Source: a virus
Direction: 5' to 3' (one strand)
IMG/VR virus record: IMGVR_UViG_3300002144_000620
Span: 1 to 64,000 of that record
DNA: 64,000 nucleotides
Shown: piece after piece, positions 1-64,000 of the stretch
Layout of the letters: every line of letters begins with the position of its first letter
How positions within the stretch are numbered: the stretch's first letter is position 1
Made by a program: the position numbers and the translations under genes
Notes under the pieces: model-generated
What the model saw: only the letters and a program-made list of their open reading frames with translations
What the model was told of the DNA's origin: nothing
The model's database searches: none

Positions 1-1731
1 GGTAATAATGGTGGTAACGGTCTTAATAGAGTAAGTGGTGTTTCAGGTACTTCAGGGTCTAATGGATCTAACGGTGTTAATGGTAATGCTGGTAACAAAG
101 GCGTTTCAGCACTTTCTGGGTCTAGTGGGACATCAGGTTCGTCTGGTATTGCTGGTGCTATAGGTTCTTCAACTGTTAGCGGATCTTCAGGTTCATCAGG
201 TTCTAACGGTACTTCAGGTAATAACGGTGCTGCTGGTCTTAGTAGAGTAAGTGGTGTTTCAGGTTCGACTGGTACAAATGGATCTAATGGTGTTGCGGGT
301 AACTCGGGTAATTCTGGTTTATCAGGTGTTTCGGGATCAACTGGATCTTCAGGTTCTAATGGCGCTAATGGTAATAATGGTGCTAAGGGTGTTTCAGGGG
401 TAAGTGGTACTACTGGTTCTAACGGTTCTAATGGTAATAGTGGTATTGCTGGTAATAGTGGTGCTTCAGCACTTTCTGGATCTTCTGGTACTTCTGGATC
501 TTCAGGTAATAACGGTGGTAATGGTGCTAGTAGAGTAAGTGGTGTTTCAGGTTCGACTGGTACAAATGGTTCTAATGGTGTAACTGGAAATAATGGTAAT
601 AATGGTCTATCTGGTAACTCTGGTATTTCAGGTTTATCAGGTTCATCAGGTTCTAATGGTTCTTCAGGTAATAATGGTGGTAACGGTGCTAATAGAGTTA
701 GTGGTGTTTCAGGTACTTCAGGATCAAATGGATCTAACGGTGTTAATGGTAATGCAGGTAATAAAGGTGTTTCGGCATTAAGTGGTACCTCTGGATCTAA
801 CGGGTCTTCAGGTAATAACGGTGTTGCTGGAGCTAATAGAGTTTCTGCACTAAGTGGATCTTCAGGTTCATCAGGTACAGCTGGTTCTTCAGGTAATAAT
901 GGTGCTAATGGTCTTAGTAGAGTAAGTGGCGTATCTGGATCTTCAGGGTCTAATGGATCTAACGGTGTTAATGGTAATGCTGGTAACAAAGGTGTTTCGG
1001 GTGTGAGTGGTACTTCAGGATCAAATGGATCTAACGGTGTTAATGGTAATGCTGGTAACAAAGGTGTTTCGGGTGTGAGTGGTACTTCTGGATCTAACGG
1101 TGCTAATGGTAATAATGGTAACAGCGGTGTAAACGGTAATAGTGGTACATCGGGTAATGCAGGTGCTTCGGGTAACAACGGTGCTAACGGTAACTCAGGT
1201 AGAAACGGTACGAATGGTACGAATGGAGTTGCTGGTAACAGTGGTACATCGATAAATGGTACTTCTGGGATAAGTGGTGGTGTTTTTGCTACACCACTTA
1301 ATGCTTTTGTAAGAACTGTTAGTGCTAATCAGGTACAGAGTATTGATTATATGTATGTTAATACAGCTCAACAACGTGTTGGTATTAGAAATCCAACACC
1401 GAATTACACTTTAGATGTTACTGGTGATATATTTGCTAGTGGTAATATTATTGCTTTTTCAGATGAAAGAGTTAAGGATAATATCGTAACTATTTCTGAC
1501 GCACTTAATAAGGTTAGAAATTTAAGAGGTGTTAATTATACTAGAATCGAGGATGCGGATAAATCGTTAAGAATGGGTGTTATAGCACAGGAAGTTCAGA
1601 AAGTTATTCCTGAGGTTGTTGAGACACTTGAAAGTAACGGGTATTTAGCTGTAGCTTATGCTAATATGGTTGGTTTGTTAATTGAGGCAATAAAAGACCT
1701 AGACAAACAAGTTCAAGAATTAAAAAAATAA
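1..1731 (+). CDS. Collagen-like tail fibre protein with C-terminal S74 chaperone domain (5'-truncated by window)
   Basis: The reading frame is open from base 1, so the true start lies outside the window; 576 codons are visible. Codons 1 to about 425 are an uninterrupted triplet repeat with Gly first, the other positions mainly Ser, Asn, Thr, Val and Ala, and no proline. Gly is replaced without loss of register by Arg (RVS triplets at about bases 28, 244, 532, 694, 838 and 919) or Ala (ALS triplets). The last ~90 residues match the Peptidase_S74 intramolecular chaperone: a SDERVKDNI-type start near base 1459, then VRNLRGVNY, MGVIAQEVQKVIPEVV and a terminal coiled segment. In this family the domain trimerises the fibre and usually cuts itself off at the Ser. 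It is probably a receptor-binding or side fibre. It converges on the glycosylation operon and ends at a strong terminator. Confidence 0.9.
   Translation, partial: GNNGGNGLNRVSGVSGTSGSNGSNGVNGNAGNKGVSALSGSSGTSGSSGIAGAIGSSTVSGSSGSSGSNGTSGNNGAAGLSRVSGVSGSTGTNGSNGVAGNSGNSGLSGVSGSTGSSGSNGANGNNGAKGVSGVSGTTGSNGSNGNSGIAGNSGASALSGSSGTSGSSGNNGGNGASRVSGVSGSTGTNGSNGVTGNNGNNGLSGNSGISGLSGSSGSNGSSGNNGGNGANRVSGVSGTSGSNGSNGVNGNAGNKGVSALSGTSGSNGSSGNNGVAGANRVSALSGSSGSSGTAGSSGNNGANGLSRVSGVSGSSGSNGSNGVNGNAGNKGVSGVSGTSGSNGSNGVNGNAGNKGVSGVSGTSGSNGANGNNGNSGVNGNSGTSGNAGASGNNGANGNSGRNGTNGTNGVAGNSGTSINGTSGISGGVFATPLNAFVRTVSANQVQSIDYMYVNTAQQRVGIRNPTPNYTLDVTGDIFASGNIIAFSDERVKDNIVTISDALNKVRNLRGVNYTRIEDADKSLRMGVIAQEVQKVIPEVVETLESNGYLAVAYANMVGLLIEAIKDLDKQVQELKK
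955..1098 (+). repeat. 72-bp tandem repeat inside the collagen-like region
   Basis: Two adjacent 72-bp (24-codon) units starting at 955 and 1027 are identical over about the first 62 bases. Related words recur across the whole first 1.2 kb. The near-identity at the DNA level suggests recent duplication, and the unit keeps both the codon frame and the Gly-X-Y register. Confidence 0.8.
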
Positions 1732-1740
1732 CATAAAAAT

Positions 1741-1765
1741 AAAAGGGCTGATAAGGCCCTTTTTT
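1741..1765 (+). terminator. Bidirectional intrinsic terminator between convergent genes
   Basis: An 8-bp stem (aaaagggc/gccctttt) with a 7-nt loop is followed by a T run on the plus strand and by a T-rich stretch on the minus strand. It sits exactly between the fibre stop and the stop of the minus-strand gene at 1764. Confidence 0.85.
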
Positions 1766-2597
1766 ATTTCTTTAAACTTAATAAAGATCTTAACGCATTG
1801 TTTTTTAGCGTTTGCTTGTCCACTACGATGTTTTCATCTATAAAATGATACTTTATGTTACCTAGAGAAGAAATGATCTCTAAGGCGATATTTAAGGCTT
1901 GTTTTGTGTATTTAAAACTAACATATTCACTACTTGAGTGCATATTGTAATATCCGACAGAATAATTGATACAAGAGAAGTCGTGAAAAGATCCTAGAAT
2001 ACTAACGTCAGTGTATGGGTGTCTACCTAGTTCGTAGTCGCCCATGTAATCTTCAAGGATTGGTTGAATTGTTTTGTAAAAATCACCAAATTCGTCAAAT
2101 AATTTAACACCGTTACAGTAATGTGTAACCCAATCAGATTCTGGTGCATCAAATTGTAATGTATATCCAACATTTTTAAAGAATGTTTCGTCTGAAAGTA
2201 TCGACCCAAAACACCCGTATTCTTCTGACACAAAAAAAACAACTTTAAGTACGTCAACACTTTCAAGTAATTCTAAACAAACGTAAACACCTGCTTTATT
2301 ATCGCCACCACAACCAGTCTTTTTTTTAGTACCTTTTTCGATGGCATATAAAAAATCGTCATTGTTATTATCTTCAATAATTTCCATATCAACTATCCCG
2401 TGAACTGAATCCGTATGTGCTACAACACATGGGTAGTTATCAGCAGTACCTTTCGTTACATATATGTTACCATATTGATCAATAACATATTTTAATTTAC
2501 TCTTACCGAGATATTTTACTATTTTAGCAATAAGATATTGTTCTTGACCACAGTATGTTGGTGTTGATAGTATATCTTTTAATTTTTCTTTACTCAT
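1764..2597 (-). CDS. M20/M42-like zinc metallopeptidase or amidohydrolase
   Basis: A 277-residue protein with the ligand pattern of co-catalytic zinc aminopeptidases. HTDS at residues 61-64 gives the His/Asp pair, GCGGDNKAG at 95-103 the bridging Asp (D99), VSEEYG the catalytic/ligand Glu pair (E125/E126), Asp150 a further ligand, and NMHSSSEYVS the last His (H220). The order resembles peptidase T and M42 enzymes, but the protein is shorter than usual and I see no room for a full dimerisation domain. It is the last gene of the glycosylation operon, 9 nt after the heptosyltransferase-like gene. It may therefore act on a glycan or glycopeptide (a deacetylase or peptidase); that is inference, and the substrate cannot be read from the sequence. 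Confidence 0.7.
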   Translation of the reverse strand: MSKEKLKDILSTPTYCGQEQYLIAKIVKYLGKSKLKYVIDQYGNIYVTKGTADNYPCVVAHTDSVHGIVDMEIIEDNNNDDFLYAIEKGTKKKTGCGGDNKAGVYVCLELLESVDVLKVVFFVSEEYGCFGSILSDETFFKNVGYTLQFDAPESDWVTHYCNGVKLFDEFGDFYKTIQPILEDYMGDYELGRHPYTDVSILGSFHDFSCINYSVGYYNMHSSSEYVSFKYTKQALNIALEIISSLGNIKYHFIDENIVVDKQTLKNNALRSLLSLKK

Positions 2598-2606
2598 TGG
2601 GTTTTT

Positions 2607-3866
2607 TTAGAAGAATTTACCAAATAGTCTTTTGGTTTCTTTTTTAACTGGTTCGATTGTTTTGTTTTTTCTGGATAGTGCTTTATCAACACTTTCTATT
2701 ACCTGATCAATAGTTATTGTTTTACTACACTCAAAGTGTCTATCGGTATCTTTGTGATCTGGGCACCATTCCCAATCACCTGGATTTAACCATTCTCTAT
2801 TAAAACAACCATTACAAGTATTTTCATTAGGTGTAAACACTCTTTCACAATCATTAAATTCTGATAAAGGTTTACTAAAACCAGATATTAAAACTGTGGG
2901 TGTTCCGATGGCCCATGATATCCAACTAAGACCACTACCTAAACCAATAAAGGCGTCAGCGTGTTTTATATCAATCATACGGTCATTTAAGTCTATGTGT
3001 CCACCAGTTTTATCAATCACACCTGTTAAAGTACCACCTAATTTAGAATCGTGCCAAGGGTCATTTAATTTTTCTGACGTAATCATAACTACTTTATAAC
3101 CTTTATCATTTAAATAATCAACAACTTTTTGCCACCCACCTGGTGTGTTCCAGTATTTAGCGTGAGCTGATGCGTGTGGTGCTATAACAACGTATTTACC
3201 ATCAAACCTACTAGGTTCATCAGGTACGCTTACAATAGGTTTTATCTCTTCATAATCTAACCCTAAGATGGAGCTAGATGTTTGTTGTAAAGGGAATTTT
3301 TTAAAATCTATGGGTATCTTTGTTGTAACAACTTTTTTATCATCATAAAACCAACCTATGTTATACATAGCGTATAGATTTTCAACAGGGGTACCTGGTT
3401 TGACAAATTTAATATTAGGGTATTTTGATTCAAACCAATCATTGTGGAAAGTAGAGCAAATCATTTCACAGTTATGTTTTTTCTGGAACTCATCAATATA
3501 TGGGAACCAAGCTAATGTGTCACCAACAGCTGAACTACCCATGTGTATGTAAACTCTTTTATTTTCAGCATTATAGTTATGTTCAAACACAATTTCATTT
3601 ATACTAAGATCGTAAATCTTAATGTTCCAATCAACAAAATACTCTAACGAACTTTTTGTCCACATGTTATTTGTTATTTCAGAACTGTGATGTATCTTAC
3701 CAGTTCTATTATCTGTAAATACAACTTTATATTTACCCTCTAACGGACCCTTTATTTCGCAAAAGGGTCCATTTGTGAAATGTGTTATAAATGAGTTGGT
3801 TGGTTCTTTATAACCTTTTCTTAAAATTTCTGTGTTATTGTACTCTTTAATTAATATTTCCTTCAT
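2607..3866 (-). CDS. TibC/Aah (BAHT)-like protein O-heptosyltransferase, GT9-type fold
   Basis: 419 residues. The C-terminal two thirds is a GT-B heptosyltransferase-like domain: HMGSSAVGDTLAWFPYI at about 108-124, VVIAPHASAHAKYWN near 226-240 and an IGLGSGLSWISWAIGTP segment at 307-323. After it comes a Cys cluster, C351-x2-C354-x13-C368-x11-C380, in the context CNGCF...WEWCPDH...HFEC. A Cys4 iron-binding finger near the C-terminus is the hallmark of the bacterial autotransporter heptosyltransferase (BAHT) family, which moves heptose from ADP-heptose to protein Ser residues; LPS heptosyltransferases lack it. It overlaps the carbamoyltransferase gene by 20 nt. The Ser-rich fibre two genes away is an obvious candidate acceptor, by inference only. 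A separate heptose-kinase-like gene lies at 41350-42096. Confidence 0.8.
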   Translation of the reverse strand: MKEILIKEYNNTEILRKGYKEPTNSFITHFTNGPFCEIKGPLEGKYKVVFTDNRTGKIHHSSEITNNMWTKSSLEYFVDWNIKIYDLSINEIVFEHNYNAENKRVYIHMGSSAVGDTLAWFPYIDEFQKKHNCEMICSTFHNDWFESKYPNIKFVKPGTPVENLYAMYNIGWFYDDKKVVTTKIPIDFKKFPLQQTSSSILGLDYEEIKPIVSVPDEPSRFDGKYVVIAPHASAHAKYWNTPGGWQKVVDYLNDKGYKVVMITSEKLNDPWHDSKLGGTLTGVIDKTGGHIDLNDRMIDIKHADAFIGLGSGLSWISWAIGTPTVLISGFSKPLSEFNDCERVFTPNENTCNGCFNREWLNPGDWEWCPDHKDTDRHFECSKTITIDQVIESVDKALSRKNKTIEPVKKETKRLFGKFF

Positions 3867-5484
3867 ATTTCTTATAAATAAAATTGTTTATGATTAATAG
3901 GTCAACAACATCATTATCTAGATGTGTAAACGCTTCGTTTGGATGACATACTATTGGTTCACCGTGTACGTTAAACGATGTGTTTAAAAGCACGGGTACT
4001 TGGGTTATCTTATTATATTCATCCAGTATCTTATGGAAAGTTGGGTTACTATCCTTAGTCACTATTTGTATCCTAGCTGTTTTATCAACTGGATGCACTA
4101 CCGTTGGTATCCTATCAACCCATTCAGGTTTGGTATCGTATAGCATTGTCATAAACTCAGCTGTGTATCTTGATTTAGTTACCTCAAATATATCACTAGC
4201 ATATTCACTCATAACAGCAGGTGCAAATGGCATAAAATCATTTCTTTGTAACTTATTATTGATTTTATCATATGTATCTGGGTTAGTTACCTCACCTATT
4301 ATACTTCTATTACCTAGTGCTCGTGGTCCGTGTTCGTATCTACCATTAAAAACACCTATGATTTTACCTTCGGATAAATATTTAGCGGCTATTTCTGGTG
4401 TGAATAACTCTCTACTGAATTTATTCATATCCCAATACCCCTCACCAACCTCTTGATCAGTAAAACTGGTACCTAAGTACATATCACTTAACTTAAAAGG
4501 TTTAAATTCAGGTGTGTTAATTTTATGTGTCATTATGGCACAACCTAAAGCACAACCTTCGTCACCCATTGGGGGTGCCACAAACATTTCGTCAACCCAA
4601 TATAATTCATTTAATACTTTATTAAGTTTTACGTTAGCAAAAATACCTCCAGCTACTGCTAGTTTTTTAATGTTTGGGTACCTGTTGTGTAGGTTGTTTA
4701 CTATAGTTAAAACCTTTTCTTCAAAAAATTTCTGTCCAGTATAAGCTATATCGGACTTGTCACCAAAATATACTTTTGAACCTAATTCTTTGTAATAAGC
4801 TGTATAGAAGTCTAAATAAAGTTTACCTAAAATCACATCGTCACTATCTTTTTTATTATCGTCATCGGTATGTATATCAATGACTTTAAAAGCTTCGTTT
4901 AATGCGTGATATGTTATTACGTCATGATTACCGTGAGCCGCCATACCAACAACCTTACCTTCGTCTTTAAGTCGTTTAAAACCTAAAAACTCGGTTATTA
5001 ATGAATATAGATGTCCGAATGATTTTTTCTCGATATCTATACCGTCAATAAAATTTAAATTACCCTCGCTACCAACAAAGTATTTAGCACTGTACTCACC
5101 ACCGCTAGCATCCATTGTTACAACTAACGTATCGTCTTGGAAATTACTCATATAATAAGCTGTTGCTGCATGAGAATCGTGATGGTCAATAAAAACAAAT
5201 TTTTCATCAGGAAATTCACCTAAGTTCATTTCCTCCCAAAACGATTTAACCTCTTTTTTGGGGTAATAACTAGTAATATAATCAAGTGAGTTTAAATCTA
5301 AACCAAACTTGTTAATAGCTATGTTTATTGAATCCATTGGGTATCTAAAATACCCGTCATAGAAATCTTGATATACCTTTACCCTTACGTGTCTTTCTTC
5401 TTCTAAGGAGAACACAATGTTACCATCCTCAACTAAGGATATACCGCAACAATGTTCACCAAATGACATTCCTAATATTTTCAT
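3847..5484 (-). CDS. O-carbamoyltransferase, NodU/CmcH/TobZ family
   Basis: 545 residues, full length for the family. The N-terminal domain starts with ILGMSFGEHCCGISLVEDG and carries the HHDSHAATAYY His/Asp cluster at 101-111, VVTMDASGGE at 121-130, AVAGGIFANVKLN near 276-288 and PPMGDEGCALG near 304-314. The C-terminal domain contains HGPRALGNRSI at 385-395, typical of the YrdC-like carbamoyl-adenylate site. Family members make carbamoyl-AMP from carbamoyl phosphate and ATP and carbamoylate a sugar hydroxyl. Its start codon overlaps the preceding stop (TAATG), showing tight coupling to the GT4 gene. The acceptor is unknown; a sugar made by the surrounding glycosyltransferases is the natural guess. 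Confidence 0.9.
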   Translation of the reverse strand: MKILGMSFGEHCCGISLVEDGNIVFSLEEERHVRVKVYQDFYDGYFRYPMDSINIAINKFGLDLNSLDYITSYYPKKEVKSFWEEMNLGEFPDEKFVFIDHHDSHAATAYYMSNFQDDTLVVTMDASGGEYSAKYFVGSEGNLNFIDGIDIEKKSFGHLYSLITEFLGFKRLKDEGKVVGMAAHGNHDVITYHALNEAFKVIDIHTDDDNKKDSDDVILGKLYLDFYTAYYKELGSKVYFGDKSDIAYTGQKFFEEKVLTIVNNLHNRYPNIKKLAVAGGIFANVKLNKVLNELYWVDEMFVAPPMGDEGCALGCAIMTHKINTPEFKPFKLSDMYLGTSFTDQEVGEGYWDMNKFSRELFTPEIAAKYLSEGKIIGVFNGRYEHGPRALGNRSIIGEVTNPDTYDKINNKLQRNDFMPFAPAVMSEYASDIFEVTKSRYTAEFMTMLYDTKPEWVDRIPTVVHPVDKTARIQIVTKDSNPTFHKILDEYNKITQVPVLLNTSFNVHGEPIVCHPNEAFTHLDNDVVDLLIINNFIYKKYEGNIN

Positions 5485-6431
5485 TAAATTGATAATGGTT
5501 TTTGATAAACTTTTAATAATTCTACTGATCTATTGTACCAGGATAGTGATTTAGCATGATTTATAGCCTTTGTTCGGTAATTATCGTAATCACTGATAAT
5601 ATCATCCAAACCATTAACTAAAGCTAAAACATTTCTATTAGCTCTCCACATACCACTAAAATCCGTCTCCATCTCAATCCAACCATTAATAGGTAGACCG
5701 CATGCAGCAGCTTCTAATATAGTTAGATTAGGGTGACCAGCCTCTAACTCAGATGGGTGCATAAATATTGTATGTCTTTGATATAAATCTAATAACCCAT
5801 CCTGATTAGGTTCCCACTCTAAATTTAATTTAGGGTAACCGTAAACCCATGGGTTTTCTTTTAAGAAGTTTTCATTATTTCTTGGCCCAGCTATTGTAAT
5901 TGGTAAGTTTTTGGCCATAGCAGCTTTAATAGCGAATCCAAACCCTTTTCTATCGTAACCATCCATACCAGCCATACCGTTATTCGCTAAGCAAAGTAAT
6001 CTATGTTCTTTAGGTGTTTCCGATGGTTTAAAAAAGTCTGTGTTAACACCATGTGAGAAATAAACTGCTTTAGGTGTATTGAAGTATGGTACTAAAAATC
6101 TACCTGGCATTAGAGATACTTCAGAGTTCTCAATGGCTAATAAATTTTGTTTAAATACCTGAGAATCTTTACCATAGTAATATGCGTGATGATCATGTAG
6201 TTGGTATATGTATTTAACACCTCTTTCATGTAGGAAAATAGCTAGGTTAGCCATATGTACGTGTACTACATCGTAATCACCTGGTTTTATCTCATTAGCA
6301 TACTTTATATCAACAGTATGACCTAATTTTCTTAAGTTTTGGGTAAACTCCCAAACTATTTTTTCTACAGCACCCCAACTTGGTGGTGGTACTGGTATCC
6401 CGCATCCAGGGTGTACTTGACATATTTTCAT
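5484..6431 (-). CDS. GT4-family glycosyltransferase
   Basis: 315 residues with a GT-B layout. The N-terminal Rossmann half starts MKICQVHPGCGIPVPP and contains the WGAVEKIVWEF sugar-donor loop type found in GT4 enzymes. The C-terminal half contains HPSELEAGHPNLTILEAAACGLP (about 225-247), the conserved E-x7-E nucleotide-sugar binding region. No signal peptide or membrane segment is seen, so it acts in the cytoplasm. It lies 30 nt after the large multi-domain transferase in the same operon. Donor and acceptor cannot be assigned. Confidence 0.88.
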   Translation of the reverse strand: MKICQVHPGCGIPVPPPSWGAVEKIVWEFTQNLRKLGHTVDIKYANEIKPGDYDVVHVHMANLAIFLHERGVKYIYQLHDHHAYYYGKDSQVFKQNLLAIENSEVSLMPGRFLVPYFNTPKAVYFSHGVNTDFFKPSETPKEHRLLCLANNGMAGMDGYDRKGFGFAIKAAMAKNLPITIAGPRNNENFLKENPWVYGYPKLNLEWEPNQDGLLDLYQRHTIFMHPSELEAGHPNLTILEAAACGLPINGWIEMETDFSGMWRANRNVLALVNGLDDIISDYDNYRTKAINHAKSLSWYNRSVELLKVYQKPLSI

Positions 6432-6461
6432 ATTATTACTATATTCTTTTACTTATGTAAA

Positions 6462-9209
6462 TTATCCCGCAAAAATTTGTGGATAATCATTGTCTTTGCT
6501 TTTATCCTTTTTATCAACAATTGAATAACCTGGTAGGTGTTTAGTATAAACTTTATCAGCCATTGCACCGTGTAATCCAGCAACCTTAGTCATCCAAAGA
6601 TCAAAAGCTTCCCATTTGCATGTCTCAAACTTACTAACAAAGTTAGGTAATTTTTCTCTATTAATCAAATAAGATTGGGCTGGTGCAAAAATACTTAGGT
6701 TTAAAAGTAAATCTTCTCTTTGACCACTATATCTTTCCGCACAGTAATTACCAAAACCAACCATATCAATATTCTCTTCTTTAGCTAATTTTGACCATCT
6801 AATTAAATTATCGTACAACTCATCATATGGGGAATCTATAATAACATCACCCTCAAACACCAAAATAAAATCAAATTCATTGTTGCTTTCCATGGTTATA
6901 CCATTTTTATGTGCTAAGAAGCACCCGTAATGACCTGGGGATAATTTAAAGTAACCTGGTTCCATCGCAACGTCTTTAGGTCTGTGGCACGTATCTAATG
7001 GGGGTAATTCCTTGTATATAACATTTACCTTTTCATAGTACTCGATATTATCGAAATCACTAGCAAAATCTTTTAATGATTTAGATGAAATTAACTCTTT
7101 AGGATTTGTATCTGGTTCCGTAACTAAATGAACTATTCTAATCTTAGGTTTTTTATTACCAGATATAATTTTAACCTCATCAATTTTATTATGTGTGAAT
7201 TTACCGTTATTAGGTAATATATTGATTAGATAGTTATTATCAACTATTATAGTTTTATTTTCTATCAATTTGTTGGAATGCATATCAAAACTAGTGTACT
7301 CGATTGAGTATTTACTGTTTTCAGATAGGTTGTATTCGACAAGTTGGTATGAACTACATTTACCAGAAACTGATACATCATAGTTTTTTATTAAATCACC
7401 ATCTTTATTTATTTTAATATTAACTATACGACTATCAACTGAATTGGATATTTGTAGATATACTACAAATGTGTTCGGTATGTTACTAGGTAATATAGTA
7501 AAATATTCTACCATAGAATAATCTTTGTGTGTTAAATTAGTATTAACATCGGCAATAAAATTATTTTCTGGCACTAATTCAATTTGATCTAACTTATCTT
7601 TAAAAGCAAAATACATTAAATTCTCGTAACCGTTGCTAAATGAACCCCATTTTAGTCTTAAATTTTCATAATCGTTAGCAGAATTAATTCTATCAACGGT
7701 GTCTAAATAAAATTCTGGACGAATTCCCATAAAGTATGTTACAACCGAGTGACCCTCGGCATTGTCTGGCATATCACCAAAATAAGCTGACTTACTGTTT
7801 AGTTTTTGTGATATATTATTTAAATATTCTGTATTAGGGTTTAATATATAATCATAATTTAAAAAATATACTTTGCTAATACCTAATTCTTTAGCTAAGG
7901 CAGCTCCATTATAATAATTAGTGTAACATGTTGGTCCGTGATATATGTCATTACCTTCACCTCTTAAATTAACAAAAGAATGGAAATCACCTTCACTATA
8001 CCTACTTTGAGAATAAAAAGTGTGTTTAGTTAAAATATTATTTTTATCATACACAAAATAATCAACCAATTCTTGTAATTCAGTTGATATTGGTAAGTGT
8101 GATGTTAATATAACTTTTCTACCAGTGGCTTTAGCTGACATAATACACTCTATGGTTGTATCGTAAGCACTCTTTGTTTTTGGATAGGTTGATATTATAA
8201 TAGCTTCATTACTAGGGTCAATAACCTCATTAATAGTTGTTGCAGGGGTTTTGTTTAGGGTTTCACTTATTAATTCACAATTTTTATCAAAATTAGTGAA
8301 GTCTAGGTAACCAATATTTTCAAATTTATCAAAATAATCTAAATAAACACCTAAGTTGTAGATTAATATTGGTAGGTTCCATGAAATAGCCTCACGAATA
8401 ACTAGTGGCATTGTTTCTTTATCGTTATTTGAACCTCTTGATGTAAATAAGAATAGGTCCATGGCTCCATAAAAACGTTCTACATCATTTCTTTCACCAT
8501 GCCATATAACATTTTTTGGTTTATTGATCATTAAAGGTTCCCAGTAATAAGCGAAATTACCCGATTGGTTACCAACAGTGTGGAAAACGTGATCTGGTAA
8601 ACTCCTAGCGTATTCAAAAAACTCAGCCTGATTTTTTCTAGGTGTAAATAAACCAACGTGTAGAATATGTTTTTTTGTTGGGTCTAAACCTAAGTCAATT
8701 AAAGATTTTTCTCTATTGGGTCTATTTTGGTATTCGATTGGGTATTCTACCAGTACTTTAGGTATTTCATTTATACTTTCAAATAATTTTATTTGCCAAT
8801 CAGATACAAACATAAATTTATCTGGAAAGAATTTTTTTTGTGTTGCATCGTATGATGAATCGTGTGATGTTTCGACAATTACGTAATTTCTATCGTCTTT
8901 GTAAAGATTTTTTGCGACATTAAAATCCATGAAATACTCTGGTATTTCTTCTAAGTGTACAATATCTGGTTTAACTCTATTAACAATATCAATGAGTTCC
9001 ATTTTATTCTCGTGTAGTGTGAAAAATCTATCAGGATCAACCATAGATGTTATCCTGTCACGCTGCACCACTAACACGCCTCCAGTATGATTTGACCATT
9101 CTATTACATAGATCTCAAACGTATCCTTAAGTAATTCTATTTTTTTCGTTAGATACTGCGGTAAACCACCTGTAGATAGGTGCGGTGCGATATATAATAA
9201 TTTCTTCAT
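6462..9209 (-). CDS. Three-module glycosyltransferase: GT4 - middle domain - GT25
   Basis: 915 residues. Residues 1 to about 340 form a GT4-like GT-B domain (LYIAPHLSTGGLPQYLTKKI, HVGLFTPRKNQ, then FTSRGSNNDKETMPLVIREAISWNLP with the donor-binding Glu residues). About 345-690 starts AIIISTYPKTKSAYDTTIEC and resembles a GT-A-like or accessory module I cannot name. The last ~220 residues look like GT25 (LPS galactosyltransferase / procollagen galactosyltransferase family): HYGCFLAHKNG, then VFEGDV at 784-789 in place of the usual EDD metal motif, and a late LPGYSIV. It is the first gene of the glycosylation operon, about 20 nt downstream of a Bacteroidota-type promoter. GT25 is known from collagen glycosylation, which is notable beside a collagen-like fibre. 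Confidence 0.82.
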   Translation of the reverse strand: MKKLLYIAPHLSTGGLPQYLTKKIELLKDTFEIYVIEWSNHTGGVLVVQRDRITSMVDPDRFFTLHENKMELIDIVNRVKPDIVHLEEIPEYFMDFNVAKNLYKDDRNYVIVETSHDSSYDATQKKFFPDKFMFVSDWQIKLFESINEIPKVLVEYPIEYQNRPNREKSLIDLGLDPTKKHILHVGLFTPRKNQAEFFEYARSLPDHVFHTVGNQSGNFAYYWEPLMINKPKNVIWHGERNDVERFYGAMDLFLFTSRGSNNDKETMPLVIREAISWNLPILIYNLGVYLDYFDKFENIGYLDFTNFDKNCELISETLNKTPATTINEVIDPSNEAIIISTYPKTKSAYDTTIECIMSAKATGRKVILTSHLPISTELQELVDYFVYDKNNILTKHTFYSQSRYSEGDFHSFVNLRGEGNDIYHGPTCYTNYYNGAALAKELGISKVYFLNYDYILNPNTEYLNNISQKLNSKSAYFGDMPDNAEGHSVVTYFMGIRPEFYLDTVDRINSANDYENLRLKWGSFSNGYENLMYFAFKDKLDQIELVPENNFIADVNTNLTHKDYSMVEYFTILPSNIPNTFVVYLQISNSVDSRIVNIKINKDGDLIKNYDVSVSGKCSSYQLVEYNLSENSKYSIEYTSFDMHSNKLIENKTIIVDNNYLINILPNNGKFTHNKIDEVKIISGNKKPKIRIVHLVTEPDTNPKELISSKSLKDFASDFDNIEYYEKVNVIYKELPPLDTCHRPKDVAMEPGYFKLSPGHYGCFLAHKNGITMESNNEFDFILVFEGDVIIDSPYDELYDNLIRWSKLAKEENIDMVGFGNYCAERYSGQREDLLLNLSIFAPAQSYLINREKLPNFVSKFETCKWEAFDLWMTKVAGLHGAMADKVYTKHLPGYSIVDKKDKSKDNDYPQIFAG

Positions 9210-9230
9210 AATGTAACTATATTGTTGTTA

Positions 9231-9265
9231 CAAATATAAACATATTATTATGGAATATAAACAAA
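9231..9265 (-). promoter_or_regulatory. Bacteroidota-type promoter (TTTG-N23-TATATTTG) for the glycosylation operon
   Basis: On the minus strand, TATATTTG (plus-strand caaatata, 9231-9238) matches the -7 consensus TAnnTTTG. TTTG (9262-9265) lies 23 nt upstream as a -33 element and is also the end of the capsid-gene terminator U tract. The box ends 21 nt before the ATG at 9209. The spacer is longer than the 20 nt seen at 42101 and 48212. Confidence 0.55.
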
Positions 9266-9293
9266 AAAGGGTGAGAAAATTTTCCCACCCTTT
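9262..9293 (-). terminator. Intrinsic terminator after the major capsid gene
   Basis: Arms 9266-9279 and 9280-9293 form a 14-bp stem on the minus-strand transcript, with one G-U wobble, followed by six U. It separates the head operon from the glycosylation operon. Confidence 0.85.
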
Positions 9294-9324
9294 AATTATT
9301 TGGTATAAAACCCTAGATAAAATA

Positions 9325-10902
9325 TTATCTGAAACCTCCGATACCGAAGCTAACGATATTTTTACACTTGATAACACCATAGAAACGGTTATTAACCATT
9401 TTCTTAGCGTAACGAGTCATAATACCTTTAACTGGTGCGAAAGTGAACGGGTTGTACATTGTTGGAGTTAATTGCATCGGCACGTATGGTGCGTAGATGT
9501 AACCAGTATCCAATAATGAAGTACCTTTGTGTCCCATTAAGATTGTGTCAGCTGGGAAGTAAGGATCACGGTATACTTGGTATCTTCCACCCAATGAACC
9601 GATTCTTTCGATACCCATGTTGAATTTATCTTGCTCTGGAGCTGCATTAGATACGTGGAAGTACTCTAAATCGTCCAAAATAGCTGAAACCTCAGCAGAT
9701 ACAACGATCCAGTTAGCACCACCTCTTAATGTAGCTTTGTGAATTTGTGCAGAAACTTGGTTAACCGCAGTGATTAACGTTTGGTTCCACTCTTTTTGAG
9801 TATAGAAACCATTTGATGCAGAAATACCACCAGTATTAACTCTAGATCCAGAGTAATCCCATGTCATTCTCCATGCAGCACCTCTACGTAAATCTCTTAA
9901 GATTTCACGATCGATTTCAGCAGCAACTTGCTCAGATAATAAAGCTGTTAATTCAGCTTCAGCATCGATGTTGTGGAATGCACTAACATCTTGAGCTAAT
10001 TCTGGAGACCATTGAGCTCTTAATTTTCTCTCGATAACAGAAACTGTTACAGATTTAAGTTCAAAAGAAACTTCACCCATTTCATCACTGTACTCTAAAG
10101 ATTCGTATTCTTTAGCAGTTGCAGTAATACCTGATAAAGGTAAAGCTACTGTAGTACTGTTGTTAACTATAGCAACATAAACGTCACCGTTAGCTTCCAT
10201 AACTGAATTACCATATTTTTGAGCTGGTAAATAGAAATCGAAATCAGCGCTAGCTGTAGCAGAAAGTACAGATAGTGTTGACATAATTTCTTCAGAATTT
10301 TCCCAGTTTGAGATACTTGAAACGAAATTCATTTTTACGATTGAAGTAGTTCCAACTGGTACAGAAGTACCAACTAAAGCAGCGTAACCATTACCATTAG
10401 CGTCAAATTCATAAAGATTTGCAACAGTAACTGTTGCAGTTAGAGATGTAGCAGCACCTTTAGAGTTGTCATAAAGACCATTTTCTCCGTAGAATGCGTC
10501 ATACAAGTTAGGGCTAACTGAAGTTCCTGTTGGATCGATACCAGCAGAACCAGCACCAAATGCTGAATTCTCCAATTTCGGGATAAAGTAGAACAATTTA
10601 CCAATTGGTAAGTTCAACGCTTGTACCGAAACGATTTCGTTAGCTAATAATTTTGAGAATACTCTTCTCACGATTGGGAATACCACAGTTTCGAAAGAAC
10701 CTTCGTTACCTAATGCAACTGATTCATTAAGCATGTAAGATGCTTGATTTTCAAATAATTGTGCGATATTCTCTTTTTTGTGACCACCTAGACCTTCTAA
10801 AAGTCCAAGTCCGTCCCATCTGTTAATTACGTCAGTACGTACCTCTTTTAAATGATTAAGGCCTACGTTACCAACTTTTCCTGATTCTAATAATGCTCCC
10901 AT
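9325..10902 (-). CDS. Major capsid protein, T4 gp23 family
   Basis: 525 residues, close to T4 gp23 (521). The N-terminus is a short pro-region, and VVFPIVRRVFSKLLANEIVSVQALNLPIGKLFYF (about 74-107) matches the gp23 core opening. LNE at residues 58-60 fits the L-x-E consensus cut by T4-type prohead proteases, giving a mature start at Ser61 (T4 cuts after residue 65). The C-terminus ends in the conserved PFTFAPVKGIMTRYAKKMVNNRFYG-type region. It is the last gene of the head block, after scaffold, protease, portal and terminase genes, and is followed by a strong terminator. Its start has an A-rich leader without a Shine-Dalgarno sequence. Confidence 0.95.
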   Translation of the reverse strand: MGALLESGKVGNVGLNHLKEVRTDVINRWDGLGLLEGLGGHKKENIAQLFENQASYMLNESVALGNEGSFETVVFPIVRRVFSKLLANEIVSVQALNLPIGKLFYFIPKLENSAFGAGSAGIDPTGTSVSPNLYDAFYGENGLYDNSKGAATSLTATVTVANLYEFDANGNGYAALVGTSVPVGTTSIVKMNFVSSISNWENSEEIMSTLSVLSATASADFDFYLPAQKYGNSVMEANGDVYVAIVNNSTTVALPLSGITATAKEYESLEYSDEMGEVSFELKSVTVSVIERKLRAQWSPELAQDVSAFHNIDAEAELTALLSEQVAAEIDREILRDLRRGAAWRMTWDYSGSRVNTGGISASNGFYTQKEWNQTLITAVNQVSAQIHKATLRGGANWIVVSAEVSAILDDLEYFHVSNAAPEQDKFNMGIERIGSLGGRYQVYRDPYFPADTILMGHKGTSLLDTGYIYAPYVPMQLTPTMYNPFTFAPVKGIMTRYAKKMVNNRFYGVIKCKNIVSFGIGGFR

Positions 10903-10935
10903 TTTAGTTTTTTTTAAGTTTTTATTTATTTATTT

Positions 10936-12138
10936 TTATTTAATTTTATTAATGATGTCAAGAACTCTTGTTAATTGTGGATCCTGATAAGCTGTTGATT
11001 CATTTAATTTTGATGAACCACTAGATTTAGGAGTTTCCATAATTCTCTCTTCTACCATTTGTTTAACAGCTGTTTTGTTTGAACCAATTTGGGTTTGCAT
11101 ACTATTAAAGATTTCTCTAGATTCAATTAAGTTTTTAGCCGTATCGAATCTTTTAAGGATTTCTAATTTTTCATCCTTAGTTGTAGAGTTTTCAGTAATA
11201 AGCTTAATTGCATACGTCAAGTTTGACGAAAACAAAGCAACTTCTTGTAACTGAGACTTAAGGTTTTTAATAGCTGATTTATATTCACCTTCAGAACTTT
11301 TAAATTCTTCAGATAGATTTTTAAAATCAACTAATTCTTGAGTCTTTTTATTATTTTCAGACACAACTTCTTGGTATTTTTTTCTCATAATAACCAAGCT
11401 CTCGTGTAACTCTTGTTCTTTAGTTTTAACATTTTCAACCTCTTCTACAGTTTCTTCTTCCATTTCAACTTCGGCAGCTTCTTCAACTGGCATTTCTTCT
11501 TCAGAAACGGTTTCAGCTAAATCAGCAACATCCTCTTCAGAAATTTCGATTTCATGTATAGGTTCTTCTTCCATATTGATTATTTCATCTTCCGAAACAT
11601 ATCCTTCTAGGTTTTCAGAAGCTTCGCTAGATTCCTCTAACTCTTCTGGTTCAAACGCAACAATTTCTTCTTCAGAACCTTCTTCAGGAGACTCTTCAGT
11701 TTCCTCTTCAGTTTCCTCTTCAGGGTTAATGTTGATTTGTACACCGCCTTCAGGTGTTTGGATGATTTCGATTTCATCTGCTGGGTTCATCAGTTCAAAG
11801 TGTTTTATAACATCTTCATCTGATTTATCGGTTAAGTCAATTACTTCCTCACCTTCTTCACTTTCGGGTTCTTCACCTTCTTGATCAAAAGCTTCTGGAT
11901 CAATATCCATAACCTCTTCTTCACCAGCCTGTTCTAAATCACCAGGTAAATCAGTACCTGGCATGTCATCTGTTAATTCATCGCTATTAATAACTTCTTC
12001 TTGTAAGTTATTTTTAACAATTTCTTCTAATTCATTCTTAAGGGTGCTTTTCAATGCGTGGTTAGCATTCTCTTTGACAGCTTGTCTTAATTCATGAATT
12101 TCAGCAAGGGTGTCTGCTAAAATATTTGTTTTACTCAT
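10936..12138 (-). CDS. Prohead core scaffolding protein (gp22 position)
   Basis: 400 residues, extremely acidic from about 60 to 235 (runs of Glu/Asp with Ser and Pro), then a predicted coiled coil with Lys/Glu heptads (about 240-330) and a basic C-terminus. T4 gp22, the main scaffold, sits between protease gp21 and capsid gp23 and is also acidic and helical; this gene is in the same place. Assignment rests on position and composition, not on clear similarity. Several L/I-x-E motifs could be protease cut sites that let the core be degraded. Its start is about 100 nt downstream of a terminator, so it and the capsid gene probably form their own transcription unit. Confidence 0.75.
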   Translation of the reverse strand: MSKTNILADTLAEIHELRQAVKENANHALKSTLKNELEEIVKNNLQEEVINSDELTDDMPGTDLPGDLEQAGEEEVMDIDPEAFDQEGEEPESEEGEEVIDLTDKSDEDVIKHFELMNPADEIEIIQTPEGGVQININPEEETEEETEESPEEGSEEEIVAFEPEELEESSEASENLEGYVSEDEIINMEEEPIHEIEISEEDVADLAETVSEEEMPVEEAAEVEMEEETVEEVENVKTKEQELHESLVIMRKKYQEVVSENNKKTQELVDFKNLSEEFKSSEGEYKSAIKNLKSQLQEVALFSSNLTYAIKLITENSTTKDEKLEILKRFDTAKNLIESREIFNSMQTQIGSNKTAVKQMVEERIMETPKSSGSSKLNESTAYQDPQLTRVLDIINKIK

Positions 12139-12240
12139 ATCTTTAAATAATTAAAAATCGTTATGGTGTGTTATCTTAGTAATAAATACTATGAAAAAAT
12201 TAAAAATTCATAAAATTGTTCAAAGTATTAAATATTAAGC

Positions 12241-12268
12241 AAAAAAAAACCACCGTGATTAGCGGTGG
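12241..12268 (-). terminator. Intrinsic terminator upstream of the scaffold-capsid unit
   Basis: A 6-bp GC-rich stem (ccaccg 12250-12255 / cggtgg 12263-12268), 7-nt loop, then nine U on the minus strand. It lies 25 nt after the stop of the 79-residue gene. Confidence 0.88.
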
Positions 12269-12293
12269 CTTTAATTAGAGTTTCAACTTTTCT

Positions 12294-12533
12294 TTAATCA
12301 GCGTTGATATCAACGTCTTTTGGTACGATAACTTTTACGAATCTAGACTCGTCAATTTTTAGGATTCTATATTCACCCGAATAACCCTCTAGATCCTTAA
12401 TTACCGTGGCTTCAGCATCAGTAACTGATATAGCTTTAGCTAAATAACTTTCTTTAATTTTTTTAATTTTACCTGTTTGATCGTCTTCAACGATGAACTG
12501 GATTGTAACTGTATACCAATAGTATGTCTTCAT
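12294..12533 (-). CDS. DUF4494-like small protein
   Basis: 79 residues starting MKTYYWYTVTIQFIVEDD, then KESYLAKAISVTDAEATVIKDLE and a beta-rich end (FVKVIVP). The layout (strand, basic turn, KxSYLVxAxSxTEAE, strand) resembles DUF4494, a family I know mainly from Bacteroidota genomes and their phages; function unknown. It sits between the protease gene and a terminator. If the family call is right it supports the host inference. Confidence 0.6.
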   Translation of the reverse strand: MKTYYWYTVTIQFIVEDDQTGKIKKIKESYLAKAISVTDAEATVIKDLEGYSGEYRILKIDESRFVKVIVPKDVDINAD

Positions 12534-12587
12534 GAATTATATTTTTTTATTAGTACAATAATAGATGTTTTTTTTTAAAAAACAAAA

Positions 12588-13307
12588 TTACATACCTAAA
12601 AATTTATTCAAATTTGACATAAATTTATCTTCTTTACTAACATTGGTATCGCTTTCAGCTATTTCGTTAGGTTCTTTTAATACTTCGTCATACGCTTTAA
12701 AATCCTTAGCGTCTTTGTAAAGATAAGAACCAGGTGTAGATGGTGATGATACGATATCCCAACAGATTAATTCAAAATCATCTTGTACTACGTTCATACC
12801 GTTAACCTTTTTAAGACTACCAACACCTCTAGATGAGATACCTAATGTCATACCATACGATAAATACATAGCTACTAAATCACCGTTGCATGATATAAAA
12901 CCGTTTTTTCTAAACCCTTCTGAAACAAGTATTTCTAGTTTACCTATCAATACATTATCTTTCCAGAACATGTCGACAATTCTGTGTGGTGAACCCCCTT
13001 TTAGTGATATAACCGATTCTTGTGGGTGATCTAGTTCGTGGAAACTTGAGTTTCTCGCTATAACCTCTCTATATTTTTCAACTTCTCTCTTTAAGATGTT
13101 TTCTGGGTATACTCTACCGTTTCTATTTTCGGTACCATATTTTTGTAAAGTAGCGTAGTAATATATTGGACCAGATAAATCTATAGTACCTCTATCAGAT
13201 TCTTCGTTAATTATTTGACCATGTATACCGTCTGATACTGAACCAGCATCACCTTCGACTAAAATACCGAAACCCTCTTCGTTTTCTTTTAAAATTTTTA
13301 AACCCAT
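12588..13307 (-). CDS. Prohead core protease, T4 gp21 family
   Basis: 239 residues (T4 gp21 is 212). Conserved features are NRNGRVYPENIL at 61-72, the catalytic His in ELDHP (H94), the catalytic Ser region LGISSRGVGSL (S158/S159) and FELICWDIVSSPSTPGS near 185-200, as in serine herpesvirus-like prohead proteases. It matures capsid and scaffold after prohead assembly. The gene lies between portal and scaffold, as in T4, but with LamG, AAA and small genes inserted between portal and protease. The C-terminal tail is Lys/Glu-rich and could be self-processed. Confidence 0.92.
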   Translation of the reverse strand: MGLKILKENEEGFGILVEGDAGSVSDGIHGQIINEESDRGTIDLSGPIYYYATLQKYGTENRNGRVYPENILKREVEKYREVIARNSSFHELDHPQESVISLKGGSPHRIVDMFWKDNVLIGKLEILVSEGFRKNGFISCNGDLVAMYLSYGMTLGISSRGVGSLKKVNGMNVVQDDFELICWDIVSSPSTPGSYLYKDAKDFKAYDEVLKEPNEIAESDTNVSKEDKFMSNLNKFLGM

Positions 13308-13378
13308 TTGTATAAGAATTATATCATATAAATATAAAGAAAATGGTTTAAATACCCATTTACATATAAAACATTTTT

Positions 13379-13525
13379 TTACCGTTCATTTACCCAGTCT
13401 TCACATTCTTGTCTTGTTACAGCGGAAAAAACTACGCTTTCATTTAAATCTTTTACTAAAAAGAAGGGGACGTTACCTTCTATAGCTTCTTTAGTGTTTA
13501 TAAAGGGTTCTGATATTGTATACAT
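13379..13525 (-). CDS. Small protein, 48 residues, unknown
   Basis: An ATG at 13523-13525 opens a 48-codon frame ending in TAA at 13379-13381. The product begins MYTISEPFINTKEAIEG and ends VTRQECEDWVNER, a compact alpha/beta-looking small protein with one Cys. It starts 2 nt after the stop of the LamG-like gene and has the same strand and codon use as its neighbours, which supports expression. No function is recognised. Confidence 0.55.
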   Translation of the reverse strand: MYTISEPFINTKEAIEGNVPFFLVKDLNESVVFSAVTRQECEDWVNER

Positions 13526-13527
13526 AA

Positions 13528-14487
13528 TTAAAGTACTACTCGTGAAGATACGGCATTATAATTTTGAGTCATCTCTGTATCTGTTAATTGCCTATCGTAA
13601 AATAAAACATGATTTATGTAACCAGTACCTATTTGATCAGGTGTATAAATTTGTAAATTAGAAGTTGTTGAAGTTGTTGACCCTAAATTACCGTTATTAC
13701 CTGATCTACCACCAGTTTTACTTCCGTTTACCCATGATTGACCCCCTTGTGTTGAGTTATATTGGAGAGCAATCCATTTAGTTTGTCCAACACTTAATCT
13801 AGTAAAACCATAACCACCAATACCTACCCAACCTGAGTTTGTACCACACCCATACCACCCTAGTTGACCATCTTGATTATTCCCCTGATAGTTTTCAAAA
13901 TGGTATAAAATAAAAGAAGCGTTAACGTTATACCCTGCATTCCATTTATTTATTGGATGGTTAGCATATCCCGTCCCTGTTGATGTTTTAGTAATTAACG
14001 CACAAATTGTTAAATTCGAAATATTATTAGCCCATGATGGATTTCCGTAAATGGTACCGCTATATGAATTACCACCCATTAAATCATACATAGCGTTACC
14101 TGTTGTAGGGTATGAACTTACCTCACCAGCATCTAAGTACGATACTAAACCATCAGTAACTATATTAGGTAAGGAATTATTAACAGCTAATAAATTGGAT
14201 TGAGTGGCAATCCAAGATAAAGCTGATCCAACTGAAGTTATATTGCTTTGATTACCACCCTGCATTATAACGAAATTATAAAGCTCTTGATCAGACTGAG
14301 GTGAAAATATATAAGGATCACCTAATTCCGATGTTTTATAAATTACATAGTTTCCAGGGGTTGGGGTGATACCATTATACCAGCCCGTTGTGGTTGACAT
14401 ATCAATATTATTAACCCCTAAAGCTACATTTCCTTTACGTAAAGCGTTTGGTGGTGTTATAGTGGAATATTTTATTGAATTTGACAT
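13528..14487 (-). CDS. LamG-domain virion protein, paralogue of 51375 and 52823
   Basis: 319 residues. The first ~125 residues (IKYSTITPPNALRKGNVALGV, WYNGITPTPGNYVIYK, SPQSDQELYNFV, VTDGLVSYLDAGEVSSYP) clearly match the N-terminal domain of the two plus-strand proteins at 51375 and 52823. The rest is a concanavalin/LamG-type jelly roll ending INHVLFYDRQLTDTEMTQNYNA, the usual LamG closing motif. Family members bind glycans or decorate capsids and tails. It is the only copy inside the head operon, so it may be a capsid decoration protein; this is inference. A hairpin leader at 14494-14530 precedes the start. Confidence 0.75.
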   Translation of the reverse strand: MSNSIKYSTITPPNALRKGNVALGVNNIDMSTTTGWYNGITPTPGNYVIYKTSELGDPYIFSPQSDQELYNFVIMQGGNQSNITSVGSALSWIATQSNLLAVNNSLPNIVTDGLVSYLDAGEVSSYPTTGNAMYDLMGGNSYSGTIYGNPSWANNISNLTICALITKTSTGTGYANHPINKWNAGYNVNASFILYHFENYQGNNQDGQLGWYGCGTNSGWVGIGGYGFTRLSVGQTKWIALQYNSTQGGQSWVNGSKTGGRSGNNGNLGSTTSTTSNLQIYTPDQIGTGYINHVLFYDRQLTDTEMTQNYNAVSSRVVL

Positions 14488-14493
14488 TATAAC

Positions 14494-14530
14494 CCGTTTT
14501 ATTTATATAATATAAATACAAATAAAACGG
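14494..14530 (-). promoter_or_regulatory. Leader hairpin containing a TATTTATA motif
   Basis: Perfect 11-bp inverted repeat (ccgttttattt 14494-14504 / aaataaaacgg 14520-14530) with a 15-nt loop that contains TATTTATA in the coding direction. It lies 7 nt before the LamG gene start and has no U tract, so it is not a terminator. Confidence 0.6.
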
Positions 14531-14543
14531 ATTAAATACCTAT

Positions 14544-15458
14544 TTAGTCATCAGAAATATTAAATCCAATCTTCTCATCAAATATTTTTGATTTACGTAA
14601 TCTTTTGATCGTATCATCATAACCATTCTTAAGTATGTATAAAGAAATAAAAACCTCTTTTAAGTGGGCCATTGTATAATTGTTAGTATCTTTAACTAGT
14701 TTAGTTATATTATATAACTTTTTATCTTCTTTAGTTAATACAGATTCAAAATATAATTTTCGGTCCTCTTGGTTCGGTTTGTTAATTTTATATTTTTTGT
14801 CGAATCTAGATGGTCTATCTTTAATTCTTTCAGGTATTTTTTCTAGGTTATTTGTTGTGGCGACATATACAACATTATCAACTGAATTTAAACCATCTAA
14901 AAAATTTAAGAATACTTCTTCACCAAATTTTTCGATAACTAAATCAATATCCTCAATAATACAAAGTATTGGTCTTTCTTTTTCAACTTTTCTAACTAAT
15001 TTAGCCAATTCGATCCAATTAAATGGGTTATCGAAATATATTGATAACCCATTATATTTTTTTAATTCGTCAACAAGTAGATGTATTAGTGATGTTTTAC
15101 CACAACCAGGTTCACCGTATAATATAATACCTCTCTTTGGTGTTAGGTTATATTGTCTGAATCTTTCTATATTTTCCCAGAAATTGGTTAAATCTTTTAT
15201 TATTTCAGCATGTGGTAATGATGGTAAGTGAAAAAATTCGTCACTCTTGTAATCTAACCTAGAGATACCAAAACCACTACTATCGTTATATATCATATTA
15301 TATAAACCAGATTCGACAGATGCCACTGATTTAAAATTAAAATAAAACTCATTATTATTAATGGTATACCAAGATTCGATTGATGGTAAAATCGCAGCGA
15401 CCTTTTCTTTCGTGTAATCTACATCATCTTCGTAATATTCGTCTTCTAAATCATCCAT
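14544..15458 (-). CDS. AAA+ ATPase (BCS1/FtsH-like core)
   Basis: 304 residues. An N-terminal region of ~100 residues without a known fold is followed by an AAA module: Walker A GEPGCGKTS at 115-123, Walker B ILCIIEDID at 164-172, sensor 1 ATTN at 200-203 and an Arg-finger region DRPSRFDKK at 214-222. The closest style is the classic AAA clade (BCS1/FtsH-like), which remodels proteins. It lies between portal-associated genes and the protease gene, so a role in head assembly or in host protein remodelling is possible. No membrane segment or protease domain is present. Confidence 0.88.
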   Translation of the reverse strand: MDDLEDEYYEDDVDYTKEKVAAILPSIESWYTINNNEFYFNFKSVASVESGLYNMIYNDSSGFGISRLDYKSDEFFHLPSLPHAEIIKDLTNFWENIERFRQYNLTPKRGIILYGEPGCGKTSLIHLLVDELKKYNGLSIYFDNPFNWIELAKLVRKVEKERPILCIIEDIDLVIEKFGEEVFLNFLDGLNSVDNVVYVATTNNLEKIPERIKDRPSRFDKKYKINKPNQEDRKLYFESVLTKEDKKLYNITKLVKDTNNYTMAHLKEVFISLYILKNGYDDTIKRLRKSKIFDEKIGFNISDD

Positions 15459-15479
15459 ATTTTTCTTTGTTATTATTTA

Positions 15480-15905
15480 TTATATTTTTTTTGAGTAGTA
15501 TGTTAATTTGTTTTGTTCGAGTGACTGTATAACAATATTAGATACTTGTTGCATTTTTTTAAACATTAAATCTGAGTTAAATTCTATTTTAGTTATGGGG
15601 TATAGAGTAACTTCAATCGCCATAAAACTTCTTTTATCAATAGACATACCTGATGATCTTAAATCTAAATCTACTATAAAATTTTCTGAAAAAATAGTTC
15701 TGTCAAACCCTTCCCTTATTTTTAACATTATTTTTTTACGTATAGAGCGTATGTATGAATCATAATTATCGATATCACCTGGTTTAACCCATGAATCAAT
15801 ATTTAAGTATACAGCGTTTAATTTTACGGCATTTATAGTACCGTATTTAACCCGAAATCTTTCATCGGTGAAAAGTTTCTTTTCCTTACCAAATTTGCTT
15901 TGCAT
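15480..15905 (-). CDS. Conserved-looking phage protein, unknown
   Basis: 141 residues with mixed alpha/beta content, starting MQSKFGKEKKLFTDERFRVKYG. The middle alternates strands and helices (LYPITKIEFNSDLMFKKMQQVSNIV). I do not recognise it. It is the first gene of the unit with the AAA ATPase (21-nt gap) and is preceded by a structured leader (15924-15961 and 16032-16074) following a terminator, so it probably has its own promoter. Confidence 0.65.
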   Translation of the reverse strand: MQSKFGKEKKLFTDERFRVKYGTINAVKLNAVYLNIDSWVKPGDIDNYDSYIRSIRKKIMLKIREGFDRTIFSENFIVDLDLRSSGMSIDKRSFMAIEVTLYPITKIEFNSDLMFKKMQQVSNIVIQSLEQNKLTYYSKKI

Positions 15906-15923
15906 TCTTCTGTTTTCATTTTA

Positions 15924-15961
15924 ATTTACTTTTATTATTAATATTTATAATAATAGTAAAT
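15924..15961 (-). promoter_or_regulatory. 15-bp imperfect palindrome in the leader of 15480-15905
   Basis: Arms 15924-15938 and 15947-15961 pair at 14 of 15 positions around an 8-nt loop; no U tract follows. ATAAATATT/AATATTTAT words overlap the loop. It could be a transcript hairpin or an operator. It starts 18 nt upstream of the ATG. Confidence 0.5.
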
Positions 15962-16031
15962 TAAACGTATTTAAACAAATTTTTATGCTATTTATAGGTG
16001 TTATATTGGACTAAATTAGATTAAAGATATT

Positions 16032-16074
16032 CCGTCTTAGGACGGTGTTTTAGGACCGTTACCGTTTCGGTAAC
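16032..16074 (-). other. Pair of GC-rich hairpins next to a terminator
   Basis: On the minus strand, a 7-bp stem with a 3-nt AAA loop (16058-16074) is followed by a 5-bp stem with a CTAA loop (16032-16045), joined by a repeat of TCCTAA. Both are far more GC-rich than their surroundings, and they lie directly after the terminator U tract at 16075. Confidence 0.45.
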
Positions 16075-16106
16075 AAAAAAGCCAGGAATTCGCTACCCTG
16101 GCTTTT
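16075..16106 (-). terminator. Intrinsic terminator after the coiled-coil gene
   Basis: 10-bp stem (aaaagccagg 16077-16086 / cctggctttt 16097-16106), 10-nt loop, then six U on the minus strand. It follows the stop of 16128-16841 by about 20 nt. Confidence 0.85.
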
Positions 16107-16127
16107 ATATTTTATGTGTTTTTGTAC

Positions 16128-16841
16128 TTAAATAAGAGTTTTATTTAAATCTAATATCTCATCGATTGTTTCTAATGTTGGGATATTTTTTTTCATTTCA
16201 TTTAATTTAACATTAACGGATAAAAGTTTTTTAACAACTATAATATCATCAGACTCGTTAATTGTTTTATCAACCAAATTTTTTGTGTCTTCTATTAACG
16301 TATCGTAATATTCTGTTATTTTAGAACTATCGTTTTCAGCAAAAATATTTAAAGCTTTAACCTGTTCCTCATTTAGTTGGGATATTTTATCGGTTAGGCT
16401 ATCACTAATCTTATCCATAGATTCTTGTAGAGATACTGTTTCAACATCAGATTTCATAAGATTTTTTATTAAGATAGTTTTATGTGTAACTTTTTCAAGT
16501 AGTGGTAATTTGTCGTTAAATACTAACTGGTCTATACTGTTATTTATAGTACCTTCTATTGAAACAACTACCTCTGTTAATTTTTTTAACTCGTCAGTAC
16601 ATGAACCGTCCAATGTTTTTAAATGTTTTATCGATTCCTCGACAAATTCTTTAGCAACTAATTCATCATCAAATTTTAATTCGTTTAATAAGTTATAAGT
16701 TTCATTAAATTCTCTTAACGAATTATTCTCTCTTAAAACCTTAACATATTTAGCAAAGGCTGATTTAAGGTCTTTCTCACCTTTATTACTCATTGTATTC
16801 TCTAAATTCGAGAGTACGCTTTCTTTTAATTCTCCAAACAT
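16128..16841 (-). CDS. Helical protein of unknown function next to the portal gene
   Basis: 237 residues, almost entirely helix-forming with Leu/Lys/Glu heptads, acidic overall, no Cys-rich or membrane segment except a single Cys. It starts 24 nt after the portal stop and ends at a terminator. In T4 the small core proteins gp67/gp68 lie between portal and protease; this could be an analogue on position alone. A TATTTATATA-type motif lies 23 nt upstream of the ATG, suggesting its own late promoter. Confidence 0.65.
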   Translation of the reverse strand: MFGELKESVLSNLENTMSNKGEKDLKSAFAKYVKVLRENNSLREFNETYNLLNELKFDDELVAKEFVEESIKHLKTLDGSCTDELKKLTEVVVSIEGTINNSIDQLVFNDKLPLLEKVTHKTILIKNLMKSDVETVSLQESMDKISDSLTDKISQLNEEQVKALNIFAENDSSKITEYYDTLIEDTKNLVDKTINESDDIIVVKKLLSVNVKLNEMKKNIPTLETIDEILDLNKTLI

Positions 16842-16848
16842 TTTATTT

Positions 16849-16864
16849 AATTTTTATATAAATA
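16849..16864 (-). promoter_or_regulatory. Candidate late-promoter motif TATTTATATA
   Basis: The minus strand reads TATTTATATAAAAATT starting 23 nt before the ATG at 16841. It is one of four near-identical elements (with 20771, 45052 and 57761) at 19-23 nt from start codons. Confidence 0.35.
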
Positions 16865-16865
16865 C

Positions 16866-18689
16866 TTATTCATTTATTAAATTATCGAGTTCGTTAATTG
16901 TTTTAATAAGCGACTCGTTAATTAATTTATTTTTATAATCTAATCGTTTTTTAGTTGTTTCAGCTAAAGGTTCTTCTGGAATGGACTCTTCAGGGCTAGA
17001 TACTTCTAAAGGAGTTGTGAAATCTGTACCTAAATCATCGGCACCAGTATCACCTAAATCACCACCAAGATCACCACCTAAATCACCACCTAAATCACCA
17101 CCACCAGATTCATTACCAAATCCAGTTCCTGTTTGAGTTTCATCACCAATCGTCATATTTGATGGGTCTATTTTATATAACTTATATATATCTCTAAATA
17201 TACCAGTTTGTTTAATAGTTTCACCAAGAGATTTAATTTCTTCACCACCAGCCTTTTCAACCGCTTGTCTTTGGATATCTAATTTAATCTCATCGTCACT
17301 CATGTTTAGGATCTCTTTCTTAGCATAAGTCATTGACATTGCACTAAACCCATTACCAGCATCTGAAACAGCGTCACGATACAACATAACTTTTTCTTTC
17401 CAGTTTTGGATTTTAAGCATCTCGGCTTGTGTTGATGGGCTGGTTAAAGTTAAAGTGAAGTTTTCTAAATCATCTTCAAAACCTTTACTATAAAGGTGTA
17501 CAATAGCCATTTTATTTAGTTCTTGTATTAAAGCTTTTTGTACTCTATGTACGGCTCTAGCAAATCTAACATCTAATATAGCTAAATTTTTACCATCACC
17601 TAAAGTCTCTTCAAAACCGATAAAGGCTTTAGGGACTCTTAGAGCGGCTAACATTTTTTTCTGGATATATTCTATATCTGCGATCTCAGAAAGGTTTTGT
17701 GCCCCAGGTAACGTCTCGATAGGCATAGCTAAGCCAGGATCTCTAACTGGAATAAAATAGTCTTGGTCAACAGCTAGAGCATTGTATCTAGTATCTTGGT
17801 TACCGTTCTCTTTATCAACCATAGTGGTTCTCTTAAAGTTATTAGCTATCTTATCAACGTAAGCGTCAACATCTTTATCATCCATATTACCAACGAATAC
17901 CTTGTAAACACGTCTTTCTGGCGCTCTAGTAACACGATAAACTAACATCGCATCTTCAGATAGTAATAGTTGTTTCCATATACGTCTAACCTTTTCCAAC
18001 ATAGATGTACCATAAGGTAATCTTCTATCGTCACCCAATAACCTGAAGTGTGATATTTCAAAGGAATTAAACTCAACATTTTTATCTTTCCAGAAGAAAG
18101 CAACGTTCTTTTCTTTTTGTTGACCCGCTAAACTAGTTACTTTCGAGAATCCAGGTTCGGATCTAGTCATTTCAATATTTGGTAACTGTGTTACACCAAC
18201 AATACCTTGACCAGGAACAACTTTATTATAAACGAAATTATCCCCATATTTACATAAGTTTCTAGCCCATGCTGTTAGGTTTGCGTCTATATCTAGTACG
18301 TTTGTAAATAAACGATTTAGTTCGTTTTTAATTCTAGTGCTATCAGAAAATACTGTTAATACACGACCGCTTTCGTTAGCTGTTGTGGCTTCTTCAGCGA
18401 ATATATCTAAAGCAACTGAGATCTCAGGAGTGTATTCCATAGCTTCGTAATCATAGTACGATGCGATTCTAGTTGGTTCGTAATAAACCGCTTTTTGATA
18501 AAGTTCGTTATCAATTTTTTTCCATTGGTTTTGTAAGTATATTGTTTGTTGAGCCTCTAACTTTTTTTTGTCTAGAGCTTCCCCTTCTAATCCATCAAAG
18601 GATTTTGGGTCAATAACATATTTAGGTCCATCGACCTCGTTACCCAGTACTTTATTTAACCTCTGGAATATTGTTAAATTATTTGCCAT
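16866..18689 (-). CDS. Portal protein, T4 gp20 family
   Basis: 607 residues (T4 gp20 is 524). Typical segments are YYDYEAMEYTPEISVALDIFAEEATT near 78-103, RNLCKYGDNFVYNKV near 143-157 and EYIQKKMLAALRVPKAFIGFEETLGDGKNLA near 345-375, with ARAVHRVQKALIQELNKM after it. It forms the 12-subunit packaging vertex. The C-terminal extension has a low-complexity GGDL repeat (12-bp DNA unit, 17056-17103) and a helical Lys/Asn-rich tail. It sits between a 79-residue gene downstream of terminase and the helical gene. Confidence 0.93.
   Translation of the reverse strand: MANNLTIFQRLNKVLGNEVDGPKYVIDPKSFDGLEGEALDKKKLEAQQTIYLQNQWKKIDNELYQKAVYYEPTRIASYYDYEAMEYTPEISVALDIFAEEATTANESGRVLTVFSDSTRIKNELNRLFTNVLDIDANLTAWARNLCKYGDNFVYNKVVPGQGIVGVTQLPNIEMTRSEPGFSKVTSLAGQQKEKNVAFFWKDKNVEFNSFEISHFRLLGDDRRLPYGTSMLEKVRRIWKQLLLSEDAMLVYRVTRAPERRVYKVFVGNMDDKDVDAYVDKIANNFKRTTMVDKENGNQDTRYNALAVDQDYFIPVRDPGLAMPIETLPGAQNLSEIADIEYIQKKMLAALRVPKAFIGFEETLGDGKNLAILDVRFARAVHRVQKALIQELNKMAIVHLYSKGFEDDLENFTLTLTSPSTQAEMLKIQNWKEKVMLYRDAVSDAGNGFSAMSMTYAKKEILNMSDDEIKLDIQRQAVEKAGGEEIKSLGETIKQTGIFRDIYKLYKIDPSNMTIGDETQTGTGFGNESGGGDLGGDLGGDLGGDLGDTGADDLGTDFTTPLEVSSPEESIPEEPLAETTKKRLDYKNKLINESLIKTINELDNLINE
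17056..17103 (-). repeat. 12-bp in-frame tandem repeat in the portal gene
   Basis: Four units of a 12-bp sequence (plus-strand consensus aaatcaccacct) encode repeated GGDL. Copy number could change by slippage without a frameshift. Confidence 0.75.
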
Positions 18690-18701
18690 ATTTTTTTTTT
18701 A

Positions 18702-18941
18702 TTAATCTACGTATTCACAATCAACAAATGGTGGGAATTTATAGTTACCAATTTCTGGTGACCATTCTTTTTTCTGTGTATAAGTTGTTGTGCCATCTGA
18801 TTCGGGTGAACATTGTAAAGCACTTAAAGTAACTTCTAACGCAATACCAGTTATCGGATCTACTTTTTTATTTGCTGCTCTTATTATGGATGATGATCCT
18901 GGTCCTGAGCTCCTACCTTGTTTAATGATTATGTTTCCCAT
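18702..18941 (-). CDS. Small protein between terminase and portal genes, unknown
   Basis: 79 residues starting MGNIIIKQGRSSGPGSSSIIRAANKKVDPITG; the middle holds CSPESDGTTTYTQKKEW and the end PPFVDCEYVD. Two Cys. It is spaced 22 nt after terminase and 12 nt before portal on the same strand, so it is a genuine operon member. I do not recognise it; a small head or packaging accessory protein is possible by position. Confidence 0.6.
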   Translation of the reverse strand: MGNIIIKQGRSSGPGSSSIIRAANKKVDPITGIALEVTLSALQCSPESDGTTTYTQKKEWSPEIGNYKFPPFVDCEYVD

Positions 18942-18963
18942 TTTGTTTTAATTTGATATTTTT

Positions 18964-20763
18964 TTATTTTTTATTAGGTGTTACGCCAAATAACCACCCA
19001 AAATCTTTAGTATTTCTTACCGTATTATTAACATTATCTTTATCAGGATCATGTTTTCTACCAACTTCTGGTGAACTGGTTATATCCTCTAATAAATAGT
19101 TTGATTCTGATTTTGTTGTATTAGTTGACACTTTCCAGCTATCTAACATAGCTCTAGTCATATTATCAGACTCTTGTAATCTTTTAAATGATGTGTTAGC
19201 AACAAATAACGCCATACCTAAAGACATTATTAAATCATCATGTGACCCTTTCATGTGGTTAGGTTTACCGTTTTTATAGACGAATTTTTTTAATTCAGCT
19301 ATTAGTCGCTCACTTCTAATTTTGAAACCACCTCTAGACACTGCTTCTTCAAGAGCTGCGACTATTTGACTCCTTCTGTTTCTAGACGCAAAATTTATAC
19401 CAGGTATAGCGTTATCATCTTGCATGTAGTACATACTGTTAATATCACCATCTTTATCATAGTGTAGTAATTTTTTTGGGTAATTTAATTCTTTTAGTTT
19501 TTGTGTTGTTGCAACACCCATACCACCAGTAATATCAACAGTTGTTAACGCATCGTACATTTTACCGTATTGGTCAACTAATTGTGCTGCTATGTCTGGG
19601 GGTACTTTACCATGATATTCTAAAACCTGTTCAAATGTATCATAATCAATAATACACATACCAGTAGCATCCTCGGAATCACCTCTAGATACGTCTAGCG
19701 CTAATATATATCTATGACCTTTTTGTGGTAATTCCCATATCCATAGATTACTATCCCAAGTCTTATCTTTAATTGAAGGTTCTTTTACATTCTCTTGTTC
19801 TTGTTTTCTTATAATTTCACCCTCAATAACATTGTCACCTGAACCAATAAATGCACACTCTAACTCTTGGTTGATCATACGTTTGTTAAAGTTCATATCT
19901 CTACACATATTTTCGTACCAAGATGAATACGGTTTATAACCATCTTCAATAAATTTATTAATTACGTCAATATGTAAATTTACAGCTGAATCAATAACCT
20001 CCTCAGTTTTTTCTTTAATAGGTTTCTGAAACCAGTCTACAATATCTTTTGTTTTAACCAATTTTAAGTCTTTATTAAATCTAGGGTCTCTCCACCATTT
20101 TAAGTGTGTTACACAAAAACTATTATTACCCTTAATAGCACCTTCGTATGATGCGTAATATATTGGGTCTAAACCATTTGGGGTTGATATTAACACAGCT
20201 TTACCCCCAGTACCTATCGAAGCTAAACACGCTGTCCATAATTCTTGACCACCTTCAACGAATGCAGCTTCATCAATTAATAAAACGGTAGGTGTGTATC
20301 CACGTAATGCGTCTTGTGAGGTTGCAACGGCCTTAATTTCAGAACCGTTTGATAACCTGACGTGTTTTTGTGAGGATTTTTCAAAACCCACATTAACCCA
20401 GCTAGGTAGTTGTTTTATAAAGTTTATAATTTTATTTTGAAACTCTATGGCTGTTTCCTGTTTATTGGCTAAGATTAGAACTTTTTCTGGTCTTTCTGGA
20501 CTAGCAAAAGCTGTTAACACAGCTGAATACGCTGCTGTTACGGTTGATATACCCGCTTGCCTATATTTTAAAACTAGATTAAATCTATGTTCTTTGTAAT
20601 TCGCAACTAACTTTTTTTGACCATCAAATAATTCAAAAGGTACATACCCTTCCCTAGTTTTATCAAAAGTTTCAAAATAACTTTCAATAACATAACTAGG
20701 ATCTTGTGAACACTTTGCGTATTCTAGTAGTAATTCTCTTTTATCTGTTATTTGTTTACTCAA
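18964..20763 (-). CDS. Terminase large subunit, T4 gp17 family
   Basis: 599 residues (T4 gp17 is 610). The ATPase domain has the Walker A variant KYRQAGIST at 66-74, Walker B VLLIDEAAF at 160-168 and a coupling motif LISTPNG at 191-197. The nuclease domain has ALDVSRGD at 355-362, VDITGGMG (about 409-416) and the C-terminal HDDLIMSLGMA, giving the three acidic metal ligands. It packages DNA into the prohead through the portal. The start is TTG at 20763: an in-frame stop lies three codons upstream, no ATG occurs near the N-terminus, and MSKQITDKR is a normal-looking start. Confidence 0.95.
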   Translation of the reverse strand: MSKQITDKRELLLEYAKCSQDPSYVIESYFETFDKTREGYVPFELFDGQKKLVANYKEHRFNLVLKYRQAGISTVTAAYSAVLTAFASPERPEKVLILANKQETAIEFQNKIINFIKQLPSWVNVGFEKSSQKHVRLSNGSEIKAVATSQDALRGYTPTVLLIDEAAFVEGGQELWTACLASIGTGGKAVLISTPNGLDPIYYASYEGAIKGNNSFCVTHLKWWRDPRFNKDLKLVKTKDIVDWFQKPIKEKTEEVIDSAVNLHIDVINKFIEDGYKPYSSWYENMCRDMNFNKRMINQELECAFIGSGDNVIEGEIIRKQEQENVKEPSIKDKTWDSNLWIWELPQKGHRYILALDVSRGDSEDATGMCIIDYDTFEQVLEYHGKVPPDIAAQLVDQYGKMYDALTTVDITGGMGVATTQKLKELNYPKKLLHYDKDGDINSMYYMQDDNAIPGINFASRNRRSQIVAALEEAVSRGGFKIRSERLIAELKKFVYKNGKPNHMKGSHDDLIMSLGMALFVANTSFKRLQESDNMTRAMLDSWKVSTNTTKSESNYLLEDITSSPEVGRKHDPDKDNVNNTVRNTKDFGWLFGVTPNKK

Positions 20764-20770
20764 CTTAAAT

Positions 20771-20786
20771 TATTTCTATATAAATA
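20771..20786 (-). promoter_or_regulatory. Candidate late-promoter motif before terminase
   Basis: The minus strand reads TATTTATATAGAAATA starting 23 nt before the TTG start. The same 16-mer recurs at 45052-45067. Confidence 0.4.
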
Positions 20787-20791
20787 GTTTA

Positions 20792-21937
20792 TTATAACCC
20801 TAAATCGCTTAAATCGATATCATCCATCGTACTCTCAAAATGATATTCCATAATTTCAGATCTTTTTTTACTAACTATCCGATTAATCTCATCTTTTGCG
20901 CTATTTGGTTTATTTTCTAATAGTTTCATGAAATCAATAAATTCATCAGCACTTTTCTTAAATAATTCTAATAATATTAATTTTTTAATATCGTAATCAT
21001 TTTCATCTATCTGTTCATTAAGTTTTGTCCAAATTATTGGAAATAATCTTATGTCCCAGATTTCAGATGTTACGGTGTCAGTGTAATTAATAACCTCTTT
21101 CGCTTTATCTTTTGGCATACCAGCAACCGATAATAAAGAGATGATACCTTTTATCATTTCATGTATTAATATCGGGAAATTGATAGCTTTGACTATAATT
21201 TTAGGTATATCTCCGCTAAAGTCAAGGTCAACGTAACCAGCATTATTTGAATCGTTACGTTCTATTGTACTCTTAAATTCATCGTCACTGACCATGTAAT
21301 AAATCAAATCATTAGCTATTAAAGCTTTTTGGTAAAATTGGATTACATCAGGTACTATATCATGTATTTCATCACTATATAAATGAAATATGTAGTGACC
21401 TTTTAGTGAAGCTCCTTGGGCTAGAGCATTAATTGTTCGTCTCTTAACTATTTCATCACCCATCTCTTTCTCTAACTCATCTTTTTCTTCATCAGTTAAT
21501 GGGGATTCCATGTTGGTTTCTTCAGGTAGACTGATTGTACCTGGATTCATTAATTCTAAATCAAAAATAACCTCATCGTTATCAATATTCCATTCCTCTC
21601 TTATGATTCTTTCAGCTAAAGAACATAATTCTTCTCTATGACCATTTTCTTTTGAAATAGCAGCAAAATTAGCTGTTGCTGCTCTCATCATAACATCAAT
21701 TTTTTTAATATCTTTTTTATCAACCTGAAATGTATTTGAATAAGAATCGATAAGCTCTGTGTATCTTTTAGTAGCAATATCCTCTTCTCTCCAAATATCT
21801 GGTTCTAAAGATCTGTTGTAATAAGGCATTTTAGCCAGTGCGTGTGTTCTTTCTGATAATTTATAAATAATATCAGTGTTTACTAGATTTGGGTAATCTA
21901 GATCTTTTAATTGTTTCTCTATACCAGATTTTCTCAT
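20792..21937 (-). CDS. Phage protein of unknown function upstream of terminase
   Basis: 381 residues, mostly helical and acidic, starting MRKSGIEKQLKDLDYPNLVN. A central stretch reads VKAINFPILIHEMIKGIISLLS, followed by a C-terminal helical region with basic patches. No known motif is seen. Its ATG is placed directly after the U tract of a terminator hairpin (21938-21969), so expression must come from read-through or an unseen start site. It is probably a virion or morphogenesis protein from context only. Confidence 0.7.
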   Translation of the reverse strand: MRKSGIEKQLKDLDYPNLVNTDIIYKLSERTHALAKMPYYNRSLEPDIWREEDIATKRYTELIDSYSNTFQVDKKDIKKIDVMMRAATANFAAISKENGHREELCSLAERIIREEWNIDNDEVIFDLELMNPGTISLPEETNMESPLTDEEKDELEKEMGDEIVKRRTINALAQGASLKGHYIFHLYSDEIHDIVPDVIQFYQKALIANDLIYYMVSDDEFKSTIERNDSNNAGYVDLDFSGDIPKIIVKAINFPILIHEMIKGIISLLSVAGMPKDKAKEVINYTDTVTSEIWDIRLFPIIWTKLNEQIDENDYDIKKLILLELFKKSADEFIDFMKLLENKPNSAKDEINRIVSKKRSEIMEYHFESTMDDIDLSDLGL

Positions 21938-21969
21938 AAAAAAAAATGTCTTATTTTAATAATAAGACA
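21938..21969 (-). terminator. Terminator hairpin abutting a start codon
   Basis: 9-bp stem (tgtcttatt 21947-21955 / aataagaca 21961-21969), 5-nt loop, then a run of nine U ending at the ATG of the 20792-21937 gene. Confidence 0.75.
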
Positions 21970-22001
21970 AATTTAGTTAAAAAATTCGATATAACAAAGT
22001 T

Positions 22002-22118
22002 TTAAGCTTTCGGTTTACCTTTTTCATCTGGTTTGGGTATATCTATTTTAGATGGATTTTTGGTTGGTGTGATAACTGGTGTTATTACTGGAGCTATTTT
22101 TTCTTCGTTACTGTACAT
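22002..22118 (-). CDS. Small Pro/Lys-rich protein, 38 residues
   Basis: An ATG at 22116-22118 opens a 38-codon frame ending in TAA at 22002-22004. The product starts MYSNEEKIAPVITPVITPTKNPSK and is rich in Pro, Lys, Ile and Thr, with an in-frame VITP duplication. It starts 5 nt after the preceding stop and ends just before a terminator. It is small enough to be chance, but spacing and codon use fit the operon. Confidence 0.45.
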   Translation of the reverse strand: MYSNEEKIAPVITPVITPTKNPSKIDIPKPDEKGKPKA

Positions 22119-22123
22119 GTTTT

Positions 22124-22930
22124 TTATTTTTTTCTTTCGCTAATAAATGATATTATATCACTTTTTGTTAATCTAGGTGTTTCTGACTCTGCAATAATAC
22201 TTAATATTTCTGGATTAACAAAATGTTCCTCATTAATATTTTTAACCATGTCTAGCATACGTCTTATTTCACGATAGGCTACCATAGTATCCCCACCCTT
22301 AATTACATCAATAGCTTTTTTAATAACCCAACCTTTAGCTCCCATCATTTTAATTAAATTATCGACCTCAATAGGATCCATCTTACTAATTACCTTAGAA
22401 TAGTCAGGGTCATTTGATGTAGAATCTTTTTTAGTGAATAAAGATATTTGGTTTGTGTCGTTTGTATTAATTATTTTACCTAATTTATGTAATTCCAATT
22501 CTTGTTTAGCGTCATCAAACGTAACAATTTCTTTATGCATCTCATTGTCATCATATTTTAATAAACCTTTGGCGTAATCAATTACCTCGTCTTTTGATAA
22601 ATTTTTTGCTACCTCATCACCTTCGTAGTCGGTAATGTTATATAGATCTGATGATCCCTCTTTTTCAATTTTATTTTCAGGTGAAATATCATAATATCTA
22701 TAACCACCTGTTAATCTTTCTAACAAATTATCGATAACAACTGTAAACTCTTCTGGTGAATTTTCATTTAATTCTTGTTCATCGGATTCATTCTGTTGTG
22801 TCATGGCTTCAACGGAGTCTTTTGTGTCCATTAAACTTTTTATAGCATCTTTAGCTTTATCAAGCGATTGAATCGTTTCTTCTGGATTCGTTATAGCTTG
22901 TTTTATCGCATCGTCATTTTTATTTTCCAT
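22124..22930 (-). CDS. Unknown phage protein
   Basis: 268 residues. The N-terminal ~70 are acidic, Gln/Asn-rich and probably disordered; from about 65 a folded part begins (EEFTVVIDNLLERLTGGYRYYDIS) and the C-terminus is helical (PRLTKSDIISFISERKK). No family is recognised. Its ATG overlaps the preceding stop by one base, so it is translationally coupled to the baseplate-region gene cluster. Confidence 0.68.
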   Translation of the reverse strand: MENKNDDAIKQAITNPEETIQSLDKAKDAIKSLMDTKDSVEAMTQQNESDEQELNENSPEEFTVVIDNLLERLTGGYRYYDISPENKIEKEGSSDLYNITDYEGDEVAKNLSKDEVIDYAKGLLKYDDNEMHKEIVTFDDAKQELELHKLGKIINTNDTNQISLFTKKDSTSNDPDYSKVISKMDPIEVDNLIKMMGAKGWVIKKAIDVIKGGDTMVAYREIRRMLDMVKNINEEHFVNPEILSIIAESETPRLTKSDIISFISERKK

Positions 22931-23334
22931 TATATTTTATGTATTTCATCTTTGTTTATTATCGTTAATTCTTTATCTCTACTGTAAATTTTACCTTTAA
23001 CGCTTTCAATATCCTCACCATATCTAAAAACTAATCTATCCTCTATTTCAGGTGATTCTGTTTCCCAGGCTAATGCTATTATACCTTCAACACAATCGTA
23101 CATTGAGAAATTATCTGAATGCATATTTAATGTCAATTCAATATCGGTTGATTTAAGTATACCCACCTCATCGACCTGATCTATATTAGGTGGTGTTGGG
23201 GTACCGCTAGATGCTGGTTCAACATCCCAGTCTTCACCATATTCAACATTATCAGTTCTTTTTGTAAAGATAAATTCGTATATGTTTTGACCTTTAAAGT
23301 CTTTATTAAGTGGGTTTATATATATTAAATACAT
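22930..23334 (-). CDS. Unknown protein in the baseplate gene cluster
   Basis: 134 residues, beta-rich, starting MYLIYINPLNKDFKGQNIYEFIFTKR; it contains a short Gly/Pro linker (SSGTPTPPN) and SMYDCVEGIIALAWE. It starts one base after the DNRLRE-like gene and overlaps the next by one base, indicating a compact operon. It is likely virion-associated by context. Confidence 0.65.
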   Translation of the reverse strand: MYLIYINPLNKDFKGQNIYEFIFTKRTDNVEYGEDWDVEPASSGTPTPPNIDQVDEVGILKSTDIELTLNMHSDNFSMYDCVEGIIALAWETESPEIEDRLVFRYGEDIESVKGKIYSRDKELTIINKDEIHKI

Positions 23335-23335
23335 A

Positions 23336-24760
23336 TTACTTTAATTTACTTACTAGCTGAAACTCAAGTTCATTTTCGTATATATTTGTTTCACCATTTG
23401 TTTCAATTTTTATATCGATAAAATAATCCTGTGGTATTAACCACGTAGTATCTATAGTGAAATAATTATTATTCGTTGTTTTATTAACCCTTTCCCATTC
23501 GGTTATAGGTATTACGGTTGTACCTTGTTTTGTATACATTCTGTAATAAAGTGTATTACTAACCTCGTATTCAGAAACCGTATACGGTTTTCTTAGTAGT
23601 ACATTAACTTTTCGTTTTTCACCTTGCGTTAGCTTTTCTTCTCTTCTAATACCACTAACTGATAAACCATATCTAGTATCGTCCAATACTTCCGTATTGA
23701 AGGTGAAGTATTTGTCAGCATCAATTGGTACGAATCTCATATCAACTTTAGGTCTTTGTGACCCATTATAAATTATAGCATCCCATATGTCGTTGTATTC
23801 TGAATAGCTAGTGAAAATATCTTCACTACCATAAACATTAACGTAATAAATACCCTTAGTTTTTTGATATACTGTTAGGTCAACACCATTTATAGAACAT
23901 GTTGGTAAGGAATCTAAGTTCTGTAATTTACCACCAATTATTGAGGTAAAAAATAATTTATTCGCTTTACCTAAATAAAAACTATTTCTATCGTCCTCGA
24001 TATAATCATCGTATTTTGTTTCAATGAAAGGTTCAAAAAATGTTTGGGTGTGTCTAGTAAATAAACCCAGTGCAAAAGTTTTTGGGTCTGATGACGTATC
24101 TATATTTTCTATAGCTTCACTGTATTTAATACAAAACCCCATATATTCAGTCGTACCAGTTGTTGTACCAGTTGTTGTACCAGTTGTCGTACCAGTTGTT
24201 GTACCAGTTGTTATATAATTATTAACAAAGTCCGTTATGTCCATCTCAATATCCTCATTACCTTTATCTAAGTGAGCTATAGCTATAGGTGTGCTACTAC
24301 TAGGTATTATACCTGGTGTAGTAAAAGTATCAAGAAGGGTACTGTTAAACCAGTTTGATGGCTCTGCAATATAATCCCTATTCTCTGGTGTTGATATTAC
24401 ACTTTCTTCAAAATCATATCCAGTACCTTCATCCCATTTTTCATTAATAACGTGTAATTCTAAATCTACAGAATTTGGTCTATAACTGTTGCCTAACATT
24501 AGGTTGTTATTAACACTTAGAAAAGATTTAATATCAAAACTAGATGTATTTTTAATTTTTAGTGTATGCGTTAAAGTACCATTAGTATTTATAGTTTTAT
24601 CATTAACTAACGATTTTATTTCATCGAAAGAGCAATAAAACAAAAATCTACTGGTTTTTGAACCAAAATATAGTTCAGACACTTGGTTTCTACCAGTGTT
24701 TATGTCACTATCTTTAATGATAGTATTGTTTTTATCGAAGTATGTTCTATAGATCCCCAT
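23336..24760 (-). CDS. Virion structural protein, possibly DNRLRE-type beta domain
   Basis: 474 residues. The N-terminal half has features of DNRLRE-like beta domains (LELHVINEKWDEGTGYDFEE, EMDITDFVNNYITT, YMGFCIKYSEAIE), interrupted by a Thr/Gly repeat (TTGT x5, 12-bp DNA unit at 24153-24212). The C-terminal ~200 residues are beta-rich with a repeated-strand layout ending FQLVSKLK. No catalytic motif. It sits between the gp5-like hub gene and small genes, so a baseplate or tail appendage role is probable. The domain call is tentative. Confidence 0.6.
   Translation of the reverse strand: MGIYRTYFDKNNTIIKDSDINTGRNQVSELYFGSKTSRFLFYCSFDEIKSLVNDKTINTNGTLTHTLKIKNTSSFDIKSFLSVNNNLMLGNSYRPNSVDLELHVINEKWDEGTGYDFEESVISTPENRDYIAEPSNWFNSTLLDTFTTPGIIPSSSTPIAIAHLDKGNEDIEMDITDFVNNYITTGTTTGTTTGTTTGTTTGTTEYMGFCIKYSEAIENIDTSSDPKTFALGLFTRHTQTFFEPFIETKYDDYIEDDRNSFYLGKANKLFFTSIIGGKLQNLDSLPTCSINGVDLTVYQKTKGIYYVNVYGSEDIFTSYSEYNDIWDAIIYNGSQRPKVDMRFVPIDADKYFTFNTEVLDDTRYGLSVSGIRREEKLTQGEKRKVNVLLRKPYTVSEYEVSNTLYYRMYTKQGTTVIPITEWERVNKTTNNNYFTIDTTWLIPQDYFIDIKIETNGETNIYENELEFQLVSKLK
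24153..24212 (-). repeat. 12-bp x5 tandem repeat (TTGT repeats)
   Basis: Five tandem units of gtaccagttgtt (plus strand), with a single T-to-C change in the third. In frame in the 23336-24760 gene, so length changes alter only a linker. Confidence 0.9.
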
Positions 24761-24773
24761 GGTTATAAATATT

Positions 24774-26426
24774 TTAGTTTATACGGAAGTTATGATTAAT
24801 TATACTAGTTGGTTGATTTAATTTATTTCCGTTTATTTCTTGGGTTAATTCACTAACTAAATCAGTTAACAATTTTCTAGCGTCATTATTGATAGAGTTG
24901 TCAACTTGTCCTATTGAATGTCCGTGTGTTAGTACGATATCGATTAATCTATTAATAACACCTAAAATCTTTTCACCCCTAACCCACCCATAAGTTTCAT
25001 AGGATCTATTACCATCACTAGTTAGACTAGAAACAAATTTAGCTACCGTTTGGTTATCCATACCAGAATCGTTATTATCTAAATAATTTGGTGAATTTAA
25101 ACTACTTAACATTAAAAACTTATCAGAATATATTACATGAGCTGTAACGTCCTTATCCTCAGATGACTCATTAACACTATTAATTGTTTCAGTTGTTGGT
25201 GGTTGTAAGTTTTGGTTACCTAAGTATCTTTCGGTATTGTATTTCCTAACTTTACCAATAAACGAATTAAATTCTTTAAATCTAATATAATCAAGCGATA
25301 AAGTGTCATTTGGTTGTAATCTAGGTATAAACAAATCATCTTGTAATTGTATTGTTGGTGTCATATATAGATCCCTAGTATTTGTTGATATTCTTACAAC
25401 AGAGTTGTTTAAATTAACTACCATGTCTGGTGTGTCATTTATAGCACCACCATTGTTAGGTCTTGATGTAACTCGATTAACTAAATTAATATTACCGCTA
25501 GGTTCAGTGTACTGGTTAGTACTTGGTGTATCTGGGTTAAAAAATTTAATTTTCTTTTGGTTATATGCCGATAATATCGCTTCAATATTATTATCCATAG
25601 CCTCAATACTATTGAAATTAAGTACGTGTCTAACAGCGTATTGGTTATTTAAACTACCAGAAGTGTAATCACTATACTTATTGTAGTTTTTCTTATTTAA
25701 ACCACTTTTACCTTTGTCATCCTGAATAACCTCTAACGTATCGTAAATTGATATTATACATTGTATGTTTTTGTCTTCTGGATTATTTTTTCGTGTATAA
25801 TTAAACTTTAATTCAATAATATAATCTAAGAATACGTCTTTTACTTTTGTTACTGTTTTAGTTGTTTCTTTATAAGTTAAACTTTTTCTATACTTCGATA
25901 ACTGGATTATAGGGTATTGTGTTTTACTAGTTCTATTATTAATGTGGTCTAACCTTATTAAAACTCTATTGTTACCTAATAATATTTGTTCGTTATTAAA
26001 ACCCGTTAAACCAGTGTCACTGGTTTTGTTAGCTATTTCCGATGGGGTTTCCGACTTTTGTTTATTAGCTTCATCTCTGAAGTTACTAGTTAAATATATT
26101 GGGTTATCAGTAATGGGGCCAACATATGACATAGTACCATCATCATCCGTTATTAATCTAACTATTTGTCCATTTAATGGTATTATATTTAGATTACTTG
26201 GTAAGAAAGGTGTAGCTACGTATCTGTCTGATAATTTTTCACCTTCTCCTACATAAGCCCATGGTATATATTTAATGTTACCAGAGTTATTATTATTAAC
26301 ATAATCTTGTATTTGGTTTACCGAAAAATAAGTTCTGAATTGTTTGTAATCCACAACACGGATTCTACCATGATTTTCTGGATCACGGTTATCAAAACAT
26401 ATTCCTTTTGTGTAATTACTATTCAT
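24774..26426 (-). CDS. Baseplate hub protein with gp5-like OB fold
   Basis: 550 residues. The N-terminus KGICFDNRDPENHGRIRVVDY (about 7-27) is the signature of the OB fold of gp5/VgrG-type hub proteins (V-x-N-x-DP-x-x-x-GRVRV). NGQIVRLITDDDG and SYVGPITDNP follow, as in the OB barrel. The rest is beta-rich and long, and near the end VLTHGHSIGQVDN resembles the region before a spike helix. There is no lysozyme domain. It probably anchors the central spike. A 13-nt gap precedes the next gene. Confidence 0.7.
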   Translation of the reverse strand: MNSNYTKGICFDNRDPENHGRIRVVDYKQFRTYFSVNQIQDYVNNNNSGNIKYIPWAYVGEGEKLSDRYVATPFLPSNLNIIPLNGQIVRLITDDDGTMSYVGPITDNPIYLTSNFRDEANKQKSETPSEIANKTSDTGLTGFNNEQILLGNNRVLIRLDHINNRTSKTQYPIIQLSKYRKSLTYKETTKTVTKVKDVFLDYIIELKFNYTRKNNPEDKNIQCIISIYDTLEVIQDDKGKSGLNKKNYNKYSDYTSGSLNNQYAVRHVLNFNSIEAMDNNIEAILSAYNQKKIKFFNPDTPSTNQYTEPSGNINLVNRVTSRPNNGGAINDTPDMVVNLNNSVVRISTNTRDLYMTPTIQLQDDLFIPRLQPNDTLSLDYIRFKEFNSFIGKVRKYNTERYLGNQNLQPPTTETINSVNESSEDKDVTAHVIYSDKFLMLSSLNSPNYLDNNDSGMDNQTVAKFVSSLTSDGNRSYETYGWVRGEKILGVINRLIDIVLTHGHSIGQVDNSINNDARKLLTDLVSELTQEINGNKLNQPTSIINHNFRIN

Positions 26427-26427
26427 T

Positions 26428-26631
26428 TTATTTAAACTTTAATCTATCTTGTAGTTCACCATAAATTTTATTATAGGTCACTTCGACCTCTTCTAGTGTT
26501 GTTGTTAACTTAACAATAGTCTCCTTTACATCATAAAAATCGTTTTTAAGTGCCATCAATAAAGTTGCTAAATCTTTATTAGATTTTTTTTCGATGTTAT
26601 CGTGAATTTCTTTTAATTTTGGGTTATTCAT
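26428..26631 (-). CDS. Small coiled-coil protein
   Basis: 67 residues, almost entirely one predicted coiled coil (DLATLLMALKNDFYDVKETIVKL...), charged, no Cys. It lies between two baseplate-type genes with gaps of 1 and 2 nt, so it is a translationally coupled virion or assembly component. Nothing more specific can be said. Confidence 0.65.
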   Translation of the reverse strand: MNNPKLKEIHDNIEKKSNKDLATLLMALKNDFYDVKETIVKLTTTLEEVEVTYNKIYGELQDRLKFK

Positions 26632-26633
26632 TG

Positions 26634-28541
26634 TTACTGTATTTGTCCATATCCTATCGAAAAACCAACACCTGTGCTGCTTACTTCAACTTTTGCGTTA
26701 GTTTTTATACTACTTGTCATTAATTTAACAGTTTCCTCGAGTGCTATCATTAGGTGGTTTGGTGTCCCGTCTGGAAATGTTGAAGCTGTTTCTATACCCT
26801 TTTCACTTAAGTTAGCTTTTAAATCGTTAATCATAGCAACAGAATTTAAACCAGGCTTAAGAGCCCCACCTATAAGTACTAATGGTGGTGGCATTGGTGG
26901 CATTGGTACCACATTTAATAGTTTTAATAATCTCAATACTTGTGCAATTATTGATTCACAACCACTTATTTTAGCACCTTTTAACGCTTTTAATAACGCC
27001 AATAAACTACCCAGGGATGCAGCGTAATCTAAACCTCTTTGTTTTAAAAAATCAGCACTTAGTTTTTTGGCTAATTTAATCAAATCTTTCTTAATTAAAT
27101 TAAATATGTTTTGTACAACTAAATCAGTTACTGTAGAACCTATTTTTTGTATTACTGGTTTTATAAAGCTAATGTGTTCTTCAGCAGTTTTTTTATCGGT
27201 ATCACCTTTAAGTGCTAAAAATAGTTTAGGTACAAGCATTAATTTAGGTGTTACAACCATTTGCATAACTGCGTATGGAATTGATTTTAATACCCCTAAC
27301 TGAACTTCAGCGTTAATGTTACCTAAATCTATAATAGCATTAACCTCACCGTCATTTACAACCTTTGTGATTCCGTTATTTAAACTTTTATCTAGTAATG
27401 AAGCAGCTTGGTCTAGATTAGGCACTCGTTTTGAGTTATCTAATTTAATACTCTCGTCTGGTGCATTAATTGTATTAGGGTTTTCACCAGGAAATAATAA
27501 ATTATTTTCTTGACTATTGTTAAATAATTCTTCTAATGAGTTTATGATATCGTCAGAGTTTATAGATACATCTAAATTACCGCAAGATGAGAATCTTAAA
27601 AAACCTTTTGACCTTAAATCACCTATTTGGTTAATCTCATCTAATTCTCTACTATTGAAATTAAAAACATTATCATAATCAGCGTCTGAGTTTAAAATAC
27701 CGCTAGTTTCACCGTTTTTTTGTGATTGATTAGCACCGTATTCATTATTTAAAAAACCTTTGTTAGTTGAGTCAGGTATTGTGGTATCTTCTTCTTCGTT
27801 ACAAAAACCGAACATTTTCTTTAAACCTTTAGTTAAACCGCTTTGTTTAACCACAATATTTTTACCTAATTTAGCTTTAATCGAAACAGCACCTGTTAAT
27901 ATGTCTGTTAGTATTGTCATAAAGTTAGGGAAGTTGAATACAGGTGTAACAACTTTCATATAGTCCTCTAAAAATTCACCAAATTGTTTTTTAGAATAAC
28001 TAGCACCAAATTGTAGTAGGTATGTTGAGCTATCTTTTGCGTGTAGTGTAAATAAAACCCTATCACCAATTTTAAGTTCTAATGGTGATGATTTAGTTGC
28101 GTTTTGGGCTTTATAAAAAAAGTAATTAATGTGTTTTGTTATATCATTACCTTCGTACATTAATTTACCAACACGACCGTCTGGATCTATATTTAATAAA
28201 CCGTAACCGTCTATTTCTGATTTAGTGATTTCTATACCTGAAACAGAAAGTGTTGTATATTTTTCTGGTATAATTAAATTAACATCACAACCAAATTTGG
28301 TTATGAAGGAATCTATAATTACTTTATTTATAGAATCAAATTTTTTAAACTGGGATAAACTACCCTTAAGTATTAAACTTTTAAACTCTTTTTGTCCCCT
28401 AGTTGACTTAACTAGTTCAACCAAAAAATCAATAAACTCTAATTTATTGATTTTCTTTTGGGATTCTGTAACGAATCCTTTTTGAGTGTTCGATATTGTT
28501 AAAGATCTGTATCTAGAGAATATTTCGCTTTGTGAACTCAT
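26634..28541 (-). CDS. Large virion protein, probably baseplate
   Basis: 635 residues. The N-terminal third is mixed, with GDRVLFTLHAKDSSTYLLQFGASY and a Lys-rich helix. The middle is Asn/Ser-rich and likely disordered (about 270-370). The C-terminal part has long amphipathic helices (VVQNIFNLIKKDLIKLAKKLSADFL) and a hydrophobic Pro-rich VVPMPPMPPPLVLIGGAL segment. This combination suggests a baseplate or DNA-ejection protein that touches membrane. No family is recognised. It is coupled to its neighbours by 2-nt gaps. Confidence 0.62.
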   Translation of the reverse strand: MSSQSEIFSRYRSLTISNTQKGFVTESQKKINKLEFIDFLVELVKSTRGQKEFKSLILKGSLSQFKKFDSINKVIIDSFITKFGCDVNLIIPEKYTTLSVSGIEITKSEIDGYGLLNIDPDGRVGKLMYEGNDITKHINYFFYKAQNATKSSPLELKIGDRVLFTLHAKDSSTYLLQFGASYSKKQFGEFLEDYMKVVTPVFNFPNFMTILTDILTGAVSIKAKLGKNIVVKQSGLTKGLKKMFGFCNEEEDTTIPDSTNKGFLNNEYGANQSQKNGETSGILNSDADYDNVFNFNSRELDEINQIGDLRSKGFLRFSSCGNLDVSINSDDIINSLEELFNNSQENNLLFPGENPNTINAPDESIKLDNSKRVPNLDQAASLLDKSLNNGITKVVNDGEVNAIIDLGNINAEVQLGVLKSIPYAVMQMVVTPKLMLVPKLFLALKGDTDKKTAEEHISFIKPVIQKIGSTVTDLVVQNIFNLIKKDLIKLAKKLSADFLKQRGLDYAASLGSLLALLKALKGAKISGCESIIAQVLRLLKLLNVVPMPPMPPPLVLIGGALKPGLNSVAMINDLKANLSEKGIETASTFPDGTPNHLMIALEETVKLMTSSIKTNAKVEVSSTGVGFSIGYGQIQ

Positions 28542-28543
28542 AT

Positions 28544-28924
28544 TTATTCATATTCTTTTTCACTAGTATCTGATGGTTTACTCGGGTCGCTTTTTAAAAA
28601 ATCTTCAGCCCATTTCCTGTCTTCATCAGTGATTGTCATATTAGCACCTTGGCCATCAATTGGTTTACCAGATTTATAGAGAATATCCCCTTGTATCTTA
28701 ATTAACCTTAATTTTTTTTCTATCGAGGAGTCTATTATTTTAAGTAGGTCATTAGTTATCTTACCAACTAGAGCAATATCAGAATTTTCATTAATATCTT
28801 TACTGAATTTTTTGTAAGCTGATAACGCACGACTTCTTTCGTCAACAATTTCATTGTAGGTCTCCTGCATCAATTCTCTCATGCTATCTTCAGAGATATC
28901 TACTTTCTTTTTCTTTGGTGTCAT
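28544..28924 (-). CDS. Unknown helical protein
   Basis: 126 residues: basic N-terminus (TPKKKKVD), helical middle, and a disordered acidic tail (SDPSKPSDTSEKEYE). Starts after a TATTTATT motif about 24 nt upstream. The size and helix-rich layout could fit a small packaging or assembly protein, but there is no motif to support that. Confidence 0.6.
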   Translation of the reverse strand: MTPKKKKVDISEDSMRELMQETYNEIVDERSRALSAYKKFSKDINENSDIALVGKITNDLLKIIDSSIEKKLRLIKIQGDILYKSGKPIDGQGANMTITDEDRKWAEDFLKSDPSKPSDTSEKEYE

Positions 28925-28948
28925 AATAATGTTGTTTACTAATAAATA

Positions 28949-29662
28949 TCAATCATCTAGATAATTATCTTTAAAAATTTTATATAATGACTTAAATCGT
29001 CTCATACTGTTTCTAATTTCCTTAGTATTAAGACCCGTCATATTCCTGATATACAATAATATTAGGTTCTTATTAAACTTTGGTGAGTTCTTACCATCAT
29101 TTACATCTGAGAATAATTCACGCCAGTCTTCTAGTATTTTAGCTAATGCGTAGCCAACTTTAAACTCATTATCAGATAAATTATCGTTTTTTAACTCTTC
29201 TCTAACACTTGTAGCTAATGATTCTAGGAATTGTGTAAAATCTATTTCATCATCATCTATTCTATATGTGTAACCATCTCTTTTTAGTACATCGTTTTCG
29301 CTATGATCTATATCAACTAAAGATATGTTTCTTTTGTACTCCTTAACCATTTCACCAAAAAGATAATTTTTACAAATGGTACCAAAGTATGAATAAGATC
29401 TTTTACCCTTTTCTGGTTTAAACTTATCAAATTTTGTTATTAAGAAAGATAGTGTGTCGGCATGTAGATCCTGATATTCGTATGATACCCTATAGAGTTT
29501 ATAGGTTCGTATAATACTATCTATTAAAGTATTTATAGGTTCTAATAAGTGTTCTCTGTAAATCTTTTCACGTTCAAACTCACATTCGCACTCTAAAAAC
29601 ATGACGACAGCCTTTTCTTGTTCTGGACCGTAATAGTTCCGAGTTTTCTTTTTTCTCGGCAT
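28949..29662 (-). CDS. Late-transcription sigma factor, T4 gp55-like
   Basis: 237 residues. Residues about 64-112 carry a sigma region 2 signature: LHADTLSFLITKFDKFKPEKG, then SYSYFGTICKNYLFGEMVKEYKR, matching the FDKFxPEKG...FxYFxxIxxN pattern of gp55 and other small sigmas. The C-terminal NKNLILLYIRNMTGLNTKEIRNSMRRF could be a helix-turn-helix or clamp-binding end. T4 gp55 directs RNA polymerase to late promoters with only a -10 box (TATAAATA). It overlaps the next gene start by one base. It gives a reason to look for a short late motif (see TATTTATA sites). Confidence 0.75.
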   Translation of the reverse strand: MPRKKKTRNYYGPEQEKAVVMFLECECEFEREKIYREHLLEPINTLIDSIIRTYKLYRVSYEYQDLHADTLSFLITKFDKFKPEKGKRSYSYFGTICKNYLFGEMVKEYKRNISLVDIDHSENDVLKRDGYTYRIDDDEIDFTQFLESLATSVREELKNDNLSDNEFKVGYALAKILEDWRELFSDVNDGKNSPKFNKNLILLYIRNMTGLNTKEIRNSMRRFKSLYKIFKDNYLDD

Positions 29663-30495
29663 TATTCAACTATTACATCTTTTTCATAAATTATATTTCT
29701 ATCATCATTAAATAAATACTCTTTTTTTGAAGTTTCCATCCAGAATGCGGCTTCCTGAGGTTCAATTTTATATTCTAAAGCCTCACTATTTTTGTATAAC
29801 CAAAATAACGAACCGTCTCTCATGTTAACATGTTTGTAACCGATTTTAGGGATTACCATTGATTTATAACCATTTTTATGGAATCTCAATAAAAACTCGT
29901 AATTAAATGTTAATTTAATTTGTTTTAAACCACCAATATTATTATACACATCAGTTTTGATAACCATACCACATAAACTAATATTAGGGTATTCTAATAA
30001 TGTTTCCAAATCGACATTACCAACAGTTTCGGTAAAATTATAAGCCCATACAGCTTCATTTGATAACCCAACGAAATTACTTTCTTCATCAACATCGTTA
30101 ATGATTGGTAAGAATAGTTCTATATCAGGGTAAGCGTCAATATACTCACTAACATTTTTAAACCATGTCTTAGATAGTTCGTCATCAAACTCTAATACAC
30201 TCATGTATTCTGTTTTAACCTCTTTAGCGGCAAAGTTAATCTGACTTTGGTAATCAGTCTCACCAGTATTAATAATAACTTCTACATCTAAACCTTCGTA
30301 TCTACCGAAGTCAATAGAGTTCATTTTTTCAGTTACTTCAACACAATCGCATGTAACCACTAAAACTTTTTCTGGTTTGGTCGTATTTCTACTAATCGAT
30401 GATAGTGCTATATCGAACATATCATCAAATTTATATTTACCCATATCTTCAACCGAGTGTACGGGTACGATAACTGTTAAATTACTTTTGCTCAT
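29662..30495 (-). CDS. GT2-like glycosyltransferase (GT-A fold)
   Basis: 277 residues. The N-terminus LTVIVPVHSVEDM is a classic GT2 start; EKVLVVTCD gives the second strand, NFAAKEVKTEYMSVLEFDDELS carries the DxD-equivalent (D104/D105), and a later VIPKIGYKHVNMRDGS fits the acceptor/His region. It overlaps the GT-B gene by 14 nt and sits next to the sigma factor gene. Sugar unknown. Confidence 0.82.
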   Translation of the reverse strand: MSKSNLTVIVPVHSVEDMGKYKFDDMFDIALSSISRNTTKPEKVLVVTCDCVEVTEKMNSIDFGRYEGLDVEVIINTGETDYQSQINFAAKEVKTEYMSVLEFDDELSKTWFKNVSEYIDAYPDIELFLPIINDVDEESNFVGLSNEAVWAYNFTETVGNVDLETLLEYPNISLCGMVIKTDVYNNIGGLKQIKLTFNYEFLLRFHKNGYKSMVIPKIGYKHVNMRDGSLFWLYKNSEALEYKIEPQEAAFWMETSKKEYLFNDDRNIIYEKDVIVE

Positions 30496-31561
30496 CTTCT
30501 TGTAATGTTTCTTTAAAATTTTCTTTTATTTTTTCTAATTTAGACACTTTCTTATCGAATAAGTGTTGGTAAACCTCTAAAGTGTTTTTTTCAAACAATT
30601 CTTCTGAATATTTTTCGGTGATAGTTTCACTAACACTTGTTAGGTTTTCTGGTAATGTATCATCTAACCAGTTTTTCAAAAAGCTGGATAAGATCTCAGG
30701 CATTTGATTTTCATCGTAAACCCAAACACCATTTTCATCAGTCATCCATTCTGGTATGATATTAGGTACTTTACCAATTACAGGTACGTTACACTTAATT
30801 GATTCAACGGGGAATCTACCAAAAGAAGAGTCGTCATCAATCCATACCGATACACAACATTCTTTTAAATTTTTTGCGAAATCCTCATGATTCATAGTAT
30901 GCATATCTTTAAATGATATAAACCTATAGATTGGGTATTTCATATAAAATGACTTAATTATTTTAGCCGCTTTCCTAGCTTCACGACAATGGATTGCAAC
31001 GATAGGTTTCTGTGGTTTTTCACTCGGTGAAAAATTAGGTCCTACTTTTGGTTCGATAAACTGGACATCTTTGATAGATACAGTATCTTCAATCATATTT
31101 TTAAGTGTGTTCGATGTAGTGATACATTCTTCAGCACCAGAATCAAGCCAAGACTTACCTGGTGAGAAGGCTTCTAACATATAGTCAAATGACTGTACAT
31201 AAATAACTTTCTCTAATGGCATAGTAGCAATTTGTTCAAAAACACTACCATATACTTCTGGTACGATCATAAAGTCAGATGGTCCAACCACTAGATTATT
31301 ATCTTCGATTGACATATGTTCGATTTCATCACATTCGGTTGATAGCCATGCACCAACTTTAATAAAATCATTTTTTTCATGTAACATAGCTACATTGTAA
31401 CCAGCTTTTTTTAAGGTTAGCGCTTGGTTGTATAAATGAATTACACTTGATTTACCATTACCTTTAGTATCTGGTACCATAAAGATTACTTTATGTTCTT
31501 TGTTTTGAATCTTAGCTATTGCTGATTCTAGGTTTTTAACTATTTCTTTACCTTTTTCCAT
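30482..31561 (-). CDS. GT-B-type glycosyltransferase
   Basis: 359 residues. The N-terminal half has KVIFMVPDTKGNGKSSVIHLYNQALTLKKAGYNV (about 24-57), a GT4 opening with Gly-rich loop. The C-terminal half has VAIHCREARKAAKIIKSF and WIDDDSSFGRFPVESIKCNVPVIG, matching the donor-binding E of GT-B enzymes. The C-terminus is a charged helix (LEKIKENFKETLQEDEQK). Overlaps both neighbours by 14 nt. Confidence 0.75.
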   Translation of the reverse strand: MEKGKEIVKNLESAIAKIQNKEHKVIFMVPDTKGNGKSSVIHLYNQALTLKKAGYNVAMLHEKNDFIKVGAWLSTECDEIEHMSIEDNNLVVGPSDFMIVPEVYGSVFEQIATMPLEKVIYVQSFDYMLEAFSPGKSWLDSGAEECITTSNTLKNMIEDTVSIKDVQFIEPKVGPNFSPSEKPQKPIVAIHCREARKAAKIIKSFYMKYPIYRFISFKDMHTMNHEDFAKNLKECCVSVWIDDDSSFGRFPVESIKCNVPVIGKVPNIIPEWMTDENGVWVYDENQMPEILSSFLKNWLDDTLPENLTSVSETITEKYSEELFEKNTLEVYQHLFDKKVSKLEKIKENFKETLQEDEQK

Positions 31562-32192
31562 TTTTTTCTTTGTTTAATTTTTTTAGGAGCTTGAATAATT
31601 CCTTTGTATTAATTATAGTATAATCAGATTTAATGTCAATATTAAAATCATTTTCATACTTTATTGAAATTTTACCCTTTGGTTTTGACTTTAATAACTT
31701 AGGATTGTCAGTGACCATTACATCACAATAATCCCAAAAATCTCTCCATTTTTTAGGGAAAATAATTTGCTCTAAATTGTAATAATTTTTACTTAGGAAG
31801 AATAATGTTGCTGCTTTAGATCTTTGACTTTCATTGTTTAGTAAAACCACTTTAATTTTACTTTTATTAGAGAAATCTGAGATACTTTTAACTATACCGT
31901 ATTCTGATTCTGGCTCATCTGTTCTACCGAATATCTCAAATGATGCGTCTTCGTATAAAAACTTATCTAAAATAAATGACTTATCCTTCTTGTTTTCAGA
32001 GAATTCTATTTCCTTACCATCATCTTTAAATTCAGGTGAATCGGTTACACCCTCAATATCTGGAAAGGATTCTGATAAATTAAAGGGGTTTATCGGTCCC
32101 TCAATTTCTTTTTCAAACTCAAATTCATATAGATCTTTAAGTTTTGTTACGTGATCACGTAAAATATTATTTATTGTTACACCAACTACCAT
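31548..32192 (-). CDS. Degenerate HAD-like protein
   Basis: 214 residues. The opening VVGVTINNILRDH resembles the first motif of phage 5'-nucleotidase-like HAD proteins (IGVDIDGVLRD) but both catalytic Asp are replaced by Thr and Asn. Later VVLLNNESQRSKAATLFFLSK and DVMVTDNPKLLKSKPKGKISIKYE mirror HAD motifs II/III, again weak. It is therefore probably a non-catalytic relative. It sits between PhoH and a glycosyltransferase. An 11-bp inverted repeat encloses its start codon (32177-32229). Confidence 0.5.
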   Translation of the reverse strand: MVVGVTINNILRDHVTKLKDLYEFEFEKEIEGPINPFNLSESFPDIEGVTDSPEFKDDGKEIEFSENKKDKSFILDKFLYEDASFEIFGRTDEPESEYGIVKSISDFSNKSKIKVVLLNNESQRSKAATLFFLSKNYYNLEQIIFPKKWRDFWDYCDVMVTDNPKLLKSKPKGKISIKYENDFNIDIKSDYTIINTKELFKLLKKLNKEKNGKR

Positions 32193-32229
32193 GCTATTTT
32201 TTTATAAAAATAATAGTAAGTTGGTGTAA
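32177..32229 (-). promoter_or_regulatory. Inverted repeat enclosing a start codon
   Basis: ttacaccaact (32177-32187) and agttggtgtaa (32219-32229) are perfect 11-bp complements. On the minus-strand mRNA the ATG at 32190-32192 and its leader lie in the loop, right beside the 3' arm, which is inside the coding sequence. Confidence 0.65.
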
Positions 32230-32243
32230 AATAAAGTCTACAT

Positions 32244-32999
32244 TTAATTTTCTCTAAATATTTGTTCTATTTTTTTTATTAAAGGGTTTCTAACAACATC
32301 ATCTTCATTAAGTATGACAGTACCAACTTCATCAAAGTCACTAAATTTACCTATGATAAAGTTGAGGGAACTTTGGTCTTTTCTTTTCATGTCAATTTGG
32401 TTTTCGTCACCCAAGAATATCATCTTAGAGTTTTCACCTAATCTTGTCATTATTGTTCTTATGTTATCTATTGAGATATTTTGCGCCTCATCGATTATTA
32501 CGATAGAGTTATCTATGTTAATACCTCTCATGTATGCTATTGGCATTTCTTCGATCATACCAGCATTTCTTAACATCTCAACATTGTACTTACCAATAAC
32601 CTTTTCAAAATTATGCATGAATGAGTACATAAAAGGTTCCATTTTTTCTTTCATAGTTCCCTTTAAGAAACCTATTTCTTCATCCTTTAAAGTTGTAACC
32701 GATTTAACAATAATAATTTTTCGGTATCTACCATCATTTTTAATTAAATCTAAAGCTACAGCACATGATAGAAATGTTTTGCCAGTACCTGGTAAGCCAG
32801 AACATATAACCATTTCTTTATTTTTTATCTCTTTAACTAATTTTTTTTGGTTAATTGTTTTACATTTTATATCAACCCTTAATTTATCTAAGATATTACC
32901 ACCATGATGATTTGCTGACATCGATTCTAAGATGTCATGTTCCTCTTCAGGGGATAATTTTCTTTTTGATTTTCTATTAGATATTGGTCTACCACTCAT
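32244..32999 (-). CDS. PhoH-like ATPase
   Basis: 251 residues. Walker A GLPGTGKTF (about 69-77), then FLKGTMKEKMEPFMYSF typical of PhoH, Walker B SIVIIDEAQN (about 155-164) and FLGDENQID. PhoH family proteins are P-loop NTPases, some with RNA helicase/ribonuclease links, and are very common in large phages. The N-terminus is Arg/Lys/Ser-rich. It starts 6 nt after the HAD phosphatase gene. Confidence 0.93.
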   Translation of the reverse strand: MSGRPISNRKSKRKLSPEEEHDILESMSANHHGGNILDKLRVDIKCKTINQKKLVKEIKNKEMVICSGLPGTGKTFLSCAVALDLIKNDGRYRKIIIVKSVTTLKDEEIGFLKGTMKEKMEPFMYSFMHNFEKVIGKYNVEMLRNAGMIEEMPIAYMRGINIDNSIVIIDEAQNISIDNIRTIMTRLGENSKMIFLGDENQIDMKRKDQSSLNFIIGKFSDFDEVGTVILNEDDVVRNPLIKKIEQIFREN

Positions 33000-33005
33000 A
33001 AATTT

Positions 33006-33302
33006 TTAATTTTTAAAATAATTTTCACTGTTTATATTTTTATCATCAATGAATAAATCGTAAGGTGGTTTACCGAATTTTAGTTCGTGGTATTTAACCC
33101 CCCACTCTTTAAACTGTTTCTTAGTTAATTCAGAGTGGTCTATGCCAGTGACCGAACCTCTAGCTGTCCAATAAACAATTGTATTACCTTCATCGTATAA
33201 TTTATTTATTTTATCTATTCTGTCAGGTATAGGTTTTGATTTTGTGTAATCAGTACTATCTGTCTTAAATATTGTATTATCTATATCTACGTATATTAAC
33301 AT
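33006..33302 (-). CDS. Small HAD-superfamily phosphatase
   Basis: 98 residues: motif I VDIDNTIF with D6/D8, motif II in VYWTARGS, and the motif III/IV region KPPYDLFIDDKN. It is a minimal HAD without a cap domain, like the small phosphatases found in capsule and sugar-nucleotide gene clusters. It lies 3 nt downstream of the NeuB-like gene, so dephosphorylation of a nonulosonate phosphate is a reasonable guess, comparable to Neu5Ac-9-phosphatase or KdsC steps. That is inference; polynucleotide or nucleotide substrates are also possible. Confidence 0.75.
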   Translation of the reverse strand: MLIYVDIDNTIFKTDSTDYTKSKPIPDRIDKINKLYDEGNTIVYWTARGSVTGIDHSELTKKQFKEWGVKYHELKFGKPPYDLFIDDKNINSENYFKN

Positions 33303-33305
33303 ACA

Positions 33306-34151
33306 TTACTTTCTCAAACTTTTCATTTTCGATAACTCACCACCAAATAATTCTCTTGGTCCTTCTGGTATTAATAAAGATTCTTCAATATCTCGTATAC
33401 CTTTAACCAATTTAAATAAACCAGATGGTTCAATAGATGCTGAGTGATCTGACCCCCACATACCTCTGTCTAATGTTATATGACGCTCTACCCATGTCAC
33501 ACCCATCGGTATTGTAGCAAAAGTAGTTACTAAACCGTATTCGTGTCCACTATAACCTATTTCTTTTTCGGTGTAATGGTTTTTTAACCATGTTATATAA
33601 TTTAAGTTTAATTCACTTACTGGGCATGGGTATGTTGAGTTTGTGTGCATTATAACGTCAGGGTTACACGAGTCTATACATAAAGTTACTTCATCTTCAT
33701 TACTCATACCCGTTGAGACCATTAGGTAGTCAGCTTTATCTCTAGCGTATTTACATAGTTCGATATCGGTTATTAGTGCTGATGGTATCTTCATAGCGAT
33801 TCCTAGATCACTTTTATACCTCATCATAAAGTCTACTGACGTTTTGTCCCAAACGGATGCAAACCAATTAATACCAATCTCTTTGCAGAATCTGTCTATC
33901 TCATCATATTCAATCTCACCAAACTCAGTTTTCCATTTGTATTCTAAGTAAGTTATCTCACCCCACGGTGTTTGTCTCATCTTATTTTTTTGTTCTTCTG
34001 GTACACAGATATCTGGGTTTCTTTTTTGAAACTTAACGTAATTACAGCCAGCTGCTTTAGCCACTAATATTAATTGTTTGGCAATATTAATGTCACCGTT
34101 GTGATTAATACCTATTTCACCTATTATTTTAACACTATTTTTTTTATTCAT
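33306..34151 (-). CDS. neuB: NeuB-family nonulosonate (sialic acid) synthase, lacking the SAF domain
   Basis: 281 residues. EIGINHNGDINIAKQLI at about 11-27, VKFQKRNPD, the KIPSALITDIEL barrel strand, MVSTGMS, HTNSTYPCP, EIGYSGHEYG and VERHITLDR-GMWGSDHSAS are the ordered hallmarks of the NeuB TIM barrel, which condenses phosphoenolpyruvate with an acetylated mannosamine or related sugar. Usual enzymes are ~340 residues with a C-terminal SAF (antifreeze-like) domain; here the protein ends right after the barrel. The exact product (Neu5Ac, legionaminate, pseudaminate or other) cannot be read. It overlaps the FkbM gene by 8 nt. Confidence 0.9.
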   Translation of the reverse strand: MNKKNSVKIIGEIGINHNGDINIAKQLILVAKAAGCNYVKFQKRNPDICVPEEQKNKMRQTPWGEITYLEYKWKTEFGEIEYDEIDRFCKEIGINWFASVWDKTSVDFMMRYKSDLGIAMKIPSALITDIELCKYARDKADYLMVSTGMSNEDEVTLCIDSCNPDVIMHTNSTYPCPVSELNLNYITWLKNHYTEKEIGYSGHEYGLVTTFATIPMGVTWVERHITLDRGMWGSDHSASIEPSGLFKLVKGIRDIEESLLIPEGPRELFGGELSKMKSLRK

Positions 34152-34776
34152 TGTAATATTTTTTATTTAAAAGTATATAATCATTTTGTTTAACATTTAT
34201 TGATGATGATTTAAATATAGAGTAAAAACCTTTATTGTAAATATATTCTAAAACCTCTGGTTCTAATGTTTGTCCGTTAAAATATTCAACCTCTTCAGTT
34301 TCAATTTGTAAGACTTTAATGTTTTCCAATAAATTACCAAAGCTTTCTAGAGCCTCTAATGTGGCGCCTTCAACGTCTATTTTAACTAAGTCTGGTGTTG
34401 GTGAGTTATTTTTATTTATAAATGTATCCATTCTTTTGCATTCTAACTCAACCAATACTTCTTTAGTTTTAGATAAATTTTGTTCAAAAATACTATGTAT
34501 ACCATTTTTTTCTTTATGAAAAAAATTAGTTTTACCATCGTAATTACGTATAATCATGTTATGGAAATTAACTTTATCCGTATCTTTACCTAATAAGAAT
34601 TTTTCGTAATTATCAGGTAAACCTTCAAACCCAATAACTTTACAGTTGAATAGTTCCGATAATAGAAAACTGTCAAATCCGTTAAGGCAACCTATATCGT
34701 AAATTAATTTTATTTCAGAAGTGTTTATTTTTTTATCTAAAACACTTTTTATTGTTTGCATCTCTAATCTCGCCAT
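34144..34776 (-). CDS. FkbM-family SAM-dependent methyltransferase
   Basis: 210 residues from the ATG at 34776. IYDIGCLNGFDSFLLSELF is the SAM-binding motif I, VIGFEGLPDNYEKF the acidic loop, and MDTF...PDLVKIDVEGATLEALESF the defining FkbM segment. Family members O-methylate sugars. An ATG at 34839 would extend the protein but overlap the upstream GT gene by 76 nt, and an ATG at 34761 starts 2 nt after the upstream stop; 34776 fits the small overlaps seen elsewhere. It lies between the NeuB-like gene and a GT-B gene. Confidence 0.88.
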   Translation of the reverse strand: MARLEMQTIKSVLDKKINTSEIKLIYDIGCLNGFDSFLLSELFNCKVIGFEGLPDNYEKFLLGKDTDKVNFHNMIIRNYDGKTNFFHKEKNGIHSIFEQNLSKTKEVLVELECKRMDTFINKNNSPTPDLVKIDVEGATLEALESFGNLLENIKVLQIETEEVEYFNGQTLEPEVLEYIYNKGFYSIFKSSSINVKQNDYILLNKKYYNE

Positions 34777-35615
34777 TTTTCGTAAATTTTTATATATTCG
34801 TTTGCGATTATTTCTGGATCCCAATTTGCTTCCATCCATAATCTAGTTTTATACCCAATATCTAATATATCATCTAATCCAGATTCAATTAAATCTATTA
34901 ATTTATTCTCTAAATCATAATAATAGACATTTATAAACGGGTTATTTTTAGCACCTGAAGATCTTAGTAATACCTCCTCCACGCTATTGTCGGTTGAGCA
35001 TATTGTTGCAATACCCATAGCCATTGATTCTAAGCCAGATCTATGGTATGATGATGTTTTAACTTCATCTATGAATATGTTACACATCGACTTTCTATCT
35101 AGACACACTTCTAGTGGTACACCAGTTATTATATCTAACTCAACTTTACCCTTATATAGTTCTTTTATTCTATTTAAGATTGGTATGGTCTCTGAATAAC
35201 CTTTATCAGCCCATTCGGATGTTGGTTCTATCGTTGATGGAGAGTAACCTATACGTATAACTTTATCTTGGTATTTAGGTAAAAAATCTATGTCGTATAA
35301 ATCAACTGGGTTTCTAACTATTCTACAATTATGGTACTCTTTTAGTGTTGCGTGATACTGCGCTATAACCAATTTCGGTAAACTAACATTTAAGTCAACT
35401 CTAAAGGGTTCACTATGATATTGTATGATACTTTTTTTATTGGTTCTAAAGACTTTATTATGTTGATGTATGATGTCTGAATCAGGTCTTATTAATTTAT
35501 TAGGATACGAATATCCTATTACAAATGATTGATGATCAGTATATTTATTAATTACACCACTAATAGCCTCAGGAGCTTTAGCTATGCTAGTATTTTTAGT
35601 GTGTGTTATCACCAT
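34764..35615 (-). CDS. GT-B-type glycosyltransferase
   Basis: 283 residues. N-terminal THTKNTSIAKAPEAISGVINKYT resembles a GT4 acceptor-side loop. The C-terminal half contains IRIGYSPSTIEPTSEW, ELDIITGVPLEVCLDRKS, and DEVKTSSYHRSGLESMAMGIATICS with the donor-binding Glu, then a final helix. Short for GT4, with a trimmed N-terminal domain. Overlaps the GT29-like gene by 20 nt. Confidence 0.75.
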   Translation of the reverse strand: MVITHTKNTSIAKAPEAISGVINKYTDHQSFVIGYSYPNKLIRPDSDIIHQHNKVFRTNKKSIIQYHSEPFRVDLNVSLPKLVIAQYHATLKEYHNCRIVRNPVDLYDIDFLPKYQDKVIRIGYSPSTIEPTSEWADKGYSETIPILNRIKELYKGKVELDIITGVPLEVCLDRKSMCNIFIDEVKTSSYHRSGLESMAMGIATICSTDNSVEEVLLRSSGAKNNPFINVYYYDLENKLIDLIESGLDDILDIGYKTRLWMEANWDPEIIANEYIKIYEKWRD

Positions 35616-36591
35616 AGTAAGTTATGATATTGTCTTTTTTATTGTATTCGTATGCGTTACCTATTATAAAATCCTTTTCATTATCATAGTTATGTACTTT
35701 AGATATAACATATTTTAAACCCTCTTCAGTTCTTAATATACTTTTTTCACCGTCTTTATAGAAATTAAAACCGATTAAGTTGATTTCTTTATAACCACCT
35801 AATTTTTTTAATAATTTTAACATAACTAAACCGCTAGTGGATGGGTTTGAGTCATTAGTTACCCCTAACAAATCATTATGGTGGTTGTATTTTAATATAA
35901 TACTTTGTTTAAACTTATCTAATTTCAACACAATATCTCGCCAATTTTGCATTTTATTCGATATTATAAATCTTATTGGTACAAATTTATCTAAATTAAC
36001 TACTTGTAAGTATACACTCGTATGTATTGTCGTTTTGTTACCAGTAAAAACCTTATCGATTTTATAGGAATTAAATCTAATAACTATATCGTGATCATCT
36101 ATAAATTTACCTTTTTTTAATTTTAATAGATCGGATGAATTAGCCACTAATACGATTCGCTTACCTTTAATAAATCTTTTAAAATTAATTAGTGATAAAA
36201 ACGATATTTTTTTTTTATTATTACCTAAAAATAAATTAACTTTATTATCATAATTAATGATTTCACTATTATCATTATTAATGATTTCACTATTATCATT
36301 ATTAAGGATAATATTATCCGTATTTATTTGGTGTAATTTGTTTTCGTCTATAGGGGCACAGATACCCTTTTTAATAATTATTGGTCGTGTATCTGATTTC
36401 AGATTTTTACCATCTTTAAACGTAACACGAATCGTTGTACTTGGCTGGATAGGTCCAACCATTTCTATAACTGGTTCTATAACTGGTTCTATAACTGGTT
36501 CAGGTGCCCTTACAACTGGCGCCATAACTTTATTTACGAGTTTCTTTGATTTATTATTTAGAAACTTATCTTTTCTTGTGAAGTAACTCAT
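35596..36591 (-). CDS. GT29 sialyltransferase-like protein with a repetitive N-terminal extension
   Basis: 331 residues. The first ~130 are low-complexity (EPVI repeats, NNDNSEII repeats). From about 144 the GT29 sialylmotifs appear in order: motif L (KRIVLVANSSDLLK...IDDHDIVIRFN, 144-174), motif S (NPSTSGLVMLKLL...INLIGFNFY, 249-278) and motif VS (H300-x4-E305). GT29 enzymes transfer sialic acid from CMP-sialic acid; they are typical of eukaryotes and rarer in bacteria and viruses. It overlaps the CMP-sugar synthetase gene by 26 nt, which supplies the donor type. Cytosolic: no signal peptide or membrane anchor. Confidence 0.8.
   Translation of the reverse strand: MSYFTRKDKFLNNKSKKLVNKVMAPVVRAPEPVIEPVIEPVIEMVGPIQPSTTIRVTFKDGKNLKSDTRPIIIKKGICAPIDENKLHQINTDNIILNNDNSEIINNDNSEIINYDNKVNLFLGNNKKKISFLSLINFKRFIKGKRIVLVANSSDLLKLKKGKFIDDHDIVIRFNSYKIDKVFTGNKTTIHTSVYLQVVNLDKFVPIRFIISNKMQNWRDIVLKLDKFKQSIILKYNHHNDLLGVTNDSNPSTSGLVMLKLLKKLGGYKEINLIGFNFYKDGEKSILRTEEGLKYVISKVHNYDNEKDFIIGNAYEYNKKDNIITYYGDNTH
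36254..36301 (-). repeat. 24-bp x2 in-frame tandem repeat
   Basis: Two perfect 24-bp units (36254-36277 and 36278-36301) encode the NNDNSEII repeat of the GT29-like protein. Confidence 0.85.
36463..36498 (-). repeat. 12-bp x3 in-frame tandem repeat
   Basis: Three perfect units of ttctataactgg (plus strand) encode the EPVI repeat near the N-terminus of the GT29-like protein. Confidence 0.85.
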
Positions 36592-37213
36592 TTAACTCTT
36601 TTTCCGTATCAATATCAATAACATCACTTATCCCAAAAAAATAAGTTTCGTTATTATATAAATTATTATTTAGTTTATTAATCTCATTTATATTAAATAT
36701 ACTGATGTAGTGTGATATTTCAAAAATATTTGGATAATCTTGTCTACGATACATATCATGTTTAATTAGTTGGGTACCTTTATTTTCACCAGTATCCAAC
36801 ATGTATAAATACGGGTGTGTACCTTTTATATCTTTTTTACATAATAAACTTTTAATATTTTTATTAGTAAAAATATTATACACCTCTTTGATCTGATTAA
36901 ACGTTCTTTCTGGATAAGTTAAGTATAACATTATTACCACATCGTCTTCATTTAAATCACCGTTTTTTACGAGGTATTCAACAACTTCTTTTGTACTAGT
37001 TGTATCAATAGATAGCTCGTCTGGTCTAATAGATACCCTTAAACCAATTGATTCACATTTTTCGATTAAGTATTCATCGTCTGTTGATACAATTATTTGT
37101 TTATGGTATTCTTTTGGTATAACATCAATAGTTTTATTAAAAAGTAATCTATTTTTAAATGGTAATCCTTTTGAGTTCCTTCTGGCTGGTATTAGTATTT
37201 TTACGTTATTCAT
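36566..37213 (-). CDS. neuA: CMP-N-acetylneuraminate synthetase-like cytidylyltransferase
   Basis: 215 residues. KILIPARRNSKGLPFKNRLLF at 5-25 is the NeuA/KdsB nucleotide-binding loop. IIVSTDDEYLIEKCESIGLRVSIRPDELSID follows, and the end has the VIDIDTEKEL motif that carries the metal-binding Asp residues. It activates a nonulosonate with CTP. Overlaps with the two GT29-like genes (26 and 8 nt) place it between them, making a donor-synthesis plus transfer cassette with the NeuB-like gene 2.4 kb downstream. Confidence 0.88.
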   Translation of the reverse strand: MNNVKILIPARRNSKGLPFKNRLLFNKTIDVIPKEYHKQIIVSTDDEYLIEKCESIGLRVSIRPDELSIDTTSTKEVVEYLVKNGDLNEDDVVIMLYLTYPERTFNQIKEVYNIFTNKNIKSLLCKKDIKGTHPYLYMLDTGENKGTQLIKHDMYRRQDYPNIFEISHYISIFNINEINKLNNNLYNNETYFFGISDVIDIDTEKELNELLHKKR

Positions 37214-37745
37214 CTATTAAAACTTTAACCTTACCGTTATTAATTAAACCATCTACTAACTTTTTTTCAATTTCTGGGTTATGACCAGACATTTTACAAT
37301 CATCTTTATAATAATGAACACCTCCAGTAAAAAAGTCGAAACCATGTATTTTGACCATATAACCTTTTGATATAAAGTAATATATCATTAGTATGCCAGT
37401 TGTAGCCCATAACCCATTAGTATTTATTATTTTATTAATTTGGTTATAAAAAATAAGTGGTACTATGGTGTGCCCACTTTTTTCAAGGATGTTTAAAGTT
37501 TCGGTGTTGTGTGGTAATAAACCTGGGTATACATAAATTTTTTCATCAAAATTAGTATCTAAATGTTTTTTAGAAAATTTTGTTCTAACCCATATGTTTG
37601 TTTTTGTACCAACAAAATCCTCATAACCGTTTAACTCAAAATCATTGAATCTAACAACGGTCTCATGTGAATCAATTAAGTCACGACATTTATTTTTCAA
37701 ACACGATGGTCCGTTACCTATTAATAATATCTCTTTAACACTCAT
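37206..37745 (-). CDS. Compact GT29 sialyltransferase-like protein
   Basis: 179 residues, nearly only the catalytic core. Motif L is ILLIGNGPSCLKN...IDSHETVVRFNDF (6-36), followed by FVGTKTNIWVRT (44-55); motif S is LWATTGILMIYYFISKG...KIHGFDFF (112-139); motif VS is H155-x4-E160 in SGHNPEIEKK. All three sialylmotifs are present in order. It shares the architecture of the neighbouring 331-residue protein but not its N-terminal repeats, so the two are likely distinct transferases. It overlaps the two-domain GT gene by 4 nt. Confidence 0.82.
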   Translation of the reverse strand: MSVKEILLIGNGPSCLKNKCRDLIDSHETVVRFNDFELNGYEDFVGTKTNIWVRTKFSKKHLDTNFDEKIYVYPGLLPHNTETLNILEKSGHTIVPLIFYNQINKIINTNGLWATTGILMIYYFISKGYMVKIHGFDFFTGGVHYYKDDCKMSGHNPEIEKKLVDGLINNGKVKVLIDE

Positions 37746-39187
37746 AATACTTTTATAGCCTTTTCTAAATCTGAATTAAAATTTTCTATATGTTTATCTT
37801 TAGTAAAATCATACTGGTAACCTAAGGCTCTTTCTCTGTTAAAACTACTTAATCTATTATGGTAATTTTTCATTTTATTTAAAAAATATTCTAAACCAAT
37901 TTTTTTATAGTGTAATAGCTTTATTGGTTCTTTGAAATAAATAACATTACCCACTGGACTAGCCACATGACAACCAAAATTAAAATTAATTTCACTAATA
38001 TCGTTAGGTTTAAACATACATAATTTATTAAAATGATCATGTTTATAACCGTATTTAACGTCATTAACTATGTTTTCAGTCGTTGTAACGTCAAAACTTT
38101 CGATTATCATGTCATAACCCTCTGGTTTCACTATAGTGGCCTCACTGTTGTTAAAATTGGTTATGTATTCGTTTATGTTTTCTGTATAGAGAAATTCATC
38201 CATATCACAGACAATAACAATATCTGATTTACCTCTAGAATTTTTCCATAAACTATTTTTTATTTGTAAGTAAGCATCGTCACGTATTTCACCACCAGTA
38301 TCGTAACTAATAATAGTTACTTTAGGGTGTTTGTTTAATATCTTAACACTATTGTCGTCAGATTTATTATCATAAACTATAATTTTATTAACCCAGTTCT
38401 CGTAATGTTTTAAAAATGATGGAATTATTTTCTCTTCGTTCCAACATAAAACATGTAGGTCTACTTTAGGTAATGATTTATCAAAAATTATTTGTGATAC
38501 ATCTTCGTTTAATGTTAGTGGTAGTTTTTCTGAATATTTTTTCTCAAAAATTTCTTTATTACTAACCCATTCATCGTTGGTACCCCCAATTGATTTATGT
38601 ATTAACTTTATATTTGATATTAAACCTAACTTAGCACCGTTTATGTGGTTTTCAAAACAGAATGATATGTCGTAAAAATGGAACCCCTTAAAAGATTCAT
38701 CAAATTTATTTTTTATCTTATTTCTATCCACAGCCAGAAATAGACCATCAAGTACAATCATTTCTTTTAATTGATTACCATAATTGGTTGAGTATTTATT
38801 TTCCCAGGTCTTATTACCATCAGTGTGTTTTACCGTACCGTGCATAGCGTTACGTATTTCCCACCACATACCATTAATCATATGGTTGGTACCAGCTACA
38901 CCTAGTATAGAATATTCTGGGTTTTTACTAAACTGTTTTATTAGTTTATCACCCCAATTTTTGGTTTCGAATATTATATCGTCATGACAAAAAACAATTA
39001 TATCACTAGAAGCTTCTTTTAAACCTTTATTGTATATTTCTGTTAGAGAGTATTCTCCGTTATTTACATAAGGTAATATTTCAACACCTTTATGTAGACA
39101 CGTTTTTTCTAGATGATCTATAAAGGATTGGTCGATTAACCTTGTTGAATAAACTATACTTATTTTAACGTTTATCATTTTCTTCAT
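37742..39187 (-). CDS. Two-domain GT-A glycosyltransferase
   Basis: 481 residues. Domain 1 (about 5-225) is GT2-like: ISIVYSTRLIDQSFIDHL, then DIIVFCHDDIIF with the acidic metal motif (D69/D70) and LIHKSIGGTNDEW. Domain 2 (about 241-481) starts VDLHVLCWNEEKIIPSFLKHY, has VYDNKSDDNSV and VCDMDEFLY (D328/D330), characteristic of the GT92/Glyco_tranf_2_4 group, and LHYKKIGLEYFLNKM. It probably adds two sugars in sequence. It is the gene just upstream (in transcription) of the sialylation cassette. Confidence 0.85.
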   Translation of the reverse strand: MKKMINVKISIVYSTRLIDQSFIDHLEKTCLHKGVEILPYVNNGEYSLTEIYNKGLKEASSDIIVFCHDDIIFETKNWGDKLIKQFSKNPEYSILGVAGTNHMINGMWWEIRNAMHGTVKHTDGNKTWENKYSTNYGNQLKEMIVLDGLFLAVDRNKIKNKFDESFKGFHFYDISFCFENHINGAKLGLISNIKLIHKSIGGTNDEWVSNKEIFEKKYSEKLPLTLNEDVSQIIFDKSLPKVDLHVLCWNEEKIIPSFLKHYENWVNKIIVYDNKSDDNSVKILNKHPKVTIISYDTGGEIRDDAYLQIKNSLWKNSRGKSDIVIVCDMDEFLYTENINEYITNFNNSEATIVKPEGYDMIIESFDVTTTENIVNDVKYGYKHDHFNKLCMFKPNDISEINFNFGCHVASPVGNVIYFKEPIKLLHYKKIGLEYFLNKMKNYHNRLSSFNRERALGYQYDFTKDKHIENFNSDLEKAIKVL

Positions 39188-39512
39188 CTTCTTCTATTAA
39201 GTCATAATCGGTATTATCTTCCTTAAATTTAAGAACTGGTATGATACCATTAACTTTTTGTATAAATGTAAATTGTAAAGCAACTTCATTTAACTCTCTT
39301 TCCAGAAAAGTAGCTAACTTATATTCTTCCGAATTCATCGGATAAACAAAAGCGTACAAAACTTTATCACCAACCTGTATTCTTTTACCAGACCATACTG
39401 TTTTATATTCAACACGCTCAAGTACATCTGGTGTAATCGTCTTGTAAGCTTTTATCTGATCTTTAAATTCGTTGTACATATCATTTAATACCTGTGGATC
39501 CAAACCCGCCAT
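39165..39512 (-). CDS. Unknown protein between dUTPase and GT genes
   Basis: About 115 residues from the ATG at 39512 (MAGLDPQVLNDMY). A longer start at 39539 would overlap the dUTPase gene by 59 nt, and an ATG at 39479 would avoid overlap. The product has a beta-rich middle (WSGKRIQVGDKVLYAFVYPM) and an acidic tail. No family is recognised. Overlaps the GT gene by 23 nt. Confidence 0.6.
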   Translation of the reverse strand: MAGLDPQVLNDMYNEFKDQIKAYKTITPDVLERVEYKTVWSGKRIQVGDKVLYAFVYPMNSEEYKLATFLERELNEVALQFTFIQKVNGIIPVLKFKEDNTDYDLIEEDEENDKR

Positions 39513-40065
39513 CACCTCTTTCTGAGGTTGATAACACATCTTTCTTTATAAATTTTGTTTTACCTATAGTTTGTACAGCAGAAATAACACCTTGTGCAAT
39601 TCTATCACCGTTATTAATAAAAAACCCTGAAGTCTGGTCCGTATTGTATAGAATAATACCTATCTCACCCCTATAACCAGAATCAACAGTTCCAGGGCTA
39701 TTTAGTACCATGATACCGTTTTTTAAAGCTAAACCACTTCTAGATCTAACTTGTAATTCATAACTAGAAGGGATTTCGAAATATAAACCAGTGGGTATTA
39801 AAGCTCTTTGACCAGGTTTAATCGTAATCGGTTCGTTAATAAATGCTCTAATATCAAAACCGCTATCACCATCTTTTTCATAAGATGGGTCTGGGTTATT
39901 AGATTTATTAACAAAAGAAACTTTCAATTTAACATTCATTGTTTCTGGGTCGTAATCCCAGTCACCCATTAAGTTGGTTGTTTGACCCAATAAGTCGTCT
40001 AAATCTCTTTTCATCCCGTCATTAAGGAATTCACTCATATCCATATTTTCTAAAAAATTGTTCAT
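39481..40065 (-). CDS. dut: Trimeric dUTPase with N-terminal extension
   Basis: 194 residues. All five dUTPase motifs are present: DGDSGFDIRAF (65-75), RSRSGLALKNG (107-117), NSPGTVDSGYRGEIGIILYN (122-141, catalytic Asp128), GDRIAQGVI (153-161) and the C-terminal RGDGGFGSTG (183-192). The ~48-residue N-terminal extension is acidic and absent from most dUTPases. It hydrolyses dUTP to dUMP and PPi, protecting phage DNA from uracil. It lies 1 nt after a GT-B gene, inside a glycosylation-rich operon. Confidence 0.95.
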   Translation of the reverse strand: MNNFLENMDMSEFLNDGMKRDLDDLLGQTTNLMGDWDYDPETMNVKLKVSFVNKSNNPDPSYEKDGDSGFDIRAFINEPITIKPGQRALIPTGLYFEIPSSYELQVRSRSGLALKNGIMVLNSPGTVDSGYRGEIGIILYNTDQTSGFFINNGDRIAQGVISAVQTIGKTKFIKKDVLSTSERGDGGFGSTGIK

Positions 40066-40066
40066 A

Positions 40067-41290
40067 TCAAATTAATGTTTTGTATATTTCAGCTCTAACT
40101 TTTGTTACGTTATTAATATCGTAACGATCTTTAACAGTTTCATATAATTTTTCACCTAAATCAATAACTAAATTAGGGTTATCGATTAAACGCTTTGCCT
40201 GTTGACTCCATTGTTTATGGTTTTTAGTTGTTTCTACTAGTAATGAGTTACCATCACTATTTGATGTGCCACCCTTGTTAATAGCCGATATAAGATCAAT
40301 AGTATAAGGTCCGTAATTTTGTGCAATGATAGCCTTTTTATGGAAACCAGCCTCAATAACTTTTAACTGAGATTTATATTTGTTGAATGGGCTATCATTT
40401 AGCGGTATTAGTGCTATATCGAATTCGTTATAACCTTTAGCGTAGTTATCAATATTTTTAGTCCAAATTCTTCTATAAGGCATATCTTTATCATTATAGT
40501 TTATTTCTGGATCAAATTTTAATAAGTGTTTTAGGTACTCTGACTCACCTTCTAATAATCTAAAATTATTTGTGATAAAAACCTCGTACATAAACCAGGT
40601 GGTCTCAAGTGGTTGCATTTGTCTCTCCATCCACTGATTGGTTTCTTTGTTAAAAGTCCTAACCGTACCTCTAGTATCAAAACCACACAAAACAAACTGA
40701 ATATCATTTTTGTTACCACTTGTTGTTTGTGGTATACCTTTAAGTAATTCAATATCTTTTATATGAGATGAACCGCCAAGCCACCCGAATCTAAGTCTAT
40801 CTGATTCAGTTGGATTTGGTTTAAATTGTTGTTCATTTGGGTTTATTGCGTTTGGTAAAACAATGCAATTCTTATTATGTTTTAAAACTTCTTTTTGTAA
40901 TATATCAGTAGTTACAGTAACTAGGTCAGATTTTTTAACTAGGTTAACTATAGTACCAGCATAATTATTTTGTTTAGCTTGGTGGTATAAACCGTGTGAT
41001 GGGTCTAAGTTCCAATGATCATCTAAATCTAGTATAATTTTACCACCAAATGATTTTATTTTTTTAAAAATTTCTTCACTCTGAGCATAATTAGCCCCAG
41101 GGACTCTATGAAAGAAGAATAAATGGAATTTTTTTAAATAGTTATCATCATTAAAGTCTATATTTTGGTTTATCTCAACAAAAAAATCTTCATTGTGATT
41201 ATTTTGAAGCGTTACGTGTGGGTCTATACATCTGTATTTGCCAGATCCAGCACGATCGTTTGGGTTTACTAGGATATTTATCTTACTCAT
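40067..41290 (-). CDS. GT4-like glycosyltransferase
   Basis: 407 residues. KINILVNPNDRAGSGKYRCIDPHVTLQ is a GT-B N-terminal loop; KIILDLDDHWNLD and SDLVTVTTDILQKEV are typical of GT4 proteins annotated in large phages. RFGWLGGSSHIKDIELLKGI and DIALIPLNDSPFNKYKSQLKVIEAG form the donor site with the C-terminal Glu. It is preceded by a 59-nt gap after the heptose-kinase-like gene. Confidence 0.85.
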   Translation of the reverse strand: MSKINILVNPNDRAGSGKYRCIDPHVTLQNNHNEDFFVEINQNIDFNDDNYLKKFHLFFFHRVPGANYAQSEEIFKKIKSFGGKIILDLDDHWNLDPSHGLYHQAKQNNYAGTIVNLVKKSDLVTVTTDILQKEVLKHNKNCIVLPNAINPNEQQFKPNPTESDRLRFGWLGGSSHIKDIELLKGIPQTTSGNKNDIQFVLCGFDTRGTVRTFNKETNQWMERQMQPLETTWFMYEVFITNNFRLLEGESEYLKHLLKFDPEINYNDKDMPYRRIWTKNIDNYAKGYNEFDIALIPLNDSPFNKYKSQLKVIEAGFHKKAIIAQNYGPYTIDLISAINKGGTSNSDGNSLLVETTKNHKQWSQQAKRLIDNPNLVIDLGEKLYETVKDRYDINNVTKVRAEIYKTLI

Positions 41291-41349
41291 TAGTTACTAT
41301 TTGTATAATAATAACGAATTTAAATTAAAAATCAAAGGTTATTGTTAAT

Positions 41350-42096
41350 TTATTTGGGTGTTACAACTCCTCGTCTACTTACAACATCAGCTGATTTTTT
41401 GTTAGCGTCCATTATGGATAAACCTATATTGCCAGTAATGTAATAAGCTGATATAAATGCCGCTGTAAATGTATCCCCAGCACCACTGACATCAATTGTC
41501 TCTTGTGGATTTGGTGATGGATAATGGTTATTTTTATAACTAGCACCATTTTGACCTAGAGTTACGATGATGCCTTCATGATTTAAACTATCGTTATTCA
41601 TGAACTCATTTTCGTTTAGTTTAATAAAACTAAAATCTTTAATAATTTCATCCGTTAATTTTCTTTTACTATCTAATATAGATAACTTTGAATTACTAGA
41701 TATTTTTTTTAAATCAATGTCCGATAAAAAACCTTTGTTGTAATCACTTACAATAACAATATCCGAATCATTTATTACTTTATTGATATTATTATCATAT
41801 TTAAAAGGGGTTATAGATCTTTCACCATCATCAACACGTAAAAACATGTGATTAGATTTAGATTCAACATATCTAGTTTTTGTTATATTTTCTATCTGAG
41901 TAATTGTAGATACGTTTGATTCGTGTAGTATTACTCTGATATTAGCCTCTGTATTACCAGCCATACCGTTATTTTCGATTATTTTAATAGGGTTCAGAAC
42001 TGGAACTGGTGCTTCTGGTGATAATCTGTTTACATCGCAATAGATAAATCTATCTATACAAGTTTCACCAATAACTAAGACGTTAACGTTATTCAT
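41350..42096 (-). CDS. HldE/RfaE domain I-like heptose kinase (PfkB family)
   Basis: 248 residues. VLVIGETCIDRFIYCDVNRLSPEAPVPVLNP holds the RLSPEAPVPV signature of RfaE/HldE domain I (residues 24-33). IDVSGAGDTFTAAFISA (201-217) is the PfkB ATP/anion-hole motif with catalytic Asp208. HldE-type kinases phosphorylate D-glycero-D-manno-heptose 7-phosphate at C1 on the way to ADP-heptose. The protein is shorter than usual (~310-330 residues for domain I) and the nucleotidylyltransferase domain is absent, so the host would have to complete the pathway. It starts 4 nt after a Bacteroidota -7 box and is the first gene of the long operon. Confidence 0.82.
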   Translation of the reverse strand: MNNVNVLVIGETCIDRFIYCDVNRLSPEAPVPVLNPIKIIENNGMAGNTEANIRVILHESNVSTITQIENITKTRYVESKSNHMFLRVDDGERSITPFKYDNNINKVINDSDIVIVSDYNKGFLSDIDLKKISSNSKLSILDSKRKLTDEIIKDFSFIKLNENEFMNNDSLNHEGIIVTLGQNGASYKNNHYPSPNPQETIDVSGAGDTFTAAFISAYYITGNIGLSIMDANKKSADVVSRRGVVTPK

Positions 42097-42100
42097 AATT

Positions 42101-42132
42101 CAAAAATAGTAAAAAAAAAGGGGGATATCAAA
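42101..42132 (-). promoter_or_regulatory. Bacteroidota-type promoter TTTG-N20-TATTTTTG before the heptose-kinase gene
   Basis: On the minus strand, TATTTTTG (42101-42108) fits TAnnTTTG and TTTG (42129-42132) lies exactly 20 nt upstream, inside the loop of the terminator hairpin. The ATG starts 4 nt after the -7 box, so the transcript would be leaderless or nearly so. Confidence 0.5.
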
Positions 42133-42138
42133 TCCCCC
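42111..42138 (-). terminator. Intrinsic terminator after the small 61-residue gene
   Basis: 7-bp stem (gggggat 42120-42126 / atccccc 42132-42138), 5-nt loop, nine U on the minus strand. Confidence 0.85.
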
Positions 42139-42161
42139 AATAATTTTTTTAAAAATAAAAA

Positions 42162-42347
42162 TTATTTTTCTTTGACAACTAAATTGTCAAATTTACCTGA
42201 TTTAGCAGCTTCAACAAAATCTGAAAACTGGTTTTTAGTCCAGGTAGTTATACCTTCAGGACCTTCTTTATCACCTAAAACAATAGAGTTTTCTTGCACT
42301 TCTATTACTGGGCAACATTTGTTTTTACAAAATTTAATTACATTCAT
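42162..42347 (-). CDS. Small protein, unknown
   Basis: 61 residues starting MNVIKFCKNKCCPVIEVQENSIVLGD, with three Cys in the first 12 residues and a second half GITTWTKNQFSDFVEAAKSGKFDNL. The layout (short CPV strand, then a W/F...FVEAAKSGKFD helix) recalls small DUF397-like proteins, but I would not assign a family. It starts 5 nt after the holin-like gene and ends before a terminator. Confidence 0.65.
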   Translation of the reverse strand: MNVIKFCKNKCCPVIEVQENSIVLGDKEGPEGITTWTKNQFSDFVEAAKSGKFDNLVVKEK

Positions 42348-42352
42348 TGTTA

Positions 42353-42529
42353 TTAAATTTCTTCTGATTTCGTTTTAGAGACAATAGACCATATAATACC
42401 AATAGCTGTCATAGCAGCACCAGTTAATTCTACCATAGCGGCATCAGTTGTTAAACCTTTAGCTACAATAACACCACCAACAAAAGTTAGTATGTGTCTT
42501 ACGATTCCAATTACTTGTTCTTTCTTCAT
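42353..42529 (-). CDS. Pam3-gp28-type putative holin
   Basis: 58 residues from ATG 42527-42529 to TAA 42353-42355. KEQVIGIVRHILTFVGGVIVAKGLTT and then GAAMTAIGIIWSIVSKTKSEE match the Pam3-gp28 family holin pattern: two short hydrophobic helices (about 7-24 and 36-51) with a Gly-rich turn and a Lys-rich C-terminus. Holins open the inner membrane for lysis. It lies between the 61-residue gene and the 194-residue gene. I saw no endolysin in the window. Confidence 0.8.
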   Translation of the reverse strand: MKKEQVIGIVRHILTFVGGVIVAKGLTTDAAMVELTGAAMTAIGIIWSIVSKTKSEEI

Positions 42530-42547
42530 TTTTTTAATTAATTAATT

Positions 42548-43132
42548 TTATTTTTTATTATGTTCTTTTAGTGTCATTAATTTTCCACCAAAAATCTTAT
42601 CACCTATTTTAATCTGTATAGTTTCGTCAATAGACGATTTTTTACTAACTTGTTCCAATGTTTCCTCCACAGTTTTTTTAATTATATATTCAATTAATTT
42701 AGTATCCATTGCTGGTACCGAAGTTTCGTTAATAACCACTCTTTGTTGATCTGTGTGTAAAACATTTTCCTGAACTTGTTTTAATTCTGGTTGCGCAGCC
42801 TTTACTTTAGCTATTACACTATCTAAACCAACTGGCATTGTTGGGTCAACGATAGGGTTGCTAATGAAAGATTCTAATATTTCTTTGGGCATTTTAGATG
42901 AAGATAAATTTCTCATCGTATTTTTTTGTCCAGTATTTTTACTTTCGACTCTGGATCTCATTTCAGATTCGGAAATATACTCTGGTTCCTTTTCACTATA
43001 AGGGTCGGTATTACCTAAACCGTTATTATTAGAATTACTCCCATAGGAAGTATTTCCTTCTACTTTTTGCATTACTTTTCTAGCGTTAGCAATTCCTTGT
43101 GCTAATCTCTCTGCTTTATCTTGATTATCCAT
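42548..43132 (-). CDS. Unknown, partly disordered protein
   Basis: 194 residues. N-terminal Asn/Ser-rich disordered half (GNTSYGSNSNNNGLGN), then a helical part (KLIEYIIKKTVEETLEQVSKK) and a beta C-terminus (IQIKIGDKIFGGKLMTLKEHNKK). No family recognised. Overlaps the WYL-like gene by 8 nt. Confidence 0.62.
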   Translation of the reverse strand: MDNQDKAERLAQGIANARKVMQKVEGNTSYGSNSNNNGLGNTDPYSEKEPEYISESEMRSRVESKNTGQKNTMRNLSSSKMPKEILESFISNPIVDPTMPVGLDSVIAKVKAAQPELKQVQENVLHTDQQRVVINETSVPAMDTKLIEYIIKKTVEETLEQVSKKSSIDETIQIKIGDKIFGGKLMTLKEHNKK

Positions 43133-43673
43133 ATGTGTTATATATCCATTTTAAAAATCCAGAGCTATATGATTCATTGATTGTTGTTTCAAGATTTTCA
43201 TTATCCTCTGTTTCATTATCTATTTTAGGTTCTTTATCATTAGGGGTTGTTGTTCCAGCTTCTTTATTTACATCGGTGTAATATATAGCTTTATCGTTAT
43301 CCATCTTTTTATCAGAACCATCTGTTTTATAATCGTTTTTAGGTACGAATGTTTTGTATTCTCTTCCTGTTGAGTCATATAAAACTTCTATACTACCATC
43401 TTTTATTTCATCAACAATGAAAGTTTTCCACTTTTGGTTTTTAGTATTTGTAACACCAGTTGTTTGGTATCCTCTAAGCATCCATTTACCAGTACCTTTA
43501 CTTTTACCTAAAGCGACTGGTTGTACACGTCTATAGTTTTGTTTCGTGTATCTTTTTTCAGCTGGGTCACTAACTTTAATACCTCGATACCAGAATGTGA
43601 TCTCATATTTATTTTCGATCGCATCTTTAATCTTACTTAGTTTATCATCACCTTCATTTTCAATTATAAGCAT
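43125..43673 (-). CDS. WYL-like domain protein
   Basis: 182 residues. About 12-95 resembles a WYL ligand-binding barrel: IKDAIENKYEITFWYRGI, RRVQPVALGKSKGTGKWMLRGYQTTG and WKTFIVDEIKDGSIEVLYDST follow the IxxAIxxxxxxxxxY...RxVxPxxL...WxLxGY...FxxxxI order. No helix-turn-helix is present, so it is not a typical WYL regulator. The C-terminal half is acidic and linker-like, ending in FLKWIYNTYG. WYL barrels bind nucleic acid or nucleotides. The call is by pattern only. Confidence 0.6.
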   Translation of the reverse strand: MLIIENEGDDKLSKIKDAIENKYEITFWYRGIKVSDPAEKRYTKQNYRRVQPVALGKSKGTGKWMLRGYQTTGVTNTKNQKWKTFIVDEIKDGSIEVLYDSTGREYKTFVPKNDYKTDGSDKKMDNDKAIYYTDVNKEAGTTTPNDKEPKIDNETEDNENLETTINESYSSGFLKWIYNTYG

Positions 43674-43685
43674 AAAATAAAAAAA

Positions 43686-43967
43686 TTAAACCACAGATGA
43701 GTCTGGATACGTATGTGAATCTTTATAGTTGTTAACAGCGAGTAATTTAGATCTTTCTGCGATGTCGGTATCGTTACCGACAGTACCTTTACCCAAATCA
43801 CCTTTACCTTTAGTGTCACCATCACTAACAGCGTTTGGATTCGTAGCGCCATACTCAAATGAGTTTGGTTTATATTCGTTAACGGGGATTAATTTACCAT
43901 CCCTTTCGTCATTAGCAACTTGTCTAAGTTGTTCTGAAGCAGGTATTTTTAAAATGTTATTAGCCAT
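43686..43967 (-). CDS. Unknown small protein
   Basis: 93 residues, Asn/Asp/Gly/Lys-rich with a basic-acidic mix; the middle (GDTKGKGDLGKGTVGND) is low-complexity. Starts MANNILKIPASEQLRQVANDE. It has 5- and 12-nt gaps to its neighbours, so it is a co-transcribed operon member. Confidence 0.55.
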   Translation of the reverse strand: MANNILKIPASEQLRQVANDERDGKLIPVNEYKPNSFEYGATNPNAVSDGDTKGKGDLGKGTVGNDTDIAERSKLLAVNNYKDSHTYPDSSVV

Positions 43968-43972
43968 AATTA

Positions 43973-44488
43973 TTAAATTTTATTCATTAAATTTTTTATT
44001 TTATTTATATTTTCTAATAAAGCACTATTTGTCATTAAGTCAGGTGTATCCATGATTCTATCACCTAAACTAGTATCAAAATCATCATCTTTATTATCTT
44101 GTCTAAATTGTTTGTCCATACCAGCATTTGTTCTGGCCACTTTCTCACCTTTAACACGCTCTCTTTCACTTTTTATTAAACCTTGTACCCATTTATCCAT
44201 AATCTCACCACCATTTAAGTTGTACTCAATTGGGTCAACCTCATCAATATTTAAATTATCAAAATAATGTTTTATCATCACCAGATTAACGAATGGTTGG
44301 TTTGGATTGTTAACTAGATGGTTAGCTCTTTTGTAACCTTTAATTGTTTTGTGGTCAGAATATTTAGATAAAGCTTCCTTAAGAAATTCAATCACTTCGT
44401 TAGGTAAGTCGTAAAACTCATTATCTAATTTAGAATTCCTTTCCTGTAAAGCAACCTTTAGTTTAAATATATCACACAATTTATCCAT
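43973..44488 (-). CDS. Unknown helical protein
   Basis: 171 residues, helical, with LPNEVIEFLKEALSKYSDHKTIKGYKRANHLV and a charged middle (KSERERVKGEKVARTNAGMDKQFRQD). No family recognised. Overlaps the next gene by 8 nt and belongs to the block between DNA polymerase and the holin gene. Confidence 0.6.
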   Translation of the reverse strand: MDKLCDIFKLKVALQERNSKLDNEFYDLPNEVIEFLKEALSKYSDHKTIKGYKRANHLVNNPNQPFVNLVMIKHYFDNLNIDEVDPIEYNLNGGEIMDKWVQGLIKSERERVKGEKVARTNAGMDKQFRQDNKDDDFDTSLGDRIMDTPDLMTNSALLENINKIKNLMNKI

Positions 44489-45047
44489 TATTTAAAGATT
44501 TTTTAAAATAGTCTAATAGAACGTTCTTTTCAGATTCATTCATGTTTTGGTTAAAAAATTCAATCATTTGGTCAAATTTACCTAAGATTAAGTTTTCTTT
44601 ATCTCTAATCTCTTCTATGGTAACAGGCATATTTCTAGATATTATACTACTGTCATTTGTTTTAGACATCAAATCCTCTAACATTTTAAAAGCTTTTTCT
44701 TTAGCGGCTTTTTTAAGCGTGTCTTTAGGATTAGCTGGTTTAACTTCTTTCTTAGCTTTTACTTCAATAAAGTAATCCTCAAAAGTATTTTCCAAACCTT
44801 TTTCATATAAGAAATTATAAAATTTTCCTGGTGTATCTTTGTGTTTGTCAGCTACCTCGTTAAAAGGTAATGTTGACTCACCGTAGTATCTTCTGTAATT
44901 TTGAAATACGAAAGGTTGTCTTGTCATTAAAATAGTCGCATCAGTTGTTTTACGTGAAGTGTTTTTGTGATCAAAATTTTTAAGATCACCACTTATCATG
45001 GTACCATCTGAATTGATAAATTCTTTAATTTCTTTATTATTTTCCAT
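44481..45047 (-). CDS. Unknown helical protein downstream of DNA polymerase
   Basis: 188 residues. N-terminal DGTMISGDLKNFDHKNTSRKTTDATILMTRQPFVFQNYRRYYG is mixed; the rest is helical with Lys/Glu heptads. It starts 44 nt after the polymerase stop and just downstream of a TATTTATATAGAAATA-containing hairpin, so it may have its own late start. Possibly virion-associated; unproven. Confidence 0.6.
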   Translation of the reverse strand: MENNKEIKEFINSDGTMISGDLKNFDHKNTSRKTTDATILMTRQPFVFQNYRRYYGESTLPFNEVADKHKDTPGKFYNFLYEKGLENTFEDYFIEVKAKKEVKPANPKDTLKKAAKEKAFKMLEDLMSKTNDSSIISRNMPVTIEEIRDKENLILGKFDQMIEFFNQNMNESEKNVLLDYFKKSLNNG

Positions 45048-45049
45048 TA

Positions 45050-45069
45050 GATATTTCTATATAAATATC
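45050..45069 (-). promoter_or_regulatory. Hairpin with candidate late motif before 44481-45047
   Basis: gatattt/aaatatc inverted repeat (45050-45056 / 45063-45069). The minus strand includes TATTTATATAGAAATA (45052-45067), identical to the element before terminase. The stem ends 2 nt before the ATG. Confidence 0.45.
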
Positions 45070-45091
45070 CTTAACTTAGGTAATATTTCAA

Positions 45092-48000
45092 TTAAACTGG
45101 AATTTCTTCATTGAACCCAGGTATTTTAAACACAATATTATCATCAAACCAATAATCTGGGTTATATGACATTTTAGCCCAGAATTCTTTTTCCATAGGG
45201 GATGGTGTGTAGAACTCTATTAAAGTATCTTGATCACCTATATCATTTGGTTGGTTATTAACTAAATTCAATTCTGATTTAAGATACATTTTCTTATCTT
45301 CTGGCTTTGTAATTAATATACCATCTCTAATATCAATTGGGTAAGACACTAATAAAGGTCTAATTTTTTTATTAAACGCATCTAAGTATTTCGGTACATT
45401 ATATTCACCTATGTAGTCTGGTTGATTTTCAATTATATCCATAGGTACTAGAGACGCATACATGTTTCCGTTTTTATCCTCCTGAGCATCACCATGTGAT
45501 TTTGTTTTACCGTTATTAACGTAATATATTGTATCACCTAAATTAATATTTAAATTATTTAAAACAGCTAATTCCATATGAGCTTGTTTTGGTAATTGTC
45601 TACCATTTTTATCAACACCCCTATTTTTATAATCACTGATACCCTTTTTAACTCTGGATTTAGTTGCTATTTTAGCTAAAGGTATTTCTTTATTATATAT
45701 CTTTTCAGCGTATTCATGGTAGTATTTAACGAAATCATAACCTTTACCCTCTAATAACATCTTTATCCCTTTATTAAGAAATTCTTCGATATATAAAGGT
45801 AATTTTTTTGACTTAATACTGTTACCAGTCAAACTAATATTACCATCGTATTCGAGTAGTGCGTAATTTTTTCTAGATAAATTAATTGTGGATGGCCATA
45901 CACCATCTAAACCTAACCCCATCTCGTTTCGCATATATAGGTCGTTAAATTCAGCCACCACAGCTTCTACACCAGTATATATCTTACCAGCTGTAACTTC
46001 ATCATTTAAACCTTTACCAACATATGTAAATGGTTCACCATCTTCTGGTGCTGTAAAGTTAACACCGTCAGTATCTAATACTGATGGTTCGTAACCTTTC
46101 TTTATAAAGAAATTAACCAGTAGTCTAAGATATTGTCTAGCTGTACACGTTATTTGTTCACTAACATCTATCTCAGCCCATTGAAACGCCATGGGGGCAC
46201 CAAGGGCACCAAACATTGAGTTAATAAATATCTTAAGCGGTAACTGTTTACGCTTATATTTATCGGCTAACTGATAATTCCCATCTTTTTTGTATTTACT
46301 AGCTAAGTTTTTAGCGTTAAATCGTTCGGTATGGAAGTATTTTAACATCGACTTCATAGCCCCATTTATATCGGCAGTGGGAAAAATATCATGCGCTAAT
46401 TGAATTGCTGGATAAAGTGAGTTGTAATCCATCTTTCTTAATTCCTCTGAATAACCAACTTTAAATAATCTAGATAAACCACCTGTAAAATCACGTCTAC
46501 CTTCTGGTACTGGAATAGCTAAATTATTTTCAAATGAATATGCCATCATTAGTAGTTTCCATAAACCAGCTGTACCCATTGTTGATACTCTTTGATAGGT
46601 TGTTGGTACTAATTTAGCTAGTAAAAATGAAGATTGGTTATAAACTTCGTCAACTTCCATAGTTTCCCATAAGTCGTCAATAAGGTATCTTTCAACAATA
46701 TATTTGCCGTCAACCTCTTCTATTGTGTCTATGTAAGCACGTAAAGCTTTAAGTGTCTGAATTAAAAAAGCATATGTTTTTGGTGCTCTAATTTGTAATT
46801 GGGATGAATCGTTACCGATACCACTTTTAGGAAAAATAATTCTTTTACCTTTATTGATATGGTGTATTATATTTTTTATACCTTGGTTAATGATAACCTT
46901 ATTATCATCAAGTTCTAGATCATTAAAAAATGAATCGTCAGTGGTTTCTGATTTTTTCTTTGTTATAATACCGATAGCGTTTGTTTCACCACGCATTTCT
47001 TTAGATTGTTCACCGTAACCACTCATTAATACATTGTCACTATAAACAAATATATCATTAGGGTTTGACTTAACGTATTCACGGGTTATGTTGTCAATAA
47101 ATTCGATTGAAGGTTTTGTTTTAGTGAAACCACCAGTTCTGTTATTGAAATAGAACTTTTCTTCAGAATACCAAGTGTTTCCAATTTTATCACCATCGAT
47201 ATAAACACGATTACTTTTATTAATTTTGTTGTATTTACAAACATACTTAAGACCAACAGACTTCATACTAGAATCAATTGCTTGTGCACGTCTAGCAGAA
47301 TGCATTATATCGATGATGCTGTAACCAAACATATTTGTTTGTTCATAGTTCTCAACCTCATTACCTAGTTTAAGCATACCAGATTTATTGTTAATTAATT
47401 CACCAACTTTAAGTGTTATAGCTATCTTTTGTATATCTAAACCCAATATTTCACACCTCTTAAAAAAGAATGGCCAGTCGAAATTAGAGCTATTGTATCC
47501 AGCGATAATAGCGGGTTTTATATCATTAATTTTATCAAAGAATTTAATGATACCTTGTCTTTCGGATTCATCATCATCTTCTATAGGTATAATTTCTTCA
47601 ATACCTTGATTGGTGTATATACCTATCATGAATATTCTACTAACTTTAGGGTCTAAGCCAGTTGTCTCTAAATCGAATACCATTTTATGTATTTCTGAGT
47701 ATTCATCGAACCCTTTGAATAAACGTTTACCTGTATGTATTAAATATTGTTCAACAGGTGATACCATTAAGAAATGGTTATTAATATCACTTCTTTTATC
47801 GTAAATGTAGATCCCACCATCTTTAAAAAATTGTAACATTCTTTGATGACCTTGATTACAAGTAACTAAGTACTTATACCCATCAATTAATTTAGGGTGA
47901 TTACCGTTTTCTAGAGACTTTATTTCGATACCAAATTTTTCTCTAGCTGATTTTATCTTGGCATGACTATTACCGTAAAAATTAACAATTTCTTTAACCT

Positions 48001-48193
48001 TATTAAGGTTTTTTATCCACATAAAAGCTAATAGCGGTTCTTTCTCAATATATAAACCTTTTTCTGGATCTTGTTTTATCTTATGGATAAGATTTGTATC
48101 ACGATCATACTCTATATTTACTATATATTTCTCATCATCATGTCCATTCAAAAACTTCTCTATTTCGTCTAAAGGTATTTTATACTCAGCCAT
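45092..48193 (-). CDS. DNA polymerase, family B (T4 gp43-like)
   Basis: 1033 residues from the ATG at 48193 (MAEYKIPLDE). An exonuclease domain carries FDLETTG (D174/E176) and AGYNSSNFDWPF (D239). Polymerase motif A is MDYNSLYPAIQ (D589), motif B KIFINSMFGALG (K654-G662), motif C VLDTDGVNF (D707/D709). Larger than T4 gp43 (898) mainly because of inserts after motif C and before motif A. The TTG at 48214 would also open the frame but lies in the promoter -7 box, so it cannot be the start. It replicates the phage genome with proofreading. Preceded by a terminator-promoter junction. Confidence 0.93.
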   Translation of the reverse strand: MAEYKIPLDEIEKFLNGHDDEKYIVNIEYDRDTNLIHKIKQDPEKGLYIEKEPLLAFMWIKNLNKVKEIVNFYGNSHAKIKSAREKFGIEIKSLENGNHPKLIDGYKYLVTCNQGHQRMLQFFKDGGIYIYDKRSDINNHFLMVSPVEQYLIHTGKRLFKGFDEYSEIHKMVFDLETTGLDPKVSRIFMIGIYTNQGIEEIIPIEDDDESERQGIIKFFDKINDIKPAIIAGYNSSNFDWPFFFKRCEILGLDIQKIAITLKVGELINNKSGMLKLGNEVENYEQTNMFGYSIIDIMHSARRAQAIDSSMKSVGLKYVCKYNKINKSNRVYIDGDKIGNTWYSEEKFYFNNRTGGFTKTKPSIEFIDNITREYVKSNPNDIFVYSDNVLMSGYGEQSKEMRGETNAIGIITKKKSETTDDSFFNDLELDDNKVIINQGIKNIIHHINKGKRIIFPKSGIGNDSSQLQIRAPKTYAFLIQTLKALRAYIDTIEEVDGKYIVERYLIDDLWETMEVDEVYNQSSFLLAKLVPTTYQRVSTMGTAGLWKLLMMAYSFENNLAIPVPEGRRDFTGGLSRLFKVGYSEELRKMDYNSLYPAIQLAHDIFPTADINGAMKSMLKYFHTERFNAKNLASKYKKDGNYQLADKYKRKQLPLKIFINSMFGALGAPMAFQWAEIDVSEQITCTARQYLRLLVNFFIKKGYEPSVLDTDGVNFTAPEDGEPFTYVGKGLNDEVTAGKIYTGVEAVVAEFNDLYMRNEMGLGLDGVWPSTINLSRKNYALLEYDGNISLTGNSIKSKKLPLYIEEFLNKGIKMLLEGKGYDFVKYYHEYAEKIYNKEIPLAKIATKSRVKKGISDYKNRGVDKNGRQLPKQAHMELAVLNNLNINLGDTIYYVNNGKTKSHGDAQEDKNGNMYASLVPMDIIENQPDYIGEYNVPKYLDAFNKKIRPLLVSYPIDIRDGILITKPEDKKMYLKSELNLVNNQPNDIGDQDTLIEFYTPSPMEKEFWAKMSYNPDYWFDDNIVFKIPGFNEEIPV

Positions 48194-48211
48194 TATATTG
48201 TTTATTTTGGA

Positions 48212-48243
48212 CAAATATAGTATAAGCTTAGTTAAAAAACAAA
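48212..48243 (-). promoter_or_regulatory. Bacteroidota-type promoter TTTG-N20-TATATTTG for DNA polymerase
   Basis: TATATTTG (plus caaatata, 48212-48219) and TTTG (plus caaa, 48240-48243) are separated by exactly 20 nt, matching the Bacteroidota housekeeping consensus. The -7 box ends 18 nt before the ATG at 48193; the -33 lies in the terminator right arm. Confidence 0.65.
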
Positions 48244-48260
48244 GTTGTACTGTGTTTTTT
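48234..48260 (-). terminator. Intrinsic terminator after the 133-residue gene
   Basis: Stem of 8 + 3 bp with one mismatch (48234-48245 / 48249-48260), 3-nt loop, then six U on the minus strand; its T-rich arm doubles as the -33 region of the polymerase promoter. Confidence 0.65.
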
Positions 48261-48261
48261 T

Positions 48262-48663
48262 TTAAACTATGTCGGTTTTTACAAATGAATCTAGTACGTG
48301 AATGTACAGTTGTTCTTGTATTGGTGCTATTAATTCACCGTATACAGAAGTTGGGTCAGCTAAATTAAATAGCGTGATTTTAAACTCACCTAAAAAAATA
48401 CCAGGTTTGTTTGTGTCATTTTTTGTGAATTGGTATGTTATGATATAATTTTTATCAGAAGTATCCTCACATGGTTTTTCTAAAACAATATTTGCTTCTT
48501 TATTAGCTACTTTATATACACCAGTTTTCTCATCCTTCATAGCAAATGTTACCACTGCATTTTCGAGTAATTCCTCAAAGTGTCTAAAGTCGTTACGACC
48601 ATCCCTAAAAACTTTCATTTTTAAAATAGGTAATGTTGAATTTTGTCTTATACTGAATATCAT
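48262..48663 (-). CDS. Tail/baseplate-like structural protein
   Basis: 133 residues, beta-rich: LPILKMKVFRDGRNDFRHFEELLENAVVTFAMKDEKTGVYKVANKEANIV resembles the N-terminal fold of upper-baseplate BppU proteins (a linear strand, then VTFxMxDEKTG). C-terminal FLGEFKITLFNLADP continues the beta sandwich. It overlaps the LamG-like protein gene by one base and ends at a terminator. Assignment is tentative. Confidence 0.55.
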   Translation of the reverse strand: MIFSIRQNSTLPILKMKVFRDGRNDFRHFEELLENAVVTFAMKDEKTGVYKVANKEANIVLEKPCEDTSDKNYIITYQFTKNDTNKPGIFLGEFKITLFNLADPTSVYGELIAPIQEQLYIHVLDSFVKTDIV

Positions 48664-50195
48664 TAGAATAATTTATTTATAAATATCTTTCTTCCACCTT
48701 TTATCGTTTTCAAATTGTATTTAGTGGTTATGTTTTTAATAATATCTTTAATTTCCATCGTATATAGAGGTGTACATAGCATTTGAAAATCTTTAACACC
48801 ACCTAGAAAAGTGCCTGTAAAGAATTTATCTAATATAGTATCTATTTGTTTAGTGTTATCTAAATATAACGCCTCATTTAGGTTTTGAGTACCACCTCCG
48901 TATGATAAGTTATAAGGTACACCTTCTTGATAAACATCTTCAGTATCTAAACCGTGCGTTATTAATTCAATGAAATCGGTATTCCTTAAAACTAGAAATC
49001 CGTTTATGTATATCGAAAAATTACCCTTTTTATACTCACCATATTTAAGTTCACAAGCATCATTATAAGGGAAATCACGTTCAAAAACACAACTAATATG
49101 CATAAATTTCTCTTCATTTACATCTATCATGGGTTTTTTTGTGTAACACTCTTCTATAGTGAAATATTTTGTAACTATTAAACTAGTAGTGTGGTTTTTA
49201 CACGGATTATCTGGTTGTAGTACAAATGATTCGTTTGTTACACCTGAAACTTCTTGTGTTTCGCCTGTGTAACATATGTCGGTTGGGTATATTGTTCTAT
49301 AACCAATTCTACCGTCTGGTGTAATTCTTACACCTATTGAATTATAATATAAGTCAACGTATTCTTGCTTATATTTTAATTTTTTAGACTCTTCGGTATA
49401 TTTTTTACCAGTGTACATTGACCCATCATGGTAGTTATAGTAACCGATGTATTTATTAATACCATCTAATGTTATTAGATCGCTGTATGTATATATGTTT
49501 GCACCTTCTTTAGGTGCTATACCGTAACCATCGTTTAGTTTCTGAATTTCTATATCTGTTAAATCAGTAAATTTATTTTCAGCTCTAGTACCCATGTAAA
49601 ATATAAAACCTGTATTACCAGAGTAATCATCGTTTAATATATTTTTAGTCGCACCAGTTATATTTGTATACATCGGGAAATGTATTACCATGTTTGATGT
49701 CCACCCTAATCTAACTCTAGATGGAAACCATTCTACTGGTTGATTCTCAACTTTATAAAACCCTTGATAGAAACCACCGTTTAGTTGGTTATAATATTCA
49801 TTGTTATAAATCTCATTTGTATTGATATCGTAACCGTATAGACCAGTGTATCCAGAAACTGAATGGAAACAAAAGGTATCACCACTTTCGATAACATATG
49901 TTAAGGTTGGGTCGACCAATATTTCATTACCATTTTTAGTTTTAGTCGATACTGGGTTGTTTATACCGTTAAATATAGTATTATCGTTAGGTATAAAAGT
50001 ATTATCATAACCAGTTAAACTTATATTTTTAAGATATATATCATCACCACTATAAGCGTTTTTGATAGAACATAGATTATTGGTGATATCAATGTTAATT
50101 AAATCGCATTCACTATAGTCACGGTAAAAATCACGACAATCTTTACTTACGATTAAATCAAAATAATCACTTTTATCTAGTTCGTTATAAAACAT
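48663..50195 (-). CDS. Virion protein with a C-terminal LamG/concanavalin-like end
   Basis: 510 residues, beta-rich and Tyr/Asn-rich. GNFSIYINGFLVLRNTDFIELI and FLGGVKDFQMLCTPLYTMEIKDIIKN near the C-terminus are the typical last two strands of a LamG/concanavalin domain. The N-terminal half is probably a second beta sandwich. It has one-base overlaps with both neighbours. Likely a tail or fibre-associated structural protein. Confidence 0.65.
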   Translation of the reverse strand: MFYNELDKSDYFDLIVSKDCRDFYRDYSECDLINIDITNNLCSIKNAYSGDDIYLKNISLTGYDNTFIPNDNTIFNGINNPVSTKTKNGNEILVDPTLTYVIESGDTFCFHSVSGYTGLYGYDINTNEIYNNEYYNQLNGGFYQGFYKVENQPVEWFPSRVRLGWTSNMVIHFPMYTNITGATKNILNDDYSGNTGFIFYMGTRAENKFTDLTDIEIQKLNDGYGIAPKEGANIYTYSDLITLDGINKYIGYYNYHDGSMYTGKKYTEESKKLKYKQEYVDLYYNSIGVRITPDGRIGYRTIYPTDICYTGETQEVSGVTNESFVLQPDNPCKNHTTSLIVTKYFTIEECYTKKPMIDVNEEKFMHISCVFERDFPYNDACELKYGEYKKGNFSIYINGFLVLRNTDFIELITHGLDTEDVYQEGVPYNLSYGGGTQNLNEALYLDNTKQIDTILDKFFTGTFLGGVKDFQMLCTPLYTMEIKDIIKNITTKYNLKTIKGGRKIFINKLF

Positions 50196-51286
50196 TATAT
50201 TATTTTAATTGGTACTGGGAAGGCTCTATATTTAAGCGCTTTATTAATTTCTTCGGCTTCAGATGACATTCTTTTTAACATTTCTAATGGGTTAAATCTA
50301 ATCATTCTATCCTCTAACTCTTTTTTAAGTGTAACCATTTCATCTTTACCTTCTGATAATAACGATTGATATTCCATTTCCATCGCAGCGTCTGGTACTG
50401 GTATTTTACCACCAAAAGTACCTCTTACTCTTCCTAAAGTCTCTTTACATAAAGCAACAAAATATCTTCTAATCCATATTTTAGCTGGGTCATTTAAATC
50501 ATCGAAATCAATGTTATCCAAAGGTACGTCCATTGGTGACTTAATAATGTCTTTATTTTTAGCTAAACAATCATCTTTTGTTTCTGGATTAATATCGTAA
50601 TACCAATACCAGCATTTACCAGCATCCATCATTGAACCTCTAAAATCAAATCTACCTCCAGGTGTGTTCATTAAGTGAACGTATTTTTTGCCGTCAGGTG
50701 CGTTTGTTATTTTATAAATTAATTCTGAACGAATCATTCTATTTTTAAGATTTCTATCCGTTGTTCTCATTAAAATATCAAAAGCTGGTAGTATGTAATA
50801 ACTACCTAAACCCATATATTCAGCACCAAATTGGTTATTCCATACACCTAAAAAGGGATCTATGACAGATTGGTCTAATGAAGCTGGTGTAAACCATAAA
50901 ACTTCATTTATTTCTCTATTAGCTGGTAATTCGTACATCTGCTGACCTTTAGATAATTCGAAGTAATCTTTTTTCATTACATAACCCCCTTCACCAGCAC
51001 CTAACCCAACTATTTTTGAGTAAGAGTATGTGTATTGTGTAACTAAGTCAAATGTTCTGTATAAAAAAGCTCTTGTTAGATCAGCTTCATTAACATTTAA
51101 ACCAACTAAGCTAGGCCATTGATGTTCAATTAACCAGTTATGGATAAATTCAACATAATCTTCTGTAGCTAGTTCCAGTAGTGAATCTAATTGCTCATTT
51201 TCTAATTGGATTTTTCTAATTGGAGCACCAAGCCTGTGTTTGGCTTGTTTGTAAATTTTTTCTTTTTCAACTGGGTTTATTCTCAT
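50195..51286 (-). CDS. Virion connector-like structural protein
   Basis: 363 residues. It starts with NPVEKEKIYKQAKHRLGAPIRKIQLENEQLDSLLELATEDYVEF, a head-tail-connector-like helical opening, then Tyr/Leu-rich beta segments (MMDAGKCWYWYYDINPETK). A late FVALCKETLGRVRGTFGG-KIPVP segment resembles regions seen in neck or tail-completion proteins of large phages. The call is by resemblance and the divergent, late-gene context. Confidence 0.55.
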   Translation of the reverse strand: MRINPVEKEKIYKQAKHRLGAPIRKIQLENEQLDSLLELATEDYVEFIHNWLIEHQWPSLVGLNVNEADLTRAFLYRTFDLVTQYTYSYSKIVGLGAGEGGYVMKKDYFELSKGQQMYELPANREINEVLWFTPASLDQSVIDPFLGVWNNQFGAEYMGLGSYYILPAFDILMRTTDRNLKNRMIRSELIYKITNAPDGKKYVHLMNTPGGRFDFRGSMMDAGKCWYWYYDINPETKDDCLAKNKDIIKSPMDVPLDNIDFDDLNDPAKIWIRRYFVALCKETLGRVRGTFGGKIPVPDAAMEMEYQSLLSEGKDEMVTLKKELEDRMIRFNPLEMLKRMSSEAEEINKALKYRAFPVPIKII

Positions 51287-51294
51287 CTCTTAGG

Positions 51295-51309
51295 TATTTA
51301 TGATAAATA
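51295..51309. promoter_or_regulatory. Palindromic TATTTAT-g-ATAAATA in a divergent intergenic
   Basis: A 15-bp perfect palindrome lies between divergent genes (51286 minus, 51375 plus). On the minus strand the TATTTAT copy starts 23 nt from the ATG at 51286. The other half, ATAAATA, reads like a T4 late box on the plus strand, 66 nt before the ATG at 51375. Confidence 0.4.
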
Positions 51310-51374
51310 GTTAGATATAGGTAAAAAACACCTTATTTGGGTTTATATACCTATATAATAAATTTAAAAATATT

Positions 51375-52802
51375 ATGGGTAGACCAATAAAATATAGTAC
51401 AACTAAACTAACAGGAGCTTTAAAGAAAAGTAATTTACTTATTGGTGTCGATAAAGATGATTACGACCTTACTTGGTATAATAGTATTTCACCAACCTAT
51501 GGTTATTATGTTGTTTACGAAGCGGTACTGAGTGGTCCACCTCGTATGTATGTACCACAAAACGCTAGTGAATTAATTCGTTTGGTTGTTGATAAAGGAG
51601 GTATATCTGTTTCAACCGAAGCAGATGCTTTAGAATGGTTAGTTGGTAATGGTTATGTTATTGGTGGTAATTTTAATCATATAGTTACCGATGGTTTAGT
51701 TTTAAACTTAAATGCATCTGAGGTGTCTTCATACCCAAAACGTGGTAATATATGGTATGATTTAAGTGGTAATGATAAAAACGGCACATTAATAAACGGT
51801 ACATCGTTTAACCCTAACGGTTTTTTGGTTTTTGATGCCTCTAACGATAGAGTGACTACCAGTCAAGGTGATTTAGGTGATAACGCTAGTTATTCTGTTT
51901 CACTAAAATCATATGGTAGGGCAAATGCGTATAATATGTATATGGGTCAATATCTTCCGTATATGGGTGTTTATGAGGGTGATCGAATTGTTTATTCGGA
52001 TCGTATTAATAATGTTCAAACTTGGTTTACTACAGCGTCTGGAACCATAACAACCAATAAATTACATAATATAGTTTGTACAAGGGTTTATAATGGTTCG
52101 ACAGGTACTGACATGAAGATATATATCGATGGGGTAGAGTCGGCCTCAATTTTTAGTGTTGGTAGAAAAACTACGTTTAATGCACCTGATACAATTACAG
52201 TGGGTGATGGTGCCGCTTTTACTTGGTATCCATTTTATGGTGAAATAGTTTCAGCTCAAGTGTATAATAAAGCTTTAACTAATCAAGAAATATTAAGGAA
52301 TTTTATTGGTGAGGAGAATTTTGAGATTGATGGGGATTACCTTAAAGTTTTTAGACATTATTCTGGTACGGGTGATTTTTTTTCAAATAATAATTCTTGG
52401 GAACAAGCGAAAAGGTCAAACCCAGAAAACCCGCAAGCAAATAAATATTCTATTTTAGATAGGGTTTCTGATTTCTTAATAGATGATAAATATACATTTA
52501 AATTAAATTACCCTCAATTAGGTGTTACAAATATATGGTCACAAACAAATAACCCAGTAACTGGTAATGGTTCTGGTGGTGTTAACGGTTATGTTGATAT
52601 ATCGATTGGGTTATCGAGTAACGGTTGGGGAGGGCTGGAAAGATATGATGTTCAAACATCAACTTTTTTAGATGGTACATTAACACCTCAATCTAACTGG
52701 TATTATGCTGTTGGTGTTAAAGATTATTGGGGGGGAGCTACTACTTTCCCTGGACCTAATTCGGCAGTAAATACAGTTGAGCTTTGGGTAAAGTACAAAT
52801 AA
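51375..52802 (+). CDS. LamG-domain virion protein, tandem paralogue 1
   Basis: 475 residues. N-terminal domain (about 1-125): GRPIKYSTTKLTGALKKSNLLIGVDKDDYDLTWYNSISPTYGYYVVYE, EADALEWLVGNGYV, then IVTDGLVLNLNASEVSSYPKRGNIWYDLSGN. Next comes a LamG domain with HNIVCTRVYNG and GEIVSAQVYNKALTNQEILRNF. A C-terminal domain (about 320-475) unique to this copy has a YSGTGDFFSNNNSW opening and ends WVKYK. The shared N-terminus (with 13528 and 52823) probably anchors it in the virion; the variable part is the display module. It is the first gene of the plus-strand block. Confidence 0.8.
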   Translation: MGRPIKYSTTKLTGALKKSNLLIGVDKDDYDLTWYNSISPTYGYYVVYEAVLSGPPRMYVPQNASELIRLVVDKGGISVSTEADALEWLVGNGYVIGGNFNHIVTDGLVLNLNASEVSSYPKRGNIWYDLSGNDKNGTLINGTSFNPNGFLVFDASNDRVTTSQGDLGDNASYSVSLKSYGRANAYNMYMGQYLPYMGVYEGDRIVYSDRINNVQTWFTTASGTITTNKLHNIVCTRVYNGSTGTDMKIYIDGVESASIFSVGRKTTFNAPDTITVGDGAAFTWYPFYGEIVSAQVYNKALTNQEILRNFIGEENFEIDGDYLKVFRHYSGTGDFFSNNNSWEQAKRSNPENPQANKYSILDRVSDFLIDDKYTFKLNYPQLGVTNIWSQTNNPVTGNGSGGVNGYVDISIGLSSNGWGGLERYDVQTSTFLDGTLTPQSNWYYAVGVKDYWGGATTFPGPNSAVNTVELWVKYK

Positions 52803-52822
52803 AAAGATAGTAATTAATTGAT

Positions 52823-54403
52823 ATGGGAAGACCAATAAAATATAGTACAACTAAACTAACAGGGACTTTAAAGAAGGGTAATTTGATTGTTGGTATGGAT
52901 AAAGATAATTACGACCTTACTTGGTATAACAGTATTTCACCAACTCATGGTTATTATGTTGTTTATGAAGCTGTACCAGGTGGTTCTCCACGTATGTATG
53001 TACCGCAAAACGCTAGTGAATTAATTCGTTTGGCTGTTGATAAAGGGGGGGTAGCGGTTTCAACCGAAGCAGATGCTTTAGAATGGTTAGTTAGTAATGG
53101 TTATACAACTAAAGATAAGAATCTAGACATTAATATAACCGATGGTTTAGTTTTGTATTATAACCCATCTGACGTATCATCTTACCCTGGTAAAGGTAGT
53201 GTTATATACGATTTAAGTGGTAACGGTAATAACGGTAGTTTATATAATGGTGTTACCATGTCTTCTGGTTTAATTAATTTAGATGGTATTAACGATTATA
53301 TACGTATACCTTTTAATTCTAGCATGTCTGGTTGGAATAGTGGTCAAACTATATTAATGTGGTTAAAACATAATATTTCTAGTGGTAGGCGTAATCCGTG
53401 GAATCAAGCTTATGGTGGTTATGGTACATGGACTCATGAACAAGGTAGTGATATATCACAATATTTTGGTGATGCTGGTGCTAACGCCTCGCCTTATATA
53501 GGTGTTAGCTCACCTACAATACCTAAAAATACGTGGAATTTAGTTGCCACTACACGAGATACTTCAACCCATAGTTGGTACTTAAACGGAAACTTAAGTA
53601 GTTCTAGGGGGCATTCTTATGGAGTTTTAACCACAGACACTAACCAAGTTCTTATTGGTTATGGTTATGCTGGTTATTGGCAAGGTCAAATGGGTCCTAT
53701 TACAGCTTATGATAGAGCTTTAACACAGGGTGAGATAAAATCTGTATGGTTTAATGGTGATATAGTTACTGATGGTTTAGTATTCGCTATAGACTCCGAT
53801 AATTTAGGTTCTTACGAAAAAGATTCTTTAACAACAAGTTCACTAATAGGTTCTTCCGCTGGTACCCTAACTAACGGTGTTGGGTTTAATGGTGGTGCTT
53901 GGACATTTGATGGTACTAATGATTATATTTCTTTCCCCGATAATACCGATTTAAATAGCCAATCTATTACTATGGAAAGTTGGAGTAAGTTAGATACTGT
54001 TTTTCAAAATGCATTTTTATTTGAAAAGGGTGTAGTAAACACACAGTATAGTAACTTCTATAATGGTAATGGTACTTTTTACTTTAGAACAATAGGATTA
54101 AGTTCTCATGATTTAACATTCTATTACCCTTCTTATGTAACTACTAGTACTTGGAACCATATTGTATGTACATATGCTTCTGGTATTAAAACTATATATT
54201 ATAACGGAGTTGTAGTAGCTCAAGCAACTGGGATAACAGGTACAATTTCTACAAATACCCAAATGTATATAGGGGCGTATGGGAGGGGATCCAGTTACTT
54301 TATGAACGGAAACATAGCGGTTTCTAGAGTGTATAATAAAGCGCTAACATCATCAGAAGTAACTCAAAATTATAATGCACAAAAATATAGATTTACTAAT
54401 TAA
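52823..54403 (+). CDS. LamG-domain virion protein, tandem paralogue 2
   Basis: 526 residues. The N-terminal ~125 residues are almost the same as in 51375-52802 (about 88% of bases in the first 280 by eye). Two LamG domains follow: one ending GPITAYDRALTQGEIKSVWFNGD and a second beginning FAIDSDNLGSYEKDSLT and ending AVSRVYNKALTSSEVTQNYNA. It lacks the C-terminal domain of the first copy. It starts 20 nt after it, so the pair arose by tandem duplication with module exchange. Confidence 0.8.
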   Translation: MGRPIKYSTTKLTGTLKKGNLIVGMDKDNYDLTWYNSISPTHGYYVVYEAVPGGSPRMYVPQNASELIRLAVDKGGVAVSTEADALEWLVSNGYTTKDKNLDINITDGLVLYYNPSDVSSYPGKGSVIYDLSGNGNNGSLYNGVTMSSGLINLDGINDYIRIPFNSSMSGWNSGQTILMWLKHNISSGRRNPWNQAYGGYGTWTHEQGSDISQYFGDAGANASPYIGVSSPTIPKNTWNLVATTRDTSTHSWYLNGNLSSSRGHSYGVLTTDTNQVLIGYGYAGYWQGQMGPITAYDRALTQGEIKSVWFNGDIVTDGLVFAIDSDNLGSYEKDSLTTSSLIGSSAGTLTNGVGFNGGAWTFDGTNDYISFPDNTDLNSQSITMESWSKLDTVFQNAFLFEKGVVNTQYSNFYNGNGTFYFRTIGLSSHDLTFYYPSYVTTSTWNHIVCTYASGIKTIYYNGVVVAQATGITGTISTNTQMYIGAYGRGSSYFMNGNIAVSRVYNKALTSSEVTQNYNAQKYRFTN

Positions 54404-54463
54404 TAGGTATTGAGAATAATTAGTTAAAAAGTAATTAATAATAAAAAACAAGTATTTATAAAC

Positions 54464-54724
54464 ATGGAAAGGGAATATGTGATTTTTAATGTATCTGAGT
54501 TAAGTAAGATTGACTTTTCTCAGGTATTAGAAACTTCAGCAGATACAGTTAGAAAATCTGTTGATGAAACTAAAACATTTGTAAAATGGGATGGTGATTT
54601 AAACGGACAAAATGTTCCAGTTTGCGTTCAAGGTCTTACAACTAAAGAGGGTCCTTATACGCATTCAGAAATAGTGAGTATACTGTCAACAAATGTGTGG
54701 ACAGATAATACTATAACACCTTAA
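54464..54724 (+). CDS. Small conserved-type phage protein
   Basis: 86 residues, starting MEREYVIFNVSELSKIDFSQVLETSADTVRKS and ending PYTHSEIVSILSTNVWTD. I recall similar small proteins beside tail-fibre genes of large T4-like phages but not an assigned function. TATTTATA lies only 3 nt before its ATG. It is followed by an 8-nt gap to the GP88-like gene. Confidence 0.6.
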   Translation: MEREYVIFNVSELSKIDFSQVLETSADTVRKSVDETKTFVKWDGDLNGQNVPVCVQGLTTKEGPYTHSEIVSILSTNVWTDNTITP

Positions 54725-54732
54725 TAAAGAAA

Positions 54733-55899
54733 ATGAGTAATAATAGTATAGAAGAATCTTTAAATAGATTAAAAGAATTATATAGTTATAGATTAAATGA
54801 ATCTAATAACATTAACGAGGTTGATTGGGATAATCAGTTTAGTGATGTTAAGAAAACTTGTATGGCACCAGAAGTGGTTGTTAAAATGCTTAATGATCAA
54901 TTAACCAGATTAAACTCTGACGGTGATAGAGCAAAGATAGATGCGAATACACCTATATTTAGTAGAGGTAATATACCTCTCAAGGATGGTGATGTTGATG
55001 TTGAACACTTTATTAAAGAAATTACCGCTAAACCTAAAATGATTTTCGATAGGAACCCTAAGATGGAAAAGGGTGATCAAGGTGGTTTACAGTACACTGT
55101 TAACACTGGTTTACCAGCTTTAAGGAGTATATTGTATGATAAAGAGGGTAATGAGTTTTATACCATAAACACTTGTCCTGGGGCTGGCGCTTGTGCTGTA
55201 AATTGTTATGCTAGAAAAGGTTTTTATATCATGAATGACGGTAAAAACTTAAAATATACACAAAGATTAAATTTATTACTTAATGATCCTGAAGAGTATG
55301 AAAATATTATTATGGACGAATTGGATCCTTTGGCTTATAAAATTAAAAGAGAATCTAGGGGGTTAGGTGAAGATATAAAATTAGTAATAAGATGGAATGA
55401 TGCTGGTGATTTCTTTGCTAAGAAGTATTATGATATAGCTAGAAGTGTAACGAGTCAATTAATTAAGGCTGGATTTAATGTTGAATCCTATGCTTATACA
55501 AAAATGGGTGATATAGCTAATATTGCTGATGACAATTTTATAATGAATTTTTCTGATGACGCTAATAAAAGAGAAACTGAAAAGGTTGATACGGATTCAG
55601 TTAAAGTTTCTAAAATAGTACCAAAGAGTTTGTTTAAAGATATCTTTATTAAAAAGGGACCGCATTATGTTAAAGATGAAAAAGGTAAAGCTACGTTTAA
55701 AGATGGTGGTGACCAAGAATTAAAAAGATTGGTAAGTTCTGAGTATAACGTACCTTACGACTCATTAGTTTATACTAGCGAATTACCATCAACACAGGGT
55801 GAACCATTAAAGTATAACGTCATTGTTTTACCAACTGGTGATAGTGATGTTGGTGCACAAAGAAGGGATGTAAAAATTAGTTTTCTTTGTGAACACTAA
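54733..55899 (+). CDS. GP88-like protein with Cys cluster
   Basis: 388 residues. FYTINTCPGAGACAVNCYARKGFY (142-165) with C148-x5-C154-x3-C158 is the core of GP88-like phage proteins, which have a CPGA-x-x-C-x-x-x-CYA motif; IRWNDAGDFFAKKYYDIARSV (223-243) is the second conserved block. The role of the family is unknown; a metal or iron-sulfur site is a reasonable reading of the Cys. It converges on the helicase gene with a 4-nt overlap of the 3' ends. Confidence 0.75.
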   Translation: MSNNSIEESLNRLKELYSYRLNESNNINEVDWDNQFSDVKKTCMAPEVVVKMLNDQLTRLNSDGDRAKIDANTPIFSRGNIPLKDGDVDVEHFIKEITAKPKMIFDRNPKMEKGDQGGLQYTVNTGLPALRSILYDKEGNEFYTINTCPGAGACAVNCYARKGFYIMNDGKNLKYTQRLNLLLNDPEEYENIIMDELDPLAYKIKRESRGLGEDIKLVIRWNDAGDFFAKKYYDIARSVTSQLIKAGFNVESYAYTKMGDIANIADDNFIMNFSDDANKRETEKVDTDSVKVSKIVPKSLFKDIFIKKGPHYVKDEKGKATFKDGGDQELKRLVSSEYNVPYDSLVYTSELPSTQGEPLKYNVIVLPTGDSDVGAQRRDVKISFLCEH

Positions 55900-57674
55900 C
55901 GTTTTAAACTTTTAATAACTTCTTTACTAACCGATATATCATCTTCTTTAGGTGAATCACCCATTATTGTAGCTATAATTTTCATTTTAGCTTGTAGCGC
56001 TTTATACATTATAATATCTAGAGTATCCGTAAACAATGGGTAAATGATATGTACTTTATTTTGTTGTCCTATTCTGTGTGCTCTGTCTTCGGCCTGCATG
56101 TGATTAGCTGGTGTCCAATCTAAATCATTGAATATAACAACGCTACCTTCTGTTAGTGTTAAACCAACACCAGCAGCAACAATGTTACCTAAAAATACTT
56201 TAACGCTATCGTTATTCTGAAATCTTTCTACAGCATTTTGTCTATTTACACTTGAAACAGATCCATCTATAACAACAGCTTTACTACCAAAATGTGCTTG
56301 AAATTCTTTAATTGTGTTAGTAAAACAACTGAATATAATAACTTTTTGACCATTCTCAATCATTTCTTCAGCCATTTCAATCGTACTTTGTATTTTATCG
56401 TAAGATAGTAATTGTCTAACTTTTATTAATTTAGTTAGGTGATCAGTAATGCTAGGTTTTTCACCGTTAGATTCCATTTCACTTAACCAATCATTATATT
56501 CCTCCATATATGCGTTATAGCTTTTTGAGAATTCTAGTGGTAAGTAAACTGGTTTAATTGTTTTTTGTGGTAAATCAATAGAATCGCTTTTAGTTCTTCT
56601 TAATATAACATCGGATGAAAATTCATTTAATTCTTCTAGGTTAGATGAACCTGAGCATATCCAGAATTTTTTTGTTGTACCTTTTCTGTTTAACTGTTTA
56701 CCAGCGCAATATCTTTTAACGTAACCAACCCAGTTATCAGCAACTGGTGAATTACATAGGTAAAGTAAGTTGTAAAAATCTATAGGTTTATTTGTTATTG
56801 GTGTACCTGTAAGTAACCACCTTACTGGTATTTTCATAGCAAAATCATTAAATATCTTAGTTCTATTTGAGGCTGAGTTTTTTAAATAATGAGCTTCGTC
56901 AGCAATAACTAAATCAAATTTATAATAATCTATTGGTGATACTGGTAAATCTTCTGTATTAACACCTCTTCTAGGTAGGTGGTGAAAATTCTTTAAGATA
57001 TCGTAATTAACTATAGTCCATTTTTTAGCGGTAAAATTATTACCATCAACAATACTTACGTTGTCAACAGAATCGTAATTCGATATTTCAATTTTCCAAT
57101 TTAATTTTAAAGATGCTGGGCATACAATTAGAATTCTTTCAAAACCACCTTCAACAGCCGCTATTATTGCCGAAGTTGTTTTACCCAAACCCATTTCATC
57201 TGCTAAGATAAATTTGTCATTACTTAATAATTTTTTAATAGCAACAACTTGATGTGGTTTTGGGTCTCTTTCGTATTTAGTTGGATCTATTTCTGGTTCT
57301 GGTTTGTTAGCTTTTATACAGGACTTAGATAGGTAGAATGTATAAAATTTATCACAACCTTCCTCAAAGCAACCGTGAATATGTAACATATCATCTTTAC
57401 GACTTAATAATTTTTTTATGAAAACTTTATCGGGAAAGAAATCTAACTTTAATTGTTCAGTAACAAAATTCCTACATGACGCACTTATGTCAAATAATTT
57501 ATTAACAACAACTGGTTCAACATACCCATTTCTTAGAATGTAACTACATTGGTTTTTTGTTGGTATGAACCTTTTATTACGTGAGTATTCGTTTTTTATA
57601 TTTAGTATATGGTCGTTGGTGCCATTATAAACTTTAAGTATATCTAACGCTCTTTTTTCTATCGGTAATTGCAT
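55896..57674 (-). CDS. SNF2-type DEAD/H helicase
   Basis: 592 residues. An N-terminal ~130-residue part contains a GCFEEGCDKFYTFYLSKSC segment. The helicase core has motif I ADEMGLGKTT (158-167), II IADEAHYLK (257-265), III LLTGTPITNKP, IV-V ELKVIIFSCF-type and VFLGNIVAAGVGLTLTEG, and VI QAEDRAHRIGQ. The core is like SMARCAL1/SNF2-family proteins, which remodel branched DNA or nucleoprotein. It may serve replication-fork or recombination steps. It is the only minus-strand gene between two plus-strand blocks. Confidence 0.93.
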   Translation of the reverse strand: MQLPIEKRALDILKVYNGTNDHILNIKNEYSRNKRFIPTKNQCSYILRNGYVEPVVVNKLFDISASCRNFVTEQLKLDFFPDKVFIKKLLSRKDDMLHIHGCFEEGCDKFYTFYLSKSCIKANKPEPEIDPTKYERDPKPHQVVAIKKLLSNDKFILADEMGLGKTTSAIIAAVEGGFERILIVCPASLKLNWKIEISNYDSVDNVSIVDGNNFTAKKWTIVNYDILKNFHHLPRRGVNTEDLPVSPIDYYKFDLVIADEAHYLKNSASNRTKIFNDFAMKIPVRWLLTGTPITNKPIDFYNLLYLCNSPVADNWVGYVKRYCAGKQLNRKGTTKKFWICSGSSNLEELNEFSSDVILRRTKSDSIDLPQKTIKPVYLPLEFSKSYNAYMEEYNDWLSEMESNGEKPSITDHLTKLIKVRQLLSYDKIQSTIEMAEEMIENGQKVIIFSCFTNTIKEFQAHFGSKAVVIDGSVSSVNRQNAVERFQNNDSVKVFLGNIVAAGVGLTLTEGSVVIFNDLDWTPANHMQAEDRAHRIGQQNKVHIIYPLFTDTLDIIMYKALQAKMKIIATIMGDSPKEDDISVSKEVIKSLKR

Positions 57675-57760
57675 AATGCGAATCCTTATTGTAGGTAATT
57701 CATTATTTTAATAAAATTAAGATATTTTAATAGCAAAGTCAATTCATTAATATATTAAAC

Positions 57761-57776
57761 TATTTATATATAAATT
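57761..57776 (+). promoter_or_regulatory. Candidate late-promoter motif before the neck genes
   Basis: TATTTATATATAAATT starts 19 nt before the ATG at 57780 and belongs to the TATTTATA set. Confidence 0.4.
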
Positions 57777-57779
57777 ATA

Positions 57780-58301
57780 ATGGAGAGGAAAACTAGAATA
57801 CCCAACACTAGACTGAACAAATTTTACGATGAAGATGATTTCAGATTAGAATTAGATATGGCGACAGATCTAATAGAGGGTGACATGAATTTCACTATAG
57901 TTTTATTTAGAATTGATCGGGTTAATACTCAAGTTGATGATGTTTATTGGGAAAGTAATACTTCAGATATTAGATTTAAAGCTCCTGTTGAGCTTAAAGT
58001 TATACTCAATTTGTCTAGTAGTGAGACTAAATCATACTCACCTAATGGTAATATGATGTATAAAGAATATGGTAATTTAGAGTTTACCGTTTTAAAGAAG
58101 CAGCTTGAAGAAAAAGGTGTTGATATTAGTTACGGTGATATGGTGGGTTATTCGGATTATGAAGATAATTTTAAGTATTTTAATGTCTTTGATGATGGTA
58201 GAATTAATAGTGATAACCCTAGTACACATTTTGGTTATAAAGGTTACTTCAGAAAAATAAAATGTACAAATGTTGACCCTAACATTTTTAACGGAAAATA
58301 A
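57780..58301 (+). CDS. Neck/head-completion protein (gp14-like position)
   Basis: 173 residues. ELDMATDLIEGDMNFTIVLFRIDRVNTQVDDVYWES and the end GYSDYEDNFKYFNVFDDGRINSDNPSTHFGYKGYFRKIKC fit the neck protein class of T4-type phages; in T4 the order 13-14-15-18-19 matches this and the next three genes. Position and length are the main grounds. The gene ends 2 nt before the next start. Confidence 0.62.
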   Translation: MERKTRIPNTRLNKFYDEDDFRLELDMATDLIEGDMNFTIVLFRIDRVNTQVDDVYWESNTSDIRFKAPVELKVILNLSSSETKSYSPNGNMMYKEYGNLEFTVLKKQLEEKGVDISYGDMVGYSDYEDNFKYFNVFDDGRINSDNPSTHFGYKGYFRKIKCTNVDPNIFNGK

Positions 58302-58303
58302 AT

Positions 58304-59071
58304 ATGGCATTACCTGGTTCATTTAAAAAGAAAATTAACATAACAAAAGATCGTGCTAATATTTCATACCCGTACTCTATGCAAAGTGGTGCGGCCGAAA
58401 ATATGAAGGATATGATTATTGATAAAGACACTTATCTACCTAAAGGTGTATTACATATAGATTTAGATAGGGGTTTTAAAGAGTTTGTTAATAACGAATT
58501 GTCATTATCGCTTGATGGTGATAAAGTACCTGTTTTTATGATGGGTATTCAGGCTTGGAATGAGTTTTCACAAACATGGAAATTCTCTGATGAATATAAG
58601 AACGTTAAGATACCTTTTGTAAATATAGTTAGGAGTCCAGACACGAGGTACGGAACTAACCCATCAATGAGATACAATATTCCAACTGGTAAACATTATA
58701 CTTATTCTGAGGTACCAACTTGGGATGGTAATAATAAAGGTGTTGATATATATCAAATACCACAACCCATACCTATTGATATAATGTATTCGGTTAGAAT
58801 ATTTGCTTATAGACAACAGGAATTAAATAAATTTAACGCTAAAGTACTTAAGAATTTTCAAAGTAGGCAAGCTTACACGGTTGTTAATGGACATTATATA
58901 CCAATAGTTCTTGAAGATACTTCTGATGAGAGTCAAGTAACTGATTTAACTAACAAAAGATTTTATGTACAGTTATATACATTTAATTTACAAGGTTTTA
59001 TATTAGACCCTGACGACTTTATTGTAACTCCGTCAGTTAGTAGAACTTTAACTATAACAGAAAGTAGGTAA
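58304..59071 (+). CDS. Tail completion/sheath-stabiliser protein (gp15-like)
   Basis: 255 residues. A beta-rich domain with IPQPIPIDIMYSVRIFAYRQQELNKFNAKVLKNFQSR (about 151-187) and FYVQLYTFNLQGFILDPDDF resembles T4 gp15 (IKMIYELSIFTRYEDDMFQI...FEVNGWMYPPVDD), which caps the tail and sheath and joins head to tail. It lies directly before the sheath gene, as gp15 would by function. Confidence 0.7.
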   Translation: MALPGSFKKKINITKDRANISYPYSMQSGAAENMKDMIIDKDTYLPKGVLHIDLDRGFKEFVNNELSLSLDGDKVPVFMMGIQAWNEFSQTWKFSDEYKNVKIPFVNIVRSPDTRYGTNPSMRYNIPTGKHYTYSEVPTWDGNNKGVDIYQIPQPIPIDIMYSVRIFAYRQQELNKFNAKVLKNFQSRQAYTVVNGHYIPIVLEDTSDESQVTDLTNKRFYVQLYTFNLQGFILDPDDFIVTPSVSRTLTITESR

Positions 59072-59096
59072 AAATAAATAAACTTTTTTTAAAATG

Positions 59097-59116
59097 AACC
59101 TACTTTAAGGTTTTTT
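59097..59116 (+). terminator. Weak terminator-like hairpin
   Basis: 5-bp stem (aacct/aggtt) with a 6-nt loop and a short T run; likely only partial termination before the sheath gene. Confidence 0.35.
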
Positions 59117-59175
59117 GGTAAAAAGTTTAATATTTATCAATAAGTAAAATTAAATTATAAATAAAATTAAAAGAT

Positions 59176-62100
59176 ATGGCAAACAAAGTTTATACATCAC
59201 CAGGTGTTTATACGACAGAAAAAGACTTAACATTCACAACTGAAACAGTTGGGGTAACTACTTTAGGTAGTGTTGGTGAGACATTAAAAGGCCCAGCGTT
59301 TCAACCAGTGTTTATTAGGAATTTTGACGAATTTAAAACAACTTTCGGTGGAACAGACCCGCAAAAATTTAAAAACACACAAATTGTAAAATATGAGTTA
59401 CCTTATATTGCTAAACAGTATTTAACACAATCAAACCAATTATATGTAACGAGAGTATTAGGTTTATCTGGTTACGAAGCTGGTATGTCTTGGGCTGTTA
59501 AGACTATGGGTGCTATTGATGATACAACATTATCAACTACAGGTGTTACTAAAACAACAATAAGTTTCGAGTTTGATACAGCTACTAACGAATTCTATGT
59601 AGGTTCAACGAGCTTAGCTCAGTATATTCAAGATGAAACTGGTATTAACCAGACTGAGTTTGATGTTGCTTTTGATAGTTATTTCACCACAATAGGTGGT
59701 TATGTAGACAAACCTTTTTATGATAAAAAACACTCAATGTACTGGGGTTTATTAACCAGTGGATTAGAGTCTGATATTGATACAGATGCTCTTACTGATA
59801 ACTTATCTTTACCAATTTACGTTGATTCTTATGAGTTACCGTTAACAATACCGACAGCTGATAGAGACGCTTATATACTTAACAATGAATTAGTATATAA
59901 CCCAACTACTCAAATGTATGAAGGTGTTAGTTTTGGTTTGTATTGTCATTCTTTTGTACCTGAGTCACCAAGTGTTCTTGCTGGTAAATTAGAGTTATAT
60001 ATCACTAAATTAGAAGCTGAGCCGTTTGCGGAAGGACATAATAAAACAATCGCTACTATTAGAAGTAGAGGTAATTATGTTTCAGATGTTTTACAATACA
60101 AAGTTGGATCTTTAGCAATGGTTGCTCCTGCTGATTTAGCTAATAACCCGTATTTATCATTTGATTTAACTGGAACTACAGCTAATCCATCTGGTAATGA
60201 ATTTACATACACAGTATCATTGGAAAAAGGTAAAGCTAATTATATTAAAAATGTAATAGGTTCTACTGTTGATGATAAAGACGCTTTAATATATGTTGAA
60301 GAAGTTTATGACAACTCATTAAGTTTTGGTAGATTGGGTGGTAAGATTAAAGGTTTATTTACTGAATTAATTTCAGTAAATAGCTGGGATCACTACAAAT
60401 TCCAATTCCAATCACCTGTTACACCTTTCATAGTTTCAGAATTAAGAGGTGGTTTACCTCAAAGATTGTTTAGATTGATTTCTATTTCTGATGGTAGTAA
60501 CGCAAACTTTGATATTAAATTATCTATAGCTAACGTTGATCTTTCAAAAAGAACATTTGATTTATATATTAGATCTTTTAACGATACTGATAAAGCGGCT
60601 GTTCTTTTAGAGAAATTCCTTGATTGTACAATGGATGAAACTTTAGATAATTACGTTGGTAGAAAAATTGGTACAATAGATAACAAATACCCACTTAAGA
60701 GTAGTTATGTTGTTTTAGAAATAGCTGATAACGCACCTAATGATGGTGTTGCAGCTGGTTTTGAGGGTTATGAATTTAGAACAAATGGAGAAACTGGTAA
60801 TGCAGCTCTTTTAGTACCTGAAATGCCTTATAAATTAGAATATTATGCACCTGGTGATACAATTTTTGATCCACCATTTGCTAATCCAGTTATTTCTTCT
60901 GGTGACGTTGTTCGTAAACACTACTTAGGATTTTCTTCTCAGTTTGGTTACGATAAAGACTTACTTTTATTTAAAGGTAAAATTAGTACATTAGGTGATA
61001 ACGCTTACAATACTGGAGATGATTACGTAACCAAAACAAAAGGTTTCCATATGGATATTAATGCTGGCGCTATTGTTGACTCAGTAACTAACGAAGAAGT
61101 TTTTGCTGTTGGTGTCGCTACATTTAATGACGCTACCGTTGTTGATTCTAATACTAATCATCCGTATAATAGTATGAGAACTAGAAAATTCACATGTTTA
61201 TTCTCAGGTGGTTTTGATGGATGGGATGCTTATAGGGTTAACAGAACAAATACCGATGATTATAAAATTGGTAGAACTGGTTTTATTAATAGTTCATTCG
61301 ATACATTTACAAATGTTGAATATGGAGAATTATTCGGTACTTCTGATTACTATGCTACTTTGTATGGTATGAAAACTATGCAGAATCCTGAAGAGATCGC
61401 TATTAATATTTTAACGACTCCTGGTATTGATATGTTAAACAATACAGACTTAGTTAGGGATGCTATAGAGATAGTTGAGGAGAAACGATTAGATTCAATT
61501 TACTTACCTACATTACCAGATATTAAATTACTAAACAATAGTAACGCATCTGACTCTGAAAGTTGGTATTATGCTGAAGACATTGTTGATGAGGTTGAAA
61601 ATACTGAAATCGATTCTAGTTATACAGCTATATATTACCCATGGATACAGATTACAGATACGGATAATAATGCTAACTTATTTATTCCTCCTACAGCTGA
61701 AGTAGTAAGAAACATGGCTTACACAGATAATGTGGCTTACCCATGGTTTGCAACAGCTGGTTATAATAGAGGTTTAGTTAAATGTAACAGAGCACGTATA
61801 GCACTTGATCAAGAATCTAGAGATATACTTTATCCTGGTAGAATTAATCCATTAGCAACTTATTCAGATGTTGGTGTTGTAATTTGGGGTAATAGAAACT
61901 TACAAATCAAATCAAGCGCTCTTGATAGATTAAATATTAGAAGATTGTTATTACAAGCAAGAAGGTTAATTATGAGCGTATCTAAAAGATTATTATTTGA
62001 TCCGAACGATACTACAGTAAGAAATCAATTCTTATCACTTGTTAACCCAATCTTAGACAACATAAGAAAAGAAAGAGGTTTAACTGACTTTAGAGTTACA

Positions 62101-62235
62101 GTTGAGATGGATGTTGAGGATGCGGATAGAAATACCTTAAGAGGTAAGATATTCATTAAACCAACACCTACACTAGAATTCATTGAACTTGAGTTCACGG
62201 TAACTCCACAAAACGTATCTTTCGATAATATCTAA
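59176..62235 (+). CDS. Tail sheath protein, T4 gp18 family
   Basis: 1019 residues (T4 gp18 is 659; the extra length is in inserted beta domains from about 110 to 650). N-terminal KVYTSPGVYTTEKDLTFT is the sheath signature, and the C-terminal core has YPWFATAGYNRGLVKCNRARIALDQESRDILYPGRINPLATYSDVGVVIWGNRNLQ...LNIRRLLLQARRLI, with a final beta strand VTPQNVSFDNI that would form the handshake with the next subunit. Followed by a strong terminator and a 457-nt non-coding gap. Confidence 0.95.
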   Translation: MANKVYTSPGVYTTEKDLTFTTETVGVTTLGSVGETLKGPAFQPVFIRNFDEFKTTFGGTDPQKFKNTQIVKYELPYIAKQYLTQSNQLYVTRVLGLSGYEAGMSWAVKTMGAIDDTTLSTTGVTKTTISFEFDTATNEFYVGSTSLAQYIQDETGINQTEFDVAFDSYFTTIGGYVDKPFYDKKHSMYWGLLTSGLESDIDTDALTDNLSLPIYVDSYELPLTIPTADRDAYILNNELVYNPTTQMYEGVSFGLYCHSFVPESPSVLAGKLELYITKLEAEPFAEGHNKTIATIRSRGNYVSDVLQYKVGSLAMVAPADLANNPYLSFDLTGTTANPSGNEFTYTVSLEKGKANYIKNVIGSTVDDKDALIYVEEVYDNSLSFGRLGGKIKGLFTELISVNSWDHYKFQFQSPVTPFIVSELRGGLPQRLFRLISISDGSNANFDIKLSIANVDLSKRTFDLYIRSFNDTDKAAVLLEKFLDCTMDETLDNYVGRKIGTIDNKYPLKSSYVVLEIADNAPNDGVAAGFEGYEFRTNGETGNAALLVPEMPYKLEYYAPGDTIFDPPFANPVISSGDVVRKHYLGFSSQFGYDKDLLLFKGKISTLGDNAYNTGDDYVTKTKGFHMDINAGAIVDSVTNEEVFAVGVATFNDATVVDSNTNHPYNSMRTRKFTCLFSGGFDGWDAYRVNRTNTDDYKIGRTGFINSSFDTFTNVEYGELFGTSDYYATLYGMKTMQNPEEIAINILTTPGIDMLNNTDLVRDAIEIVEEKRLDSIYLPTLPDIKLLNNSNASDSESWYYAEDIVDEVENTEIDSSYTAIYYPWIQITDTDNNANLFIPPTAEVVRNMAYTDNVAYPWFATAGYNRGLVKCNRARIALDQESRDILYPGRINPLATYSDVGVVIWGNRNLQIKSSALDRLNIRRLLLQARRLIMSVSKRLLFDPNDTTVRNQFLSLVNPILDNIRKERGLTDFRVTVEMDVEDADRNTLRGKIFIKPTPTLEFIELEFTVTPQNVSFDNI

Positions 62236-62245
62236 TTAAATTAGG

Positions 62246-62279
62246 AAAGGGGTACTCTAAAAAGTATCCCTTTTTTTTT
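62246..62279 (+). terminator. Strong intrinsic terminator after the sheath gene
   Basis: 11-bp stem with one G-U pair (62246-62256 / 62263-62273), 6-nt loop, nine T. Its arm GGTACTCTA is the reverse complement of the TAGAGTACC repeat found downstream. Confidence 0.88.
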
Positions 62280-62299
62280 AAAGAAAAGTTACAAAAGAA

Positions 62300-62610
62300 A
62301 ATATATTATAGAGTACCTATATTAGTATTAATAATTAATTAAATTAATAATATATATTATATATAAGTACTATAGTATAGAGTACCTTGCTTAAGACCCT
62401 TAACAAAAATAAACATTTGAAATGATAAAGTCAAGTTTTTATAAAAATAATTTTTATTTATGTTAAGAATTAAATAAAATAGTATAGAGTACTATTTATA
62501 ATAAAATAATAATATTTAATATTTATATATAAGTACTATAAGATAGAGTACCTTGCTTAAGACCCTTAACAAAAATACGGATTAGAATTTACAAAGTCAA
62601 GTCCTGATAA
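62300..62610 (+). repeat. Duplicated non-coding element between sheath and tube genes
   Basis: Two copies (about 62360-62440 and 62526-62605), offset by 166 bp, share TATATAAGTACTATA, TAGAGTACCTTGCTTAAGACCC, TTAACAAAAATA and AAAGTCAAGT blocks. The word TAGAGTAC occurs at about 62309, 62378, 62485 and 62544. No ORF of note is present. See the finding on this region. Confidence 0.7.
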
Positions 62611-62692
62611 AAAAAATTTAAAAAGGTGTGTACAAAGCGAAATGTGTAGATATTTATAATTAACAATAAAGAAAAAATTAAATATATAAAAT

Positions 62693-63181
62693 ATGGCTAA
62701 CTTATTAATGAAAATGCCTGTTCCTTACGAACCAAAGAAAAAGAACAGATTTATTTTAAGATTTCCAAGTTCACTGGGTATTAACGAGTGGTTTGTGATC
62801 TCTACATCTAGACCTAAGGTTACAATAAACGAAGTAGAGATACCTTTCTTAAATACATCAACATATGTTGCTGGTAGATTTAACTGGGAAAGTATTGATG
62901 TTACGTTTAAAGACCCTATTGGGCCTTCAGCTTCTCAAGCTCTAATGGAGTGGGTTCGTTTACACGCTGAGTCGGTAACAGGACGTATGGGTTATGCCGC
63001 TGGTTATAAAAAAGATATTGAACTAGAAATGTTAGATCCAACAGGTGTTGTTGTCGAGAAATGGATTCTTCAAGGAACATTCTTAACAAACGTTGATTTC
63101 GGATCGTTAGAGTACAGTGATGATGAAATTGCAGACATATCAGCTACATTGAGAATGGACCGTTGTATTCTGGTTTACTAA
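62693..63181 (+). CDS. Tail tube protein, T4 gp19 family
   Basis: 162 residues (T4 gp19 is 163). NLLMKMPVPYEPKKKNRFILRFPSSLGINEWFVIS, WESIDVTFKDPIGPSASQALMEWVRLHAESVTGRMGYAAGYKKDIELEMLDPTGVVVEKW and FLTNVDFGSLEYSDDEIADISATLRMDRC are the typical tube-protein order. It forms the inner tube of the tail. A TATTTATA motif lies about 42 nt upstream, after the duplicated element. Confidence 0.95.
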   Translation: MANLLMKMPVPYEPKKKNRFILRFPSSLGINEWFVISTSRPKVTINEVEIPFLNTSTYVAGRFNWESIDVTFKDPIGPSASQALMEWVRLHAESVTGRMGYAAGYKKDIELEMLDPTGVVVEKWILQGTFLTNVDFGSLEYSDDEIADISATLRMDRCILVY

Positions 63182-63209
63182 TAGAAGCTACTATTATTGC
63201 AAATTATTT

Positions 63210-63241
63210 AAAAGGGGTTGTATTTTACAGTCCCTTTTTTT
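63210..63241 (+). terminator. Terminator after the tail tube gene
   Basis: 13-bp stem with two wobble pairs (63210-63222 / 63226-63238), 3-nt loop and a T run; T-rich on the other strand as well, so it can also serve the converging nuclease gene. Confidence 0.8.
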
Positions 63242-63244
63242 ATT

Positions 63245-63646
63245 TTAATCATTTAGTAGTTTACTATGTTTATCTATAAATTTATTAACCTTCTCAACCA
63301 AAATATCACCTTCCTTCATTTCATGTTCCCATATAATCAATAAAGTATAGTTATGGTCAAACTTAACTAGTTTAACTTTATATTGGTCATTCTTTAAATT
63401 ATTTCTCTGAAAAGTGTACTTAGCTTCTGGGTTATGTGTTTTACAGCAATGGTAAAAACAACCATGTGTTTCAATTATAATACCGTGATCTGGTAATAAA
63501 AAATCAAATTCTCTCTTTTTAAAAACAAAATGTTGTTCATACTTAATACCCAATTCATTAAGTATACCAGCAAACGCAACCTCTAATTTAGACGTTCCGT
63601 TCATTTTTTTTCTAACAGTACGCATTTTTACTTTCTTTTTAGCCAA
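63245..63646 (-). CDS. Vsr-like endonuclease, possible free-standing homing endonuclease
   Basis: 133 residues. Basic N-terminus, then LEVAFAGILNELGIKYEQHFVFKKREFDFLLPDHGIIIETHGCFYHCC (21-68) and NLKNDQYKVKLV...YTLLIIWEHEM (83-110). The FDF...IIETHGCFYH pattern followed by W-E is that of the Vsr mismatch-repair nuclease fold (PD-(D/E)XK-like), which also occurs in phage homing endonucleases. The start is TTG at 63646; an ATG at 63625 is an alternative. It is on the opposite strand to the tail genes and flanked by them, as an invading gene would be. Confidence 0.7.
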   Translation of the reverse strand: MAKKKVKMRTVRKKMNGTSKLEVAFAGILNELGIKYEQHFVFKKREFDFLLPDHGIIIETHGCFYHCCKTHNPEAKYTFQRNNLKNDQYKVKLVKFDHNYTLLIIWEHEMKEGDILVEKVNKFIDKHSKLLND

Positions 63647-63760
63647 AATATTATTACTTTTAAGTAAATAGGTAATGTTATAACTAAAAAGAAAAAAATA
63701 ACCTTTACACTATTTAAGAATACACTATTATTAAAGAGATTATAATTAAATAAAAAAAAT

Positions 63761-64000
63761 ATGGACGATTCACAACAAATTTACTTTGAGCCAGCACATG
63801 ATGTTATCTCACTACCTTCGGGAGGTATGTTTTACAAGAACAAAAAAGATTCTGTTAAAGTTGCATACATGACAGCTTCAGATGAAAACATTTTAACTTC
63901 ACCAAACTTATTACAGAGTGGTAAAGTATTAGACGTACTACTAGAAAAGAAAATTCTAGATAAAGATATAAAAGCTGGTGACTTACTTCCAGGTGATAGA
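63761..64000 (+). CDS. Baseplate hub assembly protein, PF12322/gp26-like (3'-truncated by window)
   Basis: 80 codons from ATG 63761 to the window end, all open. EPAHDVISLPSGGMFYKNKKDSVKVAYMTASDENILTSPNLL-QSGKVLDVLLEKKILDKDIKAGDLLPGDR matches the N-terminal part of the T4 baseplate family: LPS-x-G-x-x-Y, then VRYMTAxxED-x-LT, then VLDxLLE and DLLPGDR. In T4 gp26 is needed for hub assembly. The rest lies outside the window. Confidence 0.8.
   Translation, partial: MDDSQQIYFEPAHDVISLPSGGMFYKNKKDSVKVAYMTASDENILTSPNLLQSGKVLDVLLEKKILDKDIKAGDLLPGDR

What the first reader, a model, noticed from the sequence alone, without database searches (positions are those of the whole stretch)
1..3866. A BAHT-type O-heptosyltransferase beside a Ser-rich collagen-like fibre
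The 2607-3866 protein has the GT9-like fold plus a Cys4 finger (C351, C354, C368, C380) that marks the TibC/Aah family, which O-heptosylates Ser of beta-helical autotransporters. Two genes away is a ~425-residue Gly-X-Y repeat full of Ser and Thr. A heptose-kinase-like gene at 41350 could feed ADP-heptose. The phage may therefore O-glycosylate its own fibre.
Basis: partly seen in the sequence, partly recalled or inferred. Interest (0 to 1): 0.82.

Follow-up and report, generated by a model that had tools for sequence, protein, structure and literature searches.

The report
Phage enzyme paired with sugar-coatable collagen fibre
This freshwater phage, like many other phages, carries a relative of a bacterial enzyme that attaches heptose sugars to serines, next to a giant proline-free, serine-rich collagen-like tail fibre, so these viruses probably sugar-coat their own collagen.

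Summary
The 2607-3866 protein scores 321.6 bits against TIGR04414 (cut-off 200). Its predicted fold matches TibC best (TM 0.86). The catalytic Asp, Lys, Trp and all four iron-finger Cys are present and kept in 173 phage relatives.

The interpretation gains support. Of 57 phage enzyme clusters (80% identity), 40 have a Gly-X-Y gene in the DNA held, 13 of them next door. That collagen is nearly proline-free and Ser-rich. In 86 collagen-bearing viral contigs fetched without regard to the enzyme, it occurs in 5 of 15 Ser-rich contigs and 1 of 71 others. Six related records carry heptose-1-P adenylyltransferase-like and heptose-7-P kinase-like genes directly behind it. AIDA repeats, the usual autotransporter substrate, are absent from 49 records.

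In a tree, the phage enzymes and a few bacterial ones beside G-[ST]-S proteins are split (support 100) from the TibC/autotransporter clade. The thumb tip needed for TibC's dodecamer is not conserved, so this is a BAHT-like sister clade, not a strict BAHT.

Caveats: nothing is biochemically tested, this phage lacks a recognisable adenylyltransferase, and some Ser-rich phage collagens lack the enzyme.

The parts
1..1731 (+). C-terminal part of a collagen-like tail fibre: Gly-X-Y tract (residues 1-430; Ser 105, Asn 78, Thr 23, Pro 0; Y position Ser 57/129) followed by an S74 chaperone domain; proposed substrate. Open at the window start; the record probably breaks inside this gene
   Evidence: Pfam Collagen E 7e-51 and Peptidase_S74 E 7.7e-16; composition; another open ORF at the other end of the record
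1741..1763 (.). Bidirectional terminator-like hairpin between the convergent fibre gene and glycosylation operon
   Evidence: consensus scan only
1764..2597 (-). M42/M28-like peptidase (phrog_4191), last gene of the operon; role unknown
   Evidence: kept beside BAHT in the own clade
2607..3866 (-). BAHT-like protein O-glycosyltransferase (TibC/AAH homologue): N-terminal beta-barrel, GT-B core with D116, S233, K237, R296, W315, and Cys4 finger C351/C354/C368/C380
   Evidence: TIGR04414 321.6 bits; TibC phmmer 1e-57; AF2 pLDDT 89.7, Foldseek top TibC TM 0.86; residue table
3847..5484 (-). NodU/TobZ-type O-carbamoyltransferase; overlaps the BAHT gene by 20 bp; may cap the glycan (inferred)
   Evidence: Carbam_trans_C E 5.4e-59, Carbam_trans_N E 1.8e-40; phrog_1601
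5484..6431 (-). GT4-type glycosyltransferase; fused to BAHT in one polypeptide in other phages
   Evidence: PF00534 E 2.2e-6; fusions in L088, L213, L214, L406/L495
6462..9209 (-). Large 915-aa glycosyltransferase (GT4-type domain, residues 167-302; weak GT25-like match near the C-terminus)
   Evidence: PF00534 E 4.1e-12; PF01755 E 0.0016, below cut-off; AF2 model too poor to use
9266..9293 (-). Strong terminator-like hairpin after the major capsid gene; sets the five-gene operon apart from gp23
   Evidence: consensus scan only
41350..42096 (-). HldE/RfaE domain I-like kinase (phrog_8133) with RLSPEAPVPV and DVSGAGDTF motifs; possible D,D-heptose-7-phosphate kinase
   Evidence: TIGR02198 98 bits, ribokinase 32.8; PDB 4e84 E 2.9e-9

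Best explanation
The operon 9209-1764 is a phage protein-glycosylation cassette. The BAHT-like enzyme transfers a heptose, probably from ADP-D,D-heptose, onto serines of the collagen-like fibre encoded next to it. It would act mainly on Y-position serines, each followed by the Gly of the next triplet. The two other glycosyltransferases and the carbamoyltransferase would then extend and cap the sugar. In a collagen with no proline or hydroxyproline, dense O-glycosylation would stabilise and hydrate the triple helix and shield the fibre. Shown here: enzyme homology, conserved active site, operon, recurrent pairing with Ser-rich collagen, and ADP-heptose-type genes in relatives' operons. Inferred: catalysis, donor, sites, order of steps, and purpose.
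For: Enzyme: TIGR04414 321.6 bits; TibC best by sequence and by fold (TM 0.86). D110, K230, W305 and the four Cys of TibC are kept in 172-173 of 173 phage rows. Pairing: 40 of 57 clusters have a Gly-X-Y ORF in the DNA held, 13 directly adjacent. In the test subset 11 of 38 loci are adjacent against 4.8 for random genes in the same loci (max 11 in 2000 draws). Gene order varies: convergent, upstream, downstream. Composition: enzyme-seeded collagens have median Ser 40% of X+Y, Y=Ser 60%, Pro 0, against 5%, 2% and 12% in collagen-seeded contigs without it nearby. In the collagen-seeded set the enzyme occurs in 5/15 Ser-rich against 1/71 other contigs (Fisher p 0.0005). Donor: adenylyltransferase-like plus kinase-like genes lie just behind the enzyme in six records. 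The kinase-like gene occurs in 10/51 enzyme-bearing and 1/48 control records (p 0.008). Bacteria: Methylobacter, Burkholderiales, Arenicellales and another gammaproteobacterium pair clade members with G-[ST]-S proteins, several with signal- or lipoprotein-like starts. Usual substrate absent: no AIDA repeats in 49 records. TibC sites Ser313 (NSGG) and Ser322 (TSA), PMC4358343, resemble X-S-G in the fibre.
Against: No biochemical data. This genome shows the kinase-like gene but no adenylyltransferase, so the host would have to finish the donor. Of 28 clusters with at least 8 kb held on both sides, 7 show no Gly-X-Y gene. Ser-rich collagen exists without the enzyme, for example in the 190-kb record G132 (S 51%, Y=Ser 85%) and in G023 and G044, so Ser-richness alone does not imply this enzyme. 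TibC's thumb tip F265/V266, needed for its active dodecamer, is K/L here, and the adenine-contacting Arg is missing in 62 of 173 phage rows, including the HldE-operon ones. Many sampled contigs are related, so counts of loci are not independent events.
Confidence: 0.66

Rival explanations
1. The cassette changes the host surface (LPS or O-antigen) during infection, for example to block superinfection. The BAHT-like protein would act as an ordinary GT9 LPS heptosyltransferase.
For: Pelagimyophage glycosyltransferases and rfaE were read this way (PMC7029224). GT4, carbamoyltransferase and NeuB/NeuA/GT29-like genes are also surface-glycan genes. The GT9 core is shared with WaaC/WaaF.
Against: Sequence and fold are far closer to TibC than to LPS transferases (321 against 42 bits; TM 0.86 against at most 0.59). 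The protein keeps the TibC-type beta-barrel and Cys4 finger. The gene stays beside Ser-rich fibre genes through rearrangements.
Confidence: 0.15
2. The enzyme glycosylates another virion protein, such as the major capsid protein gp23 (next operon), the tail sheath or a non-collagen fibre. The collagen is a neighbour only because fibre genes are modular.
For: In the own clade the operon lies beside gp23. Elsewhere BAHT is followed by a sheath gene. Seven well-flanked clusters show no collagen nearby. Mycobacteriophage capsid and tail-tube glycosylation is known (Freeman 2023, cited in PMC12619734).
Against: No capsid or sheath gene is the constant partner, and a terminator-like hairpin separates gp23 from the operon. 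The collagen's Ser content predicts the enzyme. Bacterial clade members without virion genes nearby also sit beside G-[ST]-S proteins.
Confidence: 0.12
3. The genes serve DNA hypermodification (glycosylated or carbamoylated bases).
For: Phage glycosyltransferases often modify DNA (Markine-Goriaynoff 2004, cited in PMC7029224). A carbamoyltransferase is present.
Against: The operon lies among virion genes, not nucleotide-metabolism genes. BAHT-family enzymes act on protein Ser (PMC4358343). The carbamoyltransferase was seen only in the own subclade.
Confidence: 0.04

Closest known systems
BAHT family: TibC (ETEC) and AAH, PDB 4rap/4rb4 (PMC4358343)
   Same: Beta-barrel, GT-B core, catalytic Asp, Lys and Trp, Cys4 iron-finger ligands; 33% identity and TM 0.86 to TibC
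   Different: Partner is a collagen-like fibre, not a beta-helical autotransporter; separate clade (support 100); thumb tip FV replaced by KL/YM or deleted; often fused to GT4 or methyltransferase domains
Mimivirus L230 collagen lysyl hydroxylase/glucosyltransferase (PMC9614988)
   Same: A virus-encoded enzyme modifies the virus's own Pro-poor collagen-like proteins
   Different: L230 puts glucose on hydroxylysine with a GLT25D1-like domain in a eukaryotic virus; here a BAHT-like enzyme and Ser, in phages
Glycosylated bacterial collagens such as BclA (PMC8968730)
   Same: O-glycosylation of a prokaryotic collagen-like protein, thought to aid hydration and stability
   Different: A spore-surface protein; no BAHT-type enzyme is named for it in the passages read
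E. coli prophage collagens EPclA/EPclB (PMC3368898)
   Same: Phage-borne collagen-like fibre proteins
   Different: Recombinant EPclA is Pro-rich and was found not glycosylated
Mycobacteriophage virion glycosylation (Freeman 2023, via PMC12619734)
   Same: Glycans on phage virion proteins
   Different: Capsid and tail-tube C-termini; no collagen or BAHT is named in the passage read

Membership tests
BAHT (TibC/AAH) | Score over the TIGR04414 curated cut-off | tested here: met
   321.6 bits, cut-off 200
BAHT (TibC/AAH) | Catalytic and donor residues D110, T226, K230, R286, W305 | tested here: met
   D116, S233 (conservative), K237, R296, W315 in the window protein; Arg is missing in 62 of 173 phage relatives
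BAHT (TibC/AAH) | Four cysteines of the iron finger | tested here: met
   C351/C354/C368/C380, invariant in 173 phage rows; iron binding itself was not testable
BAHT (TibC/AAH) | N-terminal beta-barrel and GT-B fold | tested here: met
   Strands 25-97, pLDDT 92-98; Foldseek TM 0.86 to TibC
BAHT (TibC/AAH) | Beta-hairpin thumb with hydrophobic F265/V266 tip for the dodecamer | tested here: not met
   KL in the window protein; K/L or Y/M in phages, deleted in some; no hairpin in that stretch of the model
BAHT (TibC/AAH) | Autotransporter partner (AIDA-type passenger) | tested here: not met
   No PF16168 hit in 49 enzyme-bearing records; 7 of 9 bacterial neighbours scanned carry AIDA or autotransporter domains
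BAHT (TibC/AAH) | Transfers heptose from ADP-heptose to Ser | not testable with these tools
   Needs an enzyme assay and mass spectrometry
Collagen-like fibre | Gly-X-Y tract over the Pfam Collagen cut-off, with a phage-fibre chaperone domain | tested here: met
   Collagen 170.3 bits, cut-off 27.2; Peptidase_S74 58.6 bits, cut-off 22
HldE domain I kinase (gene 41350-42096) | TIGR02198 equivalog cut-off | tested here: not met
   98 bits against 345; still the best of all families, and the RLSPEAPVPV and GAGD motifs are present
GT25 collagen glycosyltransferase (gene 6462-9209) | PF01755 over cut-off | tested here: inconclusive
   18.8 bits against 24; no hit at E 0.001 in three homologues; model poor

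The most novel reading that the evidence does not exclude
A separate clade of BAHT-like enzymes, in phages and a few bacteria, is specialised for Gly-X-Ser collagen-like repeats. Dense O-heptosylation by these enzymes, with glycans extended and capped by partner enzymes, replaces proline/hydroxyproline as the stabiliser of proline-free collagen. Some of these phages make part of the ADP-heptose donor themselves.
Probability: 0.5. Interest if true: 0.86.

Novelty: new variant of a known kind. Interest (0 to 1): 0.76.

Why it matters
If true, it gives the BAHT family a second substrate class, collagen-like repeats. It would be a collagen glycosylation system in bacterial viruses, where only a eukaryotic-virus example (mimivirus L230) turned up in the papers read. 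It would explain why many phage collagens have Ser instead of Pro, and would recast phage heptose genes, so far read as host-LPS modifiers, as virion-decoration genes. An isolated phage, Microcystis phage Mel-JY01, carries the pairing, so it can be tested directly.

Tried and rejected
(1) Canonical autotransporter substrate in the phage: no AIDA repeats in 49 records. (2) Full ADP-heptose pathway in this genome: the kinase-like gene is present, no adenylyltransferase; GmhA, GmhB and HldD were not searched. (3) A GT25 collagen-galactosyltransferase reading of the 915-aa enzyme: match below cut-off and poor model, dropped. (4) Ser-richness as proof of the enzyme: rejected, since Ser-rich collagen occurs without it. 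(5) Joining the two record ends into one fibre gene: not attempted; only open ORFs at both ends are reported. (6) The adenine-contacting Arg as a marker for ADP-heptose: dropped because HldE-operon members lack it too. (7) gp23 relatives as a natural experiment: the six closest gp23 relatives (76-90%) carry the enzyme; 22 records checked at or below 68% do not, and only one of these has a long Gly-X-Y tract, which is Ser-rich. So loss of the enzyme was not shown to go with loss of Ser. (8) Papers: none found linking phages with BAHT enzymes or heptose with collagen-like proteins; most subscription papers were not searchable.
Full report
WHAT WAS CHECKED. The window is the first 64 kb of a 153,961-base virus record, a T4-like myophage by its capsid protein (Gp23 E 1.2e-72). 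Its nearest isolated phage by capsid is Microcystis phage Mel-JY01, at about 41% identity. The 2607-3866 ORF is real and conserved: dN/dS against three relatives is 0.07-0.12. It scores 321.6 bits against TIGR04414, the TibC/Aah heptosyltransferase model, over its 200-bit cut-off. The next families, LPS heptosyltransferases, reach 42 bits. Among solved structures only TibC is found by sequence (E 1e-57). An AlphaFold2 model (pLDDT 89.7) is closest to TibC (TM 0.86, E 3e-39), well ahead of LPS-type heptosyltransferases (TM up to 0.59).

RESIDUES. The roles of TibC residues are taken from PMC4358343. D110 (base), K230 and W305 (donor) and the four iron ligands C339, C342, C358 and C370 correspond to D116, K237, W315, C351, C354, C368 and C380 here. 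They are kept in 172-173 of 173 phage sequences. T226 is Ser or Thr. The Arg that contacts adenine (R286, here R296) is kept in 111 of 173. The thumb tip F265/V266, without which TibC is an inactive dimer, is K/L here and K/L, Y/M or deleted elsewhere. The assembly may therefore differ from TibC's dodecamer.

OPERON. Five genes run on the minus strand with short gaps or overlaps. In order: a 915-aa glycosyltransferase (9209-6462), a GT4 enzyme (6431-5484), a NodU-type carbamoyltransferase (5484-3847), the BAHT-like enzyme (3866-2607) and a peptidase-like gene (2597-1764). Terminator-like hairpins lie after gp23 (9293-9266) and between the operon and the convergent fibre gene (1741-1763) (consensus scan only). 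In other phages GT4 and BAHT are one polypeptide (L088, L213, L214, and L406 seen fully in L495), and elsewhere BAHT is fused to other glycosyltransferase or methyltransferase domains. Fusion supports joint action.

THE FIBRE. ORF 1-1731 is the end of a collagen-like fibre: 129 of 144 triplets start with Gly, followed by an S74 chaperone domain. Its X and Y positions hold about 36% Ser, about 30% Asn and no Pro; 61 of 105 Ser are followed by Gly. Relatives have such ORFs of 500 to over 3000 residues. Another ORF runs off the far end of the record (152278-153961), so the record probably breaks inside a fibre gene.

RECURRENCE. A scan of IMG/VR with the window protein gave 80 loci, and two more scans with divergent members added about 80. 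At 80% identity these form 57 clusters. Forty have a Gly-X-Y ORF of at least 12 triplets in the DNA held. Many of those without are short contigs, but 7 of 28 with at least 8 kb on both sides also lack it. Thirteen have it directly adjacent. Where collagen is present, 11 of 38 enzyme genes are adjacent to it, against 4.8 for random genes of the same loci (maximum 11 in 2000 draws); within three genes it is 20 against 12.9 (maximum 22). The arrangement differs between groups: convergent with a peptidase between, upstream on the same strand with GT genes between, or immediately downstream on the same strand. A linkage that survives rearrangement is better evidence than one inherited block.

COMPOSITION AND A COLLAGEN-SEEDED TEST. 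Collagens near the enzyme have median Ser 40% of X+Y, Y=Ser 60% and Pro 0. Collagen-bearing viral contigs found by a Gly-X-Y DNA pattern alone, with no enzyme in the DNA held, have 5%, 2% and 12%. The whole records of 86 such contigs were then searched for TIGR04414. It was found in 5 of 15 with Ser at least 35% and in 1 of 71 others (Fisher p 0.0005; Ser fraction of hits against the rest, one-sided p 0.00015). The 35% line was set after the data were seen; the rank test does not depend on it. One of the five (L150) is a partial match at a contig end. Limits: contigs are fragments, and Ser-rich collagens without the enzyme exist (G132, a 190-kb record, S 51%; G023, G044).

DONOR SUPPLY. In L220 the enzyme gene is followed at once by a 130-aa protein best matching HldE domain II (97.6 bits; heptose-1-phosphate adenylyltransferase; curated cut-off 181.5) and a 248-aa homologue of the window's 41350 gene, best matching HldE domain I. 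The same pair lies directly behind the enzyme in six records from three clusters (L218; L220/L221; L224/L227/L229). The kinase-like gene occurs in 10 of 51 enzyme-bearing records and 1 of 48 control collagen records (p 0.008). Record lengths were not matched in that comparison. All these matches fall under the curated cut-offs, so the function is inferred. The window's own genome has the kinase-like gene and no detectable adenylyltransferase, so a host pathway would be needed. GmhA, GmhB and HldD were not searched.

EVOLUTION. In a maximum-likelihood tree of 76 sequences (quick method) a branch with support 100 separates two groups. Group I holds TibC and 22 bacterial enzymes; seven of nine neighbours of such bacterial enzymes that were scanned carry AIDA or autotransporter domains. 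Group II holds all 41 phage sequences and 12 sequences from bacterial or archaeal assemblies. Several of the latter are probably phage contigs in MAGs (sheath or fibre genes nearby). Others look chromosomal: Methylobacter luteus (4.5-Mb scaffold), Burkholderiales, Arenicellales and a gammaproteobacterium. Most of these sit beside a protein with (GTS)n or (GSS)n tracts, several with signal-peptide- or lipoprotein-like starts. Methylomagnum (L326) showed none. No AIDA repeat was found in 49 enzyme-bearing virus records.

MECHANISM. The best-supported reading is O-heptosylation of Ser in the Gly-X-Y tract. TibC modifies TibA Ser313 (QNSGG) and Ser322 (NTSAA) and not Thr (PMC4358343); a Y-position Ser in collagen gives the similar X-S-G context. 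Sugars are reported to stabilise collagen (Bann 2000, cited in PMC3368898; BclA, PMC8968730). A collagen without proline would gain most from that; this purpose is inference. The carbamoyltransferase and the two other glycosyltransferases would extend or cap the glycan, also by inference.

STATUS. It works like a BAHT enzyme and is homologous to that family, but two features used to describe BAHTs, the hydrophobic thumb tip and the autotransporter partner, were tested and not met. It is therefore filed as a BAHT-like sister clade. Novelty: a new variant of a known kind. No paper in the open library was found that links phages with BAHT enzymes or heptose with collagen-like proteins, but subscription papers were largely out of reach.

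Noticed in passing
window 33306-37745: Nonulosonic-acid-type genes in the phage: NeuB (E 3e-57), a CTP_transf_3 cytidylyltransferase, two GT29 sialyltransferase-like proteins and an FkbM methyltransferase.
   Followed up: no
window 41350-42096; L220 11474-12217: phrog_8133, annotated 'unknown function', matches the HldE domain I-like kinase here; in six related phage records such a kinase-like gene stands next to an adenylyltransferase-like gene behind BAHT.
   Followed up: partly
L323/L324 8923-9804, L328 1284-1943, L332 3596-3934, L334 11288-11914: In bacterial assemblies, proteins with (GTS)n or (GSS)n tracts lie beside BAHT-like genes of the phage clade; candidate bacterial substrates.
   Followed up: partly
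G000 149325-152240 and 152278-153961 (L087): Another fibre with collagen-like GTSGIDG-type repeats, followed by an ORF open at the record end; the window's fibre is open at the record start, so the record probably breaks inside a repetitive fibre gene.
   Followed up: partly
window 2607-9209 against 9325-10902: dS between the window and L003/L006 is 1.3-2.5 in the glycosylation operon but 0.35-0.49 in gp23, suggesting recombination or different histories of the two neighbouring units.
   Followed up: no
G132 (L496), G023 (L507), G044 (L510): Ser-rich collagen-like fibres in virus records with no BAHT hit; no glycosyltransferase was recognised by eye among the listed neighbours.
   Followed up: partly
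window 45092-48214: Family B DNA polymerase with a DUF7831 domain (residues 371-486) lying between the exonuclease and polymerase matches.
   Followed up: no
BAHT-like clade II, position of TibC R286: The adenine-contacting Arg is Leu, Val, Ile, Thr or Ala in 62 of 173 phage rows, mostly GT-fused forms among those looked at; donor specificity may differ there.
   Followed up: no
window 52823-54403: Protein with Laminin_G_3/ConA-like lectin domain (E 9e-38), possible sugar-binding virion protein.
   Followed up: no

Follow-up and report, generated by a model that had tools for sequence, protein, structure and literature searches.

Cells make sialic-acid-type sugars by two kinds of gene set with which the locus described here can be compared. 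In the Kdn pathway of Bacteroides thetaiotaomicron and Prymnesium parvum, a Kdn-9-P synthase, a Kdn-9-P phosphatase and a CMP-Kdn synthetase provide an established phosphorylated route (PMC6200933). In the bacterial sialic, legionaminic and pseudaminic acid clusters (NeuB/NeuA, PseI/PseF), the genes for synthase, CMP-synthetase and CMP-sugar transferase lie together. The Neisseria NeuB has a C-terminal SAF (antifreeze-like) domain that provides Arg314, a residue in contact with the ManNAc N-acetyl group (PMC6795526). For viruses, a 2013 table counted neuA and neuB reads in viromes as single genes, with no clade, module or mechanism (PMC3877843), and the literature that we searched on phage nonulosonate pathways held single-gene mentions only. 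The viral operon analysed here has the same three-step logic as the Kdn pathway, and the phosphatase type of that pathway accompanies the bacterial relatives of the viral synthase. It differs in that its own phosphatase candidate is a small EcbF-like HAD protein and not a KdsC-type enzyme, in that the virus adds transferases of its own, and in that we infer the product. Compared with the sialic, legionaminic and pseudaminic acid clusters, which are similarly arranged, it has no precursor genes (NeuC, PseB/PseC or LegB/LegC), its synthase has no SAF domain, and a phosphatase gene is present.

The window (the whole stretch of DNA analysed, 64,000 nucleotides) belongs to a 154-kb T4-like virus record and contains a tight, intact-looking minus-strand operon at 33.0-37.7 kb. 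Seven minus-strand genes, overlapping or nearly so, had been placed here by a sequence-only reading, and the ORF coordinates bear this out: neighbours overlap by 8-76 bp or lie 3 bp apart. The operon does, however, begin earlier than that reading had it. Its first gene encodes a two-domain GT2 glycosyltransferase (37742-39187, minus strand; PF13712 3.2e-25, PF13704 1.2e-16); this gene shares 4 bp with the one after it and fell outside the span first described. Nor does the cassette sit beside the virion genes, as had been claimed: its immediate flanks are a dUTPase with a small gene (39165-40065) and PhoH (32244-32999), and the terminase, portal and capsid genes lie approximately 12-24 kb away. 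Weak pointers to the host indicate Bacteroidota.

The synthase (33306-34151, minus strand, 281 aa) matches PF03102 at 3e-57 (194.3 bits, curated cut-off 22.1), and it is clearly a NeuB-family protein and not a KdsA. Its best NCBIfam match is NeuB_NnaB (TIGR03569), at 181.6 bits far below the equivalog cut-off of 399.65, and PseI (TIGR03586) is likewise not reached (132.4 bits, cut-off 340.25). The catalytic and metal-binding residues of the TIM barrel (Neisseria E25, Q55, K129, Y186, S213, H215, E234 and H236, a list taken mostly from PMC6795526) are invariant in 24 sequences aligned to 1xuu. The C-terminal SAF domain with its Arg314 is absent, the ORF stopping at the linker, and all 24 aligned viral NeuBs stop at this linker; among control NeuBs that were scanned, the SAF domain was present in four of four long proteins and absent in three of three short ones. 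A further NeuB that lacks SAF is 6ncs. Animal sialic acid synthases act on a phosphorylated substrate, yet they possess a SAF domain, so the absence of the domain is not by itself proof of a phosphate substrate.

Gene neighbourhoods also bear on the substrate. A quick NeuB tree, with SH-aLRT support only and with uncertain positions for the long branches L039, L208 and L038, sets a SAF-less clade apart from the SAF-bearing NeuBs; the viral proteins form one supported group inside this clade, with the exception of two long-branch rows. The same clade holds the SAF-less NeuBs of Chlorobi, Anaerolineae, Hymenobacter and actinobacteria, which have approximately 50% identity to the viral enzyme and the same C-terminal end; there, a KdsC-type phosphatase is adjacent or fused, whereas in the viruses the small HAD occurs together with a short NeuA encoded separately. 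A KdsC-type HAD lies within 3 kb of the bacterial SAF-less NeuB in 70 of 80 loci, 40 of them as a NeuA fusion (counted by HMM over all six frames), and in none of 73 distinct viral NeuB loci. A control drawn mainly from Bacteroidota linked a HAD phosphatase to 19 of 21 SAF-less NeuBs versus 0 of 16 with a long C-terminus (Fisher p 1e-8; 6e-5 once thinned at 80% identity, and 0.07 at 60% identity, where few very distant representatives are left). Two of the bacterial partner HADs were compared with the PDB, and 3e81/3e8m, which we take to be Kdn-9-P phosphatase, was the best match for one and the second best for the other. This link between the clade and HAD phosphatases makes a phosphorylated aldose the likely substrate, in place of the acylated hexosamine that had been proposed from the sequence. 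Recent host-to-phage transfer of the synthase is not supported, given that the viral NeuBs form a diverse group of their own in which a single cellular copy is nested.

The proposed ulosonate-phosphate phosphatase of the virus is the small EcbF-like HAD (33006-33302, minus strand, 98 aa). It has no Pfam match above cut-off and reaches only 31.3 bits (1.7e-7) against the EcbF-BcbF model TIGR01689, whose cut-off is 162, but it matches phrog_1238 at 1.3e-28 and PDB 9iqw at 9e-11. The gene is carried by 62 of the 73 viral NeuB loci, within 5 kb of NeuB in 58. It is not a NeuB-specific phage gene, an idea that we rejected when it was found in 385 GenBank phage records versus only three with NeuB. 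Since the HAD is thus generic in T4-like phages, it may instead serve a heptose-type nucleotide-sugar module common in these phages, together with the PfkB-type kinase at 41350-42096, and merely share a glycan island with an unrelated NeuB. The phage HAD indeed often adjoins genes annotated as carbohydrate kinase, ADP-heptose synthase or nucleotidyltransferase, and a kinase and a nucleotidyltransferase are present in the window and in its relatives. We nevertheless regard this account as rather improbable. The HAD lies no more than 100 bp from NeuB in 26 of the 73 viral loci, with differing gene orders, and a Flavobacteriales capsule locus has a virus-type NeuB with a virus-type HAD directly downstream, the pair having moved jointly into a cellular setting.

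On balance we lean towards a model in which the operon serves, during infection, to make a 2-keto-3-deoxy sialic-acid-type sugar by a phosphorylated route, to activate it and to transfer it. The SAF-less NeuB would join PEP to a phosphorylated aldose from the host to give an ulosonate phosphate, the simplest guess being mannose-6-phosphate and Kdn-9-phosphate, and the small HAD would then strip the phosphate. The NeuA-like enzyme would use CTP to form the CMP-sugar, and one or both GT29-like enzymes may move the sugar onto a glycan that the GT2 and GT-B enzymes assemble and the FkbM enzyme O-methylates. Such a glycan would most likely decorate the virion or the host surface. The sequence-only reading was right that the window holds no NeuC-type epimerase, and the absence extends to the whole 154-kb record, in which neither an Epimerase_2 domain (PF02350, NeuC/WecB) nor a DegT aminotransferase (PF01041) was found; a NeuC hidden elsewhere in the virus is rejected on the same grounds, with none seen by eye either. 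That reading concluded that the precursor had to come from the host or from another part of the phage. With a phosphorylated aldose as substrate NeuC would be unnecessary, and the lack of an epimerase is probably no gap in the set. It is unlikely that the enzyme instead follows the canonical route, in which the host supplies unphosphorylated ManNAc or a different acylated hexosamine, the synthase converts it directly to a Neu5Ac-type sugar, and the HAD acts elsewhere. NeuB_NnaB is, after all, the best NCBIfam match, many phages carry the HAD without NeuB, and a WecB-type UDP-GlcNAc 2-epimerase, which fits a ManNAc-type precursor, lies near NeuB in seven further viral lineages and in the L021 group; in several marine relatives NeuA, NeuB and HAD adjoin such a gene. 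Against this are the low NeuB_NnaB score, the want of an epimerase in the present record, the loss of the SAF domain and hence of Arg314 (PMC6795526), and the linkage of HAD phosphatases to SAF-less but not to long NeuBs.

In the proposed route, the remaining genes would serve activation and transfer. The NeuA-like CMP-ulosonate synthetase (36566-37213, minus strand) is a divergent viral form which matches PF02348 at 8.7e-8 (32.7 bits, cut-off 22.6) and has the CMP-Neu5Ac synthetase 1eyr as its best PDB match (7.7e-16). The CTP-binding residues are kept across an alignment of 18 viral copies: every copy, or almost every one, has ARxxSKGxPxKN and RRQ, and most have DxD. The enzyme differs from the classical form at the sugar end; it falls short of the PseF equivalog (TIGR03584, 52.1 bits, cut-off 205.7) and also weakly matches Kdo cytidylyltransferase models. 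Both GT29 candidates exceed the PF00777 cut-off of 23 bits: GT29a (37206-37745, minus strand) at 1.7e-11 (44.5 bits) and GT29b (35596-36591, minus strand), in which an N-terminal basic tag, recognised by comparison, and a linker precede the GT29-like domain, at 6.7e-7 (29.4 bits, residues 145-192). These matches support their prediction as sialyltransferase-type transferases. The fold evidence comes from GT29a, the one of the two whose model (pLDDT 85) finds GT29 mammalian sialyltransferases as its best matches, with a TM of 0.77 to 2wnb. Like ST3Gal-I and ST6GalNAc2, it appears by eye to have L-, S- and VS-type motifs; it differs from them in being only 179 aa long, at approximately 20% identity and with no membrane anchor or stem seen, and such a compact single-domain GT29 could be a handy sialyltransferase. 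The 283-aa 'GT-B' protein (34764-35615, minus strand) has no convincing family match among Pfam, PHROG and NCBIfam-type profiles, and its model (pLDDT 77) predicts a GT4-type GT-B fold matching PimA and BshA. The FkbM-family methyltransferase (34144-34839, minus strand) had been correctly named (TIGR01444, 62.4 bits, cut-off 37.7; PF05050 5.4e-14, above its curated cut-off). As listed, its ORF begins 76 bp inside the upstream gene, so the true start is probably internal. A different ulosonate from the same enzymes, for example a Kdo-like (C8) or other 3-deoxy acid and no strict sialic acid, would suit the sugar end and weak Kdo matches of the NeuA-like enzyme, the similarly SAF-less Kdo-8-phosphate synthase (PMC6795526) and the KdsC-type HADs of the bacterial relatives, but is improbable in view of a NeuB-family synthase, the 1eyr match and the predicted sialyltransferase fold.

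The first reading from the sequence, that one viral operon combines a nonulosonate-type synthase, a CMP-sugar synthetase and transferases of sialyltransferase type, is upheld, and their catalytic features are conserved. To call the set unusual was too strong given the virome reads of 2013. The cassette core recurs in dozens of other viral contigs. The synthase is encoded in at least 291 viral stretches, and NeuA lies within 3 kb of NeuB in 60 of the 73 distinct viral loci; this short form of the enzyme is widespread among viruses of aquatic habitats. Uncultivated viruses commonly carry the core, which is near-absent from GenBank phage records (50,697 records gave three NeuB matches), and no cultivated phage with the module was found. 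Of 37 proteins encoded directly upstream of viral NeuA genes, six are GT29 and 13 are MptE-like, a domain family which we take to include Maf-type flagellin glycosyltransferases. The SAF-less clade and the viral module appear to be undescribed in the papers that we searched.

A broader interpretation, which we put forward tentatively and hold at slightly under an even chance, is that aquatic T4-like and other large viruses maintain an old SAF-less synthase lineage of their own, with a small HAD replacing the cellular KdsC-type phosphatase. The viruses would thereby turn a common sugar phosphate into a CMP-activated sialic-acid-type sugar by a route workable in many hosts; the sugar would decorate virions or infected cells, and the NeuB-HAD pair would also have moved into a cellular capsule locus. 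If this is true, viruses can make sialic-acid-type sugars from central metabolites alone, whereas cellular clusters depend on special precursors, and this would explain the travel of the module between hosts. The rule that a NeuB lacking SAF has a phosphatase as partner and a sugar phosphate as substrate would then cover a large bacterial clade as well, and many environmental virions or infected cells would be predicted to bear overlooked acidic sugars.

The minus-strand sugar cassette that the sequence-only reading placed at 33006-37745 is indeed an operon of enzyme-family genes at that position. All seven genes listed there are borne out at their coordinates, but an upstream two-domain GT2 gene (37742-39187) had been omitted and belongs to it too. 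The eight genes, which overlap or sit a few bases apart, run in the order GT2, GT29a (37206-37745), NeuA-like synthetase (36566-37213), GT29b (35596-36591), GT-B (34764-35615), FkbM (34144-34839), NeuB-like synthase (33306-34151, 281 aa) and small EcbF-like HAD (33006-33302), flanked by dUTPase and a small gene on one side and PhoH on the other. The virus record (153,961 bases, of which the window is bases 1-64000) is that of a T4-like phage, given that it encodes terminase, portal, major head protein, head protease, DNA polymerase and DNA helicase. The rarity of Shine-Dalgarno-like motifs (1/45 window genes), a window GC content of 31% and terminase relatives found closest in Flavobacterium phages (31% identity) suggest a host in the Bacteroidota. 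An open-ended Gly/Ser-rich collagen-like repeat protein occupies the record edge (1-1731). A PfkB/HldE-type kinase lies at 41350-42096 (PF00294, 3e-10); in relatives its slot holds a nucleotidyltransferase and a cupin-like protein (L004:2710-3123, L011:1604-2035; PF01467 at 4.6e-16 for the L004 nucleotidyltransferase), and these would be the separated halves of a module resembling heptose activation.

The NeuB-like protein matches PF03102 at 3e-57. Across 24 viral homologues, with identity down to 34%, the equivalents of E25, K53, Q55, K129, S132, S154, Y186, S213, H215, E234, H236 and D247 (Neisseria SiaC numbering) are invariant, and the N184 position is an invariant serine. We take K53, S132, S154, H236 and D247 to be known functional positions. 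Whereas classical NeuB continues into a SAF (antifreeze-like) domain, the aligned viral synthases end near a ...KSLRK linker directly before that domain would start, as does their nearest PDB entry, 6ncs (290 aa). Most of the invariant residues are on the Neisseria binding-site list; in that enzyme Arg314 from the SAF domain touches the N-acetyl group of ManNAc, and the related Kdo-8-phosphate synthase has no SAF domain (PMC6795526).

Absence of this domain goes together with a phosphatase. The synthase profile matches at least 591 bacterial stretches; in 70 of the best 80, NeuB has a KdsC-type HAD no more than 3 kb away, typically some 100 bases upstream, and in 40 this HAD forms a fusion with a NeuA domain. 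For two bacterial HADs tested, PDB 3e81/3e8m was the best match of one and second best of the other; we take this to be the Kdn-9-phosphate phosphatase BT1713, although the PDB title differs. In a control sample (genomes drawn once from the phylum to which a Hymenobacter belongs, with five named genomes added), NeuB genes were divided by C-terminal length, and a KdsC-type HAD was found within about 1.5 kb of 19/21 short genes and 0/16 long ones. Pfam detected SAF in 4/4 long proteins scanned and in none of three short ones. The Fisher p value is 1e-8 unthinned and 2e-6, 6e-5, 0.005 and 0.07 after identity thinning at 90%, 80%, 70% and 60%, respectively. In the bacterial SAF-less loci L067 and L095, the genes upstream of NeuB encode proteins that by eye resemble transketolases, aminotransferases and short-chain dehydrogenases, a hint of a ulosonate pathway not yet characterised.

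In our tree the SAF-less sequences stand apart from long NeuBs. Forty-six viral rows group together with strong support; two long-branch viral rows (L038, L039) lie outside this group and a Flavobacteriales cellular copy inside it. This copy (L045:8004-9152, the L211 gene), from a MAG, is one of the two short control genes lacking a KdsC-type HAD; a virus-type HAD follows it directly downstream in an apparent capsule locus, and the pair is a probable virus-to-cell transfer.

The core is a recurrent module. A single-sequence query of IMG/VR returned 38 loci and an alignment query at least 291 stretches; NeuA lies within 3 kb of NeuB in 60/73 distinct viral loci, and the small HAD within 5 kb in 58/73 (62/73 anywhere in the fetched stretch). 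Core order varies (NeuA-NeuB-HAD, NeuB-NeuA-HAD, HAD-NeuB), as do the surrounding methyltransferases, aminotransferases and other transferases. The slot directly upstream of viral NeuA holds a GT29 in 6/37 cases and an MptE-like protein in 13/37, a domain family that includes the Maf flagellin glycosyltransferases; one such protein from a viral locus also weakly matches the CST-I sialyltransferase model. Only 3/50,697 GenBank phage records carry the synthase; two are uncultivated viruses, and the third, at 19% identity, bears the name Moritella viscosa.

The NeuA-like protein aligns along its length with the CMP-Neu5Ac synthetase 1eyr and retains the ARxxSKGxPxKN loop and RRQ motif; most viral copies have a DxD close to the C-terminus. 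Unlike these motifs, the expected sugar-binding positions diverge from the classical enzyme (YLTYP for QPTSP, FExSH for RPNGA), so its sugar may differ. GT29a is short, and its structure model (pLDDT 85, pTM 0.86) finds its best fold matches among mammalian GT29 sialyltransferases (TM 0.77 to the ST3Gal-I complex 2wnb). The 283-aa GT-B protein of the operon is modelled with a GT4-type GT-B fold. The transferase between NeuA and NeuB (35596-36591; also L002 and L004-L011) has a conserved basic N-terminal tag (M[GS]xF...), possibly for targeting or docking, then a lengthy linker that is probably disordered; its catalytic portion is either GT29-like alone or a GT8 domain with an apparent GT29-like part (611-631 aa).

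Most simply, SAF-less synthases would act on a phosphorylated sugar, leaving the phosphate for the HAD to remove. This parallels the Kdn pathway, a phosphorylated route with subsequent phosphate removal (PMC6200933), but the phosphatase would be KdsC-type in bacteria and a small HAD in viruses. An Epimerase_2/DegT family search found neither epimerase nor aminotransferase in the phage record, as would be expected if the substrate were an ordinary sugar phosphate obtainable in many hosts, for example mannose-6-phosphate. This account is weakened by the wide distribution of the small HAD without NeuB and by WecB-type epimerases adjoining the core in several marine relatives; some members may therefore make a ManNAc-based product. 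Compact viral operons of NeuA, NeuB, HAD and then UDP-GlcNAc 2-epimerase occur in L163, L167, L170, L188 and L190, all matching TIGR00236 and three of the five exceeding its cut-off. With a phosphorylated substrate preferred, the outline of the sequence-only reading stands, but its starting sugar, an acylated hexosamine, is probably wrong in view of the SAF-less synthase and its HAD link.

A second glycan island (2607-9209) adjoins the major capsid protein gene, encoding a NolO-type carbamoyltransferase (3847-5484; phrog_1601, 1.4e-93) and glycosyltransferase-like proteins. Given this position and the many glycosyltransferases of the operon, virion glycosylation is a plausible destination for the sugar; a change to the host surface is equally open.

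Follow-up and report, generated by a model that had tools for sequence, protein, structure and literature searches.

Why would a bacteriophage encode a glycosyltransferase of family GT29, and what would it do with it? The question is raised by one gene, GT29b, on the minus strand of a stretch of DNA (the window) that comprises the first 64,000 bases of the 153,961-base virus record IMGVR_UViG_3300002144_000620. The window encodes a T4-type portal, a terminase, a head protein, a protease and a tail sheath, and therefore belongs to a contractile-tailed phage; the nearest named relative of the terminase is that of a Flavobacterium phage at 31% identity, a match that does not fix the host. At the start of the record (1–1731, plus strand) lies a protein of tail-fibre type, open at that end, which combines collagen triple-helix repeats (PF01391, nine stretches) with a Peptidase_S74 chaperone domain at its C-terminus and might serve as a glycan acceptor. 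A second glycan cluster (1764–9209, minus strand) lies between the tail fibre and the head genes and contains a Nol-like carbamoyltransferase, a GT9-like protein and GT4-type transferases, one of them of 915 aa.

The open reading frame of GT29b (35596–36591) is intact, starts with ATG and encodes 331 aa. A sequence-only reading had seen the GT29 sialylmotifs L, S and VS in this protein, and our alignment of 35 proteins from the window and its relatives (A6) found them in order and at the places proposed, with the motif L region at residues 144–188 (36028–36162; the Pfam stretch covers 145–192), the motif S region at residues 249–278 (35758–35847) and motif VS at H300-x4-E305 (35677–35694), which reads H300-NYDN-E305. 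N174, G254, G274 and H300 are present in all 35 rows, and H-x4-E is kept in 30 of them, the rows without it being L036, L024, L040, L035 and L074; by analogy, H300 is the likely catalytic base. The Pfam model PF00777 matched GT29b with E = 6.7e-7 and 29.4 bits, above the curated cut-off of 23. In the reverse direction, the phage-led A6 profile retrieved from the PDB ST3Gal1 (4e-30), ST6Gal1 (5e-22), ST8SiaIII (4e-21) and ST6GalNAc2 (2.5e-20). Motif III, an H[YF]-type element between motifs S and VS, is common in GT29 but is not the catalytic base, and it is doubtful that it strictly defines the family. Both sequence and alignment lack a histidine in residues 279–299 of GT29b, and thus the motif-III histidine is absent; because the profile, the fold and the remaining three motifs fit, we nevertheless assigned the protein to GT29.

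The fold agrees with this assignment. In an AlphaFold2 model built from 35 sequences, the catalytic part (residues ∼107–331) folds, with block means mostly between 70 and 97 from residue 111, and all 27 Foldseek matches to the PDB at E ≤ 0.001 were GT29 enzymes, of which ST6Gal1 was the best (7.6e-8), so that no other fold was preferred. VIA-align superposed the model on ST6Gal1 (Z 16.1, rmsd 3.1, 206 aligned residues), ST3Gal1 (Z 13.8, rmsd 3.4, 192), ST6GalNAc2 (Z 13.1, rmsd 3.2, 178) and ST8SiaIII (Z 12.3, rmsd 3.8, 194). The related folds of GT42 CstI (Z 10.6, rmsd 3.8, 179), MptE-type (Z 10.3, rmsd 3.9, 158) and Maf transferases (Z 7.6, rmsd 4.2, 163) fell below GT29 by profile and by fold. 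GT42 did not match better than GT29: the best GT42 match of the profile was 5.1e-11 versus 4e-30 for ST3Gal1, and fold similarity was Z 10.6 versus 16.1. Among the fold matches listed, no row was recognized as GT80, and 9c08, a Pasteurella sialyltransferase whose family was not assigned, gave Z 9.4. GT29b nevertheless differs from the known sialyltransferases, to which it is 14–19% identical in the structure alignments; besides lacking the motif-III histidine, it is phage-coded beside donor-synthesis genes, and its sequence showed no evident membrane anchor on inspection.

These donor-synthesis genes and a second GT29 gene had no place in the sequence-only reading. From position 39187 the minus strand carries a double GT2-type glycosyltransferase (37742–39187, 481 aa, PF13712 and PF13704), GT29a (37206–37745, 179 aa), a NeuA-type CMP-sugar synthetase (36566–37213, 215 aa), GT29b, a putative glycosyltransferase that accompanies GT29b (34764–35615, 283 aa), an FkbM-type methyltransferase (34144–34839, 231 aa; PF05050 53 bits, TIGR01444 62 bits), a NeuB-type nonulosonate synthase (33306–34151, 281 aa), a small HAD-type phosphatase-like protein (33006–33302, 98 aa; EcbF-BcbF 31.3 bits, below cut-off; phrog_1238) and PhoH, in this order. 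The six genes from GT29a to NeuB overlap end to end, with NeuA overlapping both GT29 genes. GT29a is only 179 aa long, and it outscores GT29b on PF00777 (44.5 versus 29.4 bits); in the alignment it shows motifs L and S, a motif-III-like HYYK, which GT29b lacks, and motif VS (H155-x4-E160). The 283-aa protein had no Pfam match, and a distant relative in L037 gave a weak Glyco_transf_4 match (E = 0.017). The same neighbourhood holds a 407-aa glycosyltransferase on the minus strand (40067–41290; phrog_7162, 148.8 bits) and, also on this strand, a 248-aa PfkB/heptose-7-phosphate-kinase-like protein of uncertain cassette membership (41350–42096; PF00294; rfaE_dom_I 98 bits, below cut-off). No PHROGs v4 family matched GT29a, GT29b, NeuA or NeuB at E ≤ 0.01.

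Which sugar these genes would provide is less sharply defined than their families. Bacterial clusters for nonulosonate surface glycans carry NeuB, NeuA and a transferase side by side. The NeuA-type protein matched PF02348 with 32.7 bits (cut-off 22.6), and its best PDB match was the CMP-Neu5Ac synthetase 1eyr (E = 7.7e-16). The NeuB-type protein matched PF03102 with 194 bits (cut-off 22.1) and, in the PDB, best 6ncs, a solved NeuB chain of 290 aa (E = 1.7e-23). A typical NeuB carries a C-terminal SAF domain, which the phage protein lacks: PF08666 found none in G000 or G001 and matched in 8 of 14 controls. Because NeuB is without SAF, and NeuA and NeuB score below the NCBIfam equivalog cut-offs, the identity of the sugar is not fixed. 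We give nearly even weight to the reading that the GT29 proteins use a different CMP-activated acid sugar as donor (pseudaminic acid, legionaminic acid, Kdn or Kdo) and are therefore not strict sialyltransferases. It is favoured by the best NCBIfam model of NeuA, PseF (52.1 bits, below its cut-off of 205.7), followed by KdsB-type models, by the scores of NeuB on both NeuB_NnaB (181.6 bits, cut-off 399.65) and PseI (132.4 bits, also below cut-off), and by a plant GT29 member that acts with CMP-Kdo; the lean of NeuB to NnaB and the best PDB matches of NeuA, which are CMP-Neu5Ac synthetases (1eyr and 6ifd), speak against it. The UDP-GlcNAc 2-epimerase (NeuC) model PF02350 matched none of three records (G000–G002), which may be fragments, and 11 of 14 controls, and the NAD-type epimerase model PF01370 found nothing in the window's record. 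Hence the precursor would have to derive from the host or from an unrecognized or missing gene, and a hexosamine precursor is probably supplied by the host. The phage arrangement departs from the bacterial clusters in its lineage, its SAF-less NeuB, the lack of any hexosamine epimerase found, and a transferase swapped behind a leader, as described below.

To see how widely this block is kept, we compared viral records. Two close relatives from IMG/VR (L003 and L004), found via GT29b, have GT29b proteins of 48–50% identity; L003 reproduces the gene content and gene order of the block in the window, and the coordinates of GT29a, NeuA, GT29b and NeuB in L004 are identical to those in L003. Comparisons of dN and dS were made between the window and L005, which is the same record as L003; the GT29b reference (L005:5547–6542) begins four codons (residues KKIL) before the likely ATG, which leaves the catalytic domain unaffected. 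The catalytic part of GT29b (dN 0.29, dS 2.07), GT29a (dN 0.32, dS 2.43) and NeuB (dN 0.034, dS 1.31) are under purifying selection, values that are rough because dS is near saturation. Among 50,697 phage records, no direct relative was found by megablast of 32000–42000 or by tblastn of GT29b, GT29a found two weak records and NeuB found three. As a single-protein query GT29a found no viral contig, and an alignment query did find some.

Scanning viral contigs for NeuB yielded 38 loci, with NeuA in 35, the small HAD gene in 32 and GT29, by our own profile, in 18; the Pfam GT29 model matched 16 of 39 records. A GT29 scan gave 28 loci, half of which (14) had NeuA and/or NeuB within ∼6 kb and 10 of which had both; both locus sets include near-duplicates, and five of the 14 donor-linked loci (L089–L091, L093 and L094) are of the window's own lineage. 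Another 13 GT29 loci were without NeuA, NeuB and the HAD gene in the stretch analysed, and one was without an ORF match. Thus GT29 does not always accompany donor genes. Independent layouts occur in L033 (GT29-NeuA-NeuB, with a GT29 scoring 111 bits), in L088, a 223-kb contig with a T4-type portal (NeuA-GT29-GT29-NeuB, a third GT29 and the HAD gene), and in the 484-kb uncultured phage LR756508, with one GT29 before NeuB and three after. The four GT29 genes around the one NeuB of the latter (L065, LR756508.1 316839–333339, at 5186–10007) have classical motifs by eye, and the one run against Pfam scored 93.8 bits. NeuB itself varies in form in the contigs scanned: L024:6580–7326 holds a second, divergent NeuB-like ORF of 248 aa beside NeuA and NeuB, which resembles the NeuB of the window weakly (E 7e-4), the NeuB-type proteins encoded by L083:7341–8804 and L087:6609–8111 are 487 and 500 aa long, the former carrying a C-terminal cupin domain (Pfam), and L028:3103–3924 has NeuB in two ORFs, perhaps by frameshift or assembly error.

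These data bear on the possibility that the cassette consists of passengers that the phage took up from a host not long ago and does not use. Phages carry many auxiliary genes, and an island captured from a host could comprise two GT29 genes with a donor pathway. We consider this very unlikely, because synteny is complete in L003 and L004, at a GT29b identity of 48–50% and with low dN/dS, NeuA and NeuB persist across a wider phage group, and the contigs that bear the cassette genes also encode phage hallmarks (of 28 records tested, 11 gave a T4-type portal, one of these matches being weak).

Ahead of its catalytic part, GT29b has a mostly disordered, repetitive leader (residues 1–130, 36202–36591). 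The EPVI and NNDNSEII repeats described there earlier are real at the DNA level, as a 12-bp unit in 3.2 copies at 36463–36501 and a 24-bp unit in 2.8 copies at 36243–36309. The accompanying suggestion that the leader may tether the enzyme to the virion found no support. The AlphaFold2 model places residues 1–23 and 36–105 below pLDDT 50, and the leader evolves faster (dN 0.85, dS 1.35) than the catalytic part (dN 0.29, dS 2.07) between the window and L005, again as rough values with dS near saturation. Among the ORFs compared, a leader profile matched genes of the same locus only (best other E = 0.45). Moreover, the leader, which begins M[GS]xF, is shared in relatives with a different glycosyltransferase of the same locus: the leaders of L013 and L011, of the GT29b type, and of L069 are homologous to that of L014, of the GT8 type (z 22–24, 0 of 1000 shuffles). 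The window's own leader gave a weak signal against the GT8 proteins (z 0.7 to 4.9), and therefore the common leader is established for the relatives and suggested for the window. Because its start is common to two enzyme types, the leader is a part shared by enzymes and is not evidence of a virion anchor.

The leader marks a locus at which transferases are replaced. In the window's lineage a conserved frame consists of dUTPase, u124, GT2, X, NeuA, Y, NeuB, HAD and PhoH. Position X is GT29a in the window, L005 and L008–L010, and in sister phages (L007, L011 and L013–L016) it is a protein of 220 aa, which in the two cases tested resembled the MptE-like family PF01973 below its cut-off of 34.6 bits (L007 32.6, L015 22.8); the MptE-like family has a fold related to GT29, as noted above. 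Position Y is leader-GT29b in the window, L005, L011 and L013, leader-GT8-C-domain in L007–L010 and L014, and unrelated transferase genes, a GT2 (Pfam) and a GT25-like one (named from its sequence by eye), in L015 and L016. The DNA of L013 and L014 is continuous through NeuA to ∼155 bases into gene Y and resumes only at NeuB, a pattern suggestive of a block exchanged between conserved flanks. Judged from profiles, the C-domain of the GT8 protein is likely akin to GT29, as profile–profile comparison gave 85–88% probability over 82–84 columns, located around motifs S and VS only. A profile of the L014-type C-terminal part matched no sialyltransferase in the PDB, and the structure prediction for the L014 protein, from five sequences, was unusable (mean pLDDT 35). 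A fusion of GT8 and GT29 at the Pfam level exists in another virus, L096.

The reading we favour, with a probability of roughly two in three, is that the phage carries a glycan-decoration cassette, comprising a self-made CMP-nonulosonate, two GT29 capping enzymes and an exchangeable transferase. The NeuB-type synthase would condense a host-supplied hexosamine-type precursor into a nine-carbon acidic sugar, sialic acid or a near relative, the NeuA-type enzyme would activate this sugar to its CMP form, and GT29a and GT29b would transfer it to the termini of glycans assembled by neighbouring transferases, of GT2 type and others. The donor-making genes are fixed in the lineage, and the transferase between NeuA and NeuB is replaced as a block behind the shared leader; the cassette could thus vary the surface glycan while the donor stays constant. 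Fixed donor genes with replaced transferases fit diversifying surface glycans. The analysis establishes the protein families, the fold and motif residues, the synteny and the gene replacement, and from these we infer activity, donor and acceptor; a surface glycan on the virion is a real possibility as acceptor, at slightly under even odds, and one on the infected cell is put forward tentatively.

Alternatively, the cassette could act on the LPS or capsule of the host as infection proceeds, with the virion itself unglycosylated; preventing superinfection, and masking or re-exposing a receptor, are examples of what this might achieve. FkbM, HldE-like kinase and GT2 families are common in bacterial surface-polysaccharide clusters, and PhoH adjoins the cassette here, as LPS gene clusters near phoH have been reported in cyanophages (PMC3037559). 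No flippase, ligase or polymerase was noticed in the general gene annotation, and we regard this alternative as possible but rather doubtful. That the glycosyltransferases hypermodify phage DNA against restriction is highly improbable. We know of no GT29 enzyme that acts on DNA, and the thymidylate-synthase-type base hydroxymethylase PF00303, which matched in 9 of 14 controls, is absent from G000; Tet_JBP was not found either, in a search without positive control that is hence uninformative. DNA-modifying glycosyltransferases are nevertheless cited for phages (PMC12619734).

Parts of the glycan-decoration cassette have precedents. GT29 is on record in animal viruses, in bacteria and in one phage protein in databases, and phage glycosylation cassettes are a known kind. 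The best viral structure match to GT29b was UniProt A0A6J5NLG3 (E = 1.2e-16, 24% identity), a 492-aa protein of an uncultured Caudovirales phage; since it is annotated as GT29, phage GT29 is already named in databases, and the proteins of L101 and L107 (485 and 470 aa), located downstream of NeuA, may be of this kind, judging by length. Virus-coded GT29 enzymes are also known from myxoma virus, chelonid herpesvirus 5 (F-sial) and squirrelpox (PMC3462797; BFVD rows). F-sial was described as closest to vertebrate enzymes (PMC3462797), whereas the phage GT29 genes are distant from every eukaryotic one and lie beside NeuA and NeuB. An alpha-2,3/2,8-sialyltransferase is named for phage TayeBlu (PMC12772287); in the huge-phage paper PMC7162821 and in PMC5628999 none of the sialic-acid words searched for occurred, and searches of open-licence full-text papers turned up none describing phage GT29 with a NeuA/NeuB cassette.

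How this viral pool relates to the eukaryotic enzymes was examined in a GT29 tree of 60 rows and 215 columns, which has long branches and only two animal sequences, omits the truncated duplicate L063 and uses no rows spanning ≤150 profile positions. GT29a and GT29b formed separate supported clades, and the two animal sialyltransferases were placed among phage sequences (98/92), beside L088_5935 and L065_7917. AU p values are weakened because the groups were named after inspection of the tree; with this in mind, a single clade of all viral GT29 was rejected (p 0.0006), and one of eukaryotic plus six titled bacterial rows was not (p 0.159), so that nesting of the animal sequences among phage rows is not established and the tree does not settle the origin. 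A recent duplication giving GT29a and GT29b was set aside in view of their separate clades, a single clade of the two being not rejected at p 0.062. The earlier description of GT29 as mostly eukaryotic needs qualifying, given the many viral matches, PF00777 matches in one bacterial phylum (9 of 398 genomes), and bacterial GT29 that is already published (PMC5811610). That work placed the origin of eukaryotic sialyltransferases in bacteria with phages unconsidered, the words 'phage' and 'virus' occurring zero times in its main text (PMC5811610). As the wider phage GT29 pool appears nearer to animal sialyltransferases than the sampled bacterial GT29 does, phages could have been a route or reservoir for the eukaryotic family. 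The fullest version of our reading, in which phage sialylation is replaceable, with an own CMP-nonulosonate and a capping transferase block-swapped behind a shared leader to give 'serotypes' of a sialylated coat, and in which phages were also that route or reservoir, is a long shot in our judgement.

The viral GT29 pool bears on the origin of eukaryotic sialyltransferases. Animal cells and pathogens classically disguise themselves with coats of sialic acid, and, if the glycan-decoration reading is true, the same logic would apply to virions or to infected bacteria; that reading would also account for the occurrence in viral contigs of a family usually regarded as eukaryotic. The leader with its replaceable body offers a concrete locus for watching glycan variation.
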